Position numbers and translations under genes: made by a program | Origin: a virus | Length of the DNA stretch: 64,000 nucleotides | IMG/VR virus record: IMGVR_UViG_3300008954_000034 | Location: 1 to 64,000 of that record | Direction: 5' to 3' (one strand) | In this document: piece after piece, positions 1 through 64,000 of the stretch | How the letters are laid out: each line of letters starts with the position of its first letter | Position numbering within the stretch: the first letter of the stretch is position 1 | Notes under the pieces: generated by a model | What the model was told of the DNA's origin: nothing | The model's database searches: none | What the model saw: only the letters and a program-made list of their open reading frames with translations

Positions 1-436
1 GGGCACGGGAAAGGAACACGTCGAACAGGTCGGTTCCCCACACCCACGCGACCTGACTTTCCAACCGCATGGCTTCCTTAGCCAGCACGGCAGCGAGGGC
101 TGTCTTTGCGGCACCGTGGTCCTTGGACCAGAGCAGTAACCCAGCGCCCTCTGAAATCACATCCGGGAGAGACTTAAGCCAAAGACGGATCTGGCCGACC
201 GCCACCGAGTTCTTCTTCTTGTACTCGGAAGTTAACATGGAGAAGTCGAAGTCCCAGAAACGGGGAGGAACGCCGACCTCGAGAAGCGCCATAAAAGACT
301 TGAGCTTCTTCATGCACTCGCAGTCAGAGAATCGTCCCTTCTCCCCACTGAAGGAGACTTGGTAACCTCTCCCCTCGCACAGGTCGCAGGACTCAACTAT
401 CTCCTTGCGAAGTTCATCTACGGTCGGTAGTGGCAT
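1..436 (-). CDS. DnaC-like helicase loader / ATPase, 3' end outside window
   Basis: The reading frame starts with ATG at 436 and runs off the left edge, giving 145 residues. A cysteine cluster near the N-terminus (CDLC at about residues 17-20, then CEC at about 39-41) suggests a zinc-binding element. At about residues 98-112 comes GLLLWSKDHGAAKT, which aligns with the P-loop of DnaC/DnaI-type helicase loaders; the lysine and threonine are kept but the usual GxGKT is GAAKT. Such proteins load the replicative helicase on DNA. The gene lies downstream of a sigma factor and a helicase, which fits the start of a replication block. An IstB-like ATPase is an alternative. The family call is fairly sure; activity is uncertain because of the altered P-loop. 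Confidence 0.65.
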   Translation of the reverse strand, partial: MPLPTVDELRKEIVESCDLCEGRGYQVSFSGEKGRFSDCECMKKLKSFMALLEVGVPPRFWDFDFSMLTSEYKKKNSVAVGQIRLWLKSLPDVISEGAGLLLWSKDHGAAKTALAAVLAKEAMRLESQVAWVWGTDLFDVFLSRA

Positions 437-584
437 CTAGTCCTTTCTGCGCTTCAGTAATGGCCCGCATTAATGGCTCCCTATAACATAACTAATTCAG
501 TACACCATATAGCCATTGAATTTTTCATTGCATGTACATTTTGAATTGTGAATAGTTGCGTAGCAGTCACCAGCTAGGACATGT

Positions 585-1124
585 TCAGTTACCCATCCCC
601 ATTCTGCTGAGTTTATCTTGTGTATCTTGATCTATTGATATACCCTTAACTTCAGTTTTCTTCTGACGACGTTTACCCTTACCTGACCTCATGTCTCTAC
701 GGCATAAGTTGAACATGCTAATGTTCCAAAGATACTTAATCTCCGGAACCCGTCCAGACTTAAAAAGAGGATCATCTGTGAAAAGATAGAATACGTAATC
801 TCGCATCGCCTCAGGTGCCAGCTCGTTGTTGTTCATGAACATTGTAATCTTACCAGCAACGTACGTCCTGTTCCTGAACTGAGATTCGTACGTTTCATGC
901 AGATGCTCCTTGTACAGACTTTCGAAGTAGGTTATAAACTCACTACCCTTCCACCCGGACACGTCAGCTGCTGTTGACACGGCTTCCTTCTTAGCCGTCT
1001 CCTTCGCTGCCTTACTCTGTAGATCTTCAACTTGCTGTTCAAGCTCGATCACGTATCCAACAAGATCAATAACAAATGGATCAATACCACGATATCGCTC
1101 TCGAATAAGATCTTCGTTAGCCAC
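585..1124 (-). CDS. Unknown protein with N-terminal coiled coil and basic C-terminus
   Basis: It has 179 residues and starts at GTG (1124), overlapping the end of the helicase gene by 8 bases; a GGTGG lies six bases before the start. Residues 20-50 are rich in Leu, Gln, Glu and Lys and look like a coiled coil. Residues 60-140 form a mixed helical region with many aromatics. Residues 140-165 are strongly basic, which suggests nucleic acid binding. I do not recognise the family. Its place between a helicase and a helicase loader suggests a DNA replication or recombination role, but that is inference from position only. Confidence 0.6.
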   Translation of the reverse strand: MANEDLIRERYRGIDPFVIDLVGYVIELEQQVEDLQSKAAKETAKKEAVSTAADVSGWKGSEFITYFESLYKEHLHETYESQFRNRTYVAGKITMFMNNNELAPEAMRDYVFYLFTDDPLFKSGRVPEIKYLWNISMFNLCRRDMRSGKGKRRQKKTEVKGISIDQDTQDKLSRMGMGN

Positions 1125-2634
1125 TTAGTGCCACCAAGTTTCTGAACCGAACAATCAAACGGGTTCGGAAGTCCCTGATCTGGACGTTGAACATCGGCTC
1201 CGCATTATAAAATTCTAGTCTCCGCTTCGAATGCTTACTAAGATGTTTCTCTTCATGTATAAAGTCAACGAAGGTGCCTCTCGTCTTTCCCGGGGCAGGA
1301 GTCATCATCCGCATCCTCTGAAAGATACGTCTGGAGTCCTGTCCGCCGTCAGCGTTGATACCAACATCAAGGGTTGGAATGTCAATCCCCTCGTTGATCA
1401 CGTTGCTGACTATGCACATAAGACGCTTCTCTGCCAGCCTTTTATAGGCGTTCTGGCGGATTGCTCCGCGCTCGCTCCCGGTTATCGCCACAGCCCCGTG
1501 AATCCGCTTTGCCAGCTCACGTGTGTGCTGGACCTGCGTCGTCATAATTGCGACGCTACGGCCCCGCTTAATACTGGCTCGAGCAAAGCCAACGATCATG
1601 TACGTCTTAATAGGGTTGTTAGCAACGGCGGCGGAATAGATACTAGTGTAGTGCCCGGCGTAACAGAATATACGAGGTAACTTATACATTATGATATCAA
1701 CTGGAAGCAGGTGCCCTCGTTTGATCATCCACGAGTACCGCTTCCGGTAAATGATAGGCCCGACAACCTCTTCAAGTAGTAGATCTGAGTTATCATCGGT
1801 CCATGGAGTACCTGAAAGACCCATGACACAGAACGCTTTTCGCATCTGGCGAGCGGCCTTACGATAACTCGCTGCCGTCCCATGATGAATTTCATCCCAG
1901 ATCACAACCTGAGCGCTGGATAGTAGTTTAACAACTGACGCCTTCCGCGCCAGTGACTTCTCAATCTTATCCCAGCGATCACGTTTCTCGTATTTGATCC
2001 GGTAAGCAGCACTGACCGACTGAATAGTCAGGACAGTGATACCCTGTATATTAGTTTCGCCGTCACCGACAATACCAATCTCCTCGTCCAGCACCTCTTC
2101 AAGTGCATCCCGTGTCTGCCGAGCCAGATCAATACGTTCTACAATAAACACGGCGGGACGGAACTCGTAAAGCTGGTCGAGTAGCCCTGCGGCGATTCGA
2201 GTCTTGCCGGTCCTTGGGGGGAGGTGAATGATGCCACGTGGGAATGGAATGCCTAACTCTTGATGAGTAAGTAGTGCCCGGATGGCTTCCTGCTGGTAGT
2301 CACGTAGATCACCCCAAGTTGGTCGTCCGTCGTCAAGCTGGTAGTACGGCAAGTCGCGGACGTCGGTGACTTCAAAGTCGGTGGAGTTTCGAATTGCAGA
2401 CGAAGTTCTGGAGAGAAGACCAAGGCGGAAAGAGTGGTTCTTCGACATGAGATTGGTAAACCCATCCCATTTCTTAGATTGATAAGCGCTGGAGAACCAG
2501 AACGAGCTCCGGCGAAAAGCGAGAGACTTCTTTACAAGGCGGAGGATAGCTTTCTCATCCTTGGTGAAGTTCTCGTTACTTCCGTCGTCAGCGGTTACCT
2601 TTACTACGTCTCGTCCGACTATGACCTTGGCCAT
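1117..2634 (-). CDS. Superfamily 2 DNA/RNA helicase (UvsW/DEAD-like)
   Basis: It has 505 residues. The Walker A motif is PPRTGKTR, motif II is DEIHHG, motif III is SGTPW, and motif VI is represented by QDSRRIFQRMRM near the C-terminus. These are the ordered motifs of SF2 helicases; T4 UvsW, which remodels stalled forks and R-loops, is the closest phage parallel I know. I chose ATG at 2634, just after the stop of the sigma gene, over an in-frame TTG at 2661. It sits between the sigma factor and a probable DNA-metabolism gene. The superfamily is certain from the motifs; the exact role is inferred. Confidence 0.85.
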   Translation of the reverse strand: MAKVIVGRDVVKVTADDGSNENFTKDEKAILRLVKKSLAFRRSSFWFSSAYQSKKWDGFTNLMSKNHSFRLGLLSRTSSAIRNSTDFEVTDVRDLPYYQLDDGRPTWGDLRDYQQEAIRALLTHQELGIPFPRGIIHLPPRTGKTRIAAGLLDQLYEFRPAVFIVERIDLARQTRDALEEVLDEEIGIVGDGETNIQGITVLTIQSVSAAYRIKYEKRDRWDKIEKSLARKASVVKLLSSAQVVIWDEIHHGTAASYRKAARQMRKAFCVMGLSGTPWTDDNSDLLLEEVVGPIIYRKRYSWMIKRGHLLPVDIIMYKLPRIFCYAGHYTSIYSAAVANNPIKTYMIVGFARASIKRGRSVAIMTTQVQHTRELAKRIHGAVAITGSERGAIRQNAYKRLAEKRLMCIVSNVINEGIDIPTLDVGINADGGQDSRRIFQRMRMMTPAPGKTRGTFVDFIHEEKHLSKHSKRRLEFYNAEPMFNVQIRDFRTRLIVRFRNLVALSG

Positions 2635-2635
2635 G

Positions 2636-3298
2636 TCAAACCCAATCCTCCACAGGTCCAACCGTCTCTTTTAACGACACAAGTGCCTTTCTCTTCAGGC
2701 GAGCCACCCAGTTAGATGTACATCCTAAATCGTCTGCGATCTCCTGCGTGGAACGTTCATCCGCATTATACATCTGGCGGAGAACCTCCTTCTGCTTTGG
2801 ACTGATGTCGCCATTGGTCATGGACAGCATAACCTCGAGGACATCCTTCTCTTGGAGTGCTTTCGCAATGAGAGTGTCGTGCTGGGAAAAGTAGGGAGAA
2901 TCATCTGGTAAGTCAAGGTCGCTCATAGATCTCCGCGACCACGTCTCCTCTCGCTTCCACAAGCTCGCCATGGCGTCTCGAATCCACCAGTACCCGTATG
3001 ACATGTAACGAACACCGTGGCCGAGATCGAATCGGTCGATTCCAACTATGTCACCAAAGACCCCCTCTTGCACGAGGTCGGAAAGGAGTGGGTGGTTGTA
3101 ACTAGTTTGCTTAATCGCTATTTGTACGATGAGGGGGTAGTGCAGGGTAATCAGTTTATTTCGTGATTCAATGTTCCCCCGCTTGGCCCCCCAAATCAAA
3201 AGGTGCTCGTGAATCGGACGAGGGGGAGTTATGTTAATCCCGCTCAACAGCGTGGAAGACTGATTCCATAGATGCCCGTTTTTCCGACCAGAAAGCAC
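2636..3298 (-). CDS. Sigma-70 family RNA polymerase sigma factor
   Basis: It has 220 residues and a GTG start, with GGAG six bases before it. Region 2 is clear: DLVQEGVFGDIVGIDRFD followed by RYMSYGYWWIRDAM, the core-binding and -10 melting part. Region 4 is clear as SPKQKEVLRQMYNADERST then a helix-turn-helix with EIADDLGCTSNWVARLKRKA, which would contact a -35 box or an activator. The spacing between the regions is short, as in alternative sigma factors. A phage sigma usually redirects host RNA polymerase to phage promoters. It is a candidate reader of the CTATCATT promoters in this window; that link is inference. Confidence 0.9.
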   Translation of the reverse strand: MLSGRKNGHLWNQSSTLLSGINITPPRPIHEHLLIWGAKRGNIESRNKLITLHYPLIVQIAIKQTSYNHPLLSDLVQEGVFGDIVGIDRFDLGHGVRYMSYGYWWIRDAMASLWKREETWSRRSMSDLDLPDDSPYFSQHDTLIAKALQEKDVLEVMLSMTNGDISPKQKEVLRQMYNADERSTQEIADDLGCTSNWVARLKRKALVSLKETVGPVEDWV

Positions 3299-3309
3299 AG
3301 ACTTCTCCG

Positions 3310-3591
3310 CTAACTTGGTATGTAAAGTGCTTGAACAACATCACCTGCCTTCGTGTACCCGGTCATGATGATCGAAGTAGAATCGAGAGTGTACTCTAGA
3401 CTACAGTGAAAGATACCATTCCGGAAAACAGTCATGGAGTCTGGGTTGGGGGCGTACGTAAGTACGAAGGTCTCACCAGTTGTTGCTCCAGTTGCTGTAA
3501 AGAACTGGCGCTGGGGGAGCTTCAGTGGGCCTTCTGCGGTTGCAGTGGCGGCGCGGGCTTGTTCATCAAGTCTGAGTTTTGTCTCCGCCAC
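3310..3591 (-). CDS. Small tail/baseplate-like protein
   Basis: About 93 residues if it starts at GTG (3591), which has GAGG six bases upstream; an in-frame TTG at 3618 would add nine residues but has a poor ribosome site. The C-terminal half is beta-rich, with a PNPDSMTVFRNGIF stretch like the 'NG' hairpins common in phage fibre proteins. It is the last gene of the tail-fibre series, just before the sigma factor. The function is not recognised; a virion role is inferred from position and composition. Confidence 0.6.
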   Translation of the reverse strand: MAETKLRLDEQARAATATAEGPLKLPQRQFFTATGATTGETFVLTYAPNPDSMTVFRNGIFHCSLEYTLDSTSIIMTGYTKAGDVVQALYIPS

Positions 3592-3672
3592 TGTAGTCCT
3601 CGTTGCTTGGTAACCCAAATCCGTAACTACTCACGGCAAATATACCAAGCAATTATAACTAAATGCACATTA

Positions 3673-4362
3673 TCAAGAAGCGTAGTAATCGATAACCACC
3701 GCCTCATTTTCATCGATGGTTCTAACGAATGTTATTGTTTTGTCACCATCAAAGGTAAAGTCACCCGGGGGTCTTACCCTTAATCCATTCACATGAACAC
3801 GGAGAGTTGATTCTCTAGCAGTTTGAGAAAGAACAAAGTCTTTCTGACCGCCAGAAGCGATATTACCGGTAAAATCTTGGCTGTATTCCGTGTTCGCAGT
3901 CGATGATTGGAGTGTGTAAGAAGCTGCATAGGGAGATATTGCACTAAACTCCCAGTACATTACACCTAACGATCTAGCTGTACCATCAGTCCCGATTGGA
4001 TTGATTAGGTACCAGTACCGTTGTGTGTATCCAGTTGCGCCTGCGTCATAGCAGGTTCCTGTGGATGTGGCTGCGCCAAAGTAGGGAGAGAATGGCTGTG
4101 CTGGTACGGTCTTTATGTACGTCCAAAGACCTGATCCGGAAGCTGGAATTGTGGCTGGGTCGCCTGTACTCTGCGCTGCTCGGTAAACGTCAAAGGCAAC
4201 GGGTGCGGACTCAACACCACCAGACGTAGTCCACGACCAGTCAACCCGAACAGCCTCAAGCTCCCCGAATGCGGCCAGTGTGTCAAATGACCCGAGAGGC
4301 TCGGAGTACCCGATCTTCTTGGCGTAGTACTGCTTACCACCTGTTCGTCTGGTAGTTAACAT
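3673..4362 (-). CDS. Tail-fibre or baseplate protein with fibronectin-like part
   Basis: It has 229 residues. Residues 30-160 are beta-rich with an FNIII-like pattern (VDWSWTTSG, FDVYRAA, YWYLINPIG). The C-terminus has STLRVHVNGLRVRPPGDFTF and then TITF, a pattern common in receptor-side fibre proteins. The ATG follows directly after the stop of the previous gene, with AAGG eight bases before it. It belongs to a run of five beta-rich genes from 3.3 to 10.7 kb. An exact counterpart is not recognised. Confidence 0.65.
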   Translation of the reverse strand: MLTTRRTGGKQYYAKKIGYSEPLGSFDTLAAFGELEAVRVDWSWTTSGGVESAPVAFDVYRAAQSTGDPATIPASGSGLWTYIKTVPAQPFSPYFGAATSTGTCYDAGATGYTQRYWYLINPIGTDGTARSLGVMYWEFSAISPYAASYTLQSSTANTEYSQDFTGNIASGGQKDFVLSQTARESTLRVHVNGLRVRPPGDFTFDGDKTITFVRTIDENEAVVIDYYAS

Positions 4363-5205
4363 CTATTCTACCTTCAAGTACAATCCGTACCCTGAACACC
4401 AGCTTTCGTTATCAGCCCACAACCTAGAGTATATGATATTGTCCTCAAGGTTGAGCACAGAGAATACTTTGCTGGTATCTTCAAACGTGTCGAAGAAACC
4501 GATACGCGCCCATTTGAGCGATTCAAGCTGGATGGTATAAAGTGCCCGCTCCTCCTGATTCACAACGGCGCTGAACTTCTTATCGAGAATCGTGCTTGGA
4601 ACCCCTGCAATGTAGTTCTGTATGATCTCCTTACCAGACTTAACCACATAGCTTCCGGGCGGTAAGTAGGTCTCCCAAACCCCACGACTGTCGCTGTAAG
4701 CCGACGAGACAAGCCGGTCAGTGACGATATTATGGAAGTCAATTCTACGACCAGAGAGACCTCGCCCTACAGTTGGGACTCGACCCGGAAACACATACAG
4801 CCTATCCCTGTAGCTAACAATCCGCCCGGCAAAGTACTCCACGTCCTCGTTTCCAAGTGCAAGAACACGCTCACCAGCAAAGGTCATCCTGACGACCATG
4901 ATATTGGTTGAGCCAGTTACCTGTACAATTGTGTTCAGAAGATCAACCGCCGTATCCTGATCGTAAACGGTCGTCCACGTTGTTCCACTGTCGGCTGAAA
5001 CCTCAATGGTGAAGTTCTTCGATGCGTCGTTAAAGAAGTAAGACGACATCAGGAACGCGGTCACGGTATTCCACTCGTCATCGTTCCCTGACGCGTGGTC
5101 TTCATCGACATTGAAATTATACGGCGCAGAGATGTATACCAGCCCACTTGAATTGATGACTGGTATTGTGTACCGATCAGATCTTGCTCGGAGTGGTGCG
5201 GCCAT
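4363..5205 (-). CDS. Probable virion (tail/fibre) protein, unknown
   Basis: It has 280 residues, beta-rich throughout, with Gly/Ser/Thr-rich loops typical of phage adhesin-side proteins. The start overlaps the previous stop as TAATG, so it is probably translated by coupling. No catalytic motif is seen. Residues 165-200 (RGVWETYLPPGSYVV) look like the small beta-sandwich repeats seen in many tail proteins. The role is inferred from the neighbours. Confidence 0.6.
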   Translation of the reverse strand: MAAPLRARSDRYTIPVINSSGLVYISAPYNFNVDEDHASGNDDEWNTVTAFLMSSYFFNDASKNFTIEVSADSGTTWTTVYDQDTAVDLLNTIVQVTGSTNIMVVRMTFAGERVLALGNEDVEYFAGRIVSYRDRLYVFPGRVPTVGRGLSGRRIDFHNIVTDRLVSSAYSDSRGVWETYLPPGSYVVKSGKEIIQNYIAGVPSTILDKKFSAVVNQEERALYTIQLESLKWARIGFFDTFEDTSKVFSVLNLEDNIIYSRLWADNESWCSGYGLYLKVE

Positions 5206-5999
5206 TAGATAGTACCAACCATGTGAACCGAGGCTCGAACGTCAATCTGGGTATTTTCATTCTTGAACTCAGCCAAGAGACCAGCTGGGCGGACCTGACT
5301 TGGGGGCCGACCTACAAACACGCTGTCGCTGTTAACTAAGTTCTCAGTGATTCCAGTGTCATCGTCTCCGAATAGGAAGTACCGCCCGTCGACGCTAGCA
5401 CCTGTCGGCGCACGTACAGACATCTCAACGTTTTCAAGGGTCGGTGCCGAAAACTGAATGCCACCGTTCTCTGCCTCCGACACAACAACAGGACTGGTGG
5501 GATCGATTACAAGAATCGCGCTCTGGATATCCGCGATAAGGTTGACAACGGATCGACTCGTCCCAGACGGGACGGTGAGGTCTGTCAGTAGAGAATAGCC
5601 TGTACCAGTTATACCAAACCAAAAGATCAGTGGTGCTGTAATATCAAGCACTCGATTATCATAGACATAGTAATTGAAGTACTCGTCGTTGACGACCGTG
5701 GTCCCAGACGCGGAGAGTGTGAGTTTTGGCGCGGTTGCCATCGAGCTAGATCGGTTCTCCTTGGTGATTACCCACATCATGGTAATCGTCTTCTCACCAT
5801 CTTTCCCTGCCCGAACGGACTCGGTGTTTGATGTAGATGCCCCCGTTGGGGATGGAACAAATACATCCACTGACTTATAAAACGTGGTGCCACTGAGACG
5901 ACTCTCAGTAGATGCAATGAACTCACCAACCTTGTCGCCACCGTCAAACGAGGTACTGGACAGCACATTTGTAGCCATGTTCGTTTTAATCGTCAGCAT
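5205..5999 (-). CDS. Probable virion (tail/fibre) protein, unknown
   Basis: It has 264 residues; ATG at 5999 has GAGG five bases upstream. It is rich in Ser, Thr and Val with few charged clusters, as expected for a beta-structured virion protein. No known domain is visible. It lies between two other structural genes with no gap, so it is likely part of the same late transcript. Confidence 0.6.
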   Translation of the reverse strand: MLTIKTNMATNVLSSTSFDGGDKVGEFIASTESRLSGTTFYKSVDVFVPSPTGASTSNTESVRAGKDGEKTITMMWVITKENRSSSMATAPKLTLSASGTTVVNDEYFNYYVYDNRVLDITAPLIFWFGITGTGYSLLTDLTVPSGTSRSVVNLIADIQSAILVIDPTSPVVVSEAENGGIQFSAPTLENVEMSVRAPTGASVDGRYFLFGDDDTGITENLVNSDSVFVGRPPSQVRPAGLLAEFKNENTQIDVRASVHMVGTI

Positions 6000-6008
6000 A
6001 CGATCCTC

Positions 6009-6446
6009 TTACGCCGGAACGTTCTTACCAATAATCAAGATCTCAACATCAATGGTCTGATCTTCATCGTTTGATATCTTGAGATACCAGTTTGCGTTCG
6101 TTGTACTGTTGAACAGAAAGTCGGAGTTGCTTTGAGGACTCCAATCCCCAACAATGGAAAACGAAGTCCCGAATGCACTCCAGAACTGCCCATCGTCTTT
6201 ATCATCAAATACACGAAACTTAGCTCGAGACGAACAGTAGACGATCACTGCCCACGTATAGTCAAAGATCTCCGCGAACTCGATGTTGACCGAGTCCCCC
6301 GAAGGAAGTGCCAAGCGCGGAGTCTGATGACTGTACTGAAGCCCGTATCGATTACTGGCCGTGACCTTAAAGTCGTCAATGGTGTCGCCAGTTGCGTTCA
6401 GCGCGTAGGTCTTCAGGGAATGTGTTATGAATAATCTCTTATCCAT
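6009..6446 (-). CDS. Small beta-rich virion protein, unknown
   Basis: It has 145 residues. Hydrophobic and polar residues alternate, and there are aromatic strands (DYTWAVIVYC, NANWYLKIS). It starts three bases after the stop codons of the 907-residue gene, with GGAG ten bases upstream. It may be a fibre-tip or jelly-roll protein. It is not recognised. Confidence 0.55.
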   Translation of the reverse strand: MDKRLFITHSLKTYALNATGDTIDDFKVTASNRYGLQYSHQTPRLALPSGDSVNIEFAEIFDYTWAVIVYCSSRAKFRVFDDKDDGQFWSAFGTSFSIVGDWSPQSNSDFLFNSTTNANWYLKISNDEDQTIDVEILIIGKNVPA

Positions 6447-6449
6447 CTA

Positions 6450-9173
6450 TTACTGGCTCCCCTCTCCAGATGTGTATTCTTGCGATTGGTTTACAACCGC
6501 AATGATCTGTGGGTTAACCCCGGCGATCTGGTTCTCGGCTATGTTCGGCGGCGTCACGTCGTTCTGCTCGTACCATGCAACCGCAAATAGTTTCAGTGTC
6601 TTGCTGGCTGTCGCCGCTGTACCGTCTATGCGAAGAGTCGCACCACCGTCGGCCTGAATGCTAAGGGTACCGGCCTGCCTGACCATCGCCCCGAGCATTG
6701 ATTGATCCCATGCAATAGCGATGTGGTCCTCAGCGTCCGGAGCACCAATCGGATGAATCTTGAAGTCAATGGTGTCCCCGGTCGGAAGGTCAGATGAATA
6801 TACAAGAATTGTCATGTACCGAACGGTGAATGAGAATGGGAAGTCGATGAGATATTCTGTCAGACCGTCGTCGGCAGGGGTCGTCCCAGTCTCGTAGGTG
6901 ATTGGGCCTAAGTTGTAAGCTGACAATCCATAGTACCCAGTGGGAACCCCAACCTCGACCAACTTGGACTGCTCGTTGCTGGAAATCTGTCCGGCCCTGT
7001 CCACCGCCCTGATCTTGGCGGAAAGAACGTCACCAGCTTGTACCGGAATTGTAAGCCGTGGTGGGACAGTGTACATCTGATATGACTCATCGTCGTCAAA
7101 TCCCGGTGTGCTGCCGTCCAGTGTATAAGCTATCTCGTAGCCAACCGCCCGAGAGAGGTTCCTCCACTTGAGGAACACGCGACCTGCGGCGATGCGATGC
7201 TGGACTTCCGGCATCACAAGTTGGTCGTTGATTCCAGCCACAATAATACGCTGAGTGCAGTAATCACTGGTCTGCCCTCTGGTGCCTACAGCTCGTACCT
7301 TAACTCCGTAGGTCACTCCCATGAGCACCGGGTTCAGCATATAGTACATTCGAGTCGGCGATTGCTGTTGGCGGACCACAGCTTCAAACGACATCTCTTT
7401 CCCAGTCCATGGGTCGGTCACAATGGGTAGCTTGTTTCCGGGGTCGGAGATGATCAGCCCACCCTGCCCGGGAAGGGTTACCAAGTTCGGAGTGCTGAGT
7501 ACATCAATAATCACCTCGTAGGATTTTGCCCCGGGGGTGACGTAGAACGTTCCTGAGTGATCTTCTCCGTCGTAGTCATAGTCAGATTGTGGTGCGCAGT
7601 AAACTGTAGACGCGGTGTTACCCGTGATCTCGTGCCAGTACACCTCAGCTGATAGACTCTCGAAGACCAAGTACCACCCAGCCAGATCCTCCGTTGTGCC
7701 GCTGTCGTTTGTCAGCGACATACTAACCGGAACTTCAAATGTCCGAGTGTCCCCGGTGGTGCTCGTCCACTGGCCACCAGCACCTTCCCAACCCCACGTG
7801 GCGGCAAGGAATGGTCCGCTGGGCTGCTGGAACGCTGGATTAGCAGACATGCGTTCCCGGGCCGTGCGAGACGTAATCAAGTTATCGTCGATGCTTTTCG
7901 GAGTGTGTTGCATGTAACCGGAGTACAACTTGAGGTTCCGTGGAATTGCAGGAGCAACTGGACCTGTATACGTTACTGCGAACACACGCTCATTGCTTGT
8001 GACCTGCCCAGCCCCGTCAACCCCGCGAACTCTGATGTACCACTTCTCGCCAACCTCGGCAAAGATCTGACTGCGGCCAGAGTAACCTGACCATTGGAGG
8101 TATGAGTAGTTTGGTGTTCCCCCAGTGATGGTAGAAGACTTATCTGCGAATACCTCGTAACGTGTGATTCCGGTTGCACTGGAATCAGTGATATCCCATG
8201 TGAGTTCAATACCCCAGTGCAGCTGGTTTGAATCCACTGACGGCATCGTTGACGTACTCACCGCCCCAGCTGTTATTGTAGACGACGTGCGTCCGCTGCC
8301 CACAATGGGGACAGGACCAGCACTGACCGCATGAACCTCAGCCTCCCACTTCGTACCCGGCTGTAGCCCGTAGAAAGTGGTGCCGTTGAGCGCACTGGAC
8401 CCTCGGATGAACTGGGTCTGGGTGGTGCCTGAGGGTGATGACGCGCCGTTAGTGTCATATTCATTCAACTTGACAAAGTACCCAAAAACACCGTCCTCGT
8501 GCCACGAGTTAGGCCAAGTCACAGTGACGTACGCCGTCGACACCCCGTTACCAGTCGCCTTGTCAAATGAGTACAGAATGTTCTCGGAGTCGAGACCCGT
8601 AACAAGAGTGGCATAGGCTGGCCTTGTTGGTATCTCGGTATTCGACATGCTGAGAATGCGACGACCCGTGGACTGGTCGGTTAGGCTATCAATGGTAATA
8701 TTATCACCAGCATCAATTTCTTTGATCGCACCAAGAACAACCTCGGTCAAAACCCCTGTCGAGTTGGAAAGAGCAAAGGCAGTACTTCCGGACGCAGTCC
8801 CCCGACGCGTTGCATGATCTTCACCGGTGATTTGATGGGTTCGTGTACTCGAGTCAACGACAACCTTCTGCATCACAATGTATGTCGTACCGGTTGCGAA
8901 CATGGACGCCGTAGTCAAACCAGTAATTGACCCACCTGTGCTGTATAGGTAGTCTCCACCCGGGGTGTAAGCACCCCCAGCAGATATGTCAATGGTTCCG
9001 GCAACAGTCGACGTCGGCTTCAAAACATCGTCTGAAACGGTGTCGGCAACAATTCCCGGTTCGCGGTAAGTTTGATTCCAACGACGGAGAATATCATCGT
9101 TCAGATATTCCTGAAGGGTAGTAAGATCGTCAGAATAAAACTCCACTCCGTCTGGAAAAAGTACCTTATTCAT
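6450..9173 (-). CDS. Large tail-fibre/baseplate protein with three fibronectin III-like domains
   Basis: It has 907 residues. The N-terminal 160 residues resemble the baseplate-attachment end of phage fibres (LQEYLNDDILRRWNQTYREP, then Gly-rich strands). FNIII-like domains are seen at about 180-300 (WEAEVHAVSAG), 310-400 (WYIRVRGVDGAGQV) and 655-745 (SAKIRAVDRAGQI). The C-terminal 160 residues form a separate beta domain that may bind the receptor. The start overlaps the previous gene by four bases, and a CTATCATT promoter core lies 32 bases upstream inside that gene. Fibre or wedge-associated identity is inferred from the domains and place. Confidence 0.75.
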   Translation of the reverse strand: MNKVLFPDGVEFYSDDLTTLQEYLNDDILRRWNQTYREPGIVADTVSDDVLKPTSTVAGTIDISAGGAYTPGGDYLYSTGGSITGLTTASMFATGTTYIVMQKVVVDSSTRTHQITGEDHATRRGTASGSTAFALSNSTGVLTEVVLGAIKEIDAGDNITIDSLTDQSTGRRILSMSNTEIPTRPAYATLVTGLDSENILYSFDKATGNGVSTAYVTVTWPNSWHEDGVFGYFVKLNEYDTNGASSPSGTTQTQFIRGSSALNGTTFYGLQPGTKWEAEVHAVSAGPVPIVGSGRTSSTITAGAVSTSTMPSVDSNQLHWGIELTWDITDSSATGITRYEVFADKSSTITGGTPNYSYLQWSGYSGRSQIFAEVGEKWYIRVRGVDGAGQVTSNERVFAVTYTGPVAPAIPRNLKLYSGYMQHTPKSIDDNLITSRTARERMSANPAFQQPSGPFLAATWGWEGAGGQWTSTTGDTRTFEVPVSMSLTNDSGTTEDLAGWYLVFESLSAEVYWHEITGNTASTVYCAPQSDYDYDGEDHSGTFYVTPGAKSYEVIIDVLSTPNLVTLPGQGGLIISDPGNKLPIVTDPWTGKEMSFEAVVRQQQSPTRMYYMLNPVLMGVTYGVKVRAVGTRGQTSDYCTQRIIVAGINDQLVMPEVQHRIAAGRVFLKWRNLSRAVGYEIAYTLDGSTPGFDDDESYQMYTVPPRLTIPVQAGDVLSAKIRAVDRAGQISSNEQSKLVEVGVPTGYYGLSAYNLGPITYETGTTPADDGLTEYLIDFPFSFTVRYMTILVYSSDLPTGDTIDFKIHPIGAPDAEDHIAIAWDQSMLGAMVRQAGTLSIQADGGATLRIDGTAATASKTLKLFAVAWYEQNDVTPPNIAENQIAGVNPQIIAVVNQSQEYTSGEGSQ

Positions 9174-10744
9174 TCTATGACTCCGTTGTACCCGTACCCA
9201 TACAAATGATAGACATCAGGACTTGGGTCCGTGCCCTGATTTGATAGAAGGAGGTAACCTTTTCCTTGCATGGGTATTACGTTTGGAATGAAGGTCAACA
9301 TCCACGCAATTTCCTCAGCCGTAAATGGAGTGATTCTCTTCACGAACAAGTCAAAGTCGTGTGCTGCGTTGTATCGGCTGACGTTCCACGCCCCGTGCCC
9401 CGGGGATATTGTACTTGTTATCTCAGAGATATCTTTCATGATACCCCCGGGCGCGTACAGCTCAATGTCAATACGAGCGAGTGGGAAGACCCCCCGGTTC
9501 GCTGCGGTGTAGCTAACCGTGACCCCCGAGCCTGCCGGGTCAAAGACGGTCGCGTCCAACCGGGTACCGAGATCAACGATAGCTGTAGATCTGAGATCGG
9601 AGTCCTGTACAATCCGACTCGACCCAAGCAGATCGTAGAACAGATTGTTGTATCCATCGTAAGAAATGATCTCGTCAATACTGGTCGGGATCTGCTCAAG
9701 GATCACGTACTTCCCGCCCACAATTCCAGTTATAGATCCGTCGGTGTCGGTCTGAATCGTGCGGATAGTTTGTGAGTACTGCATAGTCGGAGTTGTAATT
9801 TCAGCGGAGTTGAATATCGTATCCCCGGTTCGAAACGTTCCGTCCAGCTGAATGTCCGGACTACTAACTGGTGCACCACCGGGGTTCAAGTACGCCCATG
9901 TCACCCCGGTTGAGACCACCAAGTAGAATAGAGTCGCTGCTGTTCTGACATTGACTTCTGCGTACTGTACATTGTACAACCTATTCTGAATTCGAACCTT
10001 ACCGGCGTTGACGATAACTGTAGTCGTGTCGGCTGTTGGTGCTGTCCGTGAGCACTGCATAAACGGAACGGCGACAGATCCCGGGTAGTGCCAAGCATAC
10101 CCACGTGGAATGGCCTGTGAATCGTCAGCGGCGAGCGCGTAACCAGAGTCATCAATGCTCTTTGTTACCGCACCCTGCTGGTAAATACCAAGGGCCGTGC
10201 GTAGGAGAGTAATGTATTGATCTACTGTGTACCCTGAGATTCGAGAGACGTTGAGCCAGTCGCCCCACGTCTCCGATATAGCGTTTGGGGACGGTGATTG
10301 GTATCCACCATAGTTATCTGGGACTGTTCCACCGTTCTTGAGATATCCATTTGCCCACGCCTCGTAAGTCTTATCAGCGTACGTGCGCAGCACCTCCGTC
10401 ATTGGAGCCACTACAGCATAGACAAGGTCGGCAACAAAGGCAACCTCAGCATTCTCAACTCCATTTACCACTTGAATGTTATTGAACCCAGCTACAGGCA
10501 CCAGTGTAAAGCTGAATGTCGTCTGGCCGGAGCGGGTCATGTAAACTTCAGAGTTATGGTAGACCGTGGTCGTGTTACCACTGGTGGCCCCACTCACTGT
10601 AAGCGTAACACCTGACGTGGACAACGGAAGAGTACTTACACCAGTGTCGTAGATAAACTTATCCATCTGCTCCTTGTACTTACGGAGCGTGCGGTCATCG
10701 TCTGAACGCAACGGGACGGATGTCATGCTGACGGTTAGAGCCAT
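9170..10744 (-). CDS. Baseplate protein following the J-like wedge gene
   Basis: It has 524 residues and overlaps the J-like gene by ten bases. The first 130 residues are mixed (TLRKYKEQMDKFIYDTG), and a long beta-rich part follows. By position between the wedge gene and the fibre gene it may link fibres to the baseplate. I do not recognise a named family. Residues 130-200 (ADKTYEAWANGYLKNGG) are helical and aromatic-rich. Confidence 0.6.
   Translation of the reverse strand: MALTVSMTSVPLRSDDDRTLRKYKEQMDKFIYDTGVSTLPLSTSGVTLTVSGATSGNTTTVYHNSEVYMTRSGQTTFSFTLVPVAGFNNIQVVNGVENAEVAFVADLVYAVVAPMTEVLRTYADKTYEAWANGYLKNGGTVPDNYGGYQSPSPNAISETWGDWLNVSRISGYTVDQYITLLRTALGIYQQGAVTKSIDDSGYALAADDSQAIPRGYAWHYPGSVAVPFMQCSRTAPTADTTTVIVNAGKVRIQNRLYNVQYAEVNVRTAATLFYLVVSTGVTWAYLNPGGAPVSSPDIQLDGTFRTGDTIFNSAEITTPTMQYSQTIRTIQTDTDGSITGIVGGKYVILEQIPTSIDEIISYDGYNNLFYDLLGSSRIVQDSDLRSTAIVDLGTRLDATVFDPAGSGVTVSYTAANRGVFPLARIDIELYAPGGIMKDISEITSTISPGHGAWNVSRYNAAHDFDLFVKRITPFTAEEIAWMLTFIPNVIPMQGKGYLLLSNQGTDPSPDVYHLYGYGYNGVIE
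9205..9212 (-). promoter_or_regulatory. CTATCATT late-promoter candidate inside an upstream gene
   Basis: The minus strand reads GTCTATCATTTG here, 32 bases before the ATG of the 907-residue tail gene and inside the 3' end of the preceding gene. The octamer matches those before the sheath, scaffold and protease genes, and there is no -35 box 17 bases upstream. Promoter function is inferred from the shared word and the shared distance. Confidence 0.5.
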
Positions 10745-12279
10745 GTTACCGTACCAATTCGAATGGTCTCAGAGTTCTTCGGTTGGAAACTCGAAGTTAT
10801 CTCTGTTGAGTCAATTTCCAGAGTCCACGTGTCCATCCGGTCGACCCCGGCGACCTCAAGAGCAATGAGCAGAGTGTCGGTCCGATCCAGTCGCTCACCA
10901 AGTTTATGGTCATCGTACTTTCGACCCACTGATGTCTTTCCACCGGAGAGCATCTTCGTTATATCAGACTCAATCACGGTCTGAACCGCTGCCTTGGTAT
11001 ACTCAGAGAACACCGCAACGTCCCCGGTGATGTTCAAGTACAGAACATCGGCCTTTCTGATGTTGACATCGGCGGTGAGCAACTCATAGTCGGGTGAGTC
11101 CATTGTATTCTGCAGCGAAAGAATCCGGGAGTCGAAGGTGTACTCTACAATCAGATCTTCATCTTCAGTGGTTCCTACCTTCACCGTAACATCTACTGAT
11201 GATCGAGACTCAGTCGAACCAGAAACGGAAGAGGTAGAATCTAAGTTCGCGGTGTACGACAGTACACCGATAGACGAGCCAGAAACCCCGTTCACACTGA
11301 TTACAGGCTGTCTGGTCATGATGTAGTTGAACGGAGACCCGGTGGTGCCCGGATAGGGTCGAGCGCTTGACAAGGACGTCTGGAGGTTCGCGATGGCTTG
11401 CGCGTCCTTCATCTTCACCCGGTCAGTAACGGTTTCTGGCTGACTTGACACTGACACAAAGACATCAACAGGGGGTGGATCAGATCCCCGTGTGTTCAAC
11501 ACGTCTGTTTGCTTGGCAACGTATGCGTCCAGCACCCCCGGTTGTTTCATCAGGAAGCTGCGCAGGCCGGGCTTTGTGTCAAGTGACCATGCGGTCCACG
11601 CCAGCCGGGCGCGTGCGATAAGAGACTCGTCACTCTCTTCCGCCGTCCCATTTGAAATTGGGATAGGGTTAGAACATCCAACTGCCCCGACGATGTTATC
11701 TACAATGACAACAACCCGGTCGGTGGCCACGTTTCCAGAAGACCCAGCAACTACGGCCTCGCACATGATCTCGTAGTAGTACAGCCCCCTTACTGAGTCA
11801 AACTGAGGGTTAGTCCCAATTACGTCAGAAAGCGTCGAGTACACTATGGGGCTGGTGCCTCGGGTGGAAACACGAGTACCAGCGTCAATGTCCGTACCAC
11901 CACTACTCGGGAAGTAAACACGAACAGGGCCACGCGACTGCGTTGCTGCGTTACGGGTGATGTCCCAGTTACCAACAAGGTCGTCCAGCAGGGACGAGAT
12001 CAGATCTTCAACTTGCGCCACACTCGTGTACTGGAACAGAACCCTGATCTTTTCCTTGTATGACTCGTCGCTCAGGATATTTTCAATACCGGTCAGCGAC
12101 CGGGTCCGGTTTACAAAGTCGGCTAAGAGGAAAAGGTCCGCCCCGATCACACTCGCCGGGAATAGAGACAGATCATAAGTGACAGAGTGGTCCGCGAGGT
12201 TCAGATTCGAATTCAGATCTTGAACACTGGACCGGAGGTCACTTAGAATTGTGTCTCTGTCTTTTACTGGAATGGACAT
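10735..12279 (-). CDS. Baseplate J-like wedge protein
   Basis: It has 514 residues. The N-terminus is helical (a LSDLRSSVQDLN-like opening, then FADFVNRTR-type helices at about 45-80). The middle has GPVRVYFPSSGGTDIDAGT and VAGSSGNVATDRV, hallmarks of the P2 gpJ/Mu gp47 family, followed by SDESLIARARLAW. This family forms the wedges that close the baseplate around the hub. It sits next to the gp25-like gene, the usual order in contractile phages. GAGG lies five bases before the ATG. Confidence 0.85.
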   Translation of the reverse strand: MSIPVKDRDTILSDLRSSVQDLNSNLNLADHSVTYDLSLFPASVIGADLFLLADFVNRTRSLTGIENILSDESYKEKIRVLFQYTSVAQVEDLISSLLDDLVGNWDITRNAATQSRGPVRVYFPSSGGTDIDAGTRVSTRGTSPIVYSTLSDVIGTNPQFDSVRGLYYYEIMCEAVVAGSSGNVATDRVVVIVDNIVGAVGCSNPIPISNGTAEESDESLIARARLAWTAWSLDTKPGLRSFLMKQPGVLDAYVAKQTDVLNTRGSDPPPVDVFVSVSSQPETVTDRVKMKDAQAIANLQTSLSSARPYPGTTGSPFNYIMTRQPVISVNGVSGSSIGVLSYTANLDSTSSVSGSTESRSSVDVTVKVGTTEDEDLIVEYTFDSRILSLQNTMDSPDYELLTADVNIRKADVLYLNITGDVAVFSEYTKAAVQTVIESDITKMLSGGKTSVGRKYDDHKLGERLDRTDTLLIALEVAGVDRMDTWTLEIDSTEITSSFQPKNSETIRIGTVTWL

Positions 12280-12281
12280 CT

Positions 12282-12740
12282 CTACCTCACATTCTTCAGC
12301 GCGGCTACCGACTGTGTTACCTCAGAGTTCTGGGTTACAAACCCCAGTTCAACTGAAGTTCTGGTCTGGCTGACACGACGTACATGCGCAATATGTAAAT
12401 CGGTGATAACCCGTGATCCCTTAAAGATCTTCGGGAAGTTTCGGTGCTGGGCGGCGTGAATCTGCACCAGTCTCCGAATCGACTGCATCACCGTGTACGG
12501 AATCATGGATCGAACAACCGCAGTACTCTTACTCCCTACAATTCGACGTATGAGAGTTCCATAACCATCAGACGTACGAGACGCAAACATTGCCTTGAGC
12601 ACGTCCTGCTCAGCGGCTTCATTCTCTGAGATGGTGACCGGGTCTCCCCCGGGATTAAGCTCCAGCGTCATCGCCCCATTTGTAAATGGGTCTCCGCTGA
12701 CCTCGCGGGGGACCAGCTTTGGATCAATCATCTGTGCCAT
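12282..12740 (-). CDS. Probable gp25/gpW-like baseplate wedge protein
   Basis: It has 152 residues. The pattern and length fit gp25-like wedge proteins: an N-terminal strand region, then EAAEQDVLKAMFASRTSDGYG, then a helical part and a final beta segment (TRTSVELGFVTQ). Its place between the spike gene and the J-like gene is the usual one for gp25. GAGG lies seven bases before the ATG. The call rests more on order than on strong motifs. Confidence 0.6.
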   Translation of the reverse strand: MAQMIDPKLVPREVSGDPFTNGAMTLELNPGGDPVTISENEAAEQDVLKAMFASRTSDGYGTLIRRIVGSKSTAVVRSMIPYTVMQSIRRLVQIHAAQHRNFPKIFKGSRVITDLHIAHVRRVSQTRTSVELGFVTQNSEVTQSVAALKNVR

Positions 12741-13060
12741 TAAAGTACCTCACCTGTAACAACGACGGGGTTTGGTGGCCCCAACTGTGAGATCTGCCCC
12801 GGCACAATCGTTACCTGTACAAGTCCAGACTTGATGTATGTTTCAGTTACCGCAGCAATTGCCTGAGCTATACCAAGTGTAAACTGGTCTGCGCGTGCGT
12901 TAGCTGCGTCAATTGCGTCTTGGTGTGCCCCGGGGTTGGGATCTCCCTCAGCACTTCCTACAAATGACTGTGCGTTAATCCCTTCGCCGCTGTAGGTACG
13001 AACTGGCTGGCGCAGAGCCTCAACAAGTGCGTCTTGATAAGCAGTAGTTTCTAATGGCAT
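12740..13060 (-). CDS. Small unknown baseplate-region protein
   Basis: It has 106 residues, with GGAG six bases upstream. The N-terminal 80 residues are helical and Ala-rich; the end has TIVPGQISQLGPPNPVVV. It lies between the spike and gp25-like genes. Small proteins at this site may cap or link the spike, but I cannot assign one. Confidence 0.55.
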   Translation of the reverse strand: MPLETTAYQDALVEALRQPVRTYSGEGINAQSFVGSAEGDPNPGAHQDAIDAANARADQFTLGIAQAIAAVTETYIKSGLVQVTIVPGQISQLGPPNPVVVTGEVL

Positions 13061-13063
13061 AAC

Positions 13064-14143
13064 TCACTCCACCTTCGATGTTCCGGACAACACTTCATCC
13101 AAACTACGCTGCAGCTGGCGAAGGCTGGCTGTGTTCATTGGTGGTCCACTCGTCGGCCCGGCACCTGCAACCGGCTGTCGCATTCCAATGATCAGATCAA
13201 TGAGACTCTCCAGCTTAGCGACCAGCGTATCGCCCATAACCGCCCACTCTTCTGCGGCCCGACCAAGGTATATCTCCGCCGCGTCGATGATGATCTTACC
13301 AGCTTCAACATCGACTTCCACCGTCGTTACAGGCTCAGCCCCTTCCCCGGGAGCTCTACCGAACCACCCCTTCTTAAACTGTAGGGCTATCTTTCCCGAC
13401 TGTGTGATGTTGATCAGGGTAACTGGGTCCGATTCCTCGTCTGGGGCCACGTGAACCTGAACAACTACGTAGTCACCCGCACCGGCCCCTGCGTCAATAT
13501 CGTTGAAGTCATTAACAGCATCATCTTCGTCGTTCGCCGGGTTTCCAAAGGTCATCCGAGTGAAGGCACCGTTACCATCACGATAGTGCCTCGACTCAAT
13601 GATCAGTCGTCCCTTATAATCATAGTAGACACGGGCACCCTTTCCGGACTCCTTGTTCCACTCTCCAACACCATGCCACGTCATCGGGTCAGATCGAATT
13701 GACGACTGGTTCAGAACCTCCCCGGGTCGAAGCTCAGGTAAAATCCCAGCCTCAATCAGCCGTCGAATACTCCGCCATCGTGTAAATCCACCAACCACGA
13801 GTGGGGCAAGGTCCACTCCGACGTAAACAACCAGCGCCATCTGATTAACCATTGGAATCGATCCTGAGAACCCGAAATGGTTAATCGCCGAGAACAGGTA
13901 TGGAACGTTTCTCAGTGTCCCTTCCCGGGTCATCAAAAGTACTTCTACAGTAAACGATGTCCCTGACGCCACAGCGTCGAACTCCGTCGACTCTTCGCCC
14001 TTCTCGTCGATACCGGGATCAACATCGACCACGCGCTCGACCTTGGTAATAACACCCCAGTCGAACGTCGACTTGCCCGGCATCAGCCCGGCATTCCGCT
14101 TAGTAAGCGGGAGTTTAAGTGGTGATCCGGAAGGAATAGTCAT
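13064..14143 (-). CDS. Baseplate spike protein (gpV-like)
   Basis: It has about 359 residues from the ATG at 14143, which overlaps the hub gene as ATGA. The N-terminus has an OB-like pattern (STFDWGVITKVERVVDVDPG; PMVNQMALVVYVG). The C-terminus has repeated short strands, then AEIYLGRAAEEWAVMGDT and a helix KLESLIDLIIGM, a typical tail of gpV-type spike proteins. Such trimers form the membrane-piercing tip. An alternative ATG seven codons upstream has no better ribosome site. Confidence 0.7.
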   Translation of the reverse strand: MTIPSGSPLKLPLTKRNAGLMPGKSTFDWGVITKVERVVDVDPGIDEKGEESTEFDAVASGTSFTVEVLLMTREGTLRNVPYLFSAINHFGFSGSIPMVNQMALVVYVGVDLAPLVVGGFTRWRSIRRLIEAGILPELRPGEVLNQSSIRSDPMTWHGVGEWNKESGKGARVYYDYKGRLIIESRHYRDGNGAFTRMTFGNPANDEDDAVNDFNDIDAGAGAGDYVVVQVHVAPDEESDPVTLINITQSGKIALQFKKGWFGRAPGEGAEPVTTVEVDVEAGKIIIDAAEIYLGRAAEEWAVMGDTLVAKLESLIDLIIGMRQPVAGAGPTSGPPMNTASLRQLQRSLDEVLSGTSKVE

Positions 14144-15738
14144 GCAGCCAGAATCTCCTCCCATGGATAAACCAACTCTTCACCAACACTATGTGCATAA
14201 CGGCACGTAATAGTTGTTGATGTTCCATTTGATGGTGTTGTGGTCTGTCCGATATCAGTAATCAACCCCACCTGCGCTCGTGGAATATATACGAAGTTCC
14301 GATTGAGCCGCAGGTCCGGTCTATTCTCCAGTGACACTGAAAACGCGTGGGCCTGCGCGTTCATTTGAGTCCGTGCGGCCTTGGCAAACGCGTCGAGAAC
14401 AGTCAGATCTGATGAGAGATCGTACTCCATTAGAAGGTTAGGAAGATTGACTTCTCGCAGCCCCAAGTGCAGCAACTCCCGTTCGTCGGCGACGTCGATC
14501 CCAGTCCGATTCAATAGGGTGAGATCGTTATTCAGATCTAGCGCTGGGTTATGCATTGACTGCTGCACAGTCAGTCGAGTCGAAGCGATCTGGGACTCAT
14601 CAAACGTGTACTTGAACTCTTTATATGACGCATCCCTGTTACTGAGATAGTAGTTCAAGCCGTGGTCCCATGTACCATCCAACCCCTGCACCAGACCATC
14701 TTTATCAGCTGATGGGAACCCGCCGTACCGTGGATACTCATGGCGAAGGGTACCTACCTGATCCACATAGATAAGTGACATCGTTGTTTGTGCGATTCGA
14801 TTCAAGATGGACAGGGCGGGCTCTGAGTCGACCTTATACAGTTCGAATCTGCTCCTGAGGATGAGCTGGTAAACCCGCCCCGTATCCGTGAAGATGTCGT
14901 CGTAGTAGGCCCGGAACAGGGGATTGTTGTAGAACGCACTCCATGGTGGGCTGTCCTGCGAACGATTCTCTTGCCATCCTTCTAAAATATGCCTGTCGTC
15001 GTTACGGGAGTCGTACATCTTGAACAAGTCAAGCTCCACCGCAACGTTATGATTACCGTCTGGATTTACGTAAGACCAGAATGGACTAGTACTTTCACCG
15101 CCAATGTTCAAGACGGTATTCATCTTCTCTACGATAGCCTTGTACAGGTTCGCGGGGTTGGACGTTGCGAAGATGTTATCGTAGGCAAGCGACTGATCCT
15201 GAGTTCTTGTGAGCAGGGTGTCATAGCGGTCGCGCTCGGACAGGTTGCGAAGGCCAATAACAATCGGAGCAAACTGCATCACCCGCCTGAAGTCCTTTGC
15301 AGAAATCACAAGGGCTGGGTCCATGCCCGGTCGGTCAGTGTCAGTGTATCCTGTAACAATACCTGAGAACCCGGGGTACCAAACTCCGTCCCTCCCCTTG
15401 TAATCCACCCAAATGAAGTCCATCGCATAGGTGAATGGAAACAGGATACTGTCAGACAGATCGTCGTAGCTATCGGGGGTCTTCATTAACGCAATAGCAC
15501 GCTTCAACTCAGCGATCTGGTCTGACTCAACTGACTCAGACGCAGCCCGTTGTATTCCCTTGAAATAAATGAAGTTCTTGTTCTTGAGAATCACAGTGGC
15601 GCTGCCCGTCCCAGATACAGATACACTTGACGTGACGCTTTCGTAAGCGCCAACGTGGATGATCTCCTTCCGGGTAAAGTCCGACCGGTCGGTTACAACC
15701 AGTGTGATCCGGGCCTCAGCGCGAGAGTCAAGCACCAT
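14140..15738 (-). CDS. Baseplate hub protein (gp27/gpD-like)
   Basis: It has about 532 residues. A strong AGGAGG precedes two candidate starts: ATG at 15738 (three bases away) and GTG at 15735 (six bases away), so the true start may be the GTG. Residues 100-170 contain FTYAMDFIWVDYKG and GIVTGYTDT, the beta-barrel pattern of hub proteins. The C-terminus has FVYIPRAQVGLITDIGQ, like the late control D/gp27 family. It lies between a tail adaptor gene and the spike gene, the usual hub position. Confidence 0.65.
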   Translation of the reverse strand: MVLDSRAEARITLVVTDRSDFTRKEIIHVGAYESVTSSVSVSGTGSATVILKNKNFIYFKGIQRAASESVESDQIAELKRAIALMKTPDSYDDLSDSILFPFTYAMDFIWVDYKGRDGVWYPGFSGIVTGYTDTDRPGMDPALVISAKDFRRVMQFAPIVIGLRNLSERDRYDTLLTRTQDQSLAYDNIFATSNPANLYKAIVEKMNTVLNIGGESTSPFWSYVNPDGNHNVAVELDLFKMYDSRNDDRHILEGWQENRSQDSPPWSAFYNNPLFRAYYDDIFTDTGRVYQLILRSRFELYKVDSEPALSILNRIAQTTMSLIYVDQVGTLRHEYPRYGGFPSADKDGLVQGLDGTWDHGLNYYLSNRDASYKEFKYTFDESQIASTRLTVQQSMHNPALDLNNDLTLLNRTGIDVADERELLHLGLREVNLPNLLMEYDLSSDLTVLDAFAKAARTQMNAQAHAFSVSLENRPDLRLNRNFVYIPRAQVGLITDIGQTTTPSNGTSTTITCRYAHSVGEELVYPWEEILAA

Positions 15739-16543
15739 GCACCTCCTCAAAAACATCGATGCTTGTCAGCTGCGGAAGAGTTGGTACGTTCAACACAATA
15801 TCGGTTACTGGTCGGATTTCCTCAAATGCCTTTACTACCCACCCGTCCATAATAGACCATTTCATATTCGGGTACATTGAGGTCTGGAACTGGTAGTTGA
15901 TCAGCCATGGGTTGTTGGCGTCCATGCTGTAGGAAAAGCTATCCAGCCTCCCAACAAACGTGTCGTACTCGAACACGAAAAGTAGATCTCCGTCCTGCTC
16001 AAGAAAGAATCTCTCGAACATTGCAAGGGCGTGCCACGCCACGGAAAGCTGCGGTGCTCGAATAAGATCAATTCCCGGGGTAGAGAACGGTGGATACATG
16101 TTACCCATCGTACCGGAATACGAGAACGTGGTGAGCTGGTTTCCATGGGTCTGCTGGACGTTTCCCCTACCAGTCAGCTTATTATCACGGATCTTCCCGA
16201 ACTTCTTATCCAGTTTCGACGGGTTAATTCTGAAGGTATAGTACTTGTCTATGTCATTTGCAATCTGCTGCTGAACAAGAAGCTGTGCAGCCTGAAAGAG
16301 CGTAGCTTCAATTTCGGCAGCGGCGTTTGTATTAGCAGATCCGATAACGCCGTGCTGCTGTAGTATATTTTTAAACTCCTCTGCGAACAGCACCCCCGCA
16401 CGAGCGAGAGTCGACTTGACAATCGCATACACTATCTCTGACGCCAACTCGAACGCCCGTGGGTTGATTACGGTCATTGTTGTAGCAGTACCAAGGCTAC
16501 TGGCAGCCTGCCCAAGTACACCACCTAGTGAAAGGTTAGGCAT
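15728..16543 (-). CDS. Tail tip adaptor protein following the tape measure
   Basis: It has 271 residues, with GGGAG six bases before the ATG. The N-terminal 110 residues are helical. From residue 100 on: YYTFRINPSKLDKKFGK, QQTHGNQLTTFSYSGTMG, LLFVFEYDTFVGRLDSFSYS and ANNPWLINYQFQ. This pattern is common in proteins encoded right after the tape measure in contractile phages, where they link tube and hub. LysM-carrying relatives exist, but no LysM is seen here. Confidence 0.6.
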   Translation of the reverse strand: MPNLSLGGVLGQAASSLGTATTMTVINPRAFELASEIVYAIVKSTLARAGVLFAEEFKNILQQHGVIGSANTNAAAEIEATLFQAAQLLVQQQIANDIDKYYTFRINPSKLDKKFGKIRDNKLTGRGNVQQTHGNQLTTFSYSGTMGNMYPPFSTPGIDLIRAPQLSVAWHALAMFERFFLEQDGDLLFVFEYDTFVGRLDSFSYSMDANNPWLINYQFQTSMYPNMKWSIMDGWVVKAFEEIRPVTDIVLNVPTLPQLTSIDVFEEVHGA

Positions 16544-19170
16544 TATCGACTCCCGTTATCAAAGTACCCGGTCTCATGCAACTGATTAATAACGTCAGCA
16601 ACGACGCCTTGAAAGTGTGCCCCGAGCTCTTCCTCTATCCTATCCCGAGTAAGTAATGGTGTACCTTGCTCATTTCTAATGCTCACACTGGTATCGCCAA
16701 CTTGAATCTGAACCCCGGGTCGACTGGGATCTACGTCTAGAATGGGTTGGTTCATCAGTGAGTCTAAGATACTGGTAATCACCTCTGGCCCAGCAAGGTT
16801 ATACGATTCAGATAGAGCACGTTGTCGATTTAACATGGCTACGTACTGCGGCCCGGTTGTAAAAGCACCCGTCCCCTCTTCCCACACTGTGTCAGGCCGG
16901 TGACGGATCTGCGCAAGATCTATGAATCTTCCGATCTCATCAGACGAAAGTTCTGTACGACCTTCTTCAATTAGATAGTCACCGTAGATTTGTATCAACT
17001 GTCGAATTCGGTCGGGTCGGATTGTTTCATTCTGCATAGCCTCTGCAATACCGGCAAATAGACTAGATGTGGGAACCATCGTCGGATCAGCACCGGGAGC
17101 CCTGTTCTCTACAAGTGGAATAGTGCTGCCAAGCCCGTATTGCAGTGAACCAAATACCTGACTACCAGCCATTGTCCGACCGAGACTCGCTATTTCACTT
17201 TCACCCTCATTAAATGCTCGAGCAAAGCTGACCGCAACTTGATCAACACTATCCCGCCAAAAGGCACTTATACCATCTTTAACTCTGGACGCCATAGACT
17301 GATTCATTTCCAACATGGCTTCTGCTGTTTTCTTTACCTCTTCGTACGTTGACGTCGGCTGCGCAGCTTCAGCTGCCTTGTCCGCTGATATTCCGTCGCG
17401 AGCTTCTTCAAACCGACCCTGCTCAATGGCACGAATCATCTCGTTCTGGGTCGCCAAGGTTCGACCAAGGTCGATGCCAAACATACTCTGCATCACCTCG
17501 ACCACCATCTGCCCACCAGCTGCGCCAAGTCCCATCTCACCAAGAATCTCACGCGAGATGGCAAGTGCGCCCTGCATAAGCTGGCTGTTCAGACCTTCGA
17601 ATTGCTCACGGAGCGCACCAGAAGATAGGTCGAAGTAACGTCCAAGAATCTGACGCTGTTGCCCCGTTGCCCCACGAATGGACTCAGTCGATATTTCCCC
17701 TGACTGAATACCGCGCAGCAACGTTTCCTGTTGAAGTGGGTCACCAAACGAAGCCACGTCCTGACGGAACCCAGCATCCACCCCACCCATCTGTGGTAGA
17801 TATGTTGACAGAGCCAGTCGCTGAGACTGGTTGGCCTCCGCCAGTGAGGTCTGAAGCCTGACCAAGTCCCCGATGGCAAGCACACCACTCTGCAGCTCCC
17901 GCGCAAACTCAGTGACGAGTCGACGGGAGTCTTCCAGTTCATAACCGTAGATACGTGTCTGTTCCTGAAGCTGAAACGTCCACTTGGTGAGATCTTGGAA
18001 TGAAACTCGGACTTCATGGGCGGCGTCAACAAGGTCAAGAACTGCGTCGTTGAGAAGCTCCTGACGGACTTCGAAGTCACGGAACAGCTTAACGTACACC
18101 TGTGCTATTTCTGCCGGGCTTACACCTGTGCCCACGCCGGTGAATATAGCTTCTTCTGTTATTCCTGCGATGTCACGCTGTGAAAAGCCACCGGGGGCAA
18201 GTGCCCGGGCAACGGTGGGTACAATCCGCTGGTCGAGCGCATCGCCGAAGTTGCGAAGCATCTCGTTATGCAGCTGAACAAGCTGTCCAGTCCCCTGACC
18301 TACAATAACACCCGGGGCAAGATCGCCCATACTGGCAGCGATATCGAGGAAGTTAGCCCGAATGGCCCGGAGTTCTTCATTAGCCTGAACGAGCCTTTCG
18401 ACTACATGCCCAAGTGAAAAGGCAATACCACCCACACCTAAAATACGAAGAAGAGACTTCGATGCTCCTTTAAATTGAGAACCGGCCATCACCCACAGTT
18501 GTGCAACCTCCGCACCACCACCAGCTGCCTGTGCGGCCACGCCAGTTCCTTCAGCAGTAGATTTACCAGCCTGCGCTAAGTTACGAAGAGTCTCAAGTCT
18601 GTCCTTGTTTGAGTCAGATTCCTCGTTCCACGCCTCCCGTTGAATTTCAATCAAGCGTTGCCGCCCTTCTTGAATCCGAGATTCTGCTACCTCACGTGCT
18701 TGACTAATTTCCTGCTCACGAGCGGCAATCTTGTCGATGTCACCTTCTCGACTTCCTCCGTCAGCAGCCGCACGGGCCTGCGCAACTTCATCTTCCTGTC
18801 GCTTGAGTTCTTCGAGTTCCTGAAGGTTCTGGCTATGCTTAGCTGTGACTTCCTTGGCCTCTTCCTTGAGCATTTGGATCTTACGCTCGTGGACGGCCTG
18901 ACGCTCAGCAAACTCCATCGCAATGCGCTCACGCTCTTCCCGACCAACGTCCTCCTGCTTTATACGAAGAGAGTCCAGTAACCGCTCCTGCGCCTCGATC
19001 TGCTTTTGATACTCGTCAACAGACATATGAGCAAGGTCGCGAGCCATGGTCATGGACTTCTGCATTTCCTTGGCACGGAGCTCGTCCATCGGACGGATAA
19101 GCTGCTCTTCTACAGACTGAGCAGCACCGTCAGCATCAATGGATATTCGTGTCCGCAGCTCGCTGGGCAT
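16543..19170 (-). CDS. Tape measure protein
   Basis: It has 875 residues. Residues 20-190 are highly charged coiled coil (Glu/Lys/Arg/Gln rich). A Gly/Ala-rich hydrophobic part follows at about 210-260 (LLRILGVGGIAFSLGHVV), then long helices. It lies directly after the two chaperone frames and overlaps them by 35 bases, with GAGG six bases before the ATG. Tape measures set tail length. The length suggests a tail of roughly 130 nm if the usual 0.15 nm per residue applies. No lytic domain is obvious. Confidence 0.85.
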   Translation of the reverse strand: MPSELRTRISIDADGAAQSVEEQLIRPMDELRAKEMQKSMTMARDLAHMSVDEYQKQIEAQERLLDSLRIKQEDVGREERERIAMEFAERQAVHERKIQMLKEEAKEVTAKHSQNLQELEELKRQEDEVAQARAAADGGSREGDIDKIAAREQEISQAREVAESRIQEGRQRLIEIQREAWNEESDSNKDRLETLRNLAQAGKSTAEGTGVAAQAAGGGAEVAQLWVMAGSQFKGASKSLLRILGVGGIAFSLGHVVERLVQANEELRAIRANFLDIAASMGDLAPGVIVGQGTGQLVQLHNEMLRNFGDALDQRIVPTVARALAPGGFSQRDIAGITEEAIFTGVGTGVSPAEIAQVYVKLFRDFEVRQELLNDAVLDLVDAAHEVRVSFQDLTKWTFQLQEQTRIYGYELEDSRRLVTEFARELQSGVLAIGDLVRLQTSLAEANQSQRLALSTYLPQMGGVDAGFRQDVASFGDPLQQETLLRGIQSGEISTESIRGATGQQRQILGRYFDLSSGALREQFEGLNSQLMQGALAISREILGEMGLGAAGGQMVVEVMQSMFGIDLGRTLATQNEMIRAIEQGRFEEARDGISADKAAEAAQPTSTYEEVKKTAEAMLEMNQSMASRVKDGISAFWRDSVDQVAVSFARAFNEGESEIASLGRTMAGSQVFGSLQYGLGSTIPLVENRAPGADPTMVPTSSLFAGIAEAMQNETIRPDRIRQLIQIYGDYLIEEGRTELSSDEIGRFIDLAQIRHRPDTVWEEGTGAFTTGPQYVAMLNRQRALSESYNLAGPEVITSILDSLMNQPILDVDPSRPGVQIQVGDTSVSIRNEQGTPLLTRDRIEEELGAHFQGVVADVINQLHETGYFDNGSR

Positions 19171-20043
19171 CGCTTTCCTCTAACCCACCGGGAATAACAT
19201 CGTCAAACCCGGTATTTGGCTTATTTTCCTTGAGCTTTGCTAGAATCTCAGGGCCGTAGTCCTCTGGTTTCTTTGGAGTTTCGTTCTCACGGCCTGTGAC
19301 CTGCTGCCTTGTTACACCCTCACCAAACCGCGCATCTTGCATCTTCTTCCACCCCTCTGGGTTGGTAAATGCACAAATGCGGTCAGTTGCGTTATCAATG
19401 AGATCATGCTTTTCAATGCGATCCCATGATGCATTGTTTGCAAACCACAATGACAGCACAGGATGGTCAAGTAGCCCAGACATACTCTGTTGATGCGAAC
19501 GCCCGAACATGGTGGAGCCGGTCTGGATTAGCTCCCACCATCCTCGCCAGACGTAGAACTTGAGGGGGTATGGATATCCTCCTCTGGAAGATCTGGCTCT
19601 TCCTGCGTCCGCGAAGATTTTTTTATCTCATCGATCCTCGCATCGTAGTCCCGGTCACGTTTGCTCTCAATCTTTAGATACTCATCGTACAGATAACTGA
19701 CCAACCGAGGCTGCTTTGATAGAATCCGACGCAGATGAGCACGTCGTGCCCGGTGCTCTGCCTCGTCGGACGAGACCATTGTCTTCCAGTCGTCAATACT
19801 AACAACAGCCCGGACAACCGTCTCAAATCTGGTCTCAAGCTCTCGGGCCACATAGTCGTTTGGGGAAATACGTCGTCCGATCTCAATCTGCATCAGACGA
19901 GTCTCATCCTCCCAAAGCAAGCCAAGGGTCACACGATGTGTGCGACCCTCATGACCCGGCACCTCGACCGTGGTTTCGTACTGAAAACCCCGGATCATAT
20001 CTTCAATCTCCGGGGGTGGACTTACATGTTCCTGCTCATTCAT
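19136..20043 (-). CDS. Tail assembly chaperone GT fusion made by -1 frameshift
   Basis: The second chaperone frame is open from the slippery A AAA AAA (19618-19624) to the stop at 19136, with no stop between. Translation starting at 20043 and slipping back one base gives 302 residues; the span of 908 bases plus one re-read base divides evenly by three. The second-frame part includes GSTMFGRSHQQSMSGLLDHP and an aromatic-rich helical C-terminus. The arrangement matches lambda G/GT and similar pairs just before the tape measure. An ATG at 19510 could also start the second frame, but it has no good ribosome site. Confidence 0.7.
19528..20043 (-). CDS. Tail assembly chaperone G (unshifted product)
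   Basis: It has 171 residues, with GAGG seven bases before the ATG. It is acidic and helical, with a polar, Ser/Glu-rich C-terminus (SRTQEEPDLPEEDIHTPSSS) that looks like the short tail after a frameshift site. It sits after the tube gene and before the tape measure, the universal place for tail chaperones. It is not expected in the finished virion. Confidence 0.75.
   Translation of the reverse strand: MNEQEHVSPPPEIEDMIRGFQYETTVEVPGHEGRTHRVTLGLLWEDETRLMQIEIGRRISPNDYVARELETRFETVVRAVVSIDDWKTMVSSDEAEHRARRAHLRRILSKQPRLVSYLYDEYLKIESKRDRDYDARIDEIKKSSRTQEEPDLPEEDIHTPSSSTSGEDGGS
19618..19624 (-). promoter_or_regulatory. Slippery heptamer A AAA AAA for -1 frameshifting
   Basis: In the zero frame the mRNA reads ATA AAA AAA TCT, so the heptamer has the right phase for tandem -1 slippage. 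After the slip the frame continues through IFADAGRARSSRG into the second chaperone. A GGAGGA lies about 40 bases downstream on the mRNA; no clear pseudoknot was worked out. Confidence 0.7.
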
Positions 20044-20105
20044 TGGCGCACCTCGCGCACGTGTGAGTCTATGTTGCCGCCACCTTGGCGATTCTCAGTG
20101 TGGAA

Positions 20106-20612
20106 TTAGTCAACCCAGCCCGGTGTAATGTTACACGATTCAACGATGGTCGCCGTACCGATGTTAACCGGCTTCGACCGTGACGTCAGCCAGCACTCAT
20201 GATAGACTGTTTGAGTTACTTCCTGCGTCGCTGGGTGGGTTTCCTTCACAATGAGACTGAACGGAATCTTCTGTTCCTCAAGCGTACGCATCTTCTTAGC
20301 AGTCGTTTCACCGCCGATACGCTGAACAACCGATCCATCGTTCTGTTTGTTGTAGATCGCAAACCCATTCACACTGAGTGTAAGGTTTCCGGGCTGCGGA
20401 GCCTGCTCAACAATTCGACCGGCGTCTTCAGAGTTCAAGTGGCGAACCGGCTGTGTTGGTCGATTCTCACTCTGGTTGATTGACTGGACGTAACCGATCT
20501 GGTTACCACTGTCATCAACAACATCAATCGACGTTGAGATTACGGTCCGGTGGGCTTCTGGAAGCCCGACGCCCGCATCGGGGTTCTGTGCGTTTTCAAC
20601 TAATCCGGCCAT
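20106..20612 (-). CDS. Tail tube protein
   Basis: It has 168 residues, with AAGGAG eight bases before the ATG. It begins with a flexible N-terminus, then beta strands (TSIDVVDDSGNQIGYVQSI) and LTLSVNGFAIYNKQ, and a C-terminal YHECWLTSRSKPVNIGTAT. It follows the sheath gene and precedes the chaperones, which is the normal tube position. Size fits myovirus tube proteins (about 140-180 residues). Confidence 0.75.
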   Translation of the reverse strand: MAGLVENAQNPDAGVGLPEAHRTVISTSIDVVDDSGNQIGYVQSINQSENRPTQPVRHLNSEDAGRIVEQAPQPGNLTLSVNGFAIYNKQNDGSVVQRIGGETTAKKMRTLEEQKIPFSLIVKETHPATQEVTQTVYHECWLTSRSKPVNIGTATIVESCNITPGWVD

Positions 20613-20636
20613 GTGACTAGCTCCTTATTCAGCATC

Positions 20637-20662
20637 CGGCTGGTCATTCAAGCGACCAGCCG
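20637..20662 (-). terminator. Sheath-tube intergenic hairpin
   Basis: A perfect 9-bp stem (CGGCTGGTC with GACCAGCCG) with an 8-base loop lies between the sheath stop and the tube start. There is no U-tract after it, so it is more likely an attenuator or mRNA-stabilising hairpin than a full terminator. It could separate sheath and tube expression. Confidence 0.45.
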
Positions 20663-20676
20663 CTCACCATTGTTTC

Positions 20677-22401
20677 TTACGCCGCTGCGCTGAGCGGTGC
20701 CACCGAGAATCCGTAGTTGAACTCGATGATGTTCATCGGGTAGATCGGGGCGTAGTTGAATCTCACCCAGATCTTAGTTGGGTTACTGGCGTCCTGAGTG
20801 ACTTCAATATCACCGTAGCTCTCGATGATACCCTCTTTGACAAGGGTTGCGAGAACCTGCTGCGTCCGGTTGGCAATGGCCTGAAGTCGGTTCAGGGTGA
20901 TCTTGCGGTCCCTGCCCCGGAAGGTGCTCATGGCGGTTCGGAGCTGGTAACGCATCTCGTCTTCGGCGTCGACTACGCTGATCTCCTGATCTTCCACCGA
21001 AGTAGTGTTGCAGGTGATGCCGTGGTAAATGACGTGCGTTCCGCTTTCTTCCTTGACGTAGGTTCCGCCTGCGGCCTCAATGATATCCTGATACTCGACG
21101 TCAACCCAAAGCTCGACCGTGGCCGCCCATGTGAACCCGTTAATCACGGCGTTCGTAAGTGGTGTCGCTGGGTCTGGCCGTGAGCAAAGAGCTCCCGCTA
21201 CTGCCGCCGCATAGAAGTGGGCGTCAACCGCCACTGGGCCTTCGACAAAGTTACCGTCCGTCCCCTGCTTCAGGTTAGCGTAGTACACCGACTTGTTTGG
21301 AACCAAGCCGATCATCCGCTTCGAACCCTGCATGGAGTTGAGCCAGTACAGAATGGAACCTGCGGTGGAAACGTCCCCAAGAACCGCACCCGAGGTTACA
21401 GCAACCACCCCGTTTCGTTCCATGCCGTAGTTGTCGCCAGAGTACTTCTCGCAATGCGCTCGCAGATACTGCTCAATGGCGGTTCCGCCCTTCAATACTG
21501 AGATGAAGGAGACTCGAACCGTCGCAAGAGTGTCCAGTGCCGTCTGGTAATGTGCTGAGGTCGTACCAGACGGTGCGACAACGTAGGCTTCAGTCGCTCC
21601 GTTGTCCTTGAATGCGTATCTGGCTGCGTTCGTGATATCCGATCCCACACCGTGGTCATCAAGAATGTCACCGAAGTTGGTGTACAATGACTTCGTGTAG
21701 GTAAACACGGCGTAGTAGTAGGTAATGTAGTAAGCGCTTGCTGCTCCGGGCCGACGCTTTGCGGTGTTGGACGACGGTGGCGATGTTGCCGTCGTGGTCC
21801 CACCAGTCGCGCTGTACGAAGTGGTGTCGCCGTCAGCGATGGTAACAAGAAGCTCGTAGGTGCTACCCGTTGCAAGGTAGATCTTGTATCCACCCGCAAA
21901 TGGAACCTTGGCCCACGTCAGGGCAACAACGTCGCCCGATGCTGAAACAGCGGCTGTAACCGCGTCGCTCGGGGTGGTCTCACCCGTACCTTCCTGATCG
22001 GTTGCGGTGATCTTGAACCCGAATGTACCGGTCACGGCCCAAGTCCCCGCTCCGGCGCTTACAGTCGGGGTGTCAACGGTCGGAGGCAGTATATTTCCTG
22101 CGGATGTCCAATCAACATCGCCGCTGGAATTGAGGGTAAAGTCAATGCCCTCGGTGTAAACCTCCTGTGTGTTCCCGGTGGAATTGGCAACCCGAACAAC
22201 AGATCGAACGTCGTTGTTCGCCAGTGCATCAATGTACTGGCTTCCGGTTGTTCCGGAGGTGCCACCGGCAGTAACGGACTCATTTGAGACCAGAGTGTTC
22301 TTGCCCCGCGAAGCACCGACAAGACCCATCCGGCGTGCAGCAATGTTAACGGGGACGGAGCCCCCGGCTCCCGTTCTGCGTGCGATCACTTTGACTGGCA
22401 T
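20677..22401 (-). CDS. Tail sheath protein
   Basis: It has 574 residues, with GGGAG seven bases before the ATG. The C-terminal third is typical of contractile sheath subunits: NRLQAIANRTQQVLATLVKE, then IESYGDIEVTQDASNPTK and RFNYAPIYPMNIIEF. The middle has an Ala-rich domain (ALCSRPDPATPLTNAVINGF) found in sheath proteins. Residues 95-210 hold a Gly/Thr-rich immunoglobulin-like insertion (FGFKITATDQEGTGETTPSD). A CTATCATT promoter core lies about 32 bases upstream. Confidence 0.9.
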   Translation of the reverse strand: MPVKVIARRTGAGGSVPVNIAARRMGLVGASRGKNTLVSNESVTAGGTSGTTGSQYIDALANNDVRSVVRVANSTGNTQEVYTEGIDFTLNSSGDVDWTSAGNILPPTVDTPTVSAGAGTWAVTGTFGFKITATDQEGTGETTPSDAVTAAVSASGDVVALTWAKVPFAGGYKIYLATGSTYELLVTIADGDTTSYSATGGTTTATSPPSSNTAKRRPGAASAYYITYYYAVFTYTKSLYTNFGDILDDHGVGSDITNAARYAFKDNGATEAYVVAPSGTTSAHYQTALDTLATVRVSFISVLKGGTAIEQYLRAHCEKYSGDNYGMERNGVVAVTSGAVLGDVSTAGSILYWLNSMQGSKRMIGLVPNKSVYYANLKQGTDGNFVEGPVAVDAHFYAAAVAGALCSRPDPATPLTNAVINGFTWAATVELWVDVEYQDIIEAAGGTYVKEESGTHVIYHGITCNTTSVEDQEISVVDAEDEMRYQLRTAMSTFRGRDRKITLNRLQAIANRTQQVLATLVKEGIIESYGDIEVTQDASNPTKIWVRFNYAPIYPMNIIEFNYGFSVAPLSAAA

Positions 22402-22432
22402 TGGACGTCTCCCGACATGTAACTCTTCGATT

Positions 22433-22440
22433 AATGATAG
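22433..22440 (-). promoter_or_regulatory. CTATCATT late-promoter candidate upstream of sheath
   Basis: The minus strand reads AGGTCTATCATTAATC, 32 bases before the sheath start codon. No -35-like hexamer lies 16-18 bases upstream. The site is in a 75-base gap between genes. Confidence 0.6.
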
Positions 22441-22476
22441 ACCTATGGTCTCGCCCGTGGGACTTCAGAGAGCTGG

Positions 22477-23160
22477 TCAACCATTAATGCTGAGTGGGTT
22501 TTCCACAGTTATGTCATATCCTATCGAATCAATGGTTGGTCCGATTTGCTTGTACATCCGTGCCCACGGAAGTCGAATGCCGGTAACAGTCGCGGTCAGG
22601 ATGAAAACACTGGCCTTGTCTGCTTTCGGATTCGTCTGAGGTACCGGCTTACCTGAAAAACGAAGACCAGCCTGTGGTATCTTAAAGTTGGCCTTCGAAA
22701 AAACATCTATGTATGGATCAAATAACGCAACCATAACGCGGTCGGCCATTGCCCCGACACCTAACCGTGATGTCGCTCGGCAGTAGATATCAACCTGAAA
22801 TGACGCTTCCCCGGAAATCACCAAGTATGTCTCAACACGGGTGGCGTCGTCCGGGTCCGGCTGGTACTCTACTTCCTGAGCGTTGTTACTGAGTCCAGTG
22901 GCGTCAAGCGTTGTCATCCCAGCTTCAGCAACAATGGAAAAGTCCTGCCTATCTCCCACATGGTAAGCAGGGAGTAGCTTTGGGATGGCGTCGTCATTAA
23001 TTTCATTCTGCGCACGGGACGCTTCATACCACTTTTTGATCTGGTTGATAAATAGATCTTCAAGTTCAACAATCGTATGATAAATAAACTGCGAGTCAGA
23101 CCACGCTTGGATAATTGCAGCCCCCTGATCACCATATATTTTTTCAGGGATAGTGATCAT
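22477..23160 (-). CDS. Probable tail terminator/completion protein
   Basis: It has 227 residues. The start overlaps the previous stop as ATGA. It has helical N-terminal segments (YHTIVELEDLFINQIKKWYE), then alpha/beta segments with YLVISGEASFQVDIYCRA. Its place just before the sheath fits the protein that caps the tail tube or sheath. No sequence motif proves this. Confidence 0.5.
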   Translation of the reverse strand: MITIPEKIYGDQGAAIIQAWSDSQFIYHTIVELEDLFINQIKKWYEASRAQNEINDDAIPKLLPAYHVGDRQDFSIVAEAGMTTLDATGLSNNAQEVEYQPDPDDATRVETYLVISGEASFQVDIYCRATSRLGVGAMADRVMVALFDPYIDVFSKANFKIPQAGLRFSGKPVPQTNPKADKASVFILTATVTGIRLPWARMYKQIGPTIDSIGYDITVENPLSING

Positions 23161-23564
23161 GACGGTTCCGTTGTTGTGGTTTGGACGTTTCCGTCACCAT
23201 CGATATACAGGTAATGAGTCCCACCTGTTGAATTGGTCAGCTGGAAATAGTCTGGTTCACTTCGAATCAACGGACCAACCTCAATCCGTGAGTATGTTGT
23301 TGGAATCTGGGGAAGTACGCCTGCACCTGAAATAACAAGAGCGTAGACCCCGGGTTTGATATCAGTCAGGGTCGCATAACCGTAAACATCGGTGGTTCCG
23401 GTAATACCAGTCCCGGAACCAAATGGAGTCGCGGTCGTTCCGCTGGGGGCGTTGTCAATGATCTGTACCCCGTACTCGTAGAGAGTGACGGTCAGATTGT
23501 TGCGGCCACGGTCGGTGTTCGAATCGATCAACCGAACTTCAAGCGTATGTCCTGATACTGCCAT
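23157..23564 (-). CDS. Small beta-sandwich virion protein (CarboxypepD_reg-like)
   Basis: It has 135 residues; GGAGG lies eight bases before the ATG, which overlaps the endonuclease stop as TAATG. GTTDVYGYATLTDIKPGVYA matches the pattern of carboxypeptidase-regulatory-like beta sandwiches, often used as virion surface decorations. It lies among neck and tail-completion genes. Confidence 0.6.
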   Translation of the reverse strand: MAVSGHTLEVRLIDSNTDRGRNNLTVTLYEYGVQIIDNAPSGTTATPFGSGTGITGTTDVYGYATLTDIKPGVYALVISGAGVLPQIPTTYSRIEVGPLIRSEPDYFQLTNSTGGTHYLYIDGDGNVQTTTTEPS

Positions 23565-24373
23565 TATGCAGCCCTCCGAATTCCGTAGCTACTGTCAAGA
23601 TCAGATATAATAGATCGAGCTTGGTTATACTTACGTTGCATCGAGATGGATTTATCGGACTCTTGGTATATCATTTTCATAACTTCCAGTCCAATTCTCC
23701 CACGAATATGTAGCTGATAAATTGAAGCGTGTGGGTATACTTGGCCTCTGTAATGTGGGAAGCTGGTCACCACAAAGTCTCTGAATGAGTCAACTATGGC
23801 GTACGTTCCACTGAGATTTATAAACGGAACACCTCGGTCGTCCACCCACATCCCACCGTCTCCGTCTATAACTCCACGCCAGAAGTGACGATTGGACTCG
23901 AGACTGGGGTGAACAGTAGCCGTATGAGTTTTATTTGGTGTGACATCGAATCTTATAAGATCTTTAACTACCCACCTTGATGTAATACACACTTCCGCCA
24001 TATCTCCATAAACATTTGGAGACGTGTCAACTTCCATAAAGTCAATGAATCTTTTTATGCTCTCTACATCCTTGCGGTGAAGAGCTAGTTTTAATGATCC
24101 CTTACTATAAACACATCCATCGGCCAGCATAAATCCTAACCAGTATGATGATTCGTCGGTTATAGTTGAAAAAGCTCGATGATTGCATTCACGTGTATTT
24201 GTAAATCTGGCACTATGAATAATACCACCACTGCGTCTTACGATATTTCGGATGGTTGCACCAGTCACATTGAATACCTTCCCAATCTCTGGCGAACTCA
24301 TCCCGGAAGCATAAAGATCACATGCCTTCTGCTCATTCAAAGATGAAAGCGAATGTTTGTATTTCTTTCTCAT
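23564..24373 (-). CDS. Free-standing LAGLIDADG homing endonuclease
   Basis: It has 269 residues. Residues 10-45 form a helix-turn-helix (ACDLYASGMSSPEIGKVF, TGATIRNIVRRSG). Two LAGLIDADG motifs follow: YWLGFMLADGCVY at about 77-89 and FWRGVIDGDGGMW at about 163-175, both with the acidic residue. Such enzymes cut a homing site and spread their own gene. It overlaps its neighbours by four bases and one base and has no good ribosome site, so translation is probably coupled. It interrupts a run of neck genes and looks like a later insertion. Confidence 0.85.
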   Translation of the reverse strand: MRKKYKHSLSSLNEQKACDLYASGMSSPEIGKVFNVTGATIRNIVRRSGGIIHSARFTNTRECNHRAFSTITDESSYWLGFMLADGCVYSKGSLKLALHRKDVESIKRFIDFMEVDTSPNVYGDMAEVCITSRWVVKDLIRFDVTPNKTHTATVHPSLESNRHFWRGVIDGDGGMWVDDRGVPFINLSGTYAIVDSFRDFVVTSFPHYRGQVYPHASIYQLHIRGRIGLEVMKMIYQESDKSISMQRKYNQARSIISDLDSSYGIRRAA

Positions 24374-25239
24374 CGGTTTACACTGAACTCCGTCATCTGG
24401 CTTTCAAGATCATCCAACATGTCCTGATATTCTTGTGTGAAATGTGAACTATCTCCTGAAAATTCAGTCCCGAGTTCGGGCTCAAACGCCGATCCAGCCA
24501 CTTGAAACCCAAGCCCTTCTAAGTTATTTGACGCGTCCTCTAACCCGTAAATGACACCATCACGAAAGAAATGTTTCCCCGAGTAACCGGGATGATACCA
24601 ACTCAACCCAGTCGGATTATACTTAGACGGACGTCCAATTGACGCCTCGGTAATAGTCCTGTAAAAGATCTCGTCGCCGACTACCTCGGAAGTCCTGCCG
24701 CCACTCGTCTTCCGTGTCGACTTGCCCGGGTCCGTCACAAAGGGTGTGGCTGCACTCTGCCCTTTTGCTCCTCCGGCGTACGGTGTTCCGGGGCCTGCAA
24801 ACTTAACCCGGGACACACCATGAATAACACGCCCGGTCCGTGGGTTTACTCGCTGACCTTGAACCTTGATCAGCGGTATAGTCTTTCCAACCAGCCACTT
24901 CATCGGCTGGGTCTTTACCCCGTACTCCTGATAGACCAAGTACGCCGCTTCCTCATCGACATAAATATCTACATGCTTGTCAAGGGCCTGAAACTGCACG
25001 TTCTGTGCGCCGCGTCCCGTCTGGTGGATGAACTCAATGTTCCTACCGTCGCGTCCGGGCTGCGCTCCTGCCATAATTGCCCGAATGTTCTTCTGGCATA
25101 CAAGTCCGATCCGGTACAGCAACTTCCTAATCGCCTCGTCCCACTGGGCTTGATCGGAAAGCCGCAGCCATGTGTCGGGGAGTGAAACAATCTTGATCTG
25201 TACCCCGTACTCTGGAAGTGGTACGGACGGGGTAAACAT
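24370..25239 (-). CDS. Neck/tail-completion-like protein, unknown
   Basis: It has 289 residues and overlaps the stop of the 2093-residue gene as TGATG. The N-terminal 110 residues resemble head-tail joining proteins (WDEAIRKLLYRIGLVCQKN, YLVYQEYGVKTQPMKWL). A Gly/Arg-rich basic part follows, then an acidic, helical C-terminus. The position between connector and tail-terminator genes supports a neck role; the family is not certain. Confidence 0.5.
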   Translation of the reverse strand: MFTPSVPLPEYGVQIKIVSLPDTWLRLSDQAQWDEAIRKLLYRIGLVCQKNIRAIMAGAQPGRDGRNIEFIHQTGRGAQNVQFQALDKHVDIYVDEEAAYLVYQEYGVKTQPMKWLVGKTIPLIKVQGQRVNPRTGRVIHGVSRVKFAGPGTPYAGGAKGQSAATPFVTDPGKSTRKTSGGRTSEVVGDEIFYRTITEASIGRPSKYNPTGLSWYHPGYSGKHFFRDGVIYGLEDASNNLEGLGFQVAGSAFEPELGTEFSGDSSHFTQEYQDMLDDLESQMTEFSVNR

Positions 25240-28200
25240 CAGTATTCATCCCCTCGAATCACCTCATTTGCGTAGTTCTTCAAGTCGCTCAGTACATCTG
25301 CACTCAATTCGTCTGAGTACGAGGGGCTTGAAATCTTGGCCCCACCGTCGTCCAAGAGTTCAACCTCGACCGGTGTTTGCTCGTCCCAGTCGGTGAAGGT
25401 ACCGCCGCTGTTGAGTGCGTCGAGGAATGTCTCTAGTGAAGAATAGTCGTTCCTCTCCCACCCGGCTGTCATGGTGTATGACGGAGTCTGGACTTTTATA
25501 ATGCCGCCCCAGTCATATGGCTCAAAGGCTACTTCCGTGTTCGCTGTTGCCTCTAACTGCGCATCCTTACTAATCTTGAACATCATCACTGTTGAAGTTC
25601 CGTCCATTAGCGTCCCGGGAACATAGGGCTGGTCTTCATCTTCAAGGATGAGCCCAAGATCCGCTCCAATGTCTCGTGCAGTCTGCGCGTGGTCGTTGTC
25701 AATGGTAAGATCTACGTAGCCGGGTTTGTCGGACATCTCAACCACCACCTGCTGAACACCAGCTGACTCAAGCTCAGACTCAAAGTCCTCGGCAATGGAA
25801 GCTCGCCGCTTGTGAGCAACGCTCAGGAACCCACTCCCATCGTCGTTGACCAGTCCTTGGCTTACCGCCTCTGAAACTGCTTTGTCAATCTCGGCCTGAT
25901 CGGTAAAGTCCGCGTCGAAGAAGGTGTAAAGGGACGCCGGGGCGACTGTGGCACCACCGCCCTCGTTCTCATTCAAGATTCGGACGGCGTTGGCAATGCC
26001 CTCCGGAGAGATGGTGGGGAAGTCCATGTCGCTTGGATCGCCACCGACACCAAGTTCAGCTACATTACCCGCATCCTTCAGTAGGAAGTATGTCTCTCCG
26101 GGTCCGTCAGTGAATGGGGCTGAGAAAAGGACACCACCTCCGGCCACACCGACTTCAGTATATCCCTCCTGATCTAACCAGCTCTCGGCTTCTTCAGCAG
26201 ACGCAAAGTCTTGATATGGATTAGAGGCTAATTGGTCGCCGTTTTCGTTGGATTCCCAAATATTAACAGACGCCTGAGATTCAGTCGATCCCATCACCGT
26301 GGTACGCTTGTACTCTTCCCAGAATGCTGTTCCGCGTGGAGACCCGGTTTCATTTGCGTCGGCCTTTTTACTGGAGGTGTACTCATCCCAACCTGAGTCA
26401 ATGTCAATCATCGTGTCAGTTCCGATGCTGGCGGTAGGAAAAAGTACCCATTCGGTAGCAGTAAAATACTGAACCTCGGTGTCTAGAGCGTACCCACCCA
26501 TGTCATTAGAATTAAGCCAGTCTTCCATAGTGGCTAAACTCGACTTGGGCATGGAAACGGTGTAAATCAGATTACCGTGGTCGTCGGTTTCTTTCACCCC
26601 ACTCTGAGTATTAACCTCTGGAATTGCAGATTCAATAGCCTGCACTACGTTTGCAAATGCAGTTTCTCGGTCCTGAAGATACTGAGTGTCGGATATCTCA
26701 TCTTCATCGGGATGGTCCTCTTCCCAGTCATGCTCTGCAAAGAGGATAGTGAAGCCTACCGCAACTTCATCCCCGTCCTGAGCACGTCGTACCCGTGTTG
26801 CCCGCATCTGCTTCCGAGTCCGGGAGATGGTAATCATCTCCATACCACCATGATCGTCCTGTATCCACACATTCGGGTAGAACTGGTCGTTCTCCATGTG
26901 GTGCTTGATGGCCTCATCTCGATCTTCGAAGATGCGTCCGTCCGACTTAACGCGGAACCCGGTCTCAACTCGTGTCAGCCGGGGGATGATGTTCTCTTCT
27001 TCCCACCGGGTCCACTCATCCATGCTCATGCTCAAGTCATCGGTGTCAGTTCCGGTCGCTTCCCCGTAAAGTTCGGTCTCGTGCTCTACCGCATCAACTT
27101 TGTCATTGTGACCAGAGTACTGAGTCCCGTCGCTGGTGATCCATGCACCGTCATAGGTCTCCTCAATGACGATGTCGCCTTTCTGGTAAGCATCAGTTCC
27201 GTCAAAGACAATGTCATCCGGCTCGGCTTCGACTACATCCTCGCCGTCGTAGGCCCGCTTGCTCTTGCTACTGAGAAAAGGGTCGGTTACCAGACCTCCG
27301 GCCTGTTCCATTATACTGTCCATAACTCGAACAACATCGTCATCATACTCGTCACGAACCCAGAGGGTTGTTATATCCCCAGATTCCTCAAAGTAAAAGT
27401 TCTCAGACCCAACACCCGCTTCCTGTAAAGCCTGAGAAACAGTGTCTTGTCCAATATCTGTGCTGAAATCATAACCAGTTTCTGCACCCGGGTACATGCC
27501 AGCACGTTTGGTCCGACGATTCCTACGGCTCAGAAAAGGAGGGTCGGTTACCTGACCTCCACCGCTACCTTCCATGAAAATGTCAAGTAGGTCTGTTACC
27601 CTTTCAACATCCTCATCTTGAATCCAAAGCGTCATACTGGCAGCGTCGCCCTCAAGTGAATAGTCACTATCAGGAATACCAGCACCGGTCAGTACCTGTG
27701 CAAGGTCCGCAATGTCCGTGTCGGGGCTGAGACTGAAGCTAGTCTGCCCAGCACGTTTGGTCCGACGATTCCTACGGCTCAGAAAAGGACCGTTATCTTG
27801 TACCTGTACTGATCCGTATAGCTGCTGGAGTTCGTTCTCAGCTTCCTCTTCCGAGTCATATGGACCTACCCAGTCAGTTTGATCCATGTACCCGGGTGCA
27901 GAAAGCTGGGCGCACCACCCCTCTTTAAAGTAAATCTCATCTTCGTAGATGTCGTCACCCTCAACGTAGTCCCGAATACTGTCCAGCCACGTTTGGAACT
28001 CTTCGCTTTCCGGGTCTTTATTGGTGGGAAGACCTGTCAACTCGGACGGTAGAACAAAGCCACCACTATAAGCGTAACCCACCACCCACGTATCATACAT
28101 AGTAACGGGTTCCATAAAGTCTGCGTTCTTGTGCTGTTCTTCCCCGTCTGCCGACGCAATCCAAATACGAGGCCCAACCATGTCAGCCAGTTTCTTGCCG

Positions 28201-31200
28201 TGCTTCTTGCCGTAGTAACTGACCGGCGAGCAGCAGTCATAGTAATCGTAATAGTCTGACGGTCCCCACCATGAAGCGAATGATCCGAAGTTGTCTTGGA
28301 TGTCGGCGTAGCTCCAACCTGCTGTCTTGTCGAGCAGATGGAGAACTGTGCTTGCGGCCACGGTACCCTTGAGCCTGAAGTACATGTAGACCCGGTTTGT
28401 GCTGCTGACCGCTTTGTCGGCCTCGGCCTCGGGCTTCAGCAGGTCGTTAACCGCCTGATCTCCCTCGTCCCAGCCACCTGTAATGCGGCGGATGATGTTG
28501 CTGATCGTGTACCAGTCAAGCTCGCATAGCATCTCTGCGCCAACCGACAGAATGTTGAGTTCAGAACCGGCCAGCGATTCAAGCGCCTGCTGGCGTCCGG
28601 CCTCGCTCAGGTGAGTCCACCATTCCCATGCGTCCCACGAGTAGTAAATGCTCTCGGTCGACTCCTTGGACTCTGCGTCCTCGACCCGAGCAAGCAGCTC
28701 CTCCGGGAATACGGTGTTCAAGTCGGTCGGTGGGTTACCGTTCGCAAGGTATGAGCCCTCGAGCCGGATGTGGTAAGTTACGTCATCGTCACCTGCGGCC
28801 TCCTCGGGTCCGTAACTGGCAACCCGCACAGTGCTCGATGTTCTCGATGCGTAGGGTTCAACATCCTTCATGGCTGTAAGGACGGCCTCAATGTCGTCGA
28901 GGCTGTCAGTGGAAATGGCAGATTCGAGCTTTGATGTCCATTCATCTTCCATGACCGTGGTCAGGAAGTTGGAAAGTGTACGATCCAGCTCGTCCCTTGC
29001 CGTCCCGTCCTCATCGTCTCGCGCCCTTTGAATCAGCGCAAGAATCTCGGTTGGGTTTTCGGTAACGAGGTCGGTGGCCTCATGTGTGCTTGCCATCATT
29101 GTTGGTTCAGTTCCGTAGGCCAGCATATGAAGTTCTTCAAATGTAAGATTGTGCCTTTCGGCAACATCTTTCATTTTTTCATCGTGGTCTACAACATTCC
29201 CAACAGAGTCTTCTACAATCTTAACCCACTCGCGCATTGCCGCACGTTCATCGTCAGTTTCTGGAACTGGAGCCCACTCATACGAGGTCTTCGCAGCCGT
29301 GGTAGCACCCCTTGACGAATAGTGTAGTACTCTTGATGCGTACGGTTCAACGGTCTGCATGTCCGTGAGAACAGCTGCAATCTCGTCAAGATTATCGGTG
29401 GAGATGGCGGCTTCGAGCTTTGCCGTCCAGTCGTCCTCCATAACCGTGGTCAGGAAGTTGGCAAGTACCTGATCCAGATCTCCCTTTAATGACCCATCTT
29501 CATCTTCTCGCGTCTCCTGAATCAGCGCAAGAATCTCGGTTGGGTTTTCGGTGAAGGGGTCGCTGGGTACATGTGTATTTGCCGTGGTCTGAACGTACTT
29601 GAGAATTGCCTCGATCCGGTCAAGGTCACGGTCAAGTAGTGCACTTTCCATCTTATCCCATGACTCTTCGGTCAGGGCAGATCCAAATTCACCATGTCCC
29701 ATCGCATCGCTGACGTTCTGAAGAAGAGCATCGACGTACATACTGTCTGTAAGTGCCTTATCAAGGTCGGCGAGAAGGGAAGTGATTGTGCTGGCCGCAT
29801 CGGCTTTCTTCCGACGTGAAGATCGAAATTCCGTTGTGTCATAACTGTCAAGGAATTCATCCCACCCGAATTTAACTTCCTCGTCGTCTTTGTCCATCTT
29901 AACCGTAAATTCTGACCCGGTGTTCTCGGTAACAACACCTGTGTCTCCAACAGCATAAATTTGCTCTGGGTTGGCAGTCATACTGAATGCAGTGATAGTT
30001 TCAACCTTGGTGCCAACTGGAAAGTACTCATCAGTAATTTCCTTGAGCGGTACACCACCCGGTTTCCGTTCCTCAGCGATCTGCAACCATGTGTCAGCGC
30101 TGGCACCACGCTTCCGTGAGGTTATGAGCTTTACATCCTTCAGGGCGTCAACGTCCATGTACACTTCATATACTTCTTCAGCCTCAATATCGTCCGCAGC
30201 CTGTCGAGCGTCTTCAATGGCTGTCTCAACACTGGCGTACTCTTTCATGACCATCTGGTCACCAGCTCCGTTCGCCAGAATGAGCTTGGACTTGGTTCCG
30301 TACAAGGTGATGAGATCATCGCCCCAAGACGCCAGAACCTTGGCGTTCTTGATTTCACCTGCCCGTGACCCACTTGCCACTAGGTCAGCGGCAAGAACCG
30401 CAAGTTCAATGTCACCATCGAGAACCTGAACCGTTGGATAAGCATAGCTCACAACCGTCAACTTGGTCTTTGCTGCGATGATACCAAGGTTATCTTGTGA
30501 GCTGCGGGAAGTAGAATACCATTGCGGTCGTCCTGAAACTAACAGAAAGTGGACAGGACCACGGGCGTCCCGACCAGCACCGTTGTCTTCCACCATATAT
30601 CCAGCGTCCTCAAGGATATTCGTGGCCTCCGTAGACTTATTGGGGTCAATAGATACATCCACAAAGCCAAGCCCACTACCTTGATCTGAAACATCAAAGT
30701 CATCTGTAATTGACTCTAGCAGTTGCGTGACTTCAGATACATCAGCACTCGTAGCCACCAACGACGCAATAACGTCCCGGGAGAGAACGTAGGTATCGCC
30801 GGGGAAGATGCGTGACCCCATACCGGTGACTGGGGCTCCGTTGTCAACGCAGATGTGGTCTGTCTCGCCGTTCAAGTAATCGGGACAGGCCAACACACGC
30901 TGCTTCCCGAGCTTGGACTCACGGGCTGTCTTACCACATGTGTCACACACCGGGTAAATGGGTGGGAACACCTGCATCATGCCGCCGTTCCGGGAAAGAG
31001 TCACGGTCCGACCTGTCGACCGGGCAATACGAAGGGCGCTGACATAAGCCTGCGCGTCACTGCCATAGAAGGTAGCGATAATCTCACGTCCGTCCGCAGT
31101 GTCGAACATATCAGTTGCACCGATGTGGCGCTGGACAGAAGCTGCAACCTTCGCAGCTAAGTGTGATTCAACGCCAACGACGGCAACTCGGATGGATCTG

Positions 31201-31520
31201 GTATCGTCGTTTGCATCGATGTCCAAGAAGCTGCTGGCACGCTTCCGTGCGGCCTTCTTGCTGGTTCGGGGGTTACCGCCAATCTCGACAGTCCGACCAC
31301 CACGATGTGCAAATCTGGCTTTCATAGTCCTTCTCCCGGTGAGGGGGAATAGCTCCACCCCTGTTACCTCTGCTATCAACTCCCGAAATGCCGCCTCGTC
31401 AATTGGGTCTTGCTCGAGAATAGCATCCATACGGGCAACTTGATCTTCGTCTGCGTCCCGAAAGAACTGGGCCATTTCCATTACCCCAAGATTTCCCGGG
31501 TATGAAAGCCCACGTCTCAC
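25239..31520 (-). CDS. Giant modular virion-type protein, possible polyprotein
   Basis: It has 2093 residues. The GTG start overlaps the previous stop as GTGA and has GAGG seven bases before it. It is acidic, but broken by short basic segments ending in Ala: at about 93-95 (KRA), 571-573 (KKA), 1255-1257 (KRA), 1338-1340 (KRA), 1421-1423 (KRA), 1578-1580 (RRA), 1718-1720 (KKA) and 1905-1907 (RRA), plus SRKRGA near 470. A zinc-ribbon-like cluster is seen at about 192-224. Residues 656-735 and 819-898 are a strong internal duplication; 1246-1325 and 1329-1412 are another. Residues 258-330 and 1906-1985 share a small alpha/beta domain, and 501-565 looks like an SH3/KOW-type barrel. It lies between neck genes, so a virion or core role is likely. 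Cleavage at the basic sites is inference. Confidence 0.7.
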   Translation of the reverse strand: MRRGLSYPGNLGVMEMAQFFRDADEDQVARMDAILEQDPIDEAAFRELIAEVTGVELFPLTGRRTMKARFAHRGGRTVEIGGNPRTSKKAARKRASSFLDIDANDDTRSIRVAVVGVESHLAAKVAASVQRHIGATDMFDTADGREIIATFYGSDAQAYVSALRIARSTGRTVTLSRNGGMMQVFPPIYPVCDTCGKTARESKLGKQRVLACPDYLNGETDHICVDNGAPVTGMGSRIFPGDTYVLSRDVIASLVATSADVSEVTQLLESITDDFDVSDQGSGLGFVDVSIDPNKSTEATNILEDAGYMVEDNGAGRDARGPVHFLLVSGRPQWYSTSRSSQDNLGIIAAKTKLTVVSYAYPTVQVLDGDIELAVLAADLVASGSRAGEIKNAKVLASWGDDLITLYGTKSKLILANGAGDQMVMKEYASVETAIEDARQAADDIEAEEVYEVYMDVDALKDVKLITSRKRGASADTWLQIAEERKPGGVPLKEITDEYFPVGTKVETITAFSMTANPEQIYAVGDTGVVTENTGSEFTVKMDKDDEEVKFGWDEFLDSYDTTEFRSSRRKKADAASTITSLLADLDKALTDSMYVDALLQNVSDAMGHGEFGSALTEESWDKMESALLDRDLDRIEAILKYVQTTANTHVPSDPFTENPTEILALIQETREDEDGSLKGDLDQVLANFLTTVMEDDWTAKLEAAISTDNLDEIAAVLTDMQTVEPYASRVLHYSSRGATTAAKTSYEWAPVPETDDERAAMREWVKIVEDSVGNVVDHDEKMKDVAERHNLTFEELHMLAYGTEPTMMASTHEATDLVTENPTEILALIQRARDDEDGTARDELDRTLSNFLTTVMEDEWTSKLESAISTDSLDDIEAVLTAMKDVEPYASRTSSTVRVASYGPEEAAGDDDVTYHIRLEGSYLANGNPPTDLNTVFPEELLARVEDAESKESTESIYYSWDAWEWWTHLSEAGRQQALESLAGSELNILSVGAEMLCELDWYTISNIIRRITGGWDEGDQAVNDLLKPEAEADKAVSSTNRVYMYFRLKGTVAASTVLHLLDKTAGWSYADIQDNFGSFASWWGPSDYYDYYDCCSPVSYYGKKHGKKLADMVGPRIWIASADGEEQHKNADFMEPVTMYDTWVVGYAYSGGFVLPSELTGLPTNKDPESEEFQTWLDSIRDYVEGDDIYEDEIYFKEGWCAQLSAPGYMDQTDWVGPYDSEEEAENELQQLYGSVQVQDNGPFLSRRNRRTKRAGQTSFSLSPDTDIADLAQVLTGAGIPDSDYSLEGDAASMTLWIQDEDVERVTDLLDIFMEGSGGGQVTDPPFLSRRNRRTKRAGMYPGAETGYDFSTDIGQDTVSQALQEAGVGSENFYFEESGDITTLWVRDEYDDDVVRVMDSIMEQAGGLVTDPFLSSKSKRAYDGEDVVEAEPDDIVFDGTDAYQKGDIVIEETYDGAWITSDGTQYSGHNDKVDAVEHETELYGEATGTDTDDLSMSMDEWTRWEEENIIPRLTRVETGFRVKSDGRIFEDRDEAIKHHMENDQFYPNVWIQDDHGGMEMITISRTRKQMRATRVRRAQDGDEVAVGFTILFAEHDWEEDHPDEDEISDTQYLQDRETAFANVVQAIESAIPEVNTQSGVKETDDHGNLIYTVSMPKSSLATMEDWLNSNDMGGYALDTEVQYFTATEWVLFPTASIGTDTMIDIDSGWDEYTSSKKADANETGSPRGTAFWEEYKRTTVMGSTESQASVNIWESNENGDQLASNPYQDFASAEEAESWLDQEGYTEVGVAGGGVLFSAPFTDGPGETYFLLKDAGNVAELGVGGDPSDMDFPTISPEGIANAVRILNENEGGGATVAPASLYTFFDADFTDQAEIDKAVSEAVSQGLVNDDGSGFLSVAHKRRASIAEDFESELESAGVQQVVVEMSDKPGYVDLTIDNDHAQTARDIGADLGLILEDEDQPYVPGTLMDGTSTVMMFKISKDAQLEATANTEVAFEPYDWGGIIKVQTPSYTMTAGWERNDYSSLETFLDALNSGGTFTDWDEQTPVEVELLDDGGAKISSPSYSDELSADVLSDLKNYANEVIRGDEY
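27499..27540 (-). repeat. 42-bp direct repeat, copy 2
   Basis: This copy is identical to 27748-27789, offset by 249 bases (83 codons, in frame). It encodes the basic linker FLSRRNRRTKRAG that starts each module. A diverged third copy (FLSSKSKRA) occurs near 27255-27285. Confidence 0.9.
27748..27789 (-). repeat. 42-bp direct repeat, copy 1
   Basis: Exact partner of 27499-27540 inside the 2093-residue gene. The near-perfect DNA identity of the linker, against diverged modules, suggests recent duplication, conversion or strong selection on the linker. Confidence 0.9.
28827..29066 (-). repeat. Internal 80-residue duplication, second copy
   Basis: It encodes TENPTEILALIQRARDDEDG and ends near DVEPYASR; roughly three quarters of residues match the copy at 29316-29555. 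It includes a 32-base stretch identical to the other copy. Confidence 0.8.
29316..29555 (-). repeat. Internal 80-residue duplication, first copy
   Basis: It encodes TENPTEILALIQETREDEDG and ends near TVEPYASR. The repeat is predicted to be a helical bundle with the core NFLTTVMED shared by both copies. Confidence 0.8.
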
Positions 31521-32272
31521 AGGTTCACCTCTTGTAAATAGTGCCCCGGCTCAAGCTGATCAATCGTACAGACCTGCAGCGTGATGTAACCTTGAATCTC
31601 ACGCCGTCTGACGTTCTTGATTGAGAAACGCTCGCCGTTCGGGCGCACTATAAAATCTCCAATTTCCATGATCGGATATGGAGGTACAAAAGCAATTCTA
31701 CTCTCGCCCAGCCGATAACCTTCCGGCAACATCTCAATGACTTCTTGGGCATTTCTAATTCGAATGACCTCATCAGAGAGCTTTACAAAGCCCCCGGTGA
31801 TCCCTGTGTTATAGCAGGTCAGGCATATTCTATTCTCGTGCTCGTTGCGGTAACCGTCACCGCTTATGCGACCACACTCTGAACATGGTTCTCCAGCCTG
31901 CCGCATCAAGTAAAGGTCGCACGACTCGCCGGAAAACTTATCAAACATCAAGTTGTGCCGTCGAACGATCTCCAATGCTGCCCACTTGGTCGGTCCAAAC
32001 AAAGTAGCCAAGTATGGAGCTGATCCTGCATGAGCCTGTTCACCCTCTGATGTAACCGCAACAACCTTCCAGTAAGCTCGACGTTCTGAGGTGAGCTTGA
32101 AGTCAGTGTCTTGGTACATCAACACCGCCAGCTGCGTGTCGTTGAGCTTGGTCCACGGCCCGCCCGGACTCGGACTCCGGTAGACATTGTATCCTAACGG
32201 GTGCGCAGCCACATAAGCATTCCACGCAAGAATAGGAGTCTGGGCGGTATATGTAATTGCAAGGGAACCCAT
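31517..32272 (-). CDS. Neck-region protein with FNIII-like part and zinc finger
   Basis: It has 251 residues from the ATG at 32272, which overlaps the previous stop (TAATG); a longer reading upstream would run into the neighbouring gene. Residues 1-100 resemble a fibronectin-like strand set (GYNVYRSPSPGGPWTKL; RAYWKVVAVTSEGEQA). A four-cysteine zinc finger follows (CSECG, then CLTCYNTG) at about 135-160. The C-terminus is beta-rich (IGDFIVRPNGERFSIKNV). It lies between a connector-like gene and the giant modular gene. The function is unknown. Confidence 0.6.
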   Translation of the reverse strand: MGSLAITYTAQTPILAWNAYVAAHPLGYNVYRSPSPGGPWTKLNDTQLAVLMYQDTDFKLTSERRAYWKVVAVTSEGEQAHAGSAPYLATLFGPTKWAALEIVRRHNLMFDKFSGESCDLYLMRQAGEPCSECGRISGDGYRNEHENRICLTCYNTGITGGFVKLSDEVIRIRNAQEVIEMLPEGYRLGESRIAFVPPYPIMEIGDFIVRPNGERFSIKNVRRREIQGYITLQVCTIDQLEPGHYLQEVNL

Positions 32273-33126
32273 TATGCGATCACCCCGGAAACCCCAGACA
32301 GTACCGATTGCATGTTCGGGTGGAAGCTGAAGGACCGGATGATGGTGTAAGGCAGTCGGGTTTGTCCCATACCAATAGCACCCGCCCGGCTGTAAGCGTA
32401 ATTCCGTTTGACCCGTCCCACCATCTGCAACCACTGTGTATAAAGAGCTTGTGCCATCGTCAGGTACTTCTGGCTCCTGTCGATAGCAAAACTAATCTCG
32501 TCGTTATAGTTAAGCGTGTTCGCCACCTCCAGCAGCCCACGCTGGTGCAGAGCGTAAAATACAGCCCCGTCTACAAGCAGCCCCGGCCACGGCATGTTTC
32601 CAATGCTCCAAGTGTAATCACTTGGTGGCGTGTGGTTGATAAAGTTCAGCGAACGTGTGATTGCATCGTAGAGTTGTCCATCTTCCCACTTGTATTTCTC
32701 TGGGTCATCGATCTGGTATAGCGCCGGTATGCGGTCCGACACCGACTGCCGTACGAGGTCGATGTAGTACTGCGCGGTGGGAGCACTTCGAATCTGAAAC
32801 GTCCCAGTGATCTGAACTGTGTCGCCAGTCGCACTGGGATAATTGCCAGACATGGTTATGTTATAAGTACCATCGTCCAACCACGAAGAACTGGCAAGGA
32901 AGGTGATGTGAAATAGCCCTGTTTCCTCACCATGCTTGGTAAAGGGTACGAGGAGGTTAGCGTCCGGGACAGTAACGTCAGTCCCCCCAGTCGTCGCCAT
33001 CGAGAACTGAGGGGACAGAACGTTTATCGCCGTTCCACCTGAAGTGAAGGTGCAGAAAAGCTCGACATGTTCTCCGTTAGAATTTACGGAGACAACACCC
33101 GATCCAATTTCCTGAACAACGGACAC
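32272..33126 (-). CDS. Head-tail connector-like protein
   Basis: It has 284 residues and a GTG start with GGAG six bases upstream. Residues 1-110 form a beta sandwich (DDGTYNITMSGNYPS). Residues 115-250 form a helical adaptor domain (AQYYIDLVRQSVSDRIPALY, then LYDAITRSLNFIN and VANTLNYNDEISFAIDRSQ) like connector proteins that attach below the portal. The call is inferred from fold pattern and gene order. Confidence 0.5.
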   Translation of the reverse strand: MSVVQEIGSGVVSVNSNGEHVELFCTFTSGGTAINVLSPQFSMATTGGTDVTVPDANLLVPFTKHGEETGLFHITFLASSSWLDDGTYNITMSGNYPSATGDTVQITGTFQIRSAPTAQYYIDLVRQSVSDRIPALYQIDDPEKYKWEDGQLYDAITRSLNFINHTPPSDYTWSIGNMPWPGLLVDGAVFYALHQRGLLEVANTLNYNDEISFAIDRSQKYLTMAQALYTQWLQMVGRVKRNYAYSRAGAIGMGQTRLPYTIIRSFSFHPNMQSVLSGVSGVIA

Positions 33127-33129
33127 ACC

Positions 33130-33636
33130 TTACTCCTCCATGTAGTCTTTGATAGCTTGCACGATCTCAGGGCTCTTCTTCATACGTGCAAGTGCGTGGT
33201 CACGGTCGTCAAACCGCCAGTTACCCTTCCCGTTTGGTTTGGGAAGAGTCAAACGCCCTGATTCAGCCTCGCTGACGATCTCAAGGGTAACGGCAGTGTC
33301 AAAGAGAACAGCGTTCGGATCGGCCTCTTGGTCTTCCTCAGCCTCATCTTCGACCTCATCCTCTTCTGCGTCAGCTTCTGGTTCCGGAGTTGGTTCCGGT
33401 TCCACTGGCTTTGGTTTCGGCGTGGCCTTCGGAGGTGCAGGTGGATCAACAAGATCTACCCATCCCATACGAATGGCGTTCGACAGGGAAACAGCGGCAT
33501 CCACTGCATCCTTTCCGTACTGTGCCACCAAGTCGTACTGACCCCCCGGCGTCAAGGTGATCCCCAACTCCGGTATAAAAAGGTTGCCTACTTCTTTGTT
33601 GGCTACCTTCCCGGGGTTTATCATGTACCGCTTCAT
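33130..33636 (-). CDS. Acidic Pro-rich protein of the neck region
   Basis: It has 168 residues, with GGGAGG eight bases before the ATG. The N-terminal 60 residues are a small alpha/beta domain. Residues 68-110 are a Pro/Lys then Glu/Asp-rich linker. The C-terminal 45 residues form a basic small domain (NWRFDDRDHALARMKKSP). No family is recognised. Confidence 0.55.
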   Translation of the reverse strand: MKRYMINPGKVANKEVGNLFIPELGITLTPGGQYDLVAQYGKDAVDAAVSLSNAIRMGWVDLVDPPAPPKATPKPKPVEPEPTPEPEADAEEDEVEDEAEEDQEADPNAVLFDTAVTLEIVSEAESGRLTLPKPNGKGNWRFDDRDHALARMKKSPEIVQAIKDYMEE

Positions 33637-33641
33637 AGCTA

Positions 33642-34421
33642 CTACCTCCCGAGAGTGGATGAGCCGCGACCACTCTGTGTGGTACGGCGCTGCGCGAGCT
33701 TGTTTTTCTTCAGCTTGTCGTTACGCTCTTCTTCCTTGCGCAGGTCTTCTGCGAGCTTGTCGTCATACTCATTTGGCTCGTCTTCAAACCGGTCTCCCGG
33801 CTTGTGCTTCTCAACCAGCGGCTTCACAATCGCGCCTTCTGGTAATGGATCATCGAGACTTTCAATCTCAACCAGCAGCGATAGATTGTTGTTCGTGCTC
33901 GTCTTCTTCATCGCACGAACAAGACCAACTGACTTGTTGATTTCCCGTGCTTCGAACAGTTGAAGTAGGTCAATCTTTTCACCGGGCTGAAGTGCCAGTC
34001 CCTCCCCGTCCTGCCCGGCAGATCGAAGGTCAGGGATAATCAAAAGGCCCCCAGAGGTGTTCGCCACGAAACGAACACGTGGTCGTTTGGACCCCGCAAG
34101 CGCTGCAGGATCAGCGGCGTCGTCGCCAAGTCCCGGCATCAAGTAGTCGACCGGGATTTCGACCGGGTTGGGGATGTTGTCAAGTTTCACATGTGCGAAC
34201 CCCTTCTCGAGGTGCACTCGGTAAATCTTACCCTTCATCCCACGGAAGGCTTCGGACTTCTCATCACCACCCAGAACAACAATGTCATCACCATCGTTCA
34301 AGCTGGTCGGTACTGTGGTCGCTGCCAAGCGATCCTCGGTTTTGGAAGCGGAAGTCTCCACGCTTTCCACGGCCTCATCCGTCGTTTCAACGGTCTGAGT
34401 CTGATCGTCTTTACCCTGCAA
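33642..34421 (-). CDS. Structural-region protein with KOW/SH3-like segment
   Basis: About 259 residues. I prefer the TTG start at 34421 because AAGGAG lies eight bases before it; the ATG at 34445 sits in the terminator tail with no ribosome site. Residues 40-95 look like a small barrel (DDIVVLGG, FRGMKGKIYRVHLEKGFAHV). The C-terminal 60 residues are a charged helix ending in a basic tail. It is the first gene after the capsid terminator. The function is not recognised. Confidence 0.55.
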   Translation of the reverse strand: MQGKDDQTQTVETTDEAVESVETSASKTEDRLAATTVPTSLNDGDDIVVLGGDEKSEAFRGMKGKIYRVHLEKGFAHVKLDNIPNPVEIPVDYLMPGLGDDAADPAALAGSKRPRVRFVANTSGGLLIIPDLRSAGQDGEGLALQPGEKIDLLQLFEAREINKSVGLVRAMKKTSTNNNLSLLVEIESLDDPLPEGAIVKPLVEKHKPGDRFEDEPNEYDDKLAEDLRKEEERNDKLKKNKLAQRRTTQSGRGSSTLGR

Positions 34422-34446
34422 TGGCCTATCTCCTTTTGAACGCATT

Positions 34447-34492
34447 ATGAGAAAAAGTGGGTCGGGCCTGCGTTCAACAACCCGACCCACTT
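34447..34492 (-). terminator. Strong terminator after the major capsid gene
   Basis: A perfect 12-bp stem (AAGTGGGTCGGG with CCCGACCCACTT, 34455-34466 and 34481-34492) with a 14-base loop, then TTTCTC on the minus strand. It lies 35 bases after the capsid stop. It probably makes capsid mRNA more abundant than the downstream neck mRNA. Confidence 0.85.
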
Positions 34493-34526
34493 AACTGAGT
34501 TCACAATGGAACCAATACCAGCCTGC

Positions 34527-35483
34527 TTACGCAGTGCTGTCGAAGGTACCCTTGTTGACACCACGGGCGTTGATGATCGCCATGCCAAGATACTCGTACC
34601 CGGTGAAGCCGAGCAGGAGGTTGTCAGGATCATCAGCCGGGATGGCTTCGAAGTCCTTACGGATCGGCATCCATGCCAGCCATTCCGGCCCAGCAGTCGG
34701 ATAGAACGTACCAGCGGTGAGCTGGTCGCTGATCCAGAGCTTCGCGCCCCAGATGGAACCGATGTAACCGGTCTGGCGAACTTCCTGACGTGCCACTTCG
34801 TCGAGATCAAGATAGCTCCAGCGGCGAATGCCCTGAATACCGTATGCGGTCATCAGAACGTTCTCGACCACCAGACGGTTGGCCTCAATCGGAGTGAACG
34901 CCATTGCCAGCGCGTCCTTCGTGAGCTTCGTGGCTACGGATGTCGCCGTGTAGTAGGTGCTGTATGCGCTTTCGAAGAGCCCGAACATGTAGAGGTCTTC
35001 GCGGAGCATCATGGACTGTTCCAGACGATCCTTGGTGCGCTTCATCACCTGATACAGACGACTGTAGAGTTCCGAGTACGGAATCTTCGGACGTGCCACA
35101 ATCTCAAACGGTTCCAGCGTTACGCGGTCGACTTCGATCTCGATGAATCGAGTGGTACCGTTGTGGCCAATGATGGCTGCCGTGAACTCTTCGACATCGC
35201 TGTCGTAGATCATTGGCATTCCATCCGCCCACGGTTCAACCACGGCGAACTTACGTCCAATACCCTCATAGTCCAACTTCTGACGGACCGGGCTGGACAG
35301 GTTTGCGGCGATCTTTGCCAGACCTGCTGAGGTCGACATGGCCGCTCGAAGGGTCTGCTCCTTCTTCGCAATCTTCTGCAGTGTGGCTTCACGGGACATG
35401 TGGCCTCCGCGAGCTGGCTGCTGAATGTTGCGAGTCGTACGGGAGGCAGCACCCTTGTTCTGCTTGTTCAGCTTATCGAACAC
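34527..35483 (-). CDS. Major capsid protein (HK97-like)
   Basis: It has 318 residues and a GTG start with GGGAGG nine bases upstream. The N-terminal 60 residues are basic and helical and may be removed on maturation. The rest has the mixed pattern of HK97-fold capsids: an E-loop-like FIEIEVDRVTLEPFEIVARP, then long spine-helix segments (RLYQVMKRTKDRLEQSMMLR) and a final beta part (LLLGFTGYEYLGMAIINA). The context is decisive: decoration protein, scaffold and protease candidates upstream, and a strong terminator downstream. Confidence 0.75.
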   Translation of the reverse strand: MFDKLNKQNKGAASRTTRNIQQPARGGHMSREATLQKIAKKEQTLRAAMSTSAGLAKIAANLSSPVRQKLDYEGIGRKFAVVEPWADGMPMIYDSDVEEFTAAIIGHNGTTRFIEIEVDRVTLEPFEIVARPKIPYSELYSRLYQVMKRTKDRLEQSMMLREDLYMFGLFESAYSTYYTATSVATKLTKDALAMAFTPIEANRLVVENVLMTAYGIQGIRRWSYLDLDEVARQEVRQTGYIGSIWGAKLWISDQLTAGTFYPTAGPEWLAWMPIRKDFEAIPADDPDNLLLGFTGYEYLGMAIINARGVNKGTFDSTA

Positions 35484-35498
35484 GGTGAATTACCTCCC

Positions 35499-35957
35499 TC
35501 AGTAGAACAGTACCGTCAGGTACGTGGTACCGACCTCGAGGACAGTGCCTCGTACGATACCCGAACCCGGGTCTGTTAGTGTCCATTTGCCAGTGGCCGC
35601 AACGTACAATGGGGAACCAACCGCCCACGAATCACCTGCCGTGTAGGGAAGTGCGTCCGCGTAGGTTGTCTGTGCAGAACTCGTCGTACCTGACGTGAAC
35701 TGACAGATGAGTGTTCCGGAGTAGAACGTTGCCTTGTGAGTTGCTGCAGTCCTCCCGGCGAAGTCGCGAAGCTTGGAGTTCGCGAAAATGCCGACGTAGG
35801 CGCTCGGTGTACCGGTGGAAAGGTCGCTGGTGCAAAGGTCCAGCGTGCCGCCAGTGGTCATCTTGGCGGGGGAACCACCGTAATACTCGGTTACGCCCGA
35901 GGAGACAGTGAACTCACCATTTTTCAGGCCACCGATTTCAAGTGCTCGTCCCAGCAT
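35499..35957 (-). CDS. Capsid decoration protein candidate
   Basis: It has 152 residues, directly before the capsid gene. It is beta-rich and Thr/Gly/Ser-rich (STGTPSAYVGIFANSK, YTAGDSWAVGSPLYVAATG, LTDPGSGIVRGTVLEV). That closing pattern resembles small head-decoration proteins. GGAG lies ten bases before the ATG. Confidence 0.65.
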   Translation of the reverse strand: MLGRALEIGGLKNGEFTVSSGVTEYYGGSPAKMTTGGTLDLCTSDLSTGTPSAYVGIFANSKLRDFAGRTAATHKATFYSGTLICQFTSGTTSSAQTTYADALPYTAGDSWAVGSPLYVAATGKWTLTDPGSGIVRGTVLEVGTTYLTVLFY

Positions 35958-36004
35958 CGGTGTGAGTCTCCGTTACAAGTGAAAGTTAAACTCTCTGCTG
36001 CCGA

Positions 36005-38128
36005 TCAGTCGAAGAATTCTGGGCTGTCCAGTGAGCAGTCGTCTGGCTGGCTGCCTCTGAACGTTGATTCCCGAGCCCTCAGGCCCCGATTTGCCTGTTC
36101 CTTGTTGGCCCGGCTGACCATACGCGACTGTCGCCTGTGCTCGCCATCAGTTGCTCGAGCTCCGCTGTAGTTCGGCGCGTTGTCAACCATGTTCTTCGCA
36201 TTCTTGAAAGTAGTCTCGTCCATCTCGACTAGTGCCTTGAGCTCGGCAGCTTTCTTGCTCGGATGAATTAGACCTTTACGTAGCTGAGTGGCAACAACCT
36301 TCTCAGCTTCAAGTTTTCTCAGTTTCGAGTCCTTGACCTTACCTTCCTTCTCAAGGTCGCTCACCTTGGAGGAAAGCCCGGCCAGCTTGCGCTTGGACTC
36401 AGTGGTACCGGCTTTGCCGCGTTTCTTCGGTGCGGCGGTCCCGTTGCCGTTCTGACGTGACTGATGGAGACGACCGAGACGACGAAGTCGAGCTGCGCGT
36501 GACTTCTTTTCGTCATCGTCATCTTCCTTCTTGCCGTCGTCCTTCTTGGCATCCTCGTCATCTGCTGCCTTACGCTTCTGCGGTGTTGGCAGCTTTCCAT
36601 TGGTCGCTGACTTGGATGCTTCCCGGGTTGGGCGGGTGCCGTAGATTGCGTATACACCGTCGCCGTCAAACACACGGAATCCAGCTTCTTCCAGTTTGGC
36701 AGTGATGCCATTGACGATGTCGTTGGAAACCTCTCCACGTTTTTCATCGTCGTACTCACCCCACTGCGCCAGCACCCCAGTGACGTCAATGCCGTACGAC
36801 GCAGCTTCCGCCATGATCACAGATGTGAACTCTGGGGTATCGTGAAGCGATGACATCAGGTACGTGGTCGGTTCCGCACCCTCAGGTGGCATACCTGAAT
36901 CGTCCCATTCCCAGTCCGCAGTTGCGATCTTCGGTTTCGGATGGCGAACTGCGCTCACGCGACGTTCCTTCTTCAACCCCATCACCGGATTATCGTTGAC
37001 GTCGTCCGTGCCCTTCTGGAGCTTCGCTTCATCGTCAGCGGCGTGCGGGGGATCAGACTTACCAAGATCGGAACCGTCGGCCTTGCCTTCTTGCGCGTTC
37101 GTGGGCTCGGCGTCCTTGTTCTTACCACCTAGGTCGCCCTCTTGACCAGCGTCCGGCTTGGCGTCTGTGTTTCCACCACCAAGTGGGCCGTCCTGAGTGT
37201 CTTCCGGCTTGTCAGCGGCCTGCCGCTTACGCAACTTCAGCGGCTTTTTCGATGCCTTCTTGCCGTCATCGTCATCATCGTCATCATCGTCATCATCATC
37301 AGACGCGGCTGTAGTTTCATCCCAGTCATCGTCGTCGGTGAAGTTGAAGTCATCGTCGCTGCGCGTTTCATCTGCGGCTTTCTTAGACGCGGTCAGTGCA
37401 TTCTTAATGTCGTCGTCGGTAAGCCCAGCGCCATGCATTCCTGTGCTCCAAATCCAGATGAGTGATGGGTCGTTGTCATCGTATTCAACCCAGCCACCCT
37501 TGACACCAATCTCACGAAGTCGCTTCTTGATCTCCGACTTCGACGTCAGAGTCGTGTTGTACCCGTTGGCACTTGCCATTCTACGGACCTTCATCTTGCT
37601 GCTCCTCGACGTGGCATGGCCTCCATCGGCCTGCGCAGTGAATGGAAGAGAATTTTCACTAATATCCGATATATCGATGCCAAGCTGAGAAGCGGCTTCC
37701 TGCCTCGCTTCGTCGTATGTATAACCTTGGCCCATCAGTTCTGTTATCTTGTTAATGACTTCGGCAGCGTCCGCGCTGGTCTTCCTCCCATTGGCGGCGT
37801 CAGCGTCAATCACATCTTCATCAATATCATCGTCTTCGCTTGCCCCATCTGGGGTTGGACCACCTGTATCTTCTGAGTCCTCGCGGAATTCATCGATGGC
37901 GTTTTCAACGTCTGGTGGGGCTTCGCCAATGGTCGGGAGCTTTTCAATCCCTGTGCGAAGAATGGACTCACCAAGAGACGCTACCTTGTGCCGGTTAGCA
38001 GCGGAGGTGTCTTTGGCGTCGATGGAGGAGTCGATGGCGGTAACGTGGTCACGGAGCTTATTGGCAACGGATGCCTTCCGTGGTCCCTTCACCAACTTGT
38101 CTGCAACTAAGTCAAAAACGTCCTGCAT
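36005..38128 (-). CDS. Prohead scaffold/core protein candidate
   Basis: It has 707 residues, with AGGAG eight bases before the ATG. The first 90 residues are helical. A run of eleven Asp lies at about 278-288, and the protein alternates acidic and basic stretches. Basic-Ala segments recur (KRQAA near 303, KRKAA near 521, ASKKAA near 251), similar to those in the 2093- and 788-residue proteins. Residues 425-500 look like the small alpha/beta domain of those proteins. The last 200 residues are a long charged helix. The position just before decoration and capsid genes fits a scaffold or internal core protein cut during maturation; this is inferred. Confidence 0.6.
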   Translation of the reverse strand: MQDVFDLVADKLVKGPRKASVANKLRDHVTAIDSSIDAKDTSAANRHKVASLGESILRTGIEKLPTIGEAPPDVENAIDEFREDSEDTGGPTPDGASEDDDIDEDVIDADAANGRKTSADAAEVINKITELMGQGYTYDEARQEAASQLGIDISDISENSLPFTAQADGGHATSRSSKMKVRRMASANGYNTTLTSKSEIKKRLREIGVKGGWVEYDDNDPSLIWIWSTGMHGAGLTDDDIKNALTASKKAADETRSDDDFNFTDDDDWDETTAASDDDDDDDDDDDDGKKASKKPLKLRKRQAADKPEDTQDGPLGGGNTDAKPDAGQEGDLGGKNKDAEPTNAQEGKADGSDLGKSDPPHAADDEAKLQKGTDDVNDNPVMGLKKERRVSAVRHPKPKIATADWEWDDSGMPPEGAEPTTYLMSSLHDTPEFTSVIMAEAASYGIDVTGVLAQWGEYDDEKRGEVSNDIVNGITAKLEEAGFRVFDGDGVYAIYGTRPTREASKSATNGKLPTPQKRKAADDEDAKKDDGKKEDDDDEKKSRAARLRRLGRLHQSRQNGNGTAAPKKRGKAGTTESKRKLAGLSSKVSDLEKEGKVKDSKLRKLEAEKVVATQLRKGLIHPSKKAAELKALVEMDETTFKNAKNMVDNAPNYSGARATDGEHRRQSRMVSRANKEQANRGLRARESTFRGSQPDDCSLDSPEFFD

Positions 38129-38160
38129 GAGAACAGCTCCTCTCTGTGGTCCTCTAACTC

Positions 38161-38168
38161 AATGATAG
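38161..38168 (-). promoter_or_regulatory. CTATCATT late-promoter candidate upstream of scaffold
   Basis: The minus strand reads AATCCTATCATTGAGT, 33 bases before the scaffold start codon, with no -35 box at the usual spacing. Confidence 0.6.
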
Positions 38169-38245
38169 GATTGAGCTACGGTCATGAGGACTCAGATGAA
38201 GAGCTGCATCTTACTTCAAGTGGAGATGTAGTTATTGAATATCTC

Positions 38246-38497
38246 TTACTCTACAAGTACAACCATAAGGTCGCGTTCGTTGAAGTCGGACTTCAACAAC
38301 TCCAAGAACTGCGGATCGGATGGGTCATCAATATGTGCCGTGGCAACAAAGCCAGACGTCCCACGCCGGTTGTACAGAATATCGTACCCGTCACTTGAAT
38401 GGAACCTGACCACGTAGTCGGGTTCTATCCCATCAATCGTAATCGAGTCAGCGGTCCGGTCATCCTCGGACTTGAGTACTGCACATACCCTCTGCAT
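38246..38497 (-). CDS. Small unknown protein
   Basis: About 83 residues from ATG at 38497, with GAGG five bases upstream; it overlaps the previous gene by 38 bases in another frame. It has an alternating beta pattern (YVVRFHSSDGYDILYNRRG) and an acidic C-terminal helix. Not recognised. Confidence 0.5.
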   Translation of the reverse strand: MQRVCAVLKSEDDRTADSITIDGIEPDYVVRFHSSDGYDILYNRRGTSGFVATAHIDDPSDPQFLELLKSDFNERDLMVVLVE

Positions 38498-38756
38498 AGG
38501 CCCCTCGTTGCTGCGTAGTGAATAGTTGGTCTGTGACCACCTTAACATCATCTTCCTGAAACGGCTGAGGGTACACTCCCTCACCGTCAAATTGAATCCA
38601 TAGTAAAGTCACTGACCTCTTTCGAATCCGAATCTTCTTTGAGTCCACAACAAAGCCCTCGGCCCCGTTTCGAACTTCGAAGCTCACCCCACTATCAGTC
38701 ACCGATCTTCGGTTACCGACCCGGGATTGAAATTGTACTCGGTCTCCGTCAGCCAT
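38460..38756 (-). CDS. Small unknown beta-rich protein
   Basis: It has 98 residues; the ATG overlaps the previous stop as TAATG. Hydrophobic and charged residues alternate (GDRVQFQSRVG, VTLLWIQFDGEGVYPQPF), suggesting a small barrel. It may be cotranscribed from the promoter at 39578. No family is recognised. Confidence 0.55.
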   Translation of the reverse strand: MADGDRVQFQSRVGNRRSVTDSGVSFEVRNGAEGFVVDSKKIRIRKRSVTLLWIQFDGEGVYPQPFQEDDVKVVTDQLFTTQQRGAYAEGMCSTQVRG

Positions 38757-39544
38757 TATATGAGATCTCGGCGTTTAAGTGCCTCGTTGACCTTCCTACC
38801 AATGTACTCTTTCATCTTCTGTTCCCAACACTCCTTGAGGCTGGCTGGCCCGGGGAAGGCGTAGGGCGTAGGCTTTGCGTCACACCAGTAACGCCACGCA
38901 GTGCGTCGGCGCTCGCTGTCGGACGGTTCGCGGTGCTGCATCCCGTGAGCTTCATGAGTCGGGTCGTTACGAATACGCCAGTACTCGTCCTTGATATCGG
39001 TGTAAGCCTTCTGCTGCGCAGCGTTCGGTATCGGATGGTCCTTCCGCCACTTGTTCTCCAGTCGACTCCAAGCCCGGACAGCCACCAACGCGGTCTCCAT
39101 CGGCCACCCCTTCTCATCCATCACACGCTGGACCCGCTTTACCTCCTGTGGGTTAACGTACGCACGCTTGGCCAGCGTCCAACGATCTTGATCTTCTGGG
39201 GCAAGGGCGAGGGAATGGTTCTCGTAACATTCACAACCAACAACCATCAGTATGTTGCATTTGTCATGCTGAATGTAGTAGTGGTTTTTAATACGTGCGC
39301 CGCAGAGCTGGCATGCTTCTTCACCAATCCCAAATCGGGTGCTTACGGGCTTGTACCCCTTGGGAATCTTCCAGCAGATGGTTGGAGGATCACCTACACT
39401 CATATAGAAGCTGCATGGTGTCCATTCCGATGAGGACGTGTTGAGCTCGGAGAAAGTATCGCCCTGTCGACGTTGATACGCCGATCCCTGCTTCTTCTTA
39501 ACGCCCGGTATTGTTAGCTGTTGTCCTGTGTCTATCAATTCCAT
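38756..39544 (-). CDS. Unknown protein with zinc-finger-like CxxC
   Basis: It has 262 residues; GAGG lies nine bases before the ATG, and a good -35/-10 promoter ends about 35 bases upstream. CQLCGARI at about 78-85, with a later CEC at about 103-105, suggests metal binding. The C-terminal half is helical and basic, rich in Trp and Arg. It sits between head genes but does not look like a capsid protein. A regulator or nucleic-acid-binding role is possible. Confidence 0.55.
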   Translation of the reverse strand: MELIDTGQQLTIPGVKKKQGSAYQRRQGDTFSELNTSSSEWTPCSFYMSVGDPPTICWKIPKGYKPVSTRFGIGEEACQLCGARIKNHYYIQHDKCNILMVVGCECYENHSLALAPEDQDRWTLAKRAYVNPQEVKRVQRVMDEKGWPMETALVAVRAWSRLENKWRKDHPIPNAAQQKAYTDIKDEYWRIRNDPTHEAHGMQHREPSDSERRRTAWRYWCDAKPTPYAFPGPASLKECWEQKMKEYIGRKVNEALKRRDLI

Positions 39545-39577
39545 CTCACCAATCCTCGTCTAACTACGCACAGGTAC

Positions 39578-39606
39578 ATGATAACAATAACTTATACAGG
39601 AGTCAA
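39578..39606 (-). promoter_or_regulatory. Sigma-70-type promoter TTGACT-N17-TATCAT
   Basis: On the minus strand -35 TTGACT and -10 TATCAT are exactly 17 bases apart, followed by GTACCTGTGC. The same downstream bases follow other TATCAT boxes at 60.5, 62.8 and 63.3 kb. The -35 box overlaps the stop codon of the upstream gene. Confidence 0.8.
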
Positions 39607-39869
39607 GACTTATCCGAGTCCGGGGGTTCTCTCCACCTCTTCCCGGTTCGGTAGTCTCGCCCCACCTCTTCCTCGGCGATCATTCGAATCTTTCCGTGCG
39701 GATAAACCATAGTTGACGACCGGTTTACCCGTTGGATATGATTAATAACCTGTTGAATGTGGGCTTCATGACGTTCAGCTGGGTGTCGGCCTTCACACAC
39801 CTTTCGATGGGATACGGTACCAAACCCGTGAGTTTGCATCCCGCAAAATAGGCACTTGAACGCTGTCAT
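39603..39869 (-). CDS. Small zinc-finger protein
   Basis: About 88 residues from ATG at 39869, with GGAG six bases before it; an in-frame start at 39902 is less likely. CLFCGMQTHGFGTVSHRKVC at the N-terminus gives a C2HC-type finger followed by further His residues (HPAERHEAH). The C-terminus is basic. It may bind nucleic acid. The gene ends inside a promoter. Confidence 0.55.
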   Translation of the reverse strand: MTAFKCLFCGMQTHGFGTVSHRKVCEGRHPAERHEAHIQQVINHIQRVNRSSTMVYPHGKIRMIAEEEVGRDYRTGKRWREPPDSDKS

Positions 39870-39908
39870 CTCCCTCTCCAATCTGCTCCGGTAATACAAC
39901 ATCTACAG

Positions 39909-40058
39909 CTACTCAAACTGTACGACGGTCTCTTTTGGTTGGACGTAGGATGTGTGCGTAACCTCTGCGGATGTTGCACACTGTACAATAACAAAGATAC
40001 CGACTGCGACTACGAGTACCAAGAACCCCTTACCACCATTCGACCAGTGGATCTTCAT
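39909..40058 (-). CDS. Small single-span membrane protein
   Basis: It has 49 residues; GGAG lies six bases before the ATG at 40058. A hydrophobic segment (FLVLVVAVGIFVIVQC) at residues 11-26 follows a basic N-terminus. It lies just after the protease candidate. The function is unknown. Confidence 0.6.
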   Translation of the reverse strand: MKIHWSNGGKGFLVLVVAVGIFVIVQCATSAEVTHTSYVQPKETVVQFE

Positions 40059-40068
40059 GTTGATCTCC

Positions 40069-40998
40069 TCAGATCGACTCGAGTATACGAACAAACTCGG
40101 CCTTGTCCTTCTTGGACGTTATGCTCGAGTGAATTGCCCGGAGTGTTGACGCAAGACGTCTGGAGTCCTGACGTCCAATGCGGCTGGCCACTACCTGAAG
40201 AATCTTAGCACTGACATCCGCACCCTGCGACCCGGGATAGCCATTCCACTCTTCGGGCATAATGAGACTGTCCTCAAAGAAGGCCAAGCCAAAGCAACGC
40301 TCAAAGGACCGTACCTTTCCACCAGACACCGGGTGATCAAACTCGACGCCCTTGTTAATGCCGAACGCACCGATGTGCTCGCAGTACGGGGTTACGTCTG
40401 GGTCAGTTGTCTGGTGACCGCACACGTTACATTCAGAGAACTGGATCATCGTCCCCATTGACGTGTCGGTAATCCCACCGTCAAGGATGGCTTCGACGGC
40501 GTTTGGATAAAGACCGTCCAGCGCTTCCTTCTCAATGGCCCATACATTTTCGACCCAGTTACCAACAACCTGATCTCCTTCATCGAGACTGGTAAGCCCC
40601 GTGAACGGTGTCAGCACTGGTGACTCGGACCCTTTCTTGGAGGCCAGTTCTCGAGCAGCCTTTGAAATCACAGCTGATGGAATGTAGGCAGAGTCTACAA
40701 CCATCCCAATATCCAAACTTGGGTCGTGGTCGATGTCAATCATCTGCCCGGGGAAGGTACTGTGAGAACGTAGGAGTTCCACACCCGGGAAACCGTCAAA
40801 GTTCTGGTTCGGTCCCCACAGCTCTTCGGCACTGATCGATCTGTTTCTGACGTACAAGTACTGGTCAGGGTTCAGCTTAATCCCGCGAGACGACGCGAGA
40901 CGTTTCTGTACCGACTCTGTTGTGCGACCGGCGAGAACAATCTTCTCGGGGTTCCGCGCAACCTGAACCATCTTTGATACGCCGTGCTTAACAAACAT
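40069..40998 (-). CDS. Prohead protease candidate
   Basis: It has 309 residues, with GAGGAG eight bases before the ATG. IDIDHDPS at about 89-96 can supply a catalytic His, and ITDTSMGTM at about 177-185 a catalytic Ser, followed by a zinc-like cluster CNVCGH ... YCEHIGAFG. The order His then SMG Ser plus Cys cluster recurs in maturation proteases of large phages, as I remember them. The gene lies upstream of scaffold, decoration and capsid genes. It would cut scaffold and possibly the basic-Ala sites. A structural core protein is the alternative. Confidence 0.55.
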   Translation of the reverse strand: MFVKHGVSKMVQVARNPEKIVLAGRTTESVQKRLASSRGIKLNPDQYLYVRNRSISAEELWGPNQNFDGFPGVELLRSHSTFPGQMIDIDHDPSLDIGMVVDSAYIPSAVISKAARELASKKGSESPVLTPFTGLTSLDEGDQVVGNWVENVWAIEKEALDGLYPNAVEAILDGGITDTSMGTMIQFSECNVCGHQTTDPDVTPYCEHIGAFGINKGVEFDHPVSGGKVRSFERCFGLAFFEDSLIMPEEWNGYPGSQGADVSAKILQVVASRIGRQDSRRLASTLRAIHSSITSKKDKAEFVRILESI

Positions 40999-41022
40999 GA
41001 GTTAATCTCCTCGTAGTCATGG

Positions 41023-41030
41023 AATGATAG
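41023..41030 (-). promoter_or_regulatory. CTATCATT late-promoter candidate upstream of protease
   Basis: The minus strand reads GATCCTATCATTCCAT, 25 bases before the protease start codon, with no usual -35 box. Five bases before the core match the scaffold site (ATCC). Confidence 0.6.
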
Positions 41031-41032
41031 GA

Positions 41033-41713
41033 TCACCCCACCCTACGGTAGACCGATACAATCCAATCGATTTGAACTGTCGGAATCACCGATGGAGCCC
41101 GGGAAATATCACGAGCAAGCTCAAAGTTTCCAACTTCAGACATGAGATCGAGAAGTAAATCCCCGGACCCATTAGCATCTTCAATACGAAGACCGTCTTC
41201 AGTCACGACGAAGTTCCATTGATGCAGACCATTGTATTCAACTCGCTTACCCTCGTTCTCGTGGTGAATTAGAACAAGGTATCCGCAACTACACACCCGG
41301 GAAGCACACGCCTTAATCGCAGCGGGGGCGTCCTCAGCGTGGTCCAGTGCGTTACGTGAGTGAACAATGTGGTAGTTATCAAACGGAAGTTGTGCGGTGA
41401 GAAGATCTTCGGCACGAAGTGGTAGCATTGCTATACGACTCGGAATGTCATGGCGAGCCAGTAATTGTTGGTACTTTTCAGCCAGTGGGTCGATACCAAC
41501 AACAGCGACAGGTTCGTTCTTGTGCCGGTTGGGGACAATTGAAATAGGACCACACCCAACATCCAAAATACGAGCCTGATGGATACAATCTTCCCGAATA
41601 CCAAGTGAAGCGGTGAGTAACTTATCCATCCGAAAATATGTAGACAGATCACGGCCCGAGGTCATACGCATCTCGTAGTCAACCTTGGCCCAGTCACGGC
41701 GACCAACCCGCAT
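41033..41713 (-). CDS. Class I SAM-dependent methyltransferase
   Basis: 226 residues from the ATG at 41713. Motif I is ILDVGCGP at about 49-56; motif II region is VVGIDPLAEKY; LRAEDLL and HIVHSRNALDHAED are the later motifs of type-11 methyltransferases. The target is unknown. Upstream of the ATG the frame stays open and encodes LAFWDEWM, a pattern typical of the true N-terminus of such enzymes, so the protein may begin earlier, perhaps at an ATT codon near 41740. It follows the RNase H gene. Confidence 0.8.
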   Translation of the reverse strand: MRVGRRDWAKVDYEMRMTSGRDLSTYFRMDKLLTASLGIREDCIHQARILDVGCGPISIVPNRHKNEPVAVVGIDPLAEKYQQLLARHDIPSRIAMLPLRAEDLLTAQLPFDNYHIVHSRNALDHAEDAPAAIKACASRVCSCGYLVLIHHENEGKRVEYNGLHQWNFVVTEDGLRIEDANGSGDLLLDLMSEVGNFELARDISRAPSVIPTVQIDWIVSVYRRVG

Positions 41714-41753
41714 CCATTCATCCCAGAACGCGAGCTCGTCTGCAATTAGTTCT

Positions 41754-42272
41754 TCACTCCACTTCGTCTAGTGTCTCCCTTGGGAACTTAAATCTGGCAT
41801 CCTTCTTGGCCTGCACCGCCGCCTTGTCCGCCATTTCATTACCGGTTATACCTCGGTGGCCACGGACATGAGTCCACCTCACGTCTGGACCATCTAAGTC
41901 AAACAGCTCATGCCAGAGATCGAGATTCTTTACATCCTCGTCGGAGGTTGTTTTCCACCCACACTCCTTCCAGACATAAATCCAGTCCGTAATGCCAAGC
42001 ACAACGTACTTACTGTCTGAGATGACTTCAATGACCCCGGAGGACACCAGAGACCGTGCTTTGCGAAGACCTTCAATGGCTGCTGTCATCTCAGCCGTTT
42101 GATTCGTGGCCGGGTACATCGGTCCGGATAAAACTTGTGGAGCTTTCTGGGGCTGAAAAACTACGGCACCCCACCCCCCGTACCCAACTTTGTCATTTGC
42201 CCCGTCAACATAAACTCGAATGCACGGCTTCCCTTTGAGTCTTTTTCTGGGGCCGAGCTTACGTAGTAGCAT
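41754..42272 (-). CDS. rnhA: Ribonuclease HI
   Basis: 172 residues from ATG at 42272, overlapping the previous gene by 14 bases. The active-site set is present: Asp in YVDGAND, Glu in QTAEMTAAIEGL, Asp in VISDSKYV and Asp in GNEMADKAA, with the WTHVRGHRG segment before the last. It removes RNA from RNA-DNA hybrids, for example primers during phage replication. Length and motif spacing match bacterial RNase HI. Confidence 0.92.
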   Translation of the reverse strand: MLLRKLGPRKRLKGKPCIRVYVDGANDKVGYGGWGAVVFQPQKAPQVLSGPMYPATNQTAEMTAAIEGLRKARSLVSSGVIEVISDSKYVVLGITDWIYVWKECGWKTTSDEDVKNLDLWHELFDLDGPDVRWTHVRGHRGITGNEMADKAAVQAKKDARFKFPRETLDEVE

Positions 42273-42603
42273 CAGGCAGTTCCGGAACGTCAAGGTTAAC
42301 CAACGCAGCTCGAAGTGCCGACGCCAGCTTAACATCATCAGCTGATGACTCCAGAAACCCGCTTACATCTAGTGGGTCGACGACGACGATCTCCACATGG
42401 ACACCGTCAAGTTTACCGTCGTTCACTACAATGGCGTCGTTATCATCCGTAACCGGACTGATGATCACGTCGCCACCACACTCGTTCACAAGCCGCTCAA
42501 AGAGTTCGTGCCACTTCCCACGATGCACCCCAGCCGTTCGATTTAACACCAACAACGATTCATGATACCGTTGTGAACTGAAATACTCCTCGCGCTCCGT
42601 CAT
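42259..42603 (-). CDS. Unknown 114-residue protein
   Basis: ATG at 42603 has GGAGG five bases upstream. The N-terminal 45 residues are helical; the middle has DVIISPVTDDNDAIVVNDG and a VHVEIVVVDP strand; the end is helical and acidic. It is cotranscribed with RNase H. No family is recognised. Confidence 0.55.
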   Translation of the reverse strand: MTEREEYFSSQRYHESLLVLNRTAGVHRGKWHELFERLVNECGGDVIISPVTDDNDAIVVNDGKLDGVHVEIVVVDPLDVSGFLESSADDVKLASALRAALVNLDVPELPDATT

Positions 42604-42643
42604 CAACTCCTCCGTTTACGGATTTTAGAATAAGGTGAGTAAG

Positions 42644-43060
42644 TCACCCTCGCAACTTCCGCTGCTGGATGATATCCTCTTCGGTTGGAAAGTTAATCTC
42701 CTTCCGCTCTTCGGCGGTCAGATACCGAGCACCGAGCCAGCGGCACACATAGTCAACAATACTCGTGGCTATCGGAATCTCGCCTTGATTGTCGGTCATT
42801 CCCTGTGGTTCAAATCGAGAGAACAGCCCCTTTGAAATAATCGCCTTGAGTGGAACACCATACTGCAAAGATATGGAAAGCACAGTCGCCCACGAGTCAT
42901 AAGCACCTGACAGCGCGGTCCCCTCCTTGTCAATGTGAATGAATACCTCACCGAGACTACCGTCTTCATAAAGACCAGCAACGATAGACCCGGCAACACC
43001 ACCAATATTAAACTCGTGCTTTACAGATTCACGAGTATCCGGTAAGCGACGCCGGTTCAT
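42644..43060 (-). CDS. Stand-alone TSCPD-domain protein (ribonucleotide reductase tail-like)
   Basis: 138 residues; GGAGG lies seven bases before the ATG, which overlaps the hydrolase stop as ATGA. It matches the TSCPD domain found at the C-terminus of class II reductases: FNIGGVAGSIVAGLYEDGSL, IDKEGTALSGAYDSWA, QYGVPLKAIISKGLFSRFEP and SIVDYVCRWLGARYL. The reductase in this window has the parallel segments GIPLQTFVDRFTGMRFEP and SIIDYIFKWLYL. No catalytic reductase core is present. It could be a split-off partner or a regulator; function is unproven. Confidence 0.75.
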   Translation of the reverse strand: MNRRRLPDTRESVKHEFNIGGVAGSIVAGLYEDGSLGEVFIHIDKEGTALSGAYDSWATVLSISLQYGVPLKAIISKGLFSRFEPQGMTDNQGEIPIATSIVDYVCRWLGARYLTAEERKEINFPTEEDIIQQRKLRG

Positions 43061-43854
43061 GCAACTTCCTCCCAACCGTAAGACATCACAAAGTCAAGCC
43101 GGTCGGTTCCCCGCTGACGTCGGCGAACGTCAGTGCCCTCACGAGAGCCCGCTGCATTCGTATTACCTTCGATAGTGGTAACAACACCAGACTCAATGAA
43201 TTCTTCCACGAATCCAATATGAGTCCAGTCTTCACCACTACGATGAACCATAAACAATGACCCCGAAACCTGCTCAGGGATCTGAGGAAGATCGGCAAAC
43301 GCACCTCGAGTCTTTGCCCATTTTGCAATTTCGTCAACCGACCACCCGGGAAGATCCCACAGTGAGTTACCAAACTTCCGCGTTCCGGTAAGATTGTACA
43401 GAGCTTGGCGAGTACAGAAAGTCACAAACCCAGCACACCATGGAAAGTCCTTACCTGTATGTCCATCCATGTAAAGCGCCACCCACGGACCAGTGTTGTT
43501 GGTAAGCTCATGGGCTTTGTTTGCCAGATGCTGTCGTGCGTATTGAAGAGCAAGAGCTGGAATGGAACGGGAGTGGTGGGTCTCAACCCAGTTTGCTACA
43601 GCTTCTTCATCCTTGAGAATAGGCTGAAGTGCGTTGTACATCGGGTGGCGGAGTGCTGCCCACGTGATCTCGTCACAGATGTCGTACCCGGTGATTTTGA
43701 GCAGTGCCGCCTGCGTCGCTGGACCGAAGTCCTCGTCAATTTCAACCCACAGGTCGCGTAGACACAACCATTCCTGCATCAGCTTAACGTCGCTGCCGCT
43801 GGCTCCACGGTATAAATTCGGGGGACTTTTCAGTTCTATCATGGAGTCGTACAT
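43057..43854 (-). CDS. Cell-wall hydrolase with peptidoglycan-binding and CHAP domains
   Basis: 265 residues, with AGGAGG six bases before the ATG. Residues 12-65 match the PG_binding_1 pattern (RGASGSDVKLMQEWLC, DEDFGPATQAAL). A CHAP domain follows: catalytic Cys in DFPWCAGFVTFCTRQA, His in DWTHIGFVEEF, and EGNTNAAGS after it. CHAP enzymes cut peptide bridges in peptidoglycan. With the membrane protein just downstream it is the best endolysin candidate. No signal peptide is seen, so it would need a holin. Confidence 0.8.
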   Translation of the reverse strand: MYDSMIELKSPPNLYRGASGSDVKLMQEWLCLRDLWVEIDEDFGPATQAALLKITGYDICDEITWAALRHPMYNALQPILKDEEAVANWVETHHSRSIPALALQYARQHLANKAHELTNNTGPWVALYMDGHTGKDFPWCAGFVTFCTRQALYNLTGTRKFGNSLWDLPGWSVDEIAKWAKTRGAFADLPQIPEQVSGSLFMVHRSGEDWTHIGFVEEFIESGVVTTIEGNTNAAGSREGTDVRRRQRGTDRLDFVMSYGWEEVA

Positions 43855-44222
43855 CAACCGACCTCCTTCTGTGCCTTCTTGGCCTTGCTTTCTTGTATGG
43901 TCATAAAGCTCTGGTAAACATCAGCCCACGCTTTTGACCCACCACTACAGAATAACCCAGTGATAGTCTTCCCAATCAGAGTCGACTCACTTGCGTACAT
44001 CATTGCAAAGATGTCAAACCCTGTAAGAATTGAGAAAGCTACACACGTACCCATTGTCGTGTACAAGCGAAGGTCGTCAAATCTGACGACCTTCCTGATA
44101 GACTTCCACAGTGAAGTAACATAAATCGCGGTCAGAGTCCGCTCAATAATCAATGTCACAACAACTGCAACAAGTAATGGTTTGAATGGATCAGCACTGG
44201 TACCTGACATGTCGGGGAACAC
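43854..44222 (-). CDS. Holin-like membrane protein
   Basis: 122 residues from GTG at 44222, which has GAGG seven bases upstream; an in-frame TTG at 44258 has no good site. Hydrophobic segments at about 15-35 (LLVAVVVTLIIERTLTAIYV) and 57-80 (MGTCVAFSILTGFDIFAMMY) suggest two spans; the C-terminus is charged (SKAKKAQKE). It touches the CHAP hydrolase gene. Holin function is inferred from size and neighbour. Confidence 0.55.
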   Translation of the reverse strand: MFPDMSGTSADPFKPLLVAVVVTLIIERTLTAIYVTSLWKSIRKVVRFDDLRLYTTMGTCVAFSILTGFDIFAMMYASESTLIGKTITGLFCSGGSKAWADVYQSFMTIQESKAKKAQKEVG

Positions 44223-44238
44223 TGAACCACCTCGATTC

Positions 44239-44460
44239 TTAAGCAGGCTGCCCAACAAGCATGAAGCTACGATGAGCTACCCTACGCTGCCGATCCTGTG
44301 TTTCCAAGATCTTCTGTTCAAGATCCCGGGCATTTGCAGCCTGTACGTGGTCGCCGTTAACTATGGAGTAAACACATCCGGTACCCATGTACATTGGGAA
44401 TCCGAGTACAGTACCAACCCGGAGACCACGCTCAAGTCCGCTGAGAATTCCGTTCTTCAT
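44239..44460 (-). CDS. Small unknown protein of the lysis region
   Basis: 73 residues; GGAGG lies six bases before the ATG at 44460. A weakly hydrophobic segment (VGTVLGFPMYMGTGCVYSIV) is followed by a charged helix (LEQKILETQDRQRR). It may be membrane-associated. Not recognised. Confidence 0.5.
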   Translation of the reverse strand: MKNGILSGLERGLRVGTVLGFPMYMGTGCVYSIVNGDHVQAANARDLEQKILETQDRQRRVAHRSFMLVGQPA

Positions 44461-44545
44461 GTCGAACCTCCTCAGCCGCAATGGCTGGGTTATGTCAATC
44501 TAACCCGAAGAGTGTATGAATTCAACATGAAAGTCGAAACCCAAG

Positions 44546-45460
44546 TCACTCGTCGGTGTGGCGCTTCTTCTTCTTGGACTGACGTTCCTCGTAGTCAGCG
44601 ATGGTATCCTCCACCATCGGCATCTTCGGAAATACCTTCTTACCCCAACGCGGACGTCCCTTGGGAGTAATGACAATAGCATCTCGGACTTCAACCACAC
44701 CACGTTCAAGAAGTCCGTGAATTGCGTGACGCTCGTCGTCGAGCTTCATTCCCTTGTCGAAGTCAACTTCAGCGTCCAGCGTTGCCACAATTTCCTTGAG
44801 CACGCGATACTGACGATGCCCAAGCGCGTGGGAAAGAGGACGTTCCGGGGGTGTGTTGGAAATCTCAACGTCCCCAAACTTCTCAGTGTGGACGACAATC
44901 ACGTCGTCGCTGGGCGTCGAGGCAGGGGCCTTCTTCCCAGACGCGGATTCACGCTTGTTCGACTTACGACGAGACTTCTTCTGAGCCTCTTCGATCACGG
45001 GCTCTTCATCTGACTCATCGTCATCCTCGTCCGTGGTATCCTCGTCCCCGTCATCAGAGTCAGGTTCATCGTCTGTGTCATCATCCTCTTCATCGGGCGA
45101 TGGGTCTTCAGCCTCCCCGGCGTCTTCGTCATCTGACTCTTCGTCATCTGACTCTTCGTCATCTGACTCTTCGTCATCTGACTCTTCGTCATCTGACTCT
45201 TCGTCATCGACCTGTGTGTCGTCAGACTCCGAAACGTCGTCCTCGTCTCCTTCATCCGCAACTTCCCACGGGGGGTCGGCGTTGAAGTTGTCCTTGTACT
45301 CGTCGGCCAGCATTGCAAGCTGATCTTCGTCTCCACCAACCTCATCAAGGATGGCTTCACGGTCACCGTTCACAATGTATCCAGCCAGTGTGTTGGCTTC
45401 CTTCGACTTCATCTCAAAGGTATCAACCAACCACTTCTTCAATTCCTTCATTCTCGGCAT
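44546..45460 (-). CDS. Acidic repeat protein with basic C-terminal domain
   Basis: 304 residues, with GAGG seven bases before the ATG and a good promoter about 40 bases upstream. Residues 1-60 form a small helical domain. Residues 70-155 are almost all Asp, Glu and Ser, including five tandem DDEES units. A basic stretch (KKSRRKSNKRES) and a C-terminal domain resembling a winged helix (LSHALGHRQYRVLKEIVATL; RGVVEVRDAIVITPKGR) follow. It may be a DNA-mimic or DNA-binding regulator; that is inference. Confidence 0.6.
   Translation of the reverse strand: MPRMKELKKWLVDTFEMKSKEANTLAGYIVNGDREAILDEVGGDEDQLAMLADEYKDNFNADPPWEVADEGDEDDVSESDDTQVDDEESDDEESDDEESDDEESDDEESDDEDAGEAEDPSPDEEDDDTDDEPDSDDGDEDTTDEDDDESDEEPVIEEAQKKSRRKSNKRESASGKKAPASTPSDDVIVVHTEKFGDVEISNTPPERPLSHALGHRQYRVLKEIVATLDAEVDFDKGMKLDDERHAIHGLLERGVVEVRDAIVITPKGRPRWGKKVFPKMPMVEDTIADYEERQSKKKKRHTDE
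45126..45209 (-). repeat. 15-bp tandem repeat in acidic gene
   Basis: Five exact copies of TCGTCATCTGACTCT (plus strand) at 45126-45200, then a 9-base part copy. Each unit encodes DDEES. The identity at the DNA level suggests slippage-driven expansion. Confidence 0.95.
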
Positions 45461-45499
45461 AACAAATCCTCTCGGTTAACGCCGTACCTGTTGATTGCC

Positions 45500-45528
45500 A
45501 TTATAATACATGGCAACAGATAAATCAA
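45500..45528 (-). promoter_or_regulatory. Sigma-70-type promoter TTGATT-N17-TATAAT
   Basis: The minus strand has TTGATT, a 17-base spacer and a perfect TATAAT, about 40 bases before the ATG of the acidic repeat gene. It probably drives that gene and the lysis block after it. Confidence 0.8.
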
Positions 45529-45540
45529 CATCATAGTGCG

Positions 45541-46467
45541 TTAAAGAGCCACTAAGATGCCAATTGTTAAGTTTCCGTGGGGCTCTGACAATAATGCAGT
45601 CCGCCACCCAGCACTCACAAGTAAGTTCTCGGAAAAAGGAAGGTGAGTGGACACGTTGTAGGCTATTGAGACTGAAAGTGAGTGTGAGTCATCTGCGTTC
45701 GTGGTAAGTGACAGCACAGGAGCTCGCAATAAATAACCATCGTTCCCCAGAAGAGCGGAGATGATGGAAAGACCTATACCACCCTCCAATTGTCCAATAC
45801 CGTTAGTCACCAACATTGCGCGCGGGTTCCACCAATCAACCCAGTCCAACGGCTCCTTGGCGTGAACCGACTCAACGACATAGTCACCTAAGTAACGTCG
45901 GACCTTTGGGTCCCGTTCGGACTGCACCCACACTGAGTAAATCGTACGCTCGTTACCTGAGTCATCCATAGATCGAATTCGGACGTCACCTACTCGCATC
46001 GTAAAGTGGTAAAGAATCGAGTCGCCCTCAGTCTGGATAGTCACCCACGGGTCAGTAAATGATCCAACTCCCCCACCCGCGATATCCACAAGCCCGGAAC
46101 CAACATCAATACCAACAACGTCCTCCCGATCACGTAAAGAATCAACGTGGGCGCGGAGGCCGGAGTTACTACCAAGCAACGCGTCCACCCGGTCGAGTGC
46201 GTCGTCAAGCGCCCGTTCCTTTGTGGTGTTCAGGGTCTGTGCCTGCGACAGCTCATCGCTTAGACGCTGGTGCTCAACAACCATATCCCTGTTGCGGTTC
46301 GACACAGTGTCAAACCGGGTCTGCAGATCTTCGTATGACTTGCGCAGAGGATTCAATTCGTAAACGAGGTCACCCAGTCCACGAAGAATCGCCGGACCAG
46401 CTGTTGGTACCAGTATGGCAAGGATGACAACGACTACAGGTATCCGCCACTTCTTTGGCATCTTCAT
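45541..46467 (-). CDS. Membrane-anchored coiled-coil protein with beta-rich C-terminus
   Basis: 308 residues; GGAG lies nine bases before the ATG. A basic start and one hydrophobic segment (IPVVVVILAILVPTAGPAIL, residues 9-28) suggest an N-terminal anchor. Residues 40-115 are coiled coil. The C-terminal 150 residues are beta-rich and end in alternating hydrophobic strands (NLTIGILVAL), a pattern seen in envelope proteins. A spanin-like role is possible near the lysis genes but not shown. Confidence 0.55.
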   Translation of the reverse strand: MKMPKKWRIPVVVVILAILVPTAGPAILRGLGDLVYELNPLRKSYEDLQTRFDTVSNRNRDMVVEHQRLSDELSQAQTLNTTKERALDDALDRVDALLGSNSGLRAHVDSLRDREDVVGIDVGSGLVDIAGGGVGSFTDPWVTIQTEGDSILYHFTMRVGDVRIRSMDDSGNERTIYSVWVQSERDPKVRRYLGDYVVESVHAKEPLDWVDWWNPRAMLVTNGIGQLEGGIGLSIISALLGNDGYLLRAPVLSLTTNADDSHSLSVSIAYNVSTHLPFSENLLVSAGWRTALLSEPHGNLTIGILVAL

Positions 46468-46539
46468 TGATCTAGTCTCCGGTGATGGATCGTATGATGA
46501 ATATCAACAATGTGACGGTGGAATGCAAGAGATGAGGAA

Positions 46540-47244
46540 CTACATCCTGAATGCGGATGGATCTCCGCGCTGGATTGAGTTAAGAAGATCGATGTAGGTA
46601 GAATGAGTCGACTTTTCTTCCCAGTGACGTTCAGATGTGGTCAAATGCGAGAAATCTAAACTGGTTCCAACAAATTCACACAGATTATCTCTCATTCCGT
46701 GGTCATCGTGTATAAGAACGTCAAAGTCAACCAACATGAACGGAACATCGGTACCGTCCCGCACAAGGCCGAGAGCAGCCGAGATGAACAGTTCCCAGAG
46801 CTCAAAGGAGTCATGCACACTCATGGAATCCCGCTTAGCCAGTGACCGGGCAACAGACTCTGGAGATCGAATGCAGCATATAAACTTACCTTCACGAGCG
46901 GCTGGGGTTAGACGATGAAGATGGTGGAAACCAATACTCAACCGGGGATCTTTAAACACACCACGATCACCAATTGACTCTATATACTGTGCTACCTCAA
47001 CGTCAAGTGGCTCGATTCCTAGATAGGGAACCTTACCCCAGCTCGACGCGCCTCGTTCGAGACGGGAGATTACATTGATGTCAAAGCTGACGATGTTCGA
47101 GTTCTCAAATAACCCGAGACTGTTGCCCCACTTCTCACCACCAATGACGTCAGAATCTGGACCGGGGGTGAACCCGGATTTTACAAGACACCCGGTAAGT
47201 GCTGAAGTTCCGCACCGGTGCATTCCGCCTATAAATAACGCCAT
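46540..47244 (-). CDS. Sulfotransferase-family protein
   Basis: 234 residues, with GGTGG seven bases before the ATG. The PAPS-binding P-loop is GGMHRCGTSALTGC at residues 6-19. The second PAPS motif is the FKDPRL segment and CIRSPESVARSLAKRD at about 125-140. VDFDVLIHD follows. Such enzymes move sulfate from PAPS to sugars or other acceptors. In a phage it may modify virion glycans or host surface sugars. The acceptor is unknown. Confidence 0.75.
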   Translation of the reverse strand: MALFIGGMHRCGTSALTGCLVKSGFTPGPDSDVIGGEKWGNSLGLFENSNIVSFDINVISRLERGASSWGKVPYLGIEPLDVEVAQYIESIGDRGVFKDPRLSIGFHHLHRLTPAAREGKFICCIRSPESVARSLAKRDSMSVHDSFELWELFISAALGLVRDGTDVPFMLVDFDVLIHDDHGMRDNLCEFVGTSLDFSHLTTSERHWEEKSTHSTYIDLLNSIQRGDPSAFRM

Positions 47245-47257
47245 GCTTTATCCACCA

Positions 47258-47590
47258 TTAACCTGCAAAGCCATTACCCTCACCTAGATCTTCCACATCC
47301 TTTGGGTCCGAATCTACGGTAAGATCGTCTTCACGCATGGCAAGTCCAGCCGCCTGAAGACATCCCTTGGTACTTATGGTCTCGTCGTAGACTTGTAAAC
47401 CGGGAAGTGTGGTCAATTGTGTATGTTGATCTGAACTGATCGCACTTGGGTGAGCTGCGGATATGTAGTGAGTTACAATACCGGGTGGAGTTAGAAGCTC
47501 AGTGGTAAATGAGTTAATACCTGCAATAGCGCGAGCCTCGGTAACTCGTCCACTTGGGACAATGTACTTTATCCGGTCAGTTATATTCAT
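47258..47590 (-). CDS. Unknown 110-residue protein
   Basis: The ATG overlaps the previous stop as ATGA. The sequence is mixed alpha/beta with no known motif (YIVPSGRVTEARAIAGIN; TTLPGLQVYDETI) and an acidic end. It lies between an adhesin-like gene and the sulfotransferase gene. It may be a small virion protein. Confidence 0.5.
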   Translation of the reverse strand: MNITDRIKYIVPSGRVTEARAIAGINSFTTELLTPPGIVTHYISAAHPSAISSDQHTQLTTLPGLQVYDETISTKGCLQAAGLAMREDDLTVDSDPKDVEDLGEGNGFAG

Positions 47591-48321
47591 GATGGTATCT
47601 TCTCCAGTCCCCACGCAGCAACATCAGCAACTTGACTGACGTCGTGGGCGGAGGTACATGCAAGAATCACACCAATATAACCGTTTCCGTACAGATAAGA
47701 GCCATCAAAGCCACCAATAGCTGTCGCGGCAAACGGAGTACCATTACCAGCATTATCTCGAGCAATCTCCACACCATCTTCATACCAAATCAGAGGACTA
47801 CCAACCCCCGTATAAACCATAGTCTCCATTTGCCAGTTATTATTGGTAAATCCAGCAAGGTCAGCTGACCGATTACTGATAGTGTTAACTTGTGTTCTGA
47901 TGTAACTACCAATATTGCTCATATCATAGGAATGGGGACCTCCGTAAGTACCTAAAGTCATAAACCCACTGACATGATTCACAAGTCGATAAAGAGTAAT
48001 CGGAGGTACCGCCCCAAGTGTGGAACTCAGGTAAAGGATGTCATTTACGTCATCTAAGTACATATAGTTAGATTCATCCCACGTCGGTCTTGCTAGACCC
48101 GTAGCAGTTGCGTAGGGACCGTCAGTGAATGGATCAACTCGATCAACAGAAATGTTGTCAAGTGTAAGATAGTCCGGGATTGTTACGTCAATGCCCCACG
48201 CAAGTGAGCCATCTGTAATTGGAGGAGGAATCCAAATACCGCTCGGAGTCCGGTTCCACCCGGAGCGATTCCCGGGGAACCGATTACCATCAAGTCTATT
48301 TCCACCCTTCAGGAGATGCAC
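47587..48321 (-). CDS. Adhesin-like protein, possible lectin fold
   Basis: 244 residues; GTG start with AGGGG seven bases before it. The pattern is beta-rich with many aromatics and Gly/Asn (NNNWQMETMVYTGVGSPLIW, YEDGVEIARDN). This resembles a concanavalin-like (LamG-type) fold with a ligand site. It sits beside other virion-like genes and a sulfotransferase. A host-binding or glycan role is inferred. Confidence 0.5.
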   Translation of the reverse strand: MHLLKGGNRLDGNRFPGNRSGWNRTPSGIWIPPPITDGSLAWGIDVTIPDYLTLDNISVDRVDPFTDGPYATATGLARPTWDESNYMYLDDVNDILYLSSTLGAVPPITLYRLVNHVSGFMTLGTYGGPHSYDMSNIGSYIRTQVNTISNRSADLAGFTNNNWQMETMVYTGVGSPLIWYEDGVEIARDNAGNGTPFAATAIGGFDGSYLYGNGYIGVILACTSAHDVSQVADVAAWGLEKIPS

Positions 48322-48324
48322 GGG

Positions 48325-48891
48325 TCAACCCCTACGAGATACAAGAGTACCGGTAACAGCCAAGGTCTCACCACCGCTAAATGATAGCTTGACCGCGAGT
48401 TTCCACCCGTCTGGTATGATTGGAAGCACATCAGCTGACTTGGTTGGATCGTAAAAGATGAGATGATAGCCCTGCCCCGACGTCGGCTCCCACCCAACAC
48501 TACTGTTGAGTGTGTTGATATTGGTATAGGAAGTGTCTCCGCTTATAGCGTCTCGTGACTCAAGATAAAGACCATGATTCACAGGACCAGTCCAGACCTT
48601 ACCGTCAGCGTCCTCAACCCACCACTCAGCGGTTACATACTGAAGTGTGGACCCGGTGATGTTCAGGAACAGCCCGTATAAACCAACGTCACCGTGAACA
48701 TCAAACTTGGTGGTGAGCGGTGTTCCGGAACTCAGGTCACCCGTCATCCCAGACGTTTTCACGCCATGTAAGAAAAAGCCCTGTTCAATACCAGAATCAG
48801 CGTTCGCCGGGCTGGCGCTACCCTGAATCGCGGCACCGTACTGGTCCTTGGCCTCACGAAGGTCACTTGCTGCTGTCTGCTTCTGAGTCAT
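48325..48891 (-). CDS. Unknown beta-rich virion-like protein
   Basis: 188 residues; GGAG lies six bases before the ATG. A helical N-terminus (SDLREAKDQYGAAIQGSA) is followed by beta strands (WWVEDADGKVWTGPVNHG, GWKLAVKLSFSGG). It looks like a small trimeric fibre or collar protein. Not recognised. Near its end lies a CTATCATT word, 59 bases before the next gene. Confidence 0.5.
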   Translation of the reverse strand: MTQKQTAASDLREAKDQYGAAIQGSASPANADSGIEQGFFLHGVKTSGMTGDLSSGTPLTTKFDVHGDVGLYGLFLNITGSTLQYVTAEWWVEDADGKVWTGPVNHGLYLESRDAISGDTSYTNINTLNSSVGWEPTSGQGYHLIFYDPTKSADVLPIIPDGWKLAVKLSFSGGETLAVTGTLVSRRG

Positions 48892-48902
48892 GTATCACTC
48901 CA

Positions 48903-49820
48903 TTAACGCTCAAGCTGCTGCATGGCAGCCTCAACCGCGTCACCAATTGACTCTGGTAGGATATCGTCTGCGCTGTCCTGCGCTATTGCGTACAGTTCTT
49001 CAATCAGCGCCGTTGCAGTCGCTGGGTTAAGATCGTTCGCGCCGTCAACCACGGGAGGGAACCCGGGGCGTCCAACAACGATCTCCCAGCCCTCATCGTC
49101 GGCGCGAGAAATGGCTACATACGTTCTATCCGGGAAGGTGATCTCAGCCCGCCGTGGATTCTCGCCCATGCAGACCACGTCAAACTCACCAGTGGTTCGA
49201 ACAGTATCATCTTCCGAGATTGCCCGGGTCACATGAATGTCGTGTGTGGACTCCATGATCAAGTCGTCCGGAGTGATGGCAACAGCGTCCATTGTAGATG
49301 GGGTATAGAAAGACTCACCGTCGTATGAAATCTCGGCGATGACAGCCTCGGCCTGATCTTCACTAAGACCAAGTGTCTCTGCAATGCTGGCCATGATATC
49401 ATCGAATGAGAATCCAAGATCGATCTGGTTGTTACCAAGCGCGATGGCTTGGTCCCACTTTCCGGTGCGCCGGAGATCGTCTTCATGGTGCTCGTACAGG
49501 AACTTGGCAACGACAACCTTCGCAGCTTCCTCAGCAACATTGGTCACATAGCTACGGACGACAGACCCGACTCGGTCGGTAACAATGACTGTAGACCGAG
49601 ACTCATCAGGGCGACACAGAAACTCATGGACGTCGTGAACCGATCCGTCACGTGGGTTATGGTACTGAATACCACTTACACCAAGGTCGCCAAAAAGGGC
49701 AGAGTCGGAGGTGTCATCGATTCCTGCGGTCCGGGAGAACCCCGGAACATAGTCTTCACCACCGGACTGACTGGCATTCATCCAGTCTTCTCCACGCTCG
49801 GCGTGCTTTCGGATACCCAT
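48903..49820 (-). CDS. Acidic unknown protein next to the 788-residue modular gene
   Basis: 305 residues; GGAG lies five bases before the ATG. Residues 90-160 are helical and acidic (SEDQAEAVIAEISYDGE). Residues 210-260 form a small beta domain (FDVVCMGENPRRAEITFPDR). Composition matches the modular proteins, although the basic-Ala linker is weak here (GFSRTAG). A virion or core role is inferred. Confidence 0.5.
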   Translation of the reverse strand: MGIRKHAERGEDWMNASQSGGEDYVPGFSRTAGIDDTSDSALFGDLGVSGIQYHNPRDGSVHDVHEFLCRPDESRSTVIVTDRVGSVVRSYVTNVAEEAAKVVVAKFLYEHHEDDLRRTGKWDQAIALGNNQIDLGFSFDDIMASIAETLGLSEDQAEAVIAEISYDGESFYTPSTMDAVAITPDDLIMESTHDIHVTRAISEDDTVRTTGEFDVVCMGENPRRAEITFPDRTYVAISRADDEGWEIVVGRPGFPPVVDGANDLNPATATALIEELYAIAQDSADDILPESIGDAVEAAMQQLER

Positions 49821-49862
49821 TCCAGCTCCGTCACAAATCTACAGTCGTTAGGGCTCAAAACA

Positions 49863-52229
49863 CTACTGGTCGTCTGAGTCCTTGAAATATCGCGCTACTT
49901 CTTCGGGGCTCAAGCCATCATCATACCACTCGTCTAGCTCTTCCTTGAAGATCTTGTATCCGTAAAGACCACCCGGCATCATCCACTCACCCATCCCAAA
50001 AAACTCCTGTGACCCGGGGTACTTTGTTTCATAAATTCGAATCGCTTCTTCCAGCCACTGTCTCTTACCAAGCTGCTGAGATGGTTCGTCTTGGTCACCA
50101 GATTGATCACTCACGTCCTCGTCTGGAAATTCAATGGTATCATACCCATTAAAAAACGTTACCACCTGATCATCAGATAGACTTGGCTTACTGTCAATCC
50201 ACTCTTTCCATGATGCTGCGTCTGACTCCTCAAACTGAGGGAAGACGTTCATGTGGTCTTCAACTGCAATACCAGTCCACTTTGAAATAATCTCAATGAA
50301 ATCCGATGTCTTGTCATTGAGCAAATGGTAAATCGCAGGGAAGTCTGCATTTTCCCCAGTCAGCTCGTAAGGATCAATCTCTTTGTAAGCATACTCTTGC
50401 CCCCACACCTCACCAATAATAAAGGGCTCAGTGTGTCCGGTCATCTTAGCAATGGTGTCTACGACGTCACTGGACGTGAATCCGTAGGCTATGACACGTT
50501 GCCGAACCGACCTCCGAGCAGTAAGTGCATCAATCACCATCTGCACATGCTCGGTAATCTTAGACCCGTAGTCGTCCCGGATGTTCGTAACCGCCATCTC
50601 GACGTCTTCCGATCCACCGTAGTCGTCGGTCAGATCTTCCCAAAGCTGGGGGTCCGACTTCTCGATGCTATCAATCGTCTGCTTGACGTTCTCGTCATCC
50701 CCGGACTCACCCGCGTCTTGCAGTGTTTCAGTAATGACACGTTTCAGTGCGTCCGTGAACTCGGTGTTCAGAAGGTCGGCGTGCTTCTGAGCCCTCGTAC
50801 TAAATAAAGTTCCGAGTTCCTCACTACTCAGATACCATTGCTGTGACTCACTGGTATCAACAAAGGTAACGTCTACGTCAAACATCCCAGATGGACCGTC
50901 CTCTGCTCCACCAGACATATCTTCAGAGATATTGTCAACCCTGACCTTATCCTGCTGACCGGGGTTATCCGGGTCGGTAACGAGGTACGTTTCCCCAATA
51001 TTAACCCCACGACGCTTGCTGGCGGGACGGACTCCAAACTTAGCCTCCCACCAATCCTGAACCAGTGGCTTGATGGTGTCCGTATCACTCGATAAGTGCT
51101 GCTTGATGTGGGAAACAAGTGCTGTCAACAAGTAGTCCTTTGCTCCCATATCTTCAACATCCTGACTGAACTCATCGGCGAGTTGGAATACACTGTCCTT
51201 AAGATCATCCTGCGCACGTTTCTGCTTCTTGGCGGTACGCTGCACCTGATCTTGGACCACAGCCTTCTCGCGGTCGACAGTGCCTACCATTCCCTGAGCA
51301 ACCCGCTGGTCGCGGTAAGGACCGGAGATGGAGTCTGACTGAACGGTGTATGTAACGGTCGGGGTGTTGGCAGTGATCTTTGAATTCCGTGATCCCGGTC
51401 TGGGTGCGGTGTAGGAGTCTGGACGTGTTCCCGCCCAGCGGCCACGGTTACCGGCACGGCCCTCAACCCAGAGTTGGACCTTACGGGCTGCGTCGTCGGC
51501 GTCATTGGCGGTTACGTAAACGTCGATCCACTCGCCCATGAAGTCGTCGTCGCCGTAGTGCATGGAACAGGGGACGTGGAATGTGGAGTTCGTTTCTGCA
51601 ACGGATGCCCGTTTCTTCTCAGACTGCTTAGAATCCACATGTTGAAACCCACCTCGAATCAGGAAGGTGGTCGACGGTGTTTCTCCAAATCCGAGCATGT
51701 CTGTGTCAGCAACGTAAGGATGCTCTTCCTCAACTTCCCAACCGAGATTCTGGAGTACGTTCTTCAATTCAGGAATCGCCGAGTCGATGATGGTGAGATC
51801 GACCTTGTCTCCCTCTTGCTCAGCCACAAACGCCAAGATACCTACGTCCTCAAGCTCGTCTTCAAGAGTACTTGCGTCTGCCGTTGCTCGCTTCGTCGTA
51901 GCTGCTCGCTTCGACACTCTCTCCCAGTTACCAGCTTCCTCGAAACCTTCAGGGAAAAACTCAACCACAATACCGCGAGAGGGGATAGTTACCCAAAAGC
52001 CGTCTAAGTTATTCGAAGATGAGTCAATAACCCCGTGCTCACCGGGGGTGACATTCGCATACTCACCGTCAACGTCGGTCTGGAGCTCCATCTCAGCCTT
52101 GAACTCGATCTTGTCGCCAACGGAAAGACTTGGAACAAGTGGTTCTTCTAAGTCATCGAACCCACCTGCAGATACGGTACGTGGGGTTGAGTCGGTAAGT
52201 AAATCACTGAGTTTTGTTACGGGCGACAT
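49863..52229 (-). CDS. Modular protein related to the 2093-residue protein
   Basis: 788 residues, with GAGGAG seven bases before the ATG. Residues 36-100 form an SH3/KOW-like module (SVGDKIEFKAEM; EHGVIDSSS; VVEFFPEGFEE) that aligns with residues 501-565 of the giant protein. Basic-Ala linkers follow at 107-109 and 113-115 (SKRAATTKRA). Residues 118-195 match the alpha/beta module of the giant protein (DKVDLTIIDSAIPELKNVLQ; TTFLIRGG). More linkers are near 206 (KKRASVAET) and 337 (KKQKRAQ). The C-terminal 250 residues are helical and acidic. A virion/core role and cleavage are inferred. Confidence 0.6.
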   Translation of the reverse strand: MSPVTKLSDLLTDSTPRTVSAGGFDDLEEPLVPSLSVGDKIEFKAEMELQTDVDGEYANVTPGEHGVIDSSSNNLDGFWVTIPSRGIVVEFFPEGFEEAGNWERVSKRAATTKRATADASTLEDELEDVGILAFVAEQEGDKVDLTIIDSAIPELKNVLQNLGWEVEEEHPYVADTDMLGFGETPSTTFLIRGGFQHVDSKQSEKKRASVAETNSTFHVPCSMHYGDDDFMGEWIDVYVTANDADDAARKVQLWVEGRAGNRGRWAGTRPDSYTAPRPGSRNSKITANTPTVTYTVQSDSISGPYRDQRVAQGMVGTVDREKAVVQDQVQRTAKKQKRAQDDLKDSVFQLADEFSQDVEDMGAKDYLLTALVSHIKQHLSSDTDTIKPLVQDWWEAKFGVRPASKRRGVNIGETYLVTDPDNPGQQDKVRVDNISEDMSGGAEDGPSGMFDVDVTFVDTSESQQWYLSSEELGTLFSTRAQKHADLLNTEFTDALKRVITETLQDAGESGDDENVKQTIDSIEKSDPQLWEDLTDDYGGSEDVEMAVTNIRDDYGSKITEHVQMVIDALTARRSVRQRVIAYGFTSSDVVDTIAKMTGHTEPFIIGEVWGQEYAYKEIDPYELTGENADFPAIYHLLNDKTSDFIEIISKWTGIAVEDHMNVFPQFEESDAASWKEWIDSKPSLSDDQVVTFFNGYDTIEFPDEDVSDQSGDQDEPSQQLGKRQWLEEAIRIYETKYPGSQEFFGMGEWMMPGGLYGYKIFKEELDEWYDDGLSPEEVARYFKDSDDQ

Positions 52230-52299
52230 GCTCTATCTCCTCATCACATGACTTTCATCTTAATTGTAGGGTGCAAATTTCTGAAAAGGGACGGGGAGT

Positions 52300-55200
52300 T
52301 CAGATACCACTACACCCCGTGTCCGTTCCACAGTTCGGGCACCGGTGGCATGCTCCGTTTGGAACCATTATAGTTCCACACCCACCACACACAGGGCCTG
52401 CGTCTGCGGAAACCATAGCCGGAACCGACTGGATGGGTTCCATGGAAACGTTGTGCATCGTTACGTTCGGCATTGCTGGACGAGACGCAGCAAACGATAC
52501 GTTTTTAAATTCACCGTTACCGTTACCATTTCCGACAAGGTACTCTTCCGGTAACTCTTGGAAGGTGTGCATCTCCGGTACTTCAACTGGTGGGTTGTAT
52601 GTCAGGTACAGCCACTTGAAAATGTAATCTATAATACTGTCGGCTTCCTTGATGTCTTGGTTGGGGGTAAATCCATGCGGCTCAAATCTCATACCAGTAA
52701 ATCGGTCTACAAAGGTCTGCAATGGAATACCATGCTGGAACCCCAACGTAACCGCAGCGGCAAAGGCGTCAAGCAGCCCAGACAACGTTGACCCCTCCTT
52801 CGATATCACAACCATCAACGAAGATGGGAGACCGTCCGGATACTTACTCACCGACACGTACCCCTCGTGCCCGGAAACGTTGAACTTGTGCGTGATTGCC
52901 TTGGCGTCCCCGATAACCGGACGTGGTAGTGGAATGACAACTTCGTACTCCGGAGTTGCGTCATCACCCTCGCTCTTCGACGCGTAGGGCTGAATTGCCT
53001 TACACCCGTCACGATAAATGGACATCACCTTGATGCCCATTTCCCAGCCCTTCCAGTACACCTCTTCGATGTCCTCGACCGTGGCCGTATTTGGCATGTT
53101 GATAGTCTTCGAAACCGCTCCAGATAGGAAAGGTTGCACAGCTGCGACCATCTTCACATGGTCCATGTAGTGGATACTGCGCTCCCCGTTAAGCGGGGGA
53201 ATGGAACAATCGAATACTGGCAGGTGGTCATCCTTCAAATCTGGGCAGTTCTCGATGGTACCGTTGTCCGTCACGTAGTTAGCAATACTCGCAACGGCAT
53301 CGTCATCGTATCCGAGTGTGCGGAGGGCCTCGGGAACCAACCGGTTAACCATCTTCATCTCGCCGCCACCCACCAGACGTTTGAACTTAACAAGACCGAA
53401 CTCCGGTTCAATGCCGGTGGTGTCAGCGTCCATCATAAACGCAATAGTGTTGTGGCTCACAAACCCAGATACAACATAGGTGTTATTCATCGGGACTGAA
53501 AGGTCAACGGTCTTTTGAATACCAGCTTGGGTATTGGAAACTACAACATCGAAGTATACATCTCCGAGACTCAAAATCGCTGCGATTTTAGTTTTTCTTA
53601 GCTGCGGGTACTTACTTATCTTATCCCTTGCCCATAGTAGATTTATCGCCGCAGTTTTTCTTACTGCAATGTCCTGCCTTACTTCACTTGGAAGACCAAC
53701 AGACGCATCATAAAAGTCTTGCTGTATCACTGCATTCCTTATTGATATCCCGTGAGATTCATCGCCTGTACTGGTCGAAAGTCCGTCAGTGAGTCGGATT
53801 TTCTTCCTAGATGAAATAAATCCTATCTTATCAGCGTACACCCGTGCCGATCTTACGTTTGCCACACGAACTTCGTACCGCTGCTTATCACCAAATCTAT
53901 CTCCACTTTCTGGCTGTTGCCTCCGTGTAGTCATAATACCCAGAGACTCTAAAACAACCTGAACCTGATTAACAAGAACAGGACTCACTGTTGAAAACGC
54001 TACGCTAGGAGTTCCTTTCACCAATGTTACTGTACCATCAGCGTCAAATAACCCACGGATGAAGGCACAAACAACACTTGTGCGAGACTTAAGAATGGAA
54101 ATGGGTATTGATGCACCAAACGCCCCCTCCCCGTGGTTTCCTCTTGGTTTATCTGCAAGCCTGTTTGACTTAAGCCAGCGGACTAGTCTCCGAGATGGAA
54201 TCGTTACAGTATGACAGCCTGATCGTTCTTCAGACTGTATATGAACTCCAATACTTTCTGCCCATGACTCAAAAACTGAGTCTATATCTCTGTTATTATT
54301 AGGCACGGTAAGACAAAGACCATAGTTATCCTTAGTGTATCCATTGCCAACATAGTAACCAATGACCTCAGCCAGACGTTCATCAAGGACGTCTGGAAAA
54401 GTAATAGAAGATTCATTTCCATGTACTGGTGTTGAATCACCATGAAGAACTGTATAGGGCTTATCCATCAAAAGTTCTTCATGCCCACCAAGCCTGAAAA
54501 CCGCGAGATCGCCCGGCTTGATATCTTGGAACTTCCTCCACACATACTCACCACATTCATCAATAATACGAATCTTGTGGCCGTAAGTACCTACTAGCGC
54601 ATGCCCACGCTTCGTGGTAATTTCCATCACGTGGTCTTCTCCGTTAATGAAAAACTGAGAAGACTTCTCTACCGACTTCTCCTGCATGATATTAAGATCA
54701 AGGTCCTGCCACTTATCACCGTTTACGTCTCCAAGTACTCCCAGCGGAAGAATACCAGCAGATGACAATAACATAGTATCCGTAGCCAAACAGCCTGTAG
54801 GAGCCAGCAGCGTAAGCTGACCATTTCGAATCCCAGCCCCATGGGCAATAGAATTGCATACGTCAGCAAGGATGGTATTTGCCATGTCATATATCGGAGC
54901 AGTAAATCCATCAAGATCAAGGCCAAGACTCTCTGCGGCTGTCCGATGCTTTTCCATAACCCGCAAGTACGGGTCTCTATTCTCTTCAAACAGATCAAAT
55001 GGTCCGAGTTCATCTGCAACCTGACAGCTCATACTGGCGGCTGACGCGTGCATCAGCGCCGTTATAGCAGCGGCAACCCGACGTCCGTCCTCTGACCCAT
55101 ACGGAAGGCCCAGAACCATAAGCAGCCCACCGAGGTTGGCGTAACCAAGGCCCAACGGCCTGTGTGCCTTGCTGTTCCTTGCAATCTCCTCGGTCGGGTA

Positions 55201-56391
55201 GTCGACATTGGCAACCATGATCTCTTGTGCAAGGATGATGAGTTCCGATGCTCTACGGAAACGGTCCACTGCAAACGCACCGTCTTCGGTCTTGTACCTG
55301 ATGAGGTTATGGCTGGCAAGGTTACAGGCAGAGTTATTGATGTAGTGATACTCAGCACACGGATTACTGGCACCGAAGTAATGAGTGTTACTGACTGGGT
55401 TCCACATGTTTATCAGGGTGTCAAACTGAAGCCCCGGGTCTCCGGTCTCCCATGCGTTCTCTGCGATGGACCGGAAAAGGTCGGCTGCGTGGATCGTGTC
55501 TGACGTCTCTCCGTCGGTCACCCGTTTGAGATCCCAGTCTGACTTGTCGGCCACGGCCCGCATGAAGTCGTCTCCAACCCGAACACTGTGATTGGCATTC
55601 TGGTAGGCTACAGTTCCGTACGCATCGCCGTCAAGGCCACTACTATACCCAGCCGCTAAAAGATCACGGGCCTTCTGGTCTTCCTTGGTCTTGCACTTAA
55701 TGAAGTCTACGATGTCTGGGTGATCAATGTTCAGGATGATAATCTTTGCCGCACGTCGAGTACGGCCACCCGACTTAATTACACCAGCAAAGGCGTCGTA
55801 CCCCTTCATAAAGCTCACCGGGCCACTGGCCTTACCACCAGTTCCGGAAAGAGACTCGGTAGAACCACGAAGGGTGCTGAGGTTTACCCCAGCACCCGAC
55901 CCGCCTTTGAATATGATTGCCTCGTCCCGGGCCAGCTTCATTATTGATTCCATGCTGTCATCAACCTCGTTGATGAAGCATGCACTGGCCTGCTGAGGAC
56001 CGTCCGCACCAATATTAAACCACACCGGACTGTTGAAGGCAAAGTACTGGTTGATCAACAGCCAAGTCAGCTCATCAGAGAATGCCTCGGCGTCGTCAGC
56101 ATGGAAGTAACCGCCGTGTAAACCCCACTGCGTAATGGTACTGACAACCCGATTAATAACCTGCTTGATCGACGTCTCGCGCTGGGACGTTCCGGGTTCA
56201 CCACGAAAGTACTTAGAAACCGCGATGTTACTAGATTGATGTGACCACGTAATCGGAAATTCTACGTCTTCTTGCTTGAACACCGCTTCACCGTCAGCTC
56301 CGATAATCTTCGCGTCCCGCTTTTCCCATTCAATTTCGTCGTATGGATGAATGTCCGGATTGGAAAAGAGACGAGAGATACTTAACGCCAT
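52300..56391 (-). CDS. nrdJ: Class II ribonucleotide reductase with intein
   Basis: 1363 residues from ATG at 56391 (GGAG seven bases upstream); 915 remain after removing a 448-residue intein. Reductase marks: SACFINEV, NPCAEYHYINNSACNLASHN with the N-x-C-x-E active-site core, and TIAFMMDADTTGIEPEFG on the finger loop. The C-terminus has a TSCPD domain (GYVSVSKYPDG to IIDYIFKWL) and a zinc ribbon CGGCGTIM ... CPNCG. This layout belongs to adenosylcobalamin-dependent enzymes, which make deoxynucleotides without oxygen. The intein sits between APTG and TIAF in the active-site loop, so activity needs splicing. Confidence 0.92.
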   Translation of the reverse strand: MALSISRLFSNPDIHPYDEIEWEKRDAKIIGADGEAVFKQEDVEFPITWSHQSSNIAVSKYFRGEPGTSQRETSIKQVINRVVSTITQWGLHGGYFHADDAEAFSDELTWLLINQYFAFNSPVWFNIGADGPQQASACFINEVDDSMESIMKLARDEAIIFKGGSGAGVNLSTLRGSTESLSGTGGKASGPVSFMKGYDAFAGVIKSGGRTRRAAKIIILNIDHPDIVDFIKCKTKEDQKARDLLAAGYSSGLDGDAYGTVAYQNANHSVRVGDDFMRAVADKSDWDLKRVTDGETSDTIHAADLFRSIAENAWETGDPGLQFDTLINMWNPVSNTHYFGASNPCAEYHYINNSACNLASHNLIRYKTEDGAFAVDRFRRASELIILAQEIMVANVDYPTEEIARNSKAHRPLGLGYANLGGLLMVLGLPYGSEDGRRVAAAITALMHASAASMSCQVADELGPFDLFEENRDPYLRVMEKHRTAAESLGLDLDGFTAPIYDMANTILADVCNSIAHGAGIRNGQLTLLAPTGCLATDTMLLSSAGILPLGVLGDVNGDKWQDLDLNIMQEKSVEKSSQFFINGEDHVMEITTKRGHALVGTYGHKIRIIDECGEYVWRKFQDIKPGDLAVFRLGGHEELLMDKPYTVLHGDSTPVHGNESSITFPDVLDERLAEVIGYYVGNGYTKDNYGLCLTVPNNNRDIDSVFESWAESIGVHIQSEERSGCHTVTIPSRRLVRWLKSNRLADKPRGNHGEGAFGASIPISILKSRTSVVCAFIRGLFDADGTVTLVKGTPSVAFSTVSPVLVNQVQVVLESLGIMTTRRQQPESGDRFGDKQRYEVRVANVRSARVYADKIGFISSRKKIRLTDGLSTSTGDESHGISIRNAVIQQDFYDASVGLPSEVRQDIAVRKTAAINLLWARDKISKYPQLRKTKIAAILSLGDVYFDVVVSNTQAGIQKTVDLSVPMNNTYVVSGFVSHNTIAFMMDADTTGIEPEFGLVKFKRLVGGGEMKMVNRLVPEALRTLGYDDDAVASIANYVTDNGTIENCPDLKDDHLPVFDCSIPPLNGERSIHYMDHVKMVAAVQPFLSGAVSKTINMPNTATVEDIEEVYWKGWEMGIKVMSIYRDGCKAIQPYASKSEGDDATPEYEVVIPLPRPVIGDAKAITHKFNVSGHEGYVSVSKYPDGLPSSLMVVISKEGSTLSGLLDAFAAAVTLGFQHGIPLQTFVDRFTGMRFEPHGFTPNQDIKEADSIIDYIFKWLYLTYNPPVEVPEMHTFQELPEEYLVGNGNGNGEFKNVSFAASRPAMPNVTMHNVSMEPIQSVPAMVSADAGPVCGGCGTIMVPNGACHRCPNCGTDTGCSGI
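53449..54792 (-). mobile_element. Intein with LAGLIDADG endonuclease in the reductase
   Basis: 448 codons in frame. Block A is CLATDTML at the start; block B is ALVGTYGHKI; endonuclease motifs are LAEVIGYYVGNG and CAFIRGLFDADGTV; the end is YVVSGFVSHN, with Thr as the +1 residue. Cys1, TxxH, the final His-Asn and a +1 Thr complete the splicing set. The insertion point is a conserved catalytic loop, as in other reductase inteins. Confidence 0.93.
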
Positions 56392-56453
56392 GGGACATCT
56401 CCTATGGTACAAGATTTCTCAAGTGTTGTAGATAACCGAACGTAAGACTATGA

Positions 56454-56684
56454 TCAGCCTCCAATCAATAAGTGAGTTGCAAGAGATCCGATAATCGTTC
56501 CGATAACCGCACCCAGTGCACCAACAATTACAAACTTAGCCTTCATCGCGGACACAGCCAGTGCAAGGTCGTAAATCCTGTCTGAGTTCTTGGTTATCGA
56601 CTCACGATTTGACATTATACAGAATGAGCAAGATGCTTCTACCGGCCCCGTGTGCTGCTGATATTGTTCCGGCTTTGTAAACAT
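56454..56684 (-). CDS. Small membrane protein, XhlA/holin-like
   Basis: 76 residues from ATG at 56684, or 53 from the ATG at 56615; neither has a strong ribosome site. A helical segment RESITKNSDRIYDLALAV precedes a C-terminal membrane span (FVIVGALGAVIGTIIGSLAT). That layout resembles XhlA-type hemolysin/holin proteins. It is separate from the lysis block at 43-44 kb, so the role is uncertain. Confidence 0.5.
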   Translation of the reverse strand: MFTKPEQYQQHTGPVEASCSFCIMSNRESITKNSDRIYDLALAVSAMKAKFVIVGALGAVIGTIIGSLATHLLIGG

Positions 56685-56710
56685 AACGAATGACCCCGGG
56701 AGGTTTTGCC

Positions 56711-57235
56711 CTATTGGACTATGAGTGATGGCCGGTTAATGAAAAATACCTGAGTGTTGGGTGCGAGCGCACGCCCAGAATGAACAACCCCCGGAATAGC
56801 ATGGTACGCCGGAGAGGTGTTTGTAAGCACCTGAGAAGGGCCGTCTGGGTGCTTAATTTCTAAAGACCCCGCGTAACAGATAATCCATTCGTGAACGTCA
56901 TGGTCATGATCTGGAAACTCTGCGTCTGGTGTGAGCGCCCGTGATATCCCAGCAGAGATTAGATTTTCCGGGTCATTGTACAATAGGGTTAGCGACCAGT
57001 CTCCTAACACAAATGGAACTCCTTCAACCTCGGCAGATTCAGTTCGTTGAAGATGTTCTACAATATCGGCGTCGCTTTGACAACCCATACGCAGTACATG
57101 TGATCGTTTTCGTGGTATGATACGAGCAATAGCAAGAGAAAACTTTGAAATAATATCGTTGCCCATAATATCTTTAGGCGACGACGGATGACGCAAGTCA
57201 ATATTAACGCATACCCCTCCACTACCGTTCTGCAT
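56711..57235 (-). CDS. Cupin-domain protein
   Basis: 174 residues; GGAG lies seven bases before the ATG. The cupin metal motif is present as FPDHDHDVHEWIICYAG, with a second motif HAIPGVVHSGRALAPN near residues 145-160 supplying another His. The N-terminal 90 residues are unlike usual cupins and may be a separate domain. The substrate is unknown. Confidence 0.65.
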   Translation of the reverse strand: MQNGSGGVCVNIDLRHPSSPKDIMGNDIISKFSLAIARIIPRKRSHVLRMGCQSDADIVEHLQRTESAEVEGVPFVLGDWSLTLLYNDPENLISAGISRALTPDAEFPDHDHDVHEWIICYAGSLEIKHPDGPSQVLTNTSPAYHAIPGVVHSGRALAPNTQVFFINRPSLIVQ

Positions 57236-57237
57236 AG

Positions 57238-57576
57238 TCAGTCTCCGGCTACGTTACTTAAAAACTGGGCACCACCATCAGCTAGTAAAAGTTCAGGGGT
57301 AAGTCTCGTCTTGATGACAATGACACCAAGAAGCCGCCCTAACTCAGATTCGTAAATGTAAAATCTATCAATGTCAATGCGATGAATTGCAGTTGAACCA
57401 ACAGGAAATGGAAACTGTGGAACGGCGGCTGGATGATGATGGACATTCCACGGAGTGATCTTATGTCTTATCCCACGCTCTTTGAGCCATTCAACAAATC
57501 GGTCGAGGTTTCCGAAGACGTCGGAATGCGAGTCACCTCTCGAAGAGCGGCTTGTAGGGTGTTGACTGTTAGGCAT
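57238..57576 (-). CDS. Unknown protein overlapping a zinc-ribbon gene
   Basis: 112 residues from ATG at 57576. It overlaps the next upstream gene by 109 bases in another frame, which is a long overlap. His-rich HHHPAAVPQFPF and the beta segments RIDIDRFYIYESELG are seen. It may be a small enzyme. It is less certain than its neighbours. Confidence 0.45.
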   Translation of the reverse strand: MPNSQHPTSRSSRGDSHSDVFGNLDRFVEWLKERGIRHKITPWNVHHHPAAVPQFPFPVGSTAIHRIDIDRFYIYESELGRLLGVIVIKTRLTPELLLADGGAQFLSNVAGD

Positions 57577-57731
57577 CTCGTACACTCTCGTTCTACCTCT
57601 ATGGCAACAATATCCAGTCTCGAATGCCGTTCCCTAATGCAGAAGATTCCCTCTCCATAAAAGCCAAGGGTTATTCCACACTTTATACACTTCCACCTCT
57701 TAAGACCCTTAACCTGCTTATCATTTAACAT
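57468..57731 (-). CDS. Zinc-ribbon protein, Com-like
   Basis: 87 residues; ATG at 57731. WKCIKCGITLGFYGEG and later VERECTRCLTVNTL form a two-CxxC ribbon like phage Mu Com, a translational activator. The tail after residue 60 overlaps the next gene and may be non-essential. A CTATCATT core lies 24 bases before the start codon. Confidence 0.55.
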   Translation of the reverse strand: MLNDKQVKGLKRWKCIKCGITLGFYGEGIFCIRERHSRLDIVAIEVERECTRCLTVNTLQAALREVTRIPTSSETSTDLLNGSKSVG

Positions 57732-57904
57732 ATGCAGCCCAAGTACTGTACCAGAATGATAGACTTACACCACCAAGTATCAGCACCTTAGTAAAGCCAG
57801 CCTGTAAAATATCAAAGTTTTGGATTCAGGCTTAGCCAAAAGTCAATACAGCCTTCAGATATTAAAGTAACCTACATAAATTATTACAGTACTAACAAGT
57901 GTAC
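57732..57904 (-). other. Gap with promoter and possible terminator
   Basis: No gene is seen. A hairpin TTTTGG with CCAAAA (57817-57840) with a 12-base loop could terminate the gene ending at 57905. A late-promoter core lies at 57755. The rest is AT-rich with no further structure found. Confidence 0.5.
57755..57762 (-). promoter_or_regulatory. CTATCATT late-promoter candidate
   Basis: The minus strand reads AAGTCTATCATTCTGG, 24 bases before the zinc-ribbon start, with no usual -35 box. Confidence 0.55.
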
Positions 57905-58465
57905 CTACACAGAAAAGAATGTACTTGCCTCTCTAATGAGATCTGCAGCTTGTGCATGGGGAAAATATACGCTCCGAATTGCAGACATGATCCTGTCATT
58001 GATCGAGTATACAGATCCATCCCACAGTGGAAAGGCGAGAATTGTTTTATCAAAGCTGGATAGATCATTAACAACTACAACGTCTAGTGGATTCATCACA
58101 TAAACAAACCTGATATTGTCTTCCGTCACATTATTAATGTTGTAAGTGAGATGCGTAATGTTAGCACTAATATGAACAACCAAGTCAACCAACCCGGCCC
58201 ACGTGTCAAGCTGCCCCGGTTGACTTGTGTAAGCTGCTTTGTAGGAAACATCACCCGCCGACCCAATCCCCTCACTTGTAACAAAGGTCTGATTGATCAC
58301 AGATGTCTGCTGACTGGTAAGATAGCGAAAGGCAATAGTACTTCCAGTTGTTCGAGCTTTGAGTGCAATGATAAACTCAGAAACCCGGTCGTAGGCAACA
58401 AGTGCCCCACCACTCTCATAGGCCATTGCATCTTCTGGATCGAGCGCTATGGCAATTGATGGCAT
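57905..58465 (-). CDS. Unknown 186-residue protein
   Basis: GAGG lies seven bases before the ATG. The sequence is beta-rich at first, then mixed (NITHLTYNINNVTEDNIRFV). It has no recognised motif. It stands between two terminator-like hairpins, so it may be a single-gene unit. Confidence 0.55.
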   Translation of the reverse strand: MPSIAIALDPEDAMAYESGGALVAYDRVSEFIIALKARTTGSTIAFRYLTSQQTSVINQTFVTSEGIGSAGDVSYKAAYTSQPGQLDTWAGLVDLVVHISANITHLTYNINNVTEDNIRFVYVMNPLDVVVVNDLSSFDKTILAFPLWDGSVYSINDRIMSAIRSVYFPHAQAADLIREASTFFSV

Positions 58466-58484
58466 AACCAGTCCTCAAAACTTT

Positions 58485-58524
58485 GTGCGAGAGCTTTCTC
58501 CCTCACCGGTACTAACTCTCGCAC
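58485..58524 (-). terminator. Terminator-like hairpin
   Basis: A 9-bp stem (GTGCGAGAG with CTCTCGCAC) with a 22-base loop lies downstream of the gene ending at 58588, followed by an AAAGTTTT run on the minus strand. It separates that operon from the next gene. Confidence 0.5.
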
Positions 58525-58587
58525 GGGGCGCAGGAGGTCAACGACTCGTACAGCCTGTGGGGAGAATCGCTGCATCCATGGAAATAC

Positions 58588-59127
58588 TCACTTCTGCTTG
58601 TTACGTTTCCGGTTGGCCTTGGTCAGTTCTGGCTTGGGAATCAGGTCGAGCAGTGGTTTGCACGGCCCCCAGACAACGAAGAACCCTGCACCATACAGCG
58701 CAAGTAACTCGAAAGTAAACTTCCAGCCAGCACCCCATGGCACCGTTACAGTCAAACTTCCCGTGACAGCCTCAGCTACGGCGACTACGAGGTATGAAAA
58801 GGTCATTGCAATGATAACCCCGCGTATGGTTCCAAGCGCGTGAACCGCGTCGCTGAATAGACTAATGCCCTGTTCAAAGAAGCTGATAAGCCACGGTGGA
58901 TAGTTGTCGTACCATAGTTCTTTCATCGGAAGATACAGAGACCGTTCGCTGTGATGCCAAGCGTACGAGTTAGTCCACCACTCTCTGGACAGCGGGGAGA
59001 CTAGAAAGTCTCGAACCGAGTCCGGGACTCGTTTCATGAAATGGTCGCGGAGTGCGTGAATTGCACCGAGTACAATCATCACAATTCGCAGCACCCAGAT
59101 AAGATGACCAAGTAAGAAATCCATCAT
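58588..59127 (-). CDS. Multi-span membrane protein
   Basis: 179 residues, overlapping the previous stop as ATGATG. Hydrophobic spans are seen at about 4-22, 103-122 and 130-155 (FTFELLALYGAGFFVVWGP); the C-terminus is basic. Residues 30-90 hold many Trp and Tyr. The function is unknown. Confidence 0.55.
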   Translation of the reverse strand: MMDFLLGHLIWVLRIVMIVLGAIHALRDHFMKRVPDSVRDFLVSPLSREWWTNSYAWHHSERSLYLPMKELWYDNYPPWLISFFEQGISLFSDAVHALGTIRGVIIAMTFSYLVVAVAEAVTGSLTVTVPWGAGWKFTFELLALYGAGFFVVWGPCKPLLDLIPKPELTKANRKRNKQK

Positions 59128-59759
59128 GACTCCGCATCTTGTTCACTTAATGGTAGTTCATTATACCAGTATTCGTACGCCGTTTTCCACTGAAACTCGT
59201 CGGGGGTGTAAACTTCCCCGCGACTACACTCAAGACACGACGTACTAATCTCCCCACCCTCAAGGTAAATGTAATAGGTCTTTTCGCCACACTGCGGACA
59301 CTTCGGCGTTCTTATTGGACGAGGCAGGGACTTCCATAACAACCGAAACTCAGCCTCAACCAGCTTAATCGTACGGGGGTCTTTGGAGTACTCCTCCAGC
59401 AGTTCCCGCCTCGTCCGATAGAAGGCCACGGAGTACTGAGTCCGACGCATTCCGGGTTTAATCTTCTTTGACAGGTACTTGAAAAACTTAGTGTCTCGCA
59501 GTACGAGCATCGTCCGGACAGGCCAGTTATCGCGGAATGGTGGAATGAATGACTCAATGGTAGATCGTCCGAGGTCGCCAATCTGAAAGTACCTACCGTT
59601 CTTCGACCGCCGTACGTAACGCGGTGTTAGCCTGTCGGCGGATTCCCGGTAGGTCTCGTCGGTGAACTCAAGTCGGTTCAGTTCACCCTTTACACGTGCC
59701 CGCTCGGTCTGTACGTACAACTTGGTCAGGACTGCGATATCTTGCGCGTACAGCATCAT
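59124..59759 (-). CDS. Unknown protein with C-terminal zinc ribbon
   Basis: 211 residues, start coupled to the previous stop (TATGA). Basic helical segments (RYVRRSKNGRYFQIGD) come first. A zinc ribbon CPQCGEKTYYIYLEGG ... CLECSRG lies at about 152-182. It probably binds nucleic acid. Not recognised. Confidence 0.55.
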   Translation of the reverse strand: MMLYAQDIAVLTKLYVQTERARVKGELNRLEFTDETYRESADRLTPRYVRRSKNGRYFQIGDLGRSTIESFIPPFRDNWPVRTMLVLRDTKFFKYLSKKIKPGMRRTQYSVAFYRTRRELLEEYSKDPRTIKLVEAEFRLLWKSLPRPIRTPKCPQCGEKTYYIYLEGGEISTSCLECSRGEVYTPDEFQWKTAYEYWYNELPLSEQDAES

Positions 59760-60031
59760 AGATGAACGCCCAGTCCGGTTGTTAGCACCTCAAAGAACTT
59801 GGCCTCGTCGACGATCTTGGTGGTGCTGGCCGAGTCGTCTCGGACCAAGGACAGACGAACTCGACGGTCGCACACACCTTCAACTTCTGGAACGACGTCA
59901 ATGGAAAGTTTGAATGACTCGTTATCTTGCTCGCCATGTACAACTAATGGGCCAGCCCCTGCATCAATCTGCTCACGCTGCTCACGGATGGTTGATAGTA
60001 GGGCGGACTTCTCGAATTGCTGCTCCGACAT
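59756..60031 (-). CDS. Small unknown protein, first gene of an operon
   Basis: 91 residues; GAGG lies five bases before the ATG. A strong promoter sits about 30 bases upstream (60063). The pattern is a helical N-terminus then beta (FKLSIDVVPEVEGV). Downstream genes overlap, forming a three-gene operon with the zinc-ribbon and membrane proteins. Confidence 0.55.
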   Translation of the reverse strand: MSEQQFEKSALLSTIREQREQIDAGAGPLVVHGEQDNESFKLSIDVVPEVEGVCDRRVRLSLVRDDSASTTKIVDEAKFFEVLTTGLGVHL

Positions 60032-60062
60032 AAAAACCTCAGGTGGTTATGGTTACATCAAC

Positions 60063-60091
60063 ATGATAAAGAAAAACCCCTACAGGGTCAA
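60063..60091 (-). promoter_or_regulatory. Promoter TTGACC-N17-TATCAT nested in a terminator
   Basis: The minus strand reads TTGACC, a 17-base spacer and TATCAT, followed by GTTGATG. The -35 box lies in the loop and inner stem of the upstream gene's terminator, so termination and initiation share the same bases. Confidence 0.8.
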
Positions 60092-60109
60092 GTGCTCCTG
60101 TAGAGGTTT
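60074..60109 (-). terminator. Terminator overlapping the -35 box
   Basis: A 12-bp stem with one G-U pair (AACCTCTACAGG with CCTGTAGGGGTT), then TTTTT on the minus strand. It ends the 60127-60441 gene. Confidence 0.8.
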
Positions 60110-60126
60110 GTGGGGTTCCGGTCGTT

Positions 60127-60441
60127 TTACTTTGGTTCGGTCGCCTGTGTCAGGGCGGCAAGATTTACGTGATATGTCTTGGAAGTCCAAGAGTTGCCTT
60201 CGTAGTCAAGTTCAAAAACCAGCTCGGTCTCGCCCTTGGCGATCTTCTCGCCGGTGATCCGGCAGCGGGCTCGGCCAGTTGCGGTCTTTATCTCGATCAG
60301 GCTGTTCGGGTTGAACCAAGGTGTGCGGCTGATGATGGTGTCCTTATCTCCCCGCACACTGTTGCGATGGTTTTCATAAGCCTCTGCAAGTTCGTGAATC
60401 TCGTTTGCGGGCAGGGTCTTGAATTCGGTCTTGGTTTCCAT
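60127..60441 (-). CDS. Small unknown protein (PARP-finger-like pattern)
   Basis: 104 residues from ATG at 60441, with GGAGG seven bases upstream; the longer frame upstream crosses the promoter and tmRNA terminator and is rejected. Residues 55-100 read IEIKTATGRARCRITGEKIA and then SKTYHVNLAAL, which recalls a PARP-type zinc finger, but most cysteines are missing. Function unknown. Confidence 0.6.
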   Translation of the reverse strand: METKTEFKTLPANEIHELAEAYENHRNSVRGDKDTIISRTPWFNPNSLIEIKTATGRARCRITGEKIAKGETELVFELDYEGNSWTSKTYHVNLAALTQATEPK

Positions 60442-60478
60442 GGGGCGTCCTCCGGGGTTGTTTACTTTGCACATGTAC

Positions 60479-60507
60479 ATGATAACACAAAGCGAGCCGG
60501 AAAGCAA
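60479..60507 (-). promoter_or_regulatory. Promoter TTGCTT-N17-TATCAT nested in tmRNA terminator
   Basis: -35 TTGCTT and -10 TATCAT are 17 bases apart on the minus strand, followed by GTACATGTGC. The -35 box sits inside the terminator hairpin of the tmRNA gene. Confidence 0.75.
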
Positions 60508-60538
60508 CCTCATGTACATGAGATGCTCTCCGGCTCTT
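60492..60538 (-). terminator. tmRNA terminator
   Basis: A stem GAGCCGGA with TCCGGCTC (60494-60501 and 60529-60536) encloses the palindrome CTCATGTACATGAG, then a CGCTTTG run on the minus strand. It lies 13 bases after the tmRNA CCA end. Confidence 0.7.
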
Positions 60539-60550
60539 AAGCGAGGATAC

Positions 60551-60899
60551 TGGTGGAGACGTGGGGAATCGAACCCCAGTCCGAATGGTTTTACCAACCC
60601 CATTCTACGTGCGTAGTCTACTCAGACCGCAGACAGGTCATCACCGTGTATTTTGTGCTCCGGGACACGATAAAACCGGATCAACACAACCCAGAGGATT
60701 GAAGTGCCGACATTTGTCGACCGGAAATCCTGAGTCGCTATCGGCTTGCTACTCAGGGTCCGGGAGATGACTACTGTTTAAGCAGCCGCTCTCAAGGGAG
60801 TTTGCTCTTCAGCAATTATGGATGTTCTGCCCTCTTGCAGTTGGACAGCCACTGGCACGCATGAAATCAACTTACCACCCGTCGAAACCAATCGTCCCC
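60551..60899 (-). ncRNA. ssrA: tmRNA (ssrA), phage-encoded
   Basis: 349 bases with CCA encoded. The acceptor stem GGGGACG (5') pairs with CGTCTCC (3') with one G-U pair. The 5' part has TTTCGACGGG, the tmRNA hallmark; the 3' part has TGGGGTTCGATTCCCCA as the T-arm and CACGTAGA before it. A tag frame GCT GAA GAG CAA ACT CCC TTG AGA GCG GCT GCT TAA lies at 60778-60813 and encodes AEEQTPLRAAA (ATT just before may be the resume codon). It rescues stalled ribosomes by trans-translation. Pseudoknots are likely but I did not fold them. Confidence 0.93.
60778..60813 (-). other. tmRNA tag-peptide reading frame
   Basis: It encodes AEEQTPLRAAA and then a TAA stop. Ending in Ala-Ala fits recognition by ClpXP-type proteases, but the end is RAAA rather than the usual ALAA. 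The resume codon is taken as GCT; ATT is possible. Confidence 0.75.
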
Positions 60900-60927
60900 G
60901 CTTGTGAAAGATCAATGGTACAAACTT

Positions 60928-61428
60928 CTATTCACCGTCAGCTAGTGTACGCTGTGAATTCTTAATCACCGTCTGCACTGAATCAGCTGCGGCTGTCATT
61001 CCAGCCCGGTAGTACAAGTTACCTAAAAACCAGCGGAAGAAGTTAATGCCTTGTAACGTACCGGCAGTAGCCTCTTCCCCCTGTAAGAGCAGCTGTTCCT
61101 CCCATCTCGGAAGGATCAGCTCCATCGCAGTTACAGTCACAATAGGAGAAACTGATCTGTGGTCGGCGAGCTGGTAATAGCAATATACAGTCACCGCTCT
61201 ATCACGGAGTGCGTTGATCGACTCAGGTCCAAACAACGTGACTGCCAGCTCAGCAGCTGCACTCGAGTTAGTATAAGCAACATAAAAGTTCTCGTCAAGC
61301 GCATCGTAGTAAGCAGTCACACGTAGTGACTTATACAAGAGCTCGTCCATACTCAGTTCTTGCTCTGGTTGGCCCAGAACCATGGAAGTGAGCATTAACG
61401 ATAATAGCAATGTCAAGATGTACTTCAT
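60928..61428 (-). CDS. Exported protein with signal peptide, unknown
   Basis: 166 residues. The N-terminus KYILTLLLSLMLTSMVLGQP is a signal peptide with likely cleavage before Gln or after Gly. The mature part is helical with many Tyr and Leu. AGGA precedes the ATG by nine bases. It lies between tRNA-Pro and tmRNA. It may act in the envelope, for example in superinfection exclusion, but no motif supports that. Confidence 0.55.
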   Translation of the reverse strand: MKYILTLLLSLMLTSMVLGQPEQELSMDELLYKSLRVTAYYDALDENFYVAYTNSSAAAELAVTLFGPESINALRDRAVTVYCYYQLADHRSVSPIVTVTAMELILPRWEEQLLLQGEEATAGTLQGINFFRWFLGNLYYRAGMTAAADSVQTVIKNSQRTLADGE

Positions 61429-61449
61429 GGTCTTCTATCCTGTTAGACT

Positions 61450-61514
61450 GAGACGGTGCAGCCCTATTAGCAACCAAGCACGTGGCTGGTGCAGGATGGA
61501 TACTGCACCGTCTC
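61450..61514 (-). repeat. 12-bp perfect inverted repeat upstream of the exported protein
   Basis: GAGACGGTGCAG (61450-61461) pairs with CTGCACCGTCTC (61503-61514). A second imperfect stem (GCAACCAAGC with GCTGGTGC) lies in the 41-base loop. It lies within the 242-base leader between tRNA-Pro and the exported-protein gene and could be a regulatory structure. Confidence 0.7.
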
Positions 61515-61575
61515 TTAATCGAACCCGGTGCCGCGAGATTCCACCTCGTGGAAAGGTTCAATGGGTTGTCAAAGT

Positions 61576-61666
61576 CTGGTGGTCGACTGGTTCTCCGGAG
61601 GAGTCGTTCCCCAGCCTCTGGAACAGAGCCGCAGCGCTCCTCACACTACGGTTGCCCCACCACCAG
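61576..61666 (-). repeat. Long-range inverted repeat downstream of tRNA-Pro
   Basis: CTGGTGGT (61576-61583) pairs with ACCACCAG (61659-61666), enclosing inner stems such as GTTCC with GGAAC. It lies directly after the tRNA. It lacks a T-loop, so it is not a second tRNA. It may be a structured RNA. Confidence 0.5.
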
Positions 61667-61670
61667 TTTG

Positions 61671-61746
61671 TCGGAGATACAGGATTCGAACCTGTGGCCC
61701 CCTGCTCCCAAAGCAGGTGCGCTCTACCGGACTGCGCCAATCTCCG
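61671..61746 (-). tRNA. tRNA-Pro (UGG)
   Basis: 76 bases. Acceptor CGGAGAT pairs with ATCTCCG plus discriminator A. The anticodon arm is CCTGC-TTTGGGA-GCAGG with anticodon TGG; the T-arm is ACAGG-TTCGAAT-CCTGT. CCA is not encoded. It reads CCA and other Pro codons. Confidence 0.95.
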
Positions 61747-62276
61747 ATGAGGAGTCACCACTTGCCCCGTTGCCCGCGTTCGCGGTTCAGCCGCTCTGTC
61801 GCCTTAATCCCCGTTTCCGGTTGAGGCCGAGAGCCAACGTTGGGTTCGTGACAACCCCTGTCTGATTGTCAAAGTAACCTGCTGATAATACTACCTACAC
61901 CCCACATTACACCAATGCTGCGGGGAGGCCAGTACCGGTTACCAACCACCGCGCACTACAAAGGTTCATCTGACAGCCATCGACGCAGATGTTAGCGTCA
62001 GAATGGGTCACCCACTCCCACATTCCTCAATAGTATCCAACCGTAGTCAGCGCCAGAAAAGGAAAGTGTTAGTCTCCAGTTCTATTGATCTACGATCTGA
62101 GGTAGCAAGGACTCCACATCGTTCCACAGAACTTCGGACGGTCCTTGGTCTCGTATTCAGCAGGTTGTCAAAGAACGTTCCCGCTACTTGGTCCATCCAC
62201 ACGAGCGGTCAGCGTGGTTGTCGATGAGCGAGGCTATGCCATGGCTCGCTCTGGTACTAATATACGTTCAACCGGG
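61747..62276 (-). other. 530-base region without a gene
   Basis: No convincing coding frame. It holds two of three copies of CTTTGACAA (minus strand; 61866-61874 and 62165-62173, with a third at 61566-61574), spaced 300 and 299 bases. Small hairpins occur (GAGCGAG with CTCGCTC at 62226-62251, a terminator candidate for the gene ending at 62277; AAGGAC with GTCCTT near 62108-62147). It may hold processed RNAs. Confidence 0.5.
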
Positions 62277-62804
62277 CTACGCAGCAACTGCCGCCCGGAC
62301 CCTCTTCATCTCATCCTGCAACCACTCAAACTTGAGCTGTTCGAATGCTCGAAAGGCTGGAATGCACTCCGGGCCGCCGTTCCACAAGTCCGGATGATCT
62401 CGAATGGTAAGCTGGGTCGCGGTACTGCGGACCAAGTCATCCACGTGATCGAGATGGTTGATCTCGCGGCACGCCTCGTAAAGCTCAATGGCGCTGCTGT
62501 AAATCCGCAGTCCAAGCAGGTGGCTCTTGGCAGCGTACGCTGCGGCCTTCTTATCCTCGTGCCCGCTGCTGCAAATGCAAGGATAAAGACACTCTGGATC
62601 GTCCGTGTGAATCAGGAAATACCCCCAGCCATTGCGCGGGTCGCGGAAGACGACCGCTGTCTGCTTGTCGCTGGTGATGTACATCGGGGCGTAGCTGCCA
62701 CCAAGCATCTTCTGAATCTTGTGCCCGGCGTCTTGCTTGGCTGCGGTCACGTTGCGACCCTCGCCCTCAACACCGTAGTACTCGACCTTGACCTTGGTAC
62801 TCAT
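62277..62804 (-). CDS. Unknown 175-residue protein
   Basis: GGAGG lies five bases before the ATG; a nested promoter lies about 35 bases upstream. The sequence is mixed alpha/beta (VEYYGVEGEGRNVTAAKQDA; TAVVFRDPRNGWGYFLIHTD) with CICSSGHEDKKA near residue 78. The first part recalls a double-stranded-RNA-binding-like layout, weakly. Function unknown. Confidence 0.6.
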   Translation of the reverse strand: MSTKVKVEYYGVEGEGRNVTAAKQDAGHKIQKMLGGSYAPMYITSDKQTAVVFRDPRNGWGYFLIHTDDPECLYPCICSSGHEDKKAAAYAAKSHLLGLRIYSSAIELYEACREINHLDHVDDLVRSTATQLTIRDHPDLWNGGPECIPAFRAFEQLKFEWLQDEMKRVRAAVAA

Positions 62805-62839
62805 AAAATCCTCCAGTGGTTGTTACATTGCACATCTAC

Positions 62840-62868
62840 ATGATAAGAAAAGCCCCTGCTGGATGCAA
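62840..62868 (-). promoter_or_regulatory. Promoter TTGCAT-N17-TATCAT nested in a terminator
   Basis: -35 TTGCAT, 17 bases, -10 TATCAT, then GTAGATGTGC on the minus strand. The -35 box is in the loop of the terminator at 62851-62883. Confidence 0.8.
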
Positions 62869-62883
62869 GCTCCAACAGAGGCT
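62851..62883 (-). terminator. Terminator overlapping the -35 box
   Basis: A 13-bp stem with G-U pairs (AGCCTCTGTTGGA with TCCAGCAGGGGCT) and a 7-base loop, then TTTTCTT. It ends the gene at 62902. Confidence 0.85.
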
Positions 62884-62901
62884 CTTGTATAACTTAGTGA
62901 A

Positions 62902-63207
62902 TCAGTTCATCGAGTGGTCCGCAACCTTCGGGGTCTCGACCGGGACGGGAACCAGCCGGTAGTTCTCGTCGCCCTCGGTGATGCTGCCGGACATCCGACC
63001 GCCGTTGCCACCGAAGTGAATGTAGAAGCAGCAGTAAGCCCGACCGTCGATGAGGTTGTCACCCCGGGCGTGAACTTCTGCGATCTCATACGGACCGTGG
63101 TACTTGGCGTTTGGCTTGGCCACGCTCGGCGTGGTGAAAGCCTGCATGTCGAGGGTCCACTCCAGCCACATTCCGGGCTGCAAGGATTCTACTTCGGCGC
63201 GGGTCAT
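62902..63207 (-). CDS. Unknown 101-residue beta-rich protein
   Basis: GGAGG lies five bases before the ATG; a nested promoter is about 47 bases upstream. GMWLEWTLDMQAFT and YCCFYIHFGGNGGRMSG suggest a small barrel. It is a single-gene unit between two terminators. Not recognised. Confidence 0.6.
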   Translation of the reverse strand: MTRAEVESLQPGMWLEWTLDMQAFTTPSVAKPNAKYHGPYEIAEVHARGDNLIDGRAYCCFYIHFGGNGGRMSGSITEGDENYRLVPVPVETPKVADHSMN

Positions 63208-63253
63208 GGTGACCTCCGGGTTAGGTTACGGGCGGTGCCCGATGCACATGTAC

Positions 63254-63282
63254 ATGATAACAAAACCCCCTATAGGATGCAA
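63254..63282 (-). promoter_or_regulatory. Promoter TTGCAT-N17-TATCAT nested in a terminator
   Basis: -35 TTGCAT, 17 bases, -10 TATCAT, then GTACATGTGC on the minus strand, matching the 60479 site base for base after the -10 box. Confidence 0.8.
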
Positions 63283-63294
63283 GTCCTATAGAGG
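63267..63294 (-). terminator. Terminator overlapping the -35 box
   Basis: An 11-bp stem (CCTCTATAGGA with TCCTATAGGGG, one G-U pair) with a 6-base loop, then TTTTG. It would end transcripts coming from 63.4-63.9 kb. Confidence 0.8.
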
Positions 63295-63430
63295 ATTAGT
63301 AAGAGCACACATGACTGCGTTGTTGAAAACCGAGGAGTCTGAGGCTACTTATCCCATCCAATAACCTCGATAAGAACTGCGAATTCATCACCGGTTGGAA
63401 TTGAAATCTGGTTTCCACCCTTTTAGTTTC
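63295..63430 (-). other. Gap with an open frame lacking a normal start
   Basis: One minus-strand frame encodes KGGNQISIPTGDEFAVLIEV and then IGWDK before a TAG, which looks like real protein sequence, but the only possible start after the upstream TAA is ATT. It may be a remnant or a tiny gene with an unusual start. Confidence 0.3.
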
Positions 63431-63500
63431 AAAACCTCGGTGGAGCTTTCACCCCACCGAGATCCAAGGGGAAGGAGGCACTACCTGCCGAAGATGCCTC
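63431..63500 (-). ncRNA. Candidate small RNA
   Basis: A CTATCATT core at 63505-63512 would start a transcript near 63498. A 5' hairpin (GAGGCA with TGCCTC) comes first, then CCTCCTTCCCC, which matches the anti-Shine-Dalgarno of 16S rRNA, then a terminator hairpin CTCGGTGG with CCACCGAG (63436-63461) and TTTTG. No reading frame is seen. It could be a regulatory RNA; the evidence is structural only. Confidence 0.4.
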
Positions 63501-63504
63501 ACAC

Positions 63505-63512
63505 AATGATAG
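63505..63512 (-). promoter_or_regulatory. CTATCATT late-promoter candidate
   Basis: The minus strand reads TTGTCTATCATTGTGT in the gap after the 63543 gene. It is followed within 75 bases by a terminator and no gene. Confidence 0.45.
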
Positions 63513-63542
63513 ACAAAGCGAGAACCCCATGGACCTCGTTTA

Positions 63543-63893
63543 TCACCATAGTTTGATCATTCGCTGCGGCTTTGGTTTCGGTGCGGGAGCGAACTTCAAA
63601 ATCCCCGGTGCGATGTTGTTTTCCGGTCGCAAGCGGTCGGGCATCTCCGGGCGACCAAATCCAAGAATCACGTCTCCTGCGACCTGCATCGCCTCCTCCG
63701 GCGACCGACCACGGTCAAGGGCGTCGTTGATGGCTGCGTTGAACTGTTCCACCCGTTCCGGGGTGTTGACCACTTCACACATCGGACCTTGCCCGGCTTC
63801 TGACGGTGGTTGCATGGTCCACAAAACTTCAGGGTCTTGCCCGACCATCTTACAGACACGAACAAGACCCTGCGGCACGTCGCTGTGTTCCAT
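63543..63893 (-). CDS. Unknown 116-residue protein
   Basis: GGAG lies nine bases before the ATG. The pattern is helical in the middle (ERVEQFNAAINDALDRGRSP) with a Pro/Lys-rich end (FAPAPKPKPQRM). No known motif. It follows the partial gene at the right edge with almost no gap. Confidence 0.55.
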   Translation of the reverse strand: MEHSDVPQGLVRVCKMVGQDPEVLWTMQPPSEAGQGPMCEVVNTPERVEQFNAAINDALDRGRSPEEAMQVAGDVILGFGRPEMPDRLRPENNIAPGILKFAPAPKPKPQRMIKLW

Positions 63894-63896
63894 CGG

Positions 63897-64000
63897 CTAC
63901 TTCTCCTTGTTATGAACTGGAAGTTCCATGCACTTTTCGCATGTCACTGGAGTGCTGTCGTCCACAATCGTCATCCGAGCTCCCAACAAGCGGCTGCGTG
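63897..64000 (-). CDS. Partial gene, 5' end outside window
   Basis: The frame is open from the right edge to TAG at 63897-63899. It ends in TIVDDSTPVTCEKCMELPVH, with a CxxC pair that may bind zinc. An in-frame ATG with GGGAG upstream could alternatively start a 25-residue protein. Confidence 0.45.
   Translation of the reverse strand, partial: RSRLLGARMTIVDDSTPVTCEKCMELPVHNKEK

Follow-up and report, generated by a model that had tools for sequence, protein, structure and literature searches.

The locus raises the question of why a large phage should keep one open frame of 2093 codons whose acidic product is broken up again and again by short basic segments, and of what such a protein might be for. 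The window, a stretch of 64,000 nucleotides of viral DNA, is part of a 77,954-bp viral record, and a 127,741-bp contig (L003) with identical genes for the giant protein and the capsid has a 119-bp terminal overlap, so that a circular or circularly permuted genome of about 127.6 kb is probable. The phage is a myovirus with a tail sheath (20677-22401), a baseplate wedge (10735-12279) and a tape measure (16543-19170), and by sequence it is a distant relative of Bacillus phage G. Its class II ribonucleotide reductase (52300-56412, minus strand, 1370 aa) contains an intein bearing a LAGLIDADG homing domain, and a 1046-aa UvrD/Rep-like helicase of the same phage (L104:11366-14506, minus strand) appears by eye to be intein-split as well.

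25239..31520, minus strand: 2093-aa acidic modular protein (proposed cargo polyprotein), defined by its open frame, start site, composition and identical copies elsewhere

The frame runs through all 2093 codons without a stop, from a GTG start that overlaps the upstream gene by 4 bp and is preceded by a purine-rich AGAGGTG, and the protein recurs at 100% identity in two more contigs (IMG/VR 3300009128_000102 and 3300009008_000009). That it is acidic, as the preliminary description had it, is borne out by 401 D+E against 168 K+R and by a net acid per residue of 0.111 against a proteome median of 0.029. In this phage and in the one relative that has an orthologue the gene sits between neck-like genes and tail genes, and by eye a likely LAGLIDADG-type homing endonuclease gene (23564-24373, minus strand) also lies between neck and tail genes. 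The basic segments found by motif scan or by a repeat search of the giant gene are the following.

31233..31262, minus strand: linker SKKAARKRAS (aa 87-96), motif scan
30096..30119, minus strand: linker around SRKRGA (aa 468-475), motif scan
29799..29822, minus strand: linker SRRKKADA (about aa 567-574), motif scan
28182..28208, minus strand: linker KKHGKKLAD (aa 1105-1113), motif scan; closes a block common to the giant protein and its relative
27748..27789, minus strand: linker PFLSRRNRRTKRAG, copy 1 of an exact 42-bp repeat, repeat search
27499..27540, minus strand: linker PFLSRRNRRTKRAG, copy 2 of the exact 42-bp repeat, repeat search
27249..27278, minus strand: linker FLSSKSKRAY (aa 1415-1424), motif scan
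26778..26795, minus strand: linker RVRRAQ (aa 1576-1581), motif scan
26355..26375, minus strand: linker SSKKADA (aa 1716-1722), motif scan
25797..25814, minus strand: linker HKRRAS (aa 1903-1908), motif scan; opens a block common with a 788-aa protein

All eight (K/R)(K/R)A segments reported earlier and the SRKRGA are there, with GKKLA in addition, and the 42-bp repeat is exact while the modules around it have diverged to about 35-43% identity, as had been said. The motif itself is narrower than first noted: in its strict form (K/R)(K/R)(x)A has one of S/D/G/Q/N as its next residue. Degeneration is seen in several linkers, such as VRVAS in the giant protein at the place of KRKAS in the relative.

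Whether the linkers are anything more than basic spacers is a matter of statistics. In composition-preserving shuffles the pattern [KR][KR].?A clusters in the giant protein (10 against 2.2 expected, p 0.001), and the strict form occurs 9 times against 0.95 expected, a count that is not independent because the strict motif was derived from the giant protein's own linkers. Alanine stands at +1 or +2 after 11 of the 22 dibasic runs, where 3.8 would be expected (p 5e-4), and among 18 residues tested after such runs alanine is the largest outlier. What follows the linker alanine is mostly small or polar, a bias that the other proteins of the phage do not show, and since the motif read backwards is missing (0 against 0.73 expected) the motif is directional. 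The outlying alanine and the directionality together argue that the linkers are more than basic spacers, and the enrichment of alanine with a small or polar follower makes simple basic charge less likely as an account, which tells against the anchor sites offered in the preliminary description as the alternative to cleavage.

The distribution of the motif over the phage bears on where the protein may act. Across 150 mechanically called ORFs the strict form occurs 33 times where 19.8 would be expected, and four proteins account for the excess, namely the giant protein and three others: the scaffold-position protein (6 against 1.09 expected), the head protease (2 against 0.09) and a 788-aa acidic protein. 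The remaining ORFs combined hold 14 against about 17 expected, which is chance level, and the tail proteins are without enrichment. The counts in the protease, in the 788-aa protein and in relatives' scaffolds are less affected by the way the motif was derived. Tags of the form KKxAS at the N-termini of other proteins were considered as a targeting signal and dropped, being 2.6-fold enriched and not above the dibasic content (p 0.08).

40069..40998, minus strand: head maturation serine protease (phrog_18299); H91, S180 and CxxC...C invariant; KRLAS near aa 32 and RRLAS near aa 280
36005..38128, minus strand: 707-aa protein in scaffold position, with linkers and with inserts that are not conserved; 6 strict motifs, three blocks kept in the relative, gene between the protease and capsid genes
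34527..35483, minus strand: major capsid protein, given for context (phrog_2522; 36.8% to Bacillus phage G)
49863..52229, minus strand: 788-aa acidic protein, second proposed cargo carrier; 2 strict motifs against 0.23 expected, module and linker common with the giant protein

The histidine H91, the serine S180 and the three cysteines (CxxC...C) are invariant in 14 aligned proteases, this one and 13 relatives, and KRLAS and RRLAS fall outside the conserved core of residues 64-260, placed as self-processing would require. Since the linker motif is concentrated in the scaffold and the protease too, the giant protein is probably a chain that is cut in the new head and travels with the DNA. That it should instead stay uncut in the virion, the basic stretches between its acidic domains binding packaged DNA or the inner capsid, as beads on a string, would suit the alternation of acidic modules and basic linkers and the head-gene neighbourhood, yet plain charge needs neither the alanine with its small or polar follower nor a direction, and it leaves the motif in the protease without need; we regard this as unlikely. 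Improbable too, we think, is a structural neck or tail protein, or one contacting the host, with module variation driven by receptor or host and with linkers that are ordinary flexible hinges. The place of the gene between neck-like and tail genes in both phages is what such a protein would have, and no family match decides otherwise, but the motif and modules recur in two proteins of the head interior, the scaffold and the protease, and this phage's tail proteins lack the enrichment. The portal-neck-tail region is an atypical site for internal protein genes, and this counts against a cargo reading of the giant protein.

Around homologous capsid genes in relatives the scaffold-position proteins are rich in the strict motif (41 against 16 expected), which the capsid proteins lack (0 against 5.4 expected); other neighbour proteins in these loci are raised too (84 against 50 expected). 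In Tunturi_5, a cultured relative, the KRxA-rich head protein gp328 has 3 strict motifs against 0.75 expected. The capsid protein is related more distantly to the capsids of other large phages and of mycobacteriophages. Bacillus phage G shares with this phage the homologous capsid, the same protease family and the same order of protease, scaffold-position gene and capsid, but no orthologue of the giant protein was found in it, its protease is without KRLAS/RRLAS flanking sites and its scaffold-position protein is without a strict motif. Because the phage G protease is without these sites, KRxA specificity is not claimed for the whole group. Runs of KKxA motifs are borne by scaffold-position proteins of distant relatives (L036:7513-9381 and L031:7555-9345), and in the latter contig an 873-aa protein upstream of the protease (L031:2481-5102) has 5 strict motifs against 0.67 expected. 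In the present phage a very acidic 305-aa protein (48903-49820, minus strand) adjoins the 788-aa carrier and is a possible further cargo.

Between the linkers the protein is built of modules, several of them present more than once.

29331..29585, minus strand: helical-looking module, copy 1 (aa 646-730), about 68% identity with copy 2
28842..29093, minus strand: helical-looking module, copy 2 (aa 810-893), about 68% identity with copy 1
28191..28838, minus strand: module kept in the orthologue (aa 895-1110, 40% identity), alignment with the orthologue
27513..27749, minus strand: small alpha/beta module (aa 1258-1336), modelled as beta-alpha-beta-beta-alpha with a disordered linker
27261..27500, minus strand: small alpha/beta module, next copy (aa 1341-1420), 36% identity to the previous copy over the alignment
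25605..25811, minus strand: small alpha/beta module opening at linker KRRAS (aa 1904-1972), common to the 788-aa protein
30567..30773, minus strand: possible diverged small alpha/beta module (aa 250-318), weak; alignment only, 15% to the first copy

Beyond what had first been described there are thus whole-module duplications, at about 68% and 42% in the giant protein and about 57% in the relative's orthologue, and the motif also in the scaffold-position protein, protease and 788-aa protein. That orthologue, of 1651 aa, lies in syntenic position between homologous neighbours in a second phage (IMG/VR 3300015370_000516) whose capsid is 75% identical and whose neighbour genes are 49-75% identical, and it retains linkers (6 strict motifs against 0.57 expected). 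Only three blocks align between the two giant proteins, the other modules being replaced, and the scaffold-position proteins of both phages likewise consist of three aligned blocks split by non-aligning stretches that bear linker motifs. Scans of viral contigs and one scan of bacterial and archaeal genomes gave no orthologue beyond the same two phages.

Modules duplicated or common between carriers often begin or finish at a linker. A linker and module are common to the giant protein and the 788-aa protein (37%, z 10), and in the relative a module end and linker are common to its giant protein and its scaffold (56% over 32 aa, z 12). Ends of homologous blocks lie near linkers in 8 of 14 cases against 2.4 expected (p 0.0016) and in 5 of 10 against 1.9 expected (p 0.036). 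The duplication of aa 646-730 as aa 810-893 ends at no clear linker site. The sequences, then, establish the anatomy of the protein, that the motif is specific and concentrated in four proteins, and that modules are duplicated, exchanged and shared.

Such exchange could be thought to be the purpose of the linkers, which would then be mainly recombination tags, DNA-level repeats driving module duplication and exchange without processing. The gene does hold a second exact repeat, of 35 bp (29518-29552 and 29029-29063), besides that of 42 bp, and its modules are duplicated and shared, but the 35-bp repeat is within a duplicated module, most linkers have different DNA and, beyond (K/R)(K/R)xA, different peptides, and the core of the protease has the motif on either side as well; as a full explanation this is very doubtful. 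Recombination tagging is compatible with a cargo polyprotein, and both may hold together.

The reading we prefer, at a rough probability of 0.6, is that the giant protein is a late cargo polyprotein which the head protease divides into exchangeable internal or ejected proteins; its packaging, cleavage, ejection and function we infer. Against it stand the degenerate linkers, the duplication that ends at no clear site, an orthologue set of two independent members, and phage G, whose protease lacks the flanking sites and whose scaffold-position protein has no strict motif. Small acidic modules would be joined by short flexible linkers with (K/R)(K/R)(x)A-[S/D/G/Q], the precursor would enter the prohead together with the scaffold, and the phage serine head protease would cleave it at the linkers, releasing about a dozen small proteins that would be kept with the packaged DNA and ejected with it into the host. 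The rapid turnover of modules suggests that they may have roles against host defences. The earlier proposal, that the linkers are prohead-protease sites in an internal or injected polyprotein, is borne out in part and is the best supported of the readings compared: protease, scaffold-position protein, giant protein and one other acidic protein have the motif in excess, and linkers tend to fall at module boundaries; cleavage and presence in the virion are predicted. With S/D/G/Q following the alanine, the bond behind it is no less probable a cleavage point than the one before it that had been proposed. The herpesvirus assemblin cuts between Ala and Ser, which resembles the linker motif.

More tentatively, and with a chance that we put at rather below even, there may be a cassette system in which exchangeable cargo modules, all with the same protease site at their end, are inserted into whichever carriers lie in the head interior (polyprotein, scaffold or 788-aa protein), head maturation destroying scaffold and polyprotein and so freeing injected counter-defence proteins. 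Were the polyprotein reading true, the gene would be a phage analogue of viral polyproteins, with many small proteins from one gene delivered with the genome at a fixed ratio. The linkers would supply candidate head-protease specificity for this phage group and a simple sequence rule for finding cargo, since they would delimit fast-changing, otherwise unrecognisable internal proteins as counter-defence candidates.

In T4 the internal head proteins IPI, IPII and IPIII have a capsid targeting sequence and are processed in the prohead (PMC3012670). The proposed modules are like them in small size, a shared short tag and a highly variable body, and like them would be packaged in the scaffold core, cleaved by the head protease and injected. 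As in T4 there is coding among the head genes of a phage with a head maturation protease (40069-40998, capsid gene nearby), but in place of separate small genes with an N-terminal targeting sequence the modules are fused in one 2093-aa frame with motifs between them, and no sequence relation to the T4 proteins was found. The giant phage SPN3US has ejection or inner-body proteins processed by its head protease, which cuts after A-X-E, mostly taking off N-terminal propeptides, and processes many head proteins including itself (PMC10052503). Both phages have large heads, and the protease here would, as in SPN3US, process several head proteins including itself, but the proposed site here is KRxA and the products would be multiple modules cut from a single protein. 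The polyvalent proteins known from phages and conjugative elements are very large and multidomain, with lineage-specific domain shuffling, and some are packaged and processed (PMC5512222). The giant protein is like them in its great size and in a multidomain architecture shuffled between relatives (three blocks common, the rest exchanged, plus duplications), whereas polyvalent proteins are defined by recognisable enzymatic or conflict domains, of which Pfam and PHROG gave none above cut-off. Lacking one tested defining feature of each, it is assigned to neither the T4-type nor the polyvalent class, although by analogy it might work like the T4 internal proteins, as a fused set, or like polyvalent proteins.

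Family searches gave no Pfam match above cut-off, no PHROG match and no phage tblastn match for the giant protein, and in Pfam, PHROG and phage searches neither the orthologue nor the 788-aa protein nor the scaffold gave a family match to be trusted; CDC37_C, DUF2188, MIC19_MIC25, phrog_14597 and phrog_33851 were discarded as sub-threshold. The conserved 216-aa module gave a poor model (pLDDT 38). The small module, modelled from a five-sequence alignment, gave a fair beta-alpha-beta-beta-alpha fold with the linker disordered; an ACT/PII-like identity was rejected, structure matches to the model being insignificant, a match to the internal head protein Ip6 (E 0.19) is not evidence, and SH3-like modules across carriers, plausible by eye, were unsupported by most pairwise scores. 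A 1172-aa protein of the same phage (L105:2873-6391, minus strand) appears by eye to join a portal-like portion to a MuF-like C-terminal part, the two meeting at SRRAELNHKRA. A small module PxWVxDExxWxxA...YKxMGG is present in two copies immediately downstream of the portal gene (L105:1687-2523, minus strand), and it is met again in the relative's giant protein (L010:6988-11943, aa 276-344) and in another protein of the relative (L109:14803-15645).

Follow-up and report, generated by a model that had tools for sequence, protein, structure and literature searches.

The T4-type phages RB49 and phi1 reportedly carry PeSEs (promoter-early stem-loop elements), through which related phages are reported to gain, lose and shuffle genes (Arbiol et al. 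2010, Genome Biol Evol 2:140-152, as cited in PMC4177764). Two segments of the RB49 record hold ten promoters, which we take to be the published PeSEs, in which a hairpin of 6-8 pairs fills the 17-base spacer between an intact TTGACA or TTGACG and the -10 box (e.g. ttgacaGGGGATCGGTGATCCCCtatact); these hairpins have no T-tract, and most of the promoters have similar bases after the -10 box. On the bacterial side, the frd terminator and the ampC promoter of E. coli overlap, neighbouring transcription units sharing a small space. According to excerpts of two reports, bacterial polymerase mostly stays on the DNA after intrinsic termination and can restart in vitro at nearby promoters, with restart increased by sigma (PMC6978380; PMC6978322). 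A literature search for terminator-promoter overlap in phages found nothing direct.

The element described here resembles the RB49 promoters in being a repeated, intergenic sigma70-type promoter with a 17-base spacer, a hairpin that overlaps the core promoter and conserved bases after the -10 box, scattered between small genes of unknown function. Its geometry differs. The -35 box itself forms the hairpin loop or is placed within the 3' arm, and the 5' arm precedes the promoter; most units also have a T-tract occupying the last part of the spacer. Spacer-only hairpin promoters, ten in the RB49 segments, number zero in the present phage, and no sequence kinship between its units and the RB49 elements was found. 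The carrier does not present as a T4-type phage, having no DNA match among phage records and a distant tail sheath and baseplate. Because the geometry differs and the phage is unrelated, we do not file the units as PeSEs; judged from their sequence, they are a compact form of a gene-cassette strategy known from T4-type phages. The frd/ampC overlap is a single chromosomal case, whereas the present units form a repeated element with the -35 box in the hairpin loop. Polymerase recycling is, in the excerpts cited, a general behaviour of the enzyme in vitro rather than a sequence element, and overlapping signals lie outside the scope of those excerpts; a terminator beside a promoter could likewise feed it released polymerase (PMC6978380; PMC6978322).

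The phage and its record

The viral record IMGVR_UViG_3300008954_000034, from an uncultivated bacterial virus, is 77,954 bases long, and its first 64,000 bases make up the window. A near-identical record of the same virus, IMGVR_UViG_3300009008_000009 (127,741 bases), has the sequence permuted differently. The minus strand carries nearly all large genes of the phage, which appears to be a myovirus whose tail sheath and baseplate are only distantly like those of known phages: the best similarity of the tail sheath is about 29%, to Gordonia and mycobacterial myoviruses, and the sole matches of the baseplate protein are in Bacillus phage G. Its recognisable genes include:

2636-3298, minus strand: phage-encoded sigma factor gene, with sigma70 regions 2 and 4
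52300-56412, minus strand: class II ribonucleotide reductase, split by an intein with a LAGLIDADG endonuclease
about 71,324-71,770, beyond the window, minus strand: macro-domain protein
about 73,914-75,901, beyond the window, minus strand: adjacent genes for a GroEL-like (547 aa) and a GroES-like (99 aa) protein

A near-DNA search of INPHARED phage records with the unit region gave 0 matches. Searches of IMG/VR with the tail sheath and the ribonucleotide reductase returned only records of the same phage and two distant ones, whose examined stretches lack nested units, and a DNA-pattern search of IMG/VR for the element returned the same virus and otherwise chance matches without the layout. No related phage with the element, or with diverged gene content, was found in these INPHARED and IMG/VR searches.

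Nested units in the window and beyond

A sequence-only reading of this DNA had described four places at which the terminator hairpin of one gene carries the -35 box of the next promoter. All four are indeed strong hairpins with the -35 box inside, and the spacer to TATCAT is exactly 17 bases in 4/4. They all lie on the minus strand, which that reading had left out. The -35 box is in the hairpin loop in three of the four and in the 3' arm in unit 60484, units being named after the first base of the -10 box:

60063..60112, minus strand: unit 60068, ACCTCTACAGGAGCAC-TTGACC-CTGTAGGGGTTTTTCTT-TATCAT-GTTGATGTAA; -35 box TTGACC at 60091-60086 in the loop, -10 box TATCAT at 60068-60063
60469..60538, minus strand: unit 60484, GAGCCGGAGAGCATCTCATGTACATGAGG-TTGCTT-TCCGGCTCGCTTTGTGT-TATCAT-GTACATGTGC; -35 box TTGCTT at 60507-60502 in the 3' arm, -10 box TATCAT at 60484-60479, loop containing CATGTACATG
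62830..62886, minus strand: unit 62845, GCCTCTGTTGGAGC-TTGCAT-CCAGCAGGGGCTTTTCT-TATCAT-GTAGATGTGC; 16-pair hairpin, -35 box TTGCAT at 62868-62863 in the loop, -10 box TATCAT at 62845-62840, TTTTCT tract
63244..63297, minus strand: unit 63259, CCTCTATAGGAC-TTGCAT-CCTATAGGGGGTTTTGT-TATCAT-GTACATGTGC; 14-pair hairpin, -35 box TTGCAT at 63282-63277 in the loop, -10 box TATCAT at 63259-63254, TTTTG tract

The 17-base spacer of unit 60068 includes TTTTTCTT, and its hairpin follows the stop codon of the gene that ends at 60127. The bases after the -10 box, which had also been called conserved, are GTACATGTGC exactly in two units, with one change in 62845 and loosely in 60068.

These four units are about half of the total. 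Three extra hairpin units of the same layout lie just beyond the window (first base of the -10 box at 64441, 65824 and 68536), giving 7 in the 77,954-base record. The stem of unit 65824 is strong, with 16 pairs (z -5.4). Two promoters of this record, at 76974 and 39583, belong to the same family but have no strong hairpin, and the longer record IMGVR_UViG_3300009008_000009 has one more non-hairpin member, with TATAAT, at 52,564. The distance between the -35 and -10 boxes is 17 bases in all family promoters, with or without a hairpin. The example in the window is:

39568..39606, minus strand: promoter 39583, without strong hairpin, TTGACT-N17-TATCAT-GTACCTGTGC, preceding a 262-aa gene at 38756-39544

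None of the Rfam families matches the units.

Genes around the units

Most joints run from stop codon to hairpin, promoter, ribosome site and start codon within about 95-110 bases. Units 60068, 62845, 64441 and 65824 have the stop codon of the gene before them 56-58 bases ahead of the -10 box, and a start codon, with a ribosome-binding site before it, stands 31-49 bases after the -10 box in units 60068, 62845, 63259, 64441 and 65824. The neighbouring genes in the window are:

59756..60031, minus strand: 91-aa gene served by unit 60068
60127..60435, minus strand: small gene of about 102 aa served by unit 60484
60551-60899, minus strand: tmRNA gene, tag AEEQTPLRAAA; the hairpin of unit 60484 comes directly after it, as its apparent terminator
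61670-61746: tRNA-Pro, near the tmRNA
62277..62804, minus strand: 175-aa gene served by unit 62845
62902..63207, minus strand: 101-aa gene served by unit 63259; 56 bases separate its stop from the -10 box that follows

The small proteins encoded after the units have no match to anything with a known function. Compared among themselves, the unit-served proteins show no similarity (best E 0.26), and identity between units falls to background level beyond the hairpin-promoter core. The genes being mutually unrelated, what is repeated is the regulatory element and not the genes: the duplicated cassette suggested by the sequence-only reading survives for the element, and gene duplication is rejected as the origin of the repeats because the encoded proteins are unrelated.

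Chance expectation and selection on the stem

We scanned all 77,954 bases of the record for TTG-N20-TATMAT accompanied by a hairpin spanning the -35 box. The scan gave the 7 units, with stem scores of 13-16, whereas 100 shuffled genomes yielded a mean of 0.03 units scoring at least 9 and a best score of 10. A further match at 70036 was not counted: it falls within coding sequence, is rich in G-T pairs and is without the downstream motif. In folding, 7/7 hairpins beat 300/300 shuffles of their own sequence (z -4.0 to -6.0); the three non-hairpin family promoters do not beat theirs. A generic consensus scan of the unit region for promoter-like and terminator-like sites showed no excess, and the signal therefore lies in the combination of promoter and terminator. 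Other viral DNA around groEL genes (1.13 Mb) contained 3 weaker nested cases, two of which are one sequence.

When the five loop-type hairpins were aligned, 95.7% of the pair cells were standard and 5/14 pairs were altered on both sides. Their covariation reached 0.45, against 0.20 in shuffled controls (0/500 reach it) and at most 0.13 when the alignment was slid; as five hairpins are few, and are paralogues of one genome, the shuffle control is not to be read as a probability. The alignment gives good but limited evidence that pairing in the stem is retained as its letters change, with the -35 box in the loop held in place.

Terminator and promoter signals

The T-tract is good in units 60068, 62845, 63259 and 64441, which combine the features of an intrinsic terminator, namely a G-C hairpin, a T-rich tract directly after it and a position at a gene end. 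Units 60484, 68536 and 65824 have the hairpin with a tract that is weak, weak and absent, respectively, and may for this reason terminate poorly. Ordinary, non-nested hairpin terminators are few in the phage (one after groEL at 73886-73858, another near 34.5 kb). Their occurrence elsewhere makes nesting a trait of the unit gene region and not the only way in which this phage ends transcripts.

All units have the sigma70-type arrangement of TTG, a 17-base spacer and TATCAT. Unit 60068 matches the sigma70 consensus at 10/12 positions and the other units at about 8/12; the -35 box agrees with the consensus at 3/6 bases in most units and at 5/6 in 60068. From the TTG-17-TATCAT form, it is likely that a host sigma factor uses the unit promoters. 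Their expression may be early, as the sequence-only reading implied; the phage has a sigma factor of its own.

Conservation extends to both sides of the promoter. The bases after the -10 box are strongly conserved among the promoters (0.77-0.85 identity). A block just upstream of the -35 box, roughly CTYNTGTAYANGAC, is common to hairpin and non-hairpin promoters, with 0.41 identity against 0.22-0.29 in the adjoining upstream blocks (permutation, 0/10000). This block forms part of the hairpin 5' arm in loop-type units and may be a regulator site or reflect shared promoter descent. A dyad, CATGTACATG, overlaps the -10 box and a related dyad lies just upstream of the -35 box.

Discussion

We propose that in each unit an intrinsic terminator is superimposed on a sigma70-type promoter, the pair insulating and starting small accessory genes, and we consider this probable. 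The polymerase finishing the upstream gene would make the hairpin, the 3' arm and U-tract of which are also the -35/-10 spacer, and would stop a few bases before the -10 box. The polymerase of the next gene would use the -35 box in the hairpin loop (or 3' arm) plus the TATCAT after it. One stretch of about 60 bases would insulate and start each accessory gene, and small genes could be stacked as independent cassettes spaced about 100 bases apart. It is from sequence that we infer the termination, initiation and insulating roles. A polymerase that terminates after the upstream gene would necessarily occupy the promoter, so that arrival and initiation would be momentarily exclusive, a competition that would follow from the geometry. 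The nesting seen by the sequence-only reading is supported by sequence, folding, statistics and compensatory changes.

The same observations could be read in other ways. The hairpin could serve mainly as an RNA structure with a role other than termination, for example shielding the upstream mRNA against nucleases at its 3' end, with the promoter as the only transcription signal. The strong stem of 65824 without a T-tract, the poor tracts of 60484 and 68536 and the RB49 spacer hairpins, which likewise lack a T-run, would fit such a role; given that the stem runs straight into a textbook T-rich tail in four units and that the hairpins directly follow stop codons or the tmRNA end, we regard it as unlikely. 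We also think it quite unlikely that the repeats are operators of a putative phage regulator, bound at dyads that share a TGTAYA-like core, one immediately before the -35 box and one over the -10 box; the hairpin would then arise incidentally, from the match between the upstream dyad and the spacer. The strong conservation after the -10 box and the block shared before the -35 box by hairpin and non-hairpin promoters speak for operators, but the compensatory changes preserve the whole stem, a dyad alone does not need T-tracts and the shared letters are also explicable by common descent of the promoters. Simple chance is extremely improbable: short intergenic regions in compact phage DNA should produce occasional promoter/terminator overlaps, and the 1.13 Mb of other viral DNA did contain 3 weak ones, yet here there are 7 in 78 kb, with identical geometry and covarying stems, against 0.03 expected.

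A further possibility would add to the superimposed terminator and promoter and is compatible with it: polymerase released in the spacer might stay on the DNA and re-engage the promoter beneath it, one polymerase thereby serving gene after gene along the array. The excerpts cited above document restart in vitro following intrinsic termination (PMC6978380; PMC6978322), and the terminator-promoter distance in the units is zero; however, polymerase can already slide over hundreds of bases, so that overlap is not needed, and space economy accounts for the overlap without restart. We hold such coupling to be quite unlikely. More speculatively, the conserved GTACATGTGC might be the binding site of a putative regulator, with released polymerases restarting at the same site. 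In the fullest version, termination would load polymerase onto the promoter occupying the same bases, each gene would prime the next and a regulator acting at the CATGTACATG dyad would gate the array; this relay we find very doubtful.

If the superimposed terminator and promoter are real, some 60 bases would be selected as RNA hairpin and as promoter at the same positions, with the -35 box constant as the loop. The units would then offer a natural test piece for termination and initiation competing or cooperating at one site, as well as a minimal part for stacking independently expressed genes, and would suggest more than one origin of hairpin-promoter cassettes in phages, with different geometry.

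Other sequence features of the record

Between the tmRNA and unit 62845, CTTTGACAA recurs on the minus strand at about 61574, 61875 and 62173 (stretch 61557-62173). The copies sit in an 848-base stretch without clear genes except the tRNA and without an Rfam family; no matching -10 box was seen by eye. A YCTATCATT-like motif is repeated on the minus strand at 22439, 38167, 41029, 57761, 63511 and 64876, several copies being intergenic and without an obvious -35 box. These copies are candidate promoters for the phage sigma factor, which may give the phage a promoter class of its own. Beyond the window, the macro-domain protein points to possible ADP-ribose processing.

Follow-up and report, generated by a model that had tools for sequence, protein, structure and literature searches.

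A complete one-piece tmRNA gene with an uncommon tag ending in a large myovirus

Introduction

tmRNA releases stuck ribosomes and marks their unfinished proteins for destruction. In most of the tags that it encodes, the antepenultimate residue is large, such as Leu or Met. By 2014 ten phages with tmRNA were on record, one of which has only the tRNA-like domain (PMC4131195), and huge phages carry both tmRNA and SmpB (PMC7162821). The closest described systems are large myophages with a one-piece tmRNA of their own, namely the Ceeclamvirinae mycobacteriophages (Bxz1 and its relatives, and Phabba) and Bacillus phage G (PMC4131195). The tmRNAs of the OM43 methylophage Melnitz and of pelagimyophages belong to myophages without an integrase (PMC9004378). 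A preliminary description of the locus analyzed here held that few phages carry tmRNA. This is roughly right for cultured phages: a 2021 count put tmRNA in 402 of 18,146 phage genomes (PMC9004378). Environmental viral contigs, by contrast, readily yield tmRNA genes.

The locus lies in a stretch of 64,000 nucleotides, hereafter the window, which is part of a 77,954 bp IMG/VR record. Like the first group, its carrier is a large myophage with its own one-piece tmRNA, and like the second it is a myophage in which no tyrosine integrase was found. The tmRNA of Melnitz is two-piece (permuted) and controlled by a glutamine riboswitch, whereas the present one has no riboswitch match in Rfam. The distantly related Phabba was tested here and carries tmRNA, but its tag is long (ANDNDATVTEADFAEIEAFANDSVLV, versus 11 residues here) and many tRNAs lie near its tmRNA, compared with one in the present phage. 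No clear nucleotide kinship was found between the two tmRNAs.

The tmRNA gene and its parts

At 60551-60899 the (-) strand carries, judged by its sequence, a complete tmRNA gene of the one-piece type, with the following parts.

60551..60899, (-): tmRNA gene (ssrA), one-piece, 349 nt (RF00023 and ARAGORN)
60893..60899, (-): acceptor stem 5' strand GGGGACG, G3 paired with U70 (sequence, pairing checked)
60827..60854, (-): pseudoknot 1, CAGU/ACUG and CUGUCC/GGGCAG (complementary strands, canonical position)
60778..60813, (-): tag frame AEEQTPLRAAA and stop, resume codon GCT (ARAGORN coding part 87-122)
60764..60793, (-): helix 5, in which the final tag codons (GGCUGCU, GAGA) pair downstream, with the UAA stop in the loop (pairing checked)
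60706..60763, (-): pseudoknot 2, CCGGA/UCCGG with CCUGAGU/ACUCAGG and GCCGAUA/UGUCGGC (pairing checked)
60644..60696, (-): pseudoknot 3, CUCUGGG/CCCGGAG and UCGUGU/ACACGG (pairing checked)
60616..60639, (-): possible small pseudoknot 4, GACC/GGUC and GUCU/AGAC (sequence and Rfam, weak)
60562..60578, (-): T arm TGGGG-TTCGATT-CCCCA (GGGGTTCGATTCCCC) (sequence, Rfam)
60551..60561, (-): acceptor stem 3' strand CGTCTCC followed by ACCA, with CCA encoded (sequence, Rfam, pairing checked)

An Rfam covariance search, as the preliminary description had suggested, gave a full-length match to RF00023 (model 1-374) of 122.2 bits (E 3e-47), far beyond chance and above the gathering score of 47. The score is moderate compared with the 163-186 bits of three bacterial tmRNAs. 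ARAGORN independently placed the gene ends identically and read the tag as AEEQTPLRAAA. The acceptor stem, UUCGACGGG, T arm, CCA and tag frame noted in the preliminary description are all found where it had placed them, on the (-) strand.

The locus resembles bacterial one-piece tmRNA (RF00023) in its overall architecture: tRNA-like domain with G3-U70, tag frame with a GCN resume codon, stems that could form pseudoknots, CCA, and stop codon within helix 5. It differs in its location in a phage genome and in the RAAA ending of its tag. The acceptor stem comprises 7 bp (GGGGACG/CGUCUCC), and its G3-U70 pair is the alanine identity mark of alanine tRNAs. The tag frame reads GCT GAA GAG CAA ACT CCC TTG AGA GCG GCT GCT TAA. 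UAAUU precedes the resume codon and retains the conserved A at position -4, which corresponds to A86, a near-essential base of E. coli tmRNA (PMC2481249). The complementary strands of pseudoknots 1 to 3 sit at canonical positions, as does the P2 stem by the pairing check, and the outer stem of pseudoknot 2 is also present in the Rfam alignment. Shuffled sequences reach an equally good knot in 12-30 of 200 cases (30 of 200 for pseudoknot 1); this single-sequence test has low power. The pseudoknots alone are not significant against shuffled sequence, and the identification of the tmRNA rests on the covariance match.

The tag ending

The preliminary description correctly noted that the tag ends in RAAA instead of ALAA. 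Ala occupies position -3 in place of a large residue, Arg occupies position -4, and the terminal Ala-Ala is kept. When IMG/VR was scanned with a pattern for the tmRNA 3' end, at least 120 loci were found, and 77 of those listed had a usable ARAGORN tmRNA (34 one-piece, 43 permuted). LAA ends 53 of these 77 tags, MAA nine, and AAA none, in a set that includes some host genes on prophage contigs (e.g., ANDENYALAA) and a few doubtful calls. A genome scan supplied 65 bacterial tmRNAs, which were picked by a 5' sequence pattern and are not a random sample; two of their tags end in AAA, one of these in RAAA (ANDNVELRAAA). The latter is the tag of the only full-length tmRNA in the genome of Deltaproteobacteria bacterium RIFOXYA12_FULL_58_15. 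That tmRNA shares the LRAAA ending with the phage gene but is bacterial, and nucleotide similarity between the two is low outside conserved elements. Thus, the RAAA ending is uncommon yet also occurs outside this phage.

Unusually long tags (21-31 residues) occur in tmRNAs on other viral contigs or phages (L024, L027, L035, L074, L127, and L134), some of which end in VTV, ACA, MVA, or VLV and not in LAA.

The carrier phage

By its gene content, the carrier is a large myovirus. The window and an overlapping record encode structural proteins (tail sheath, baseplate wedge, and portal), replication proteins (DNA polymerase, polymerase processivity factor, clamp loader, DnaB-like helicase, and UvsX-like recombinase), an endolysin, and RNase H. 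These genes place the tmRNA inside a phage genome and not in a host flank, and they bear out the earlier statement that it is phage-encoded. The sheath and portal show remote similarity to their counterparts in actinobacteriophages, Phabba and Skog among them, and the portal is nearest to that of phage G. Neither an SmpB gene nor a tyrosine integrase was found in the phage, which must therefore use the SmpB and AlaRS of its host.

An identical tmRNA gene is present in a second record, IMGVR_UViG_3300009008_000009 (127,741 bp, classed as linear), which shares 9,332 bases at 100% with the window record. As this is probably the same virus, it lends weak independent support to the tmRNA. At its ends the second record has a direct repeat of 119 bases, and from 26501 on the window matches the final 18,741 bases of this record, with a single mismatch. 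The record therefore wraps round, and the genome is probably complete at ~127.6 kb, with an exact length that is uncertain because the repeat starts in, and partly consists of, a 15-bp tandem array. A third record carries an identical tail sheath. Among named phages, no close DNA match was found to the tmRNA or to 40-64 kb of the window. Searches of IMG/VR for diverged relatives through the neighboring ORF, tail sheath, and DNA polymerase returned only records of the same virus.

The genome has several other features. A class II B12-dependent ribonucleotide reductase gene (52300-56412) contains an in-frame intein with a LAGLIDADG endonuclease domain. A GroEL-type chaperonin of 547 aa (PF00118, E 1.5e-69) is encoded at record positions 73914-75557 (13914-15557 of the stretch L002, whose positions plus 60000 are record coordinates). 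A single open frame of 2093 aa without a Pfam match spans 25239-31520.

In searches for the host, no genome was found with the tag pattern A-E-5 residues-RAAA, and BLAST of the tmRNA in seven genomes gave no match. The tmRNA 5' pattern matches mostly Planctomycetota, Gemmatimonadota, and deltaproteobacteria, although this pattern selects its own answer. In 392 genomes from a single phylum, to which the Phycisphaerae MAG L190 belongs, the best match of the phage tRNA-Pro has 86% identity, a value with no baseline from other phyla.

Genomic neighborhood

The tmRNA gene lies in a co-directional array of phage genes in which no bacterial neighbor was seen. Its surroundings are as follows.

61670..61746, (-): tRNA-Pro (UGG) (ARAGORN, Rfam)
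60928..61428, (-): upstream co-directional ORF, 166 aa, without a Pfam match, ending 28 nt before the tmRNA (ORF and Pfam search)
60494..60536, (-): strong 19-bp hairpin without a U tract, 15 nt past the tmRNA 3' end (fold z -5.2)
60127..60441, (-): downstream ORF, 104 aa, likely start at 60441 (GGAGG before ATG), with its own sigma70-like promoter

The tRNA-Pro, 770 nt upstream of the tmRNA, is the only other tRNA-type gene that ARAGORN identified in the stretches read. No convincing promoter was found directly upstream of the tmRNA. Within the hairpin beyond the tmRNA 3' end lie the palindrome CATGTACATG and the next gene's -35-like box.

This palindrome overlaps a recurrent sigma70-like promoter on the (-) strand, the first site being TTGCTT-17-TATCAT. 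The sites lie at 60472 and 63247 of the window and at 4429, 5812, and 16962 of L002, each ahead of an ATG that has a Shine-Dalgarno sequence. There is a second copy of the palindrome upstream of the -35 box at 60511, and near 65.85 kb a one-base variant; the exact palindrome is absent from the other genome stretches read. The arrangement looks like a set of repressor-controlled promoters. Additionally, 61429-62276 holds ~840 nt without a convincing gene except tRNA-Pro and without an Rfam match besides the tRNA. Its (-) strand folds unusually well at 61435-61565 (z -5.0), and 61565-61672 folds moderately well (z -2.7).

Proposed function and alternative explanations

The architecture of the gene suggests that it is very probably a canonical, functional-looking tmRNA of a large myovirus that would perform ordinary trans-translation through host factors and so aid infection. 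Counting against this reading are the failure to find a convincing promoter directly upstream and the pseudoknot strands that do no better than shuffled sequence. Host AlaRS would charge the phage tmRNA with alanine, as the G3-U70 pair predicts, and the charged molecule would bind host SmpB and enter ribosomes stalled on broken mRNA. Switching to the tmRNA frame at the resume codon GCT, the ribosome would then append A-AEEQTPLRAAA, in which the 11-residue tag follows the charged alanine, and stop at UAA. Host ClpXP, or a protease like it, would most likely degrade the tagged fragment by way of its terminal Ala-Ala. The phage tmRNA would add to or replace that of the host, and its likely benefit would be to keep up ribosome recycling when infection yields truncated mRNA. 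For another phage, tmRNA has been proposed to maintain the hijacked bacterial machinery or to tag host proteins so that their amino acids can be recycled (PMC9004378).

The preliminary description proposed that tagged products may be handled differently from those of host tmRNA. With weaker recognition by ClpXP, for example, or routing to another protease, the phage tmRNA would free ribosomes while the tagged proteins are spared or redirected. The rarity of AAA endings and the substitutions at -3 and -4 are consistent with this reading, and mutation of the antepenultimate Leu modestly raises the KM of ClpXP in E. coli (PMC7652416). However, the main determinant for E. coli ClpXP, the terminal Ala-Ala-COO- (PMC7652416), is intact, and the same LRAAA ending in a bacterium's only full-length tmRNA also counts against it. 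Different handling is possible, but an altered fate is unlikely, and the plainest expectation is a working degron that may be somewhat weaker. The stronger version, in which the LRAAA tag is a functional switch that permits rescue without the normal proteolysis of host tmRNA, perhaps mimicking the alanine tails of the RqcH pathway, is very improbable.

The gene could also be a passenger with no role in infection, a copy of host ssrA gained by recombination or imprecise prophage excision. Integration of prophages at ssrA and capture of ssrA fragments are known (PMC9004378), and the searches above recovered no diverged relative that has kept the tmRNA. Against such an origin, the gene is complete with all key elements intact, the phage has no tyrosine integrase, the array around it is co-directional and of phage genes, and no close match was found among the bacterial tmRNAs compared; a passenger is accordingly quite unlikely. 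Alternatively, the phage tmRNA might withstand a host nuclease that cuts host tmRNA or tRNA and serve as a defense-resistant replacement. Phage tRNAs that evade tRNA-targeting defenses are described (PMC10264068), and a tRNA-Pro lies nearby, but this reading seems a slim prospect.

Significance

Phage tmRNAs are already established, and the present gene, read as a canonical tmRNA, is a real but fairly ordinary addition to them. It contributes a clean one-piece example whose tag ending is rare, from a large myophage that has no SmpB and is probably complete. Environmental virus collections contain a diversity of tmRNA tags that is open to survey. If it is true that the tag changes the fate of its products, the gene would be a tool for host takeover at the level of translation.
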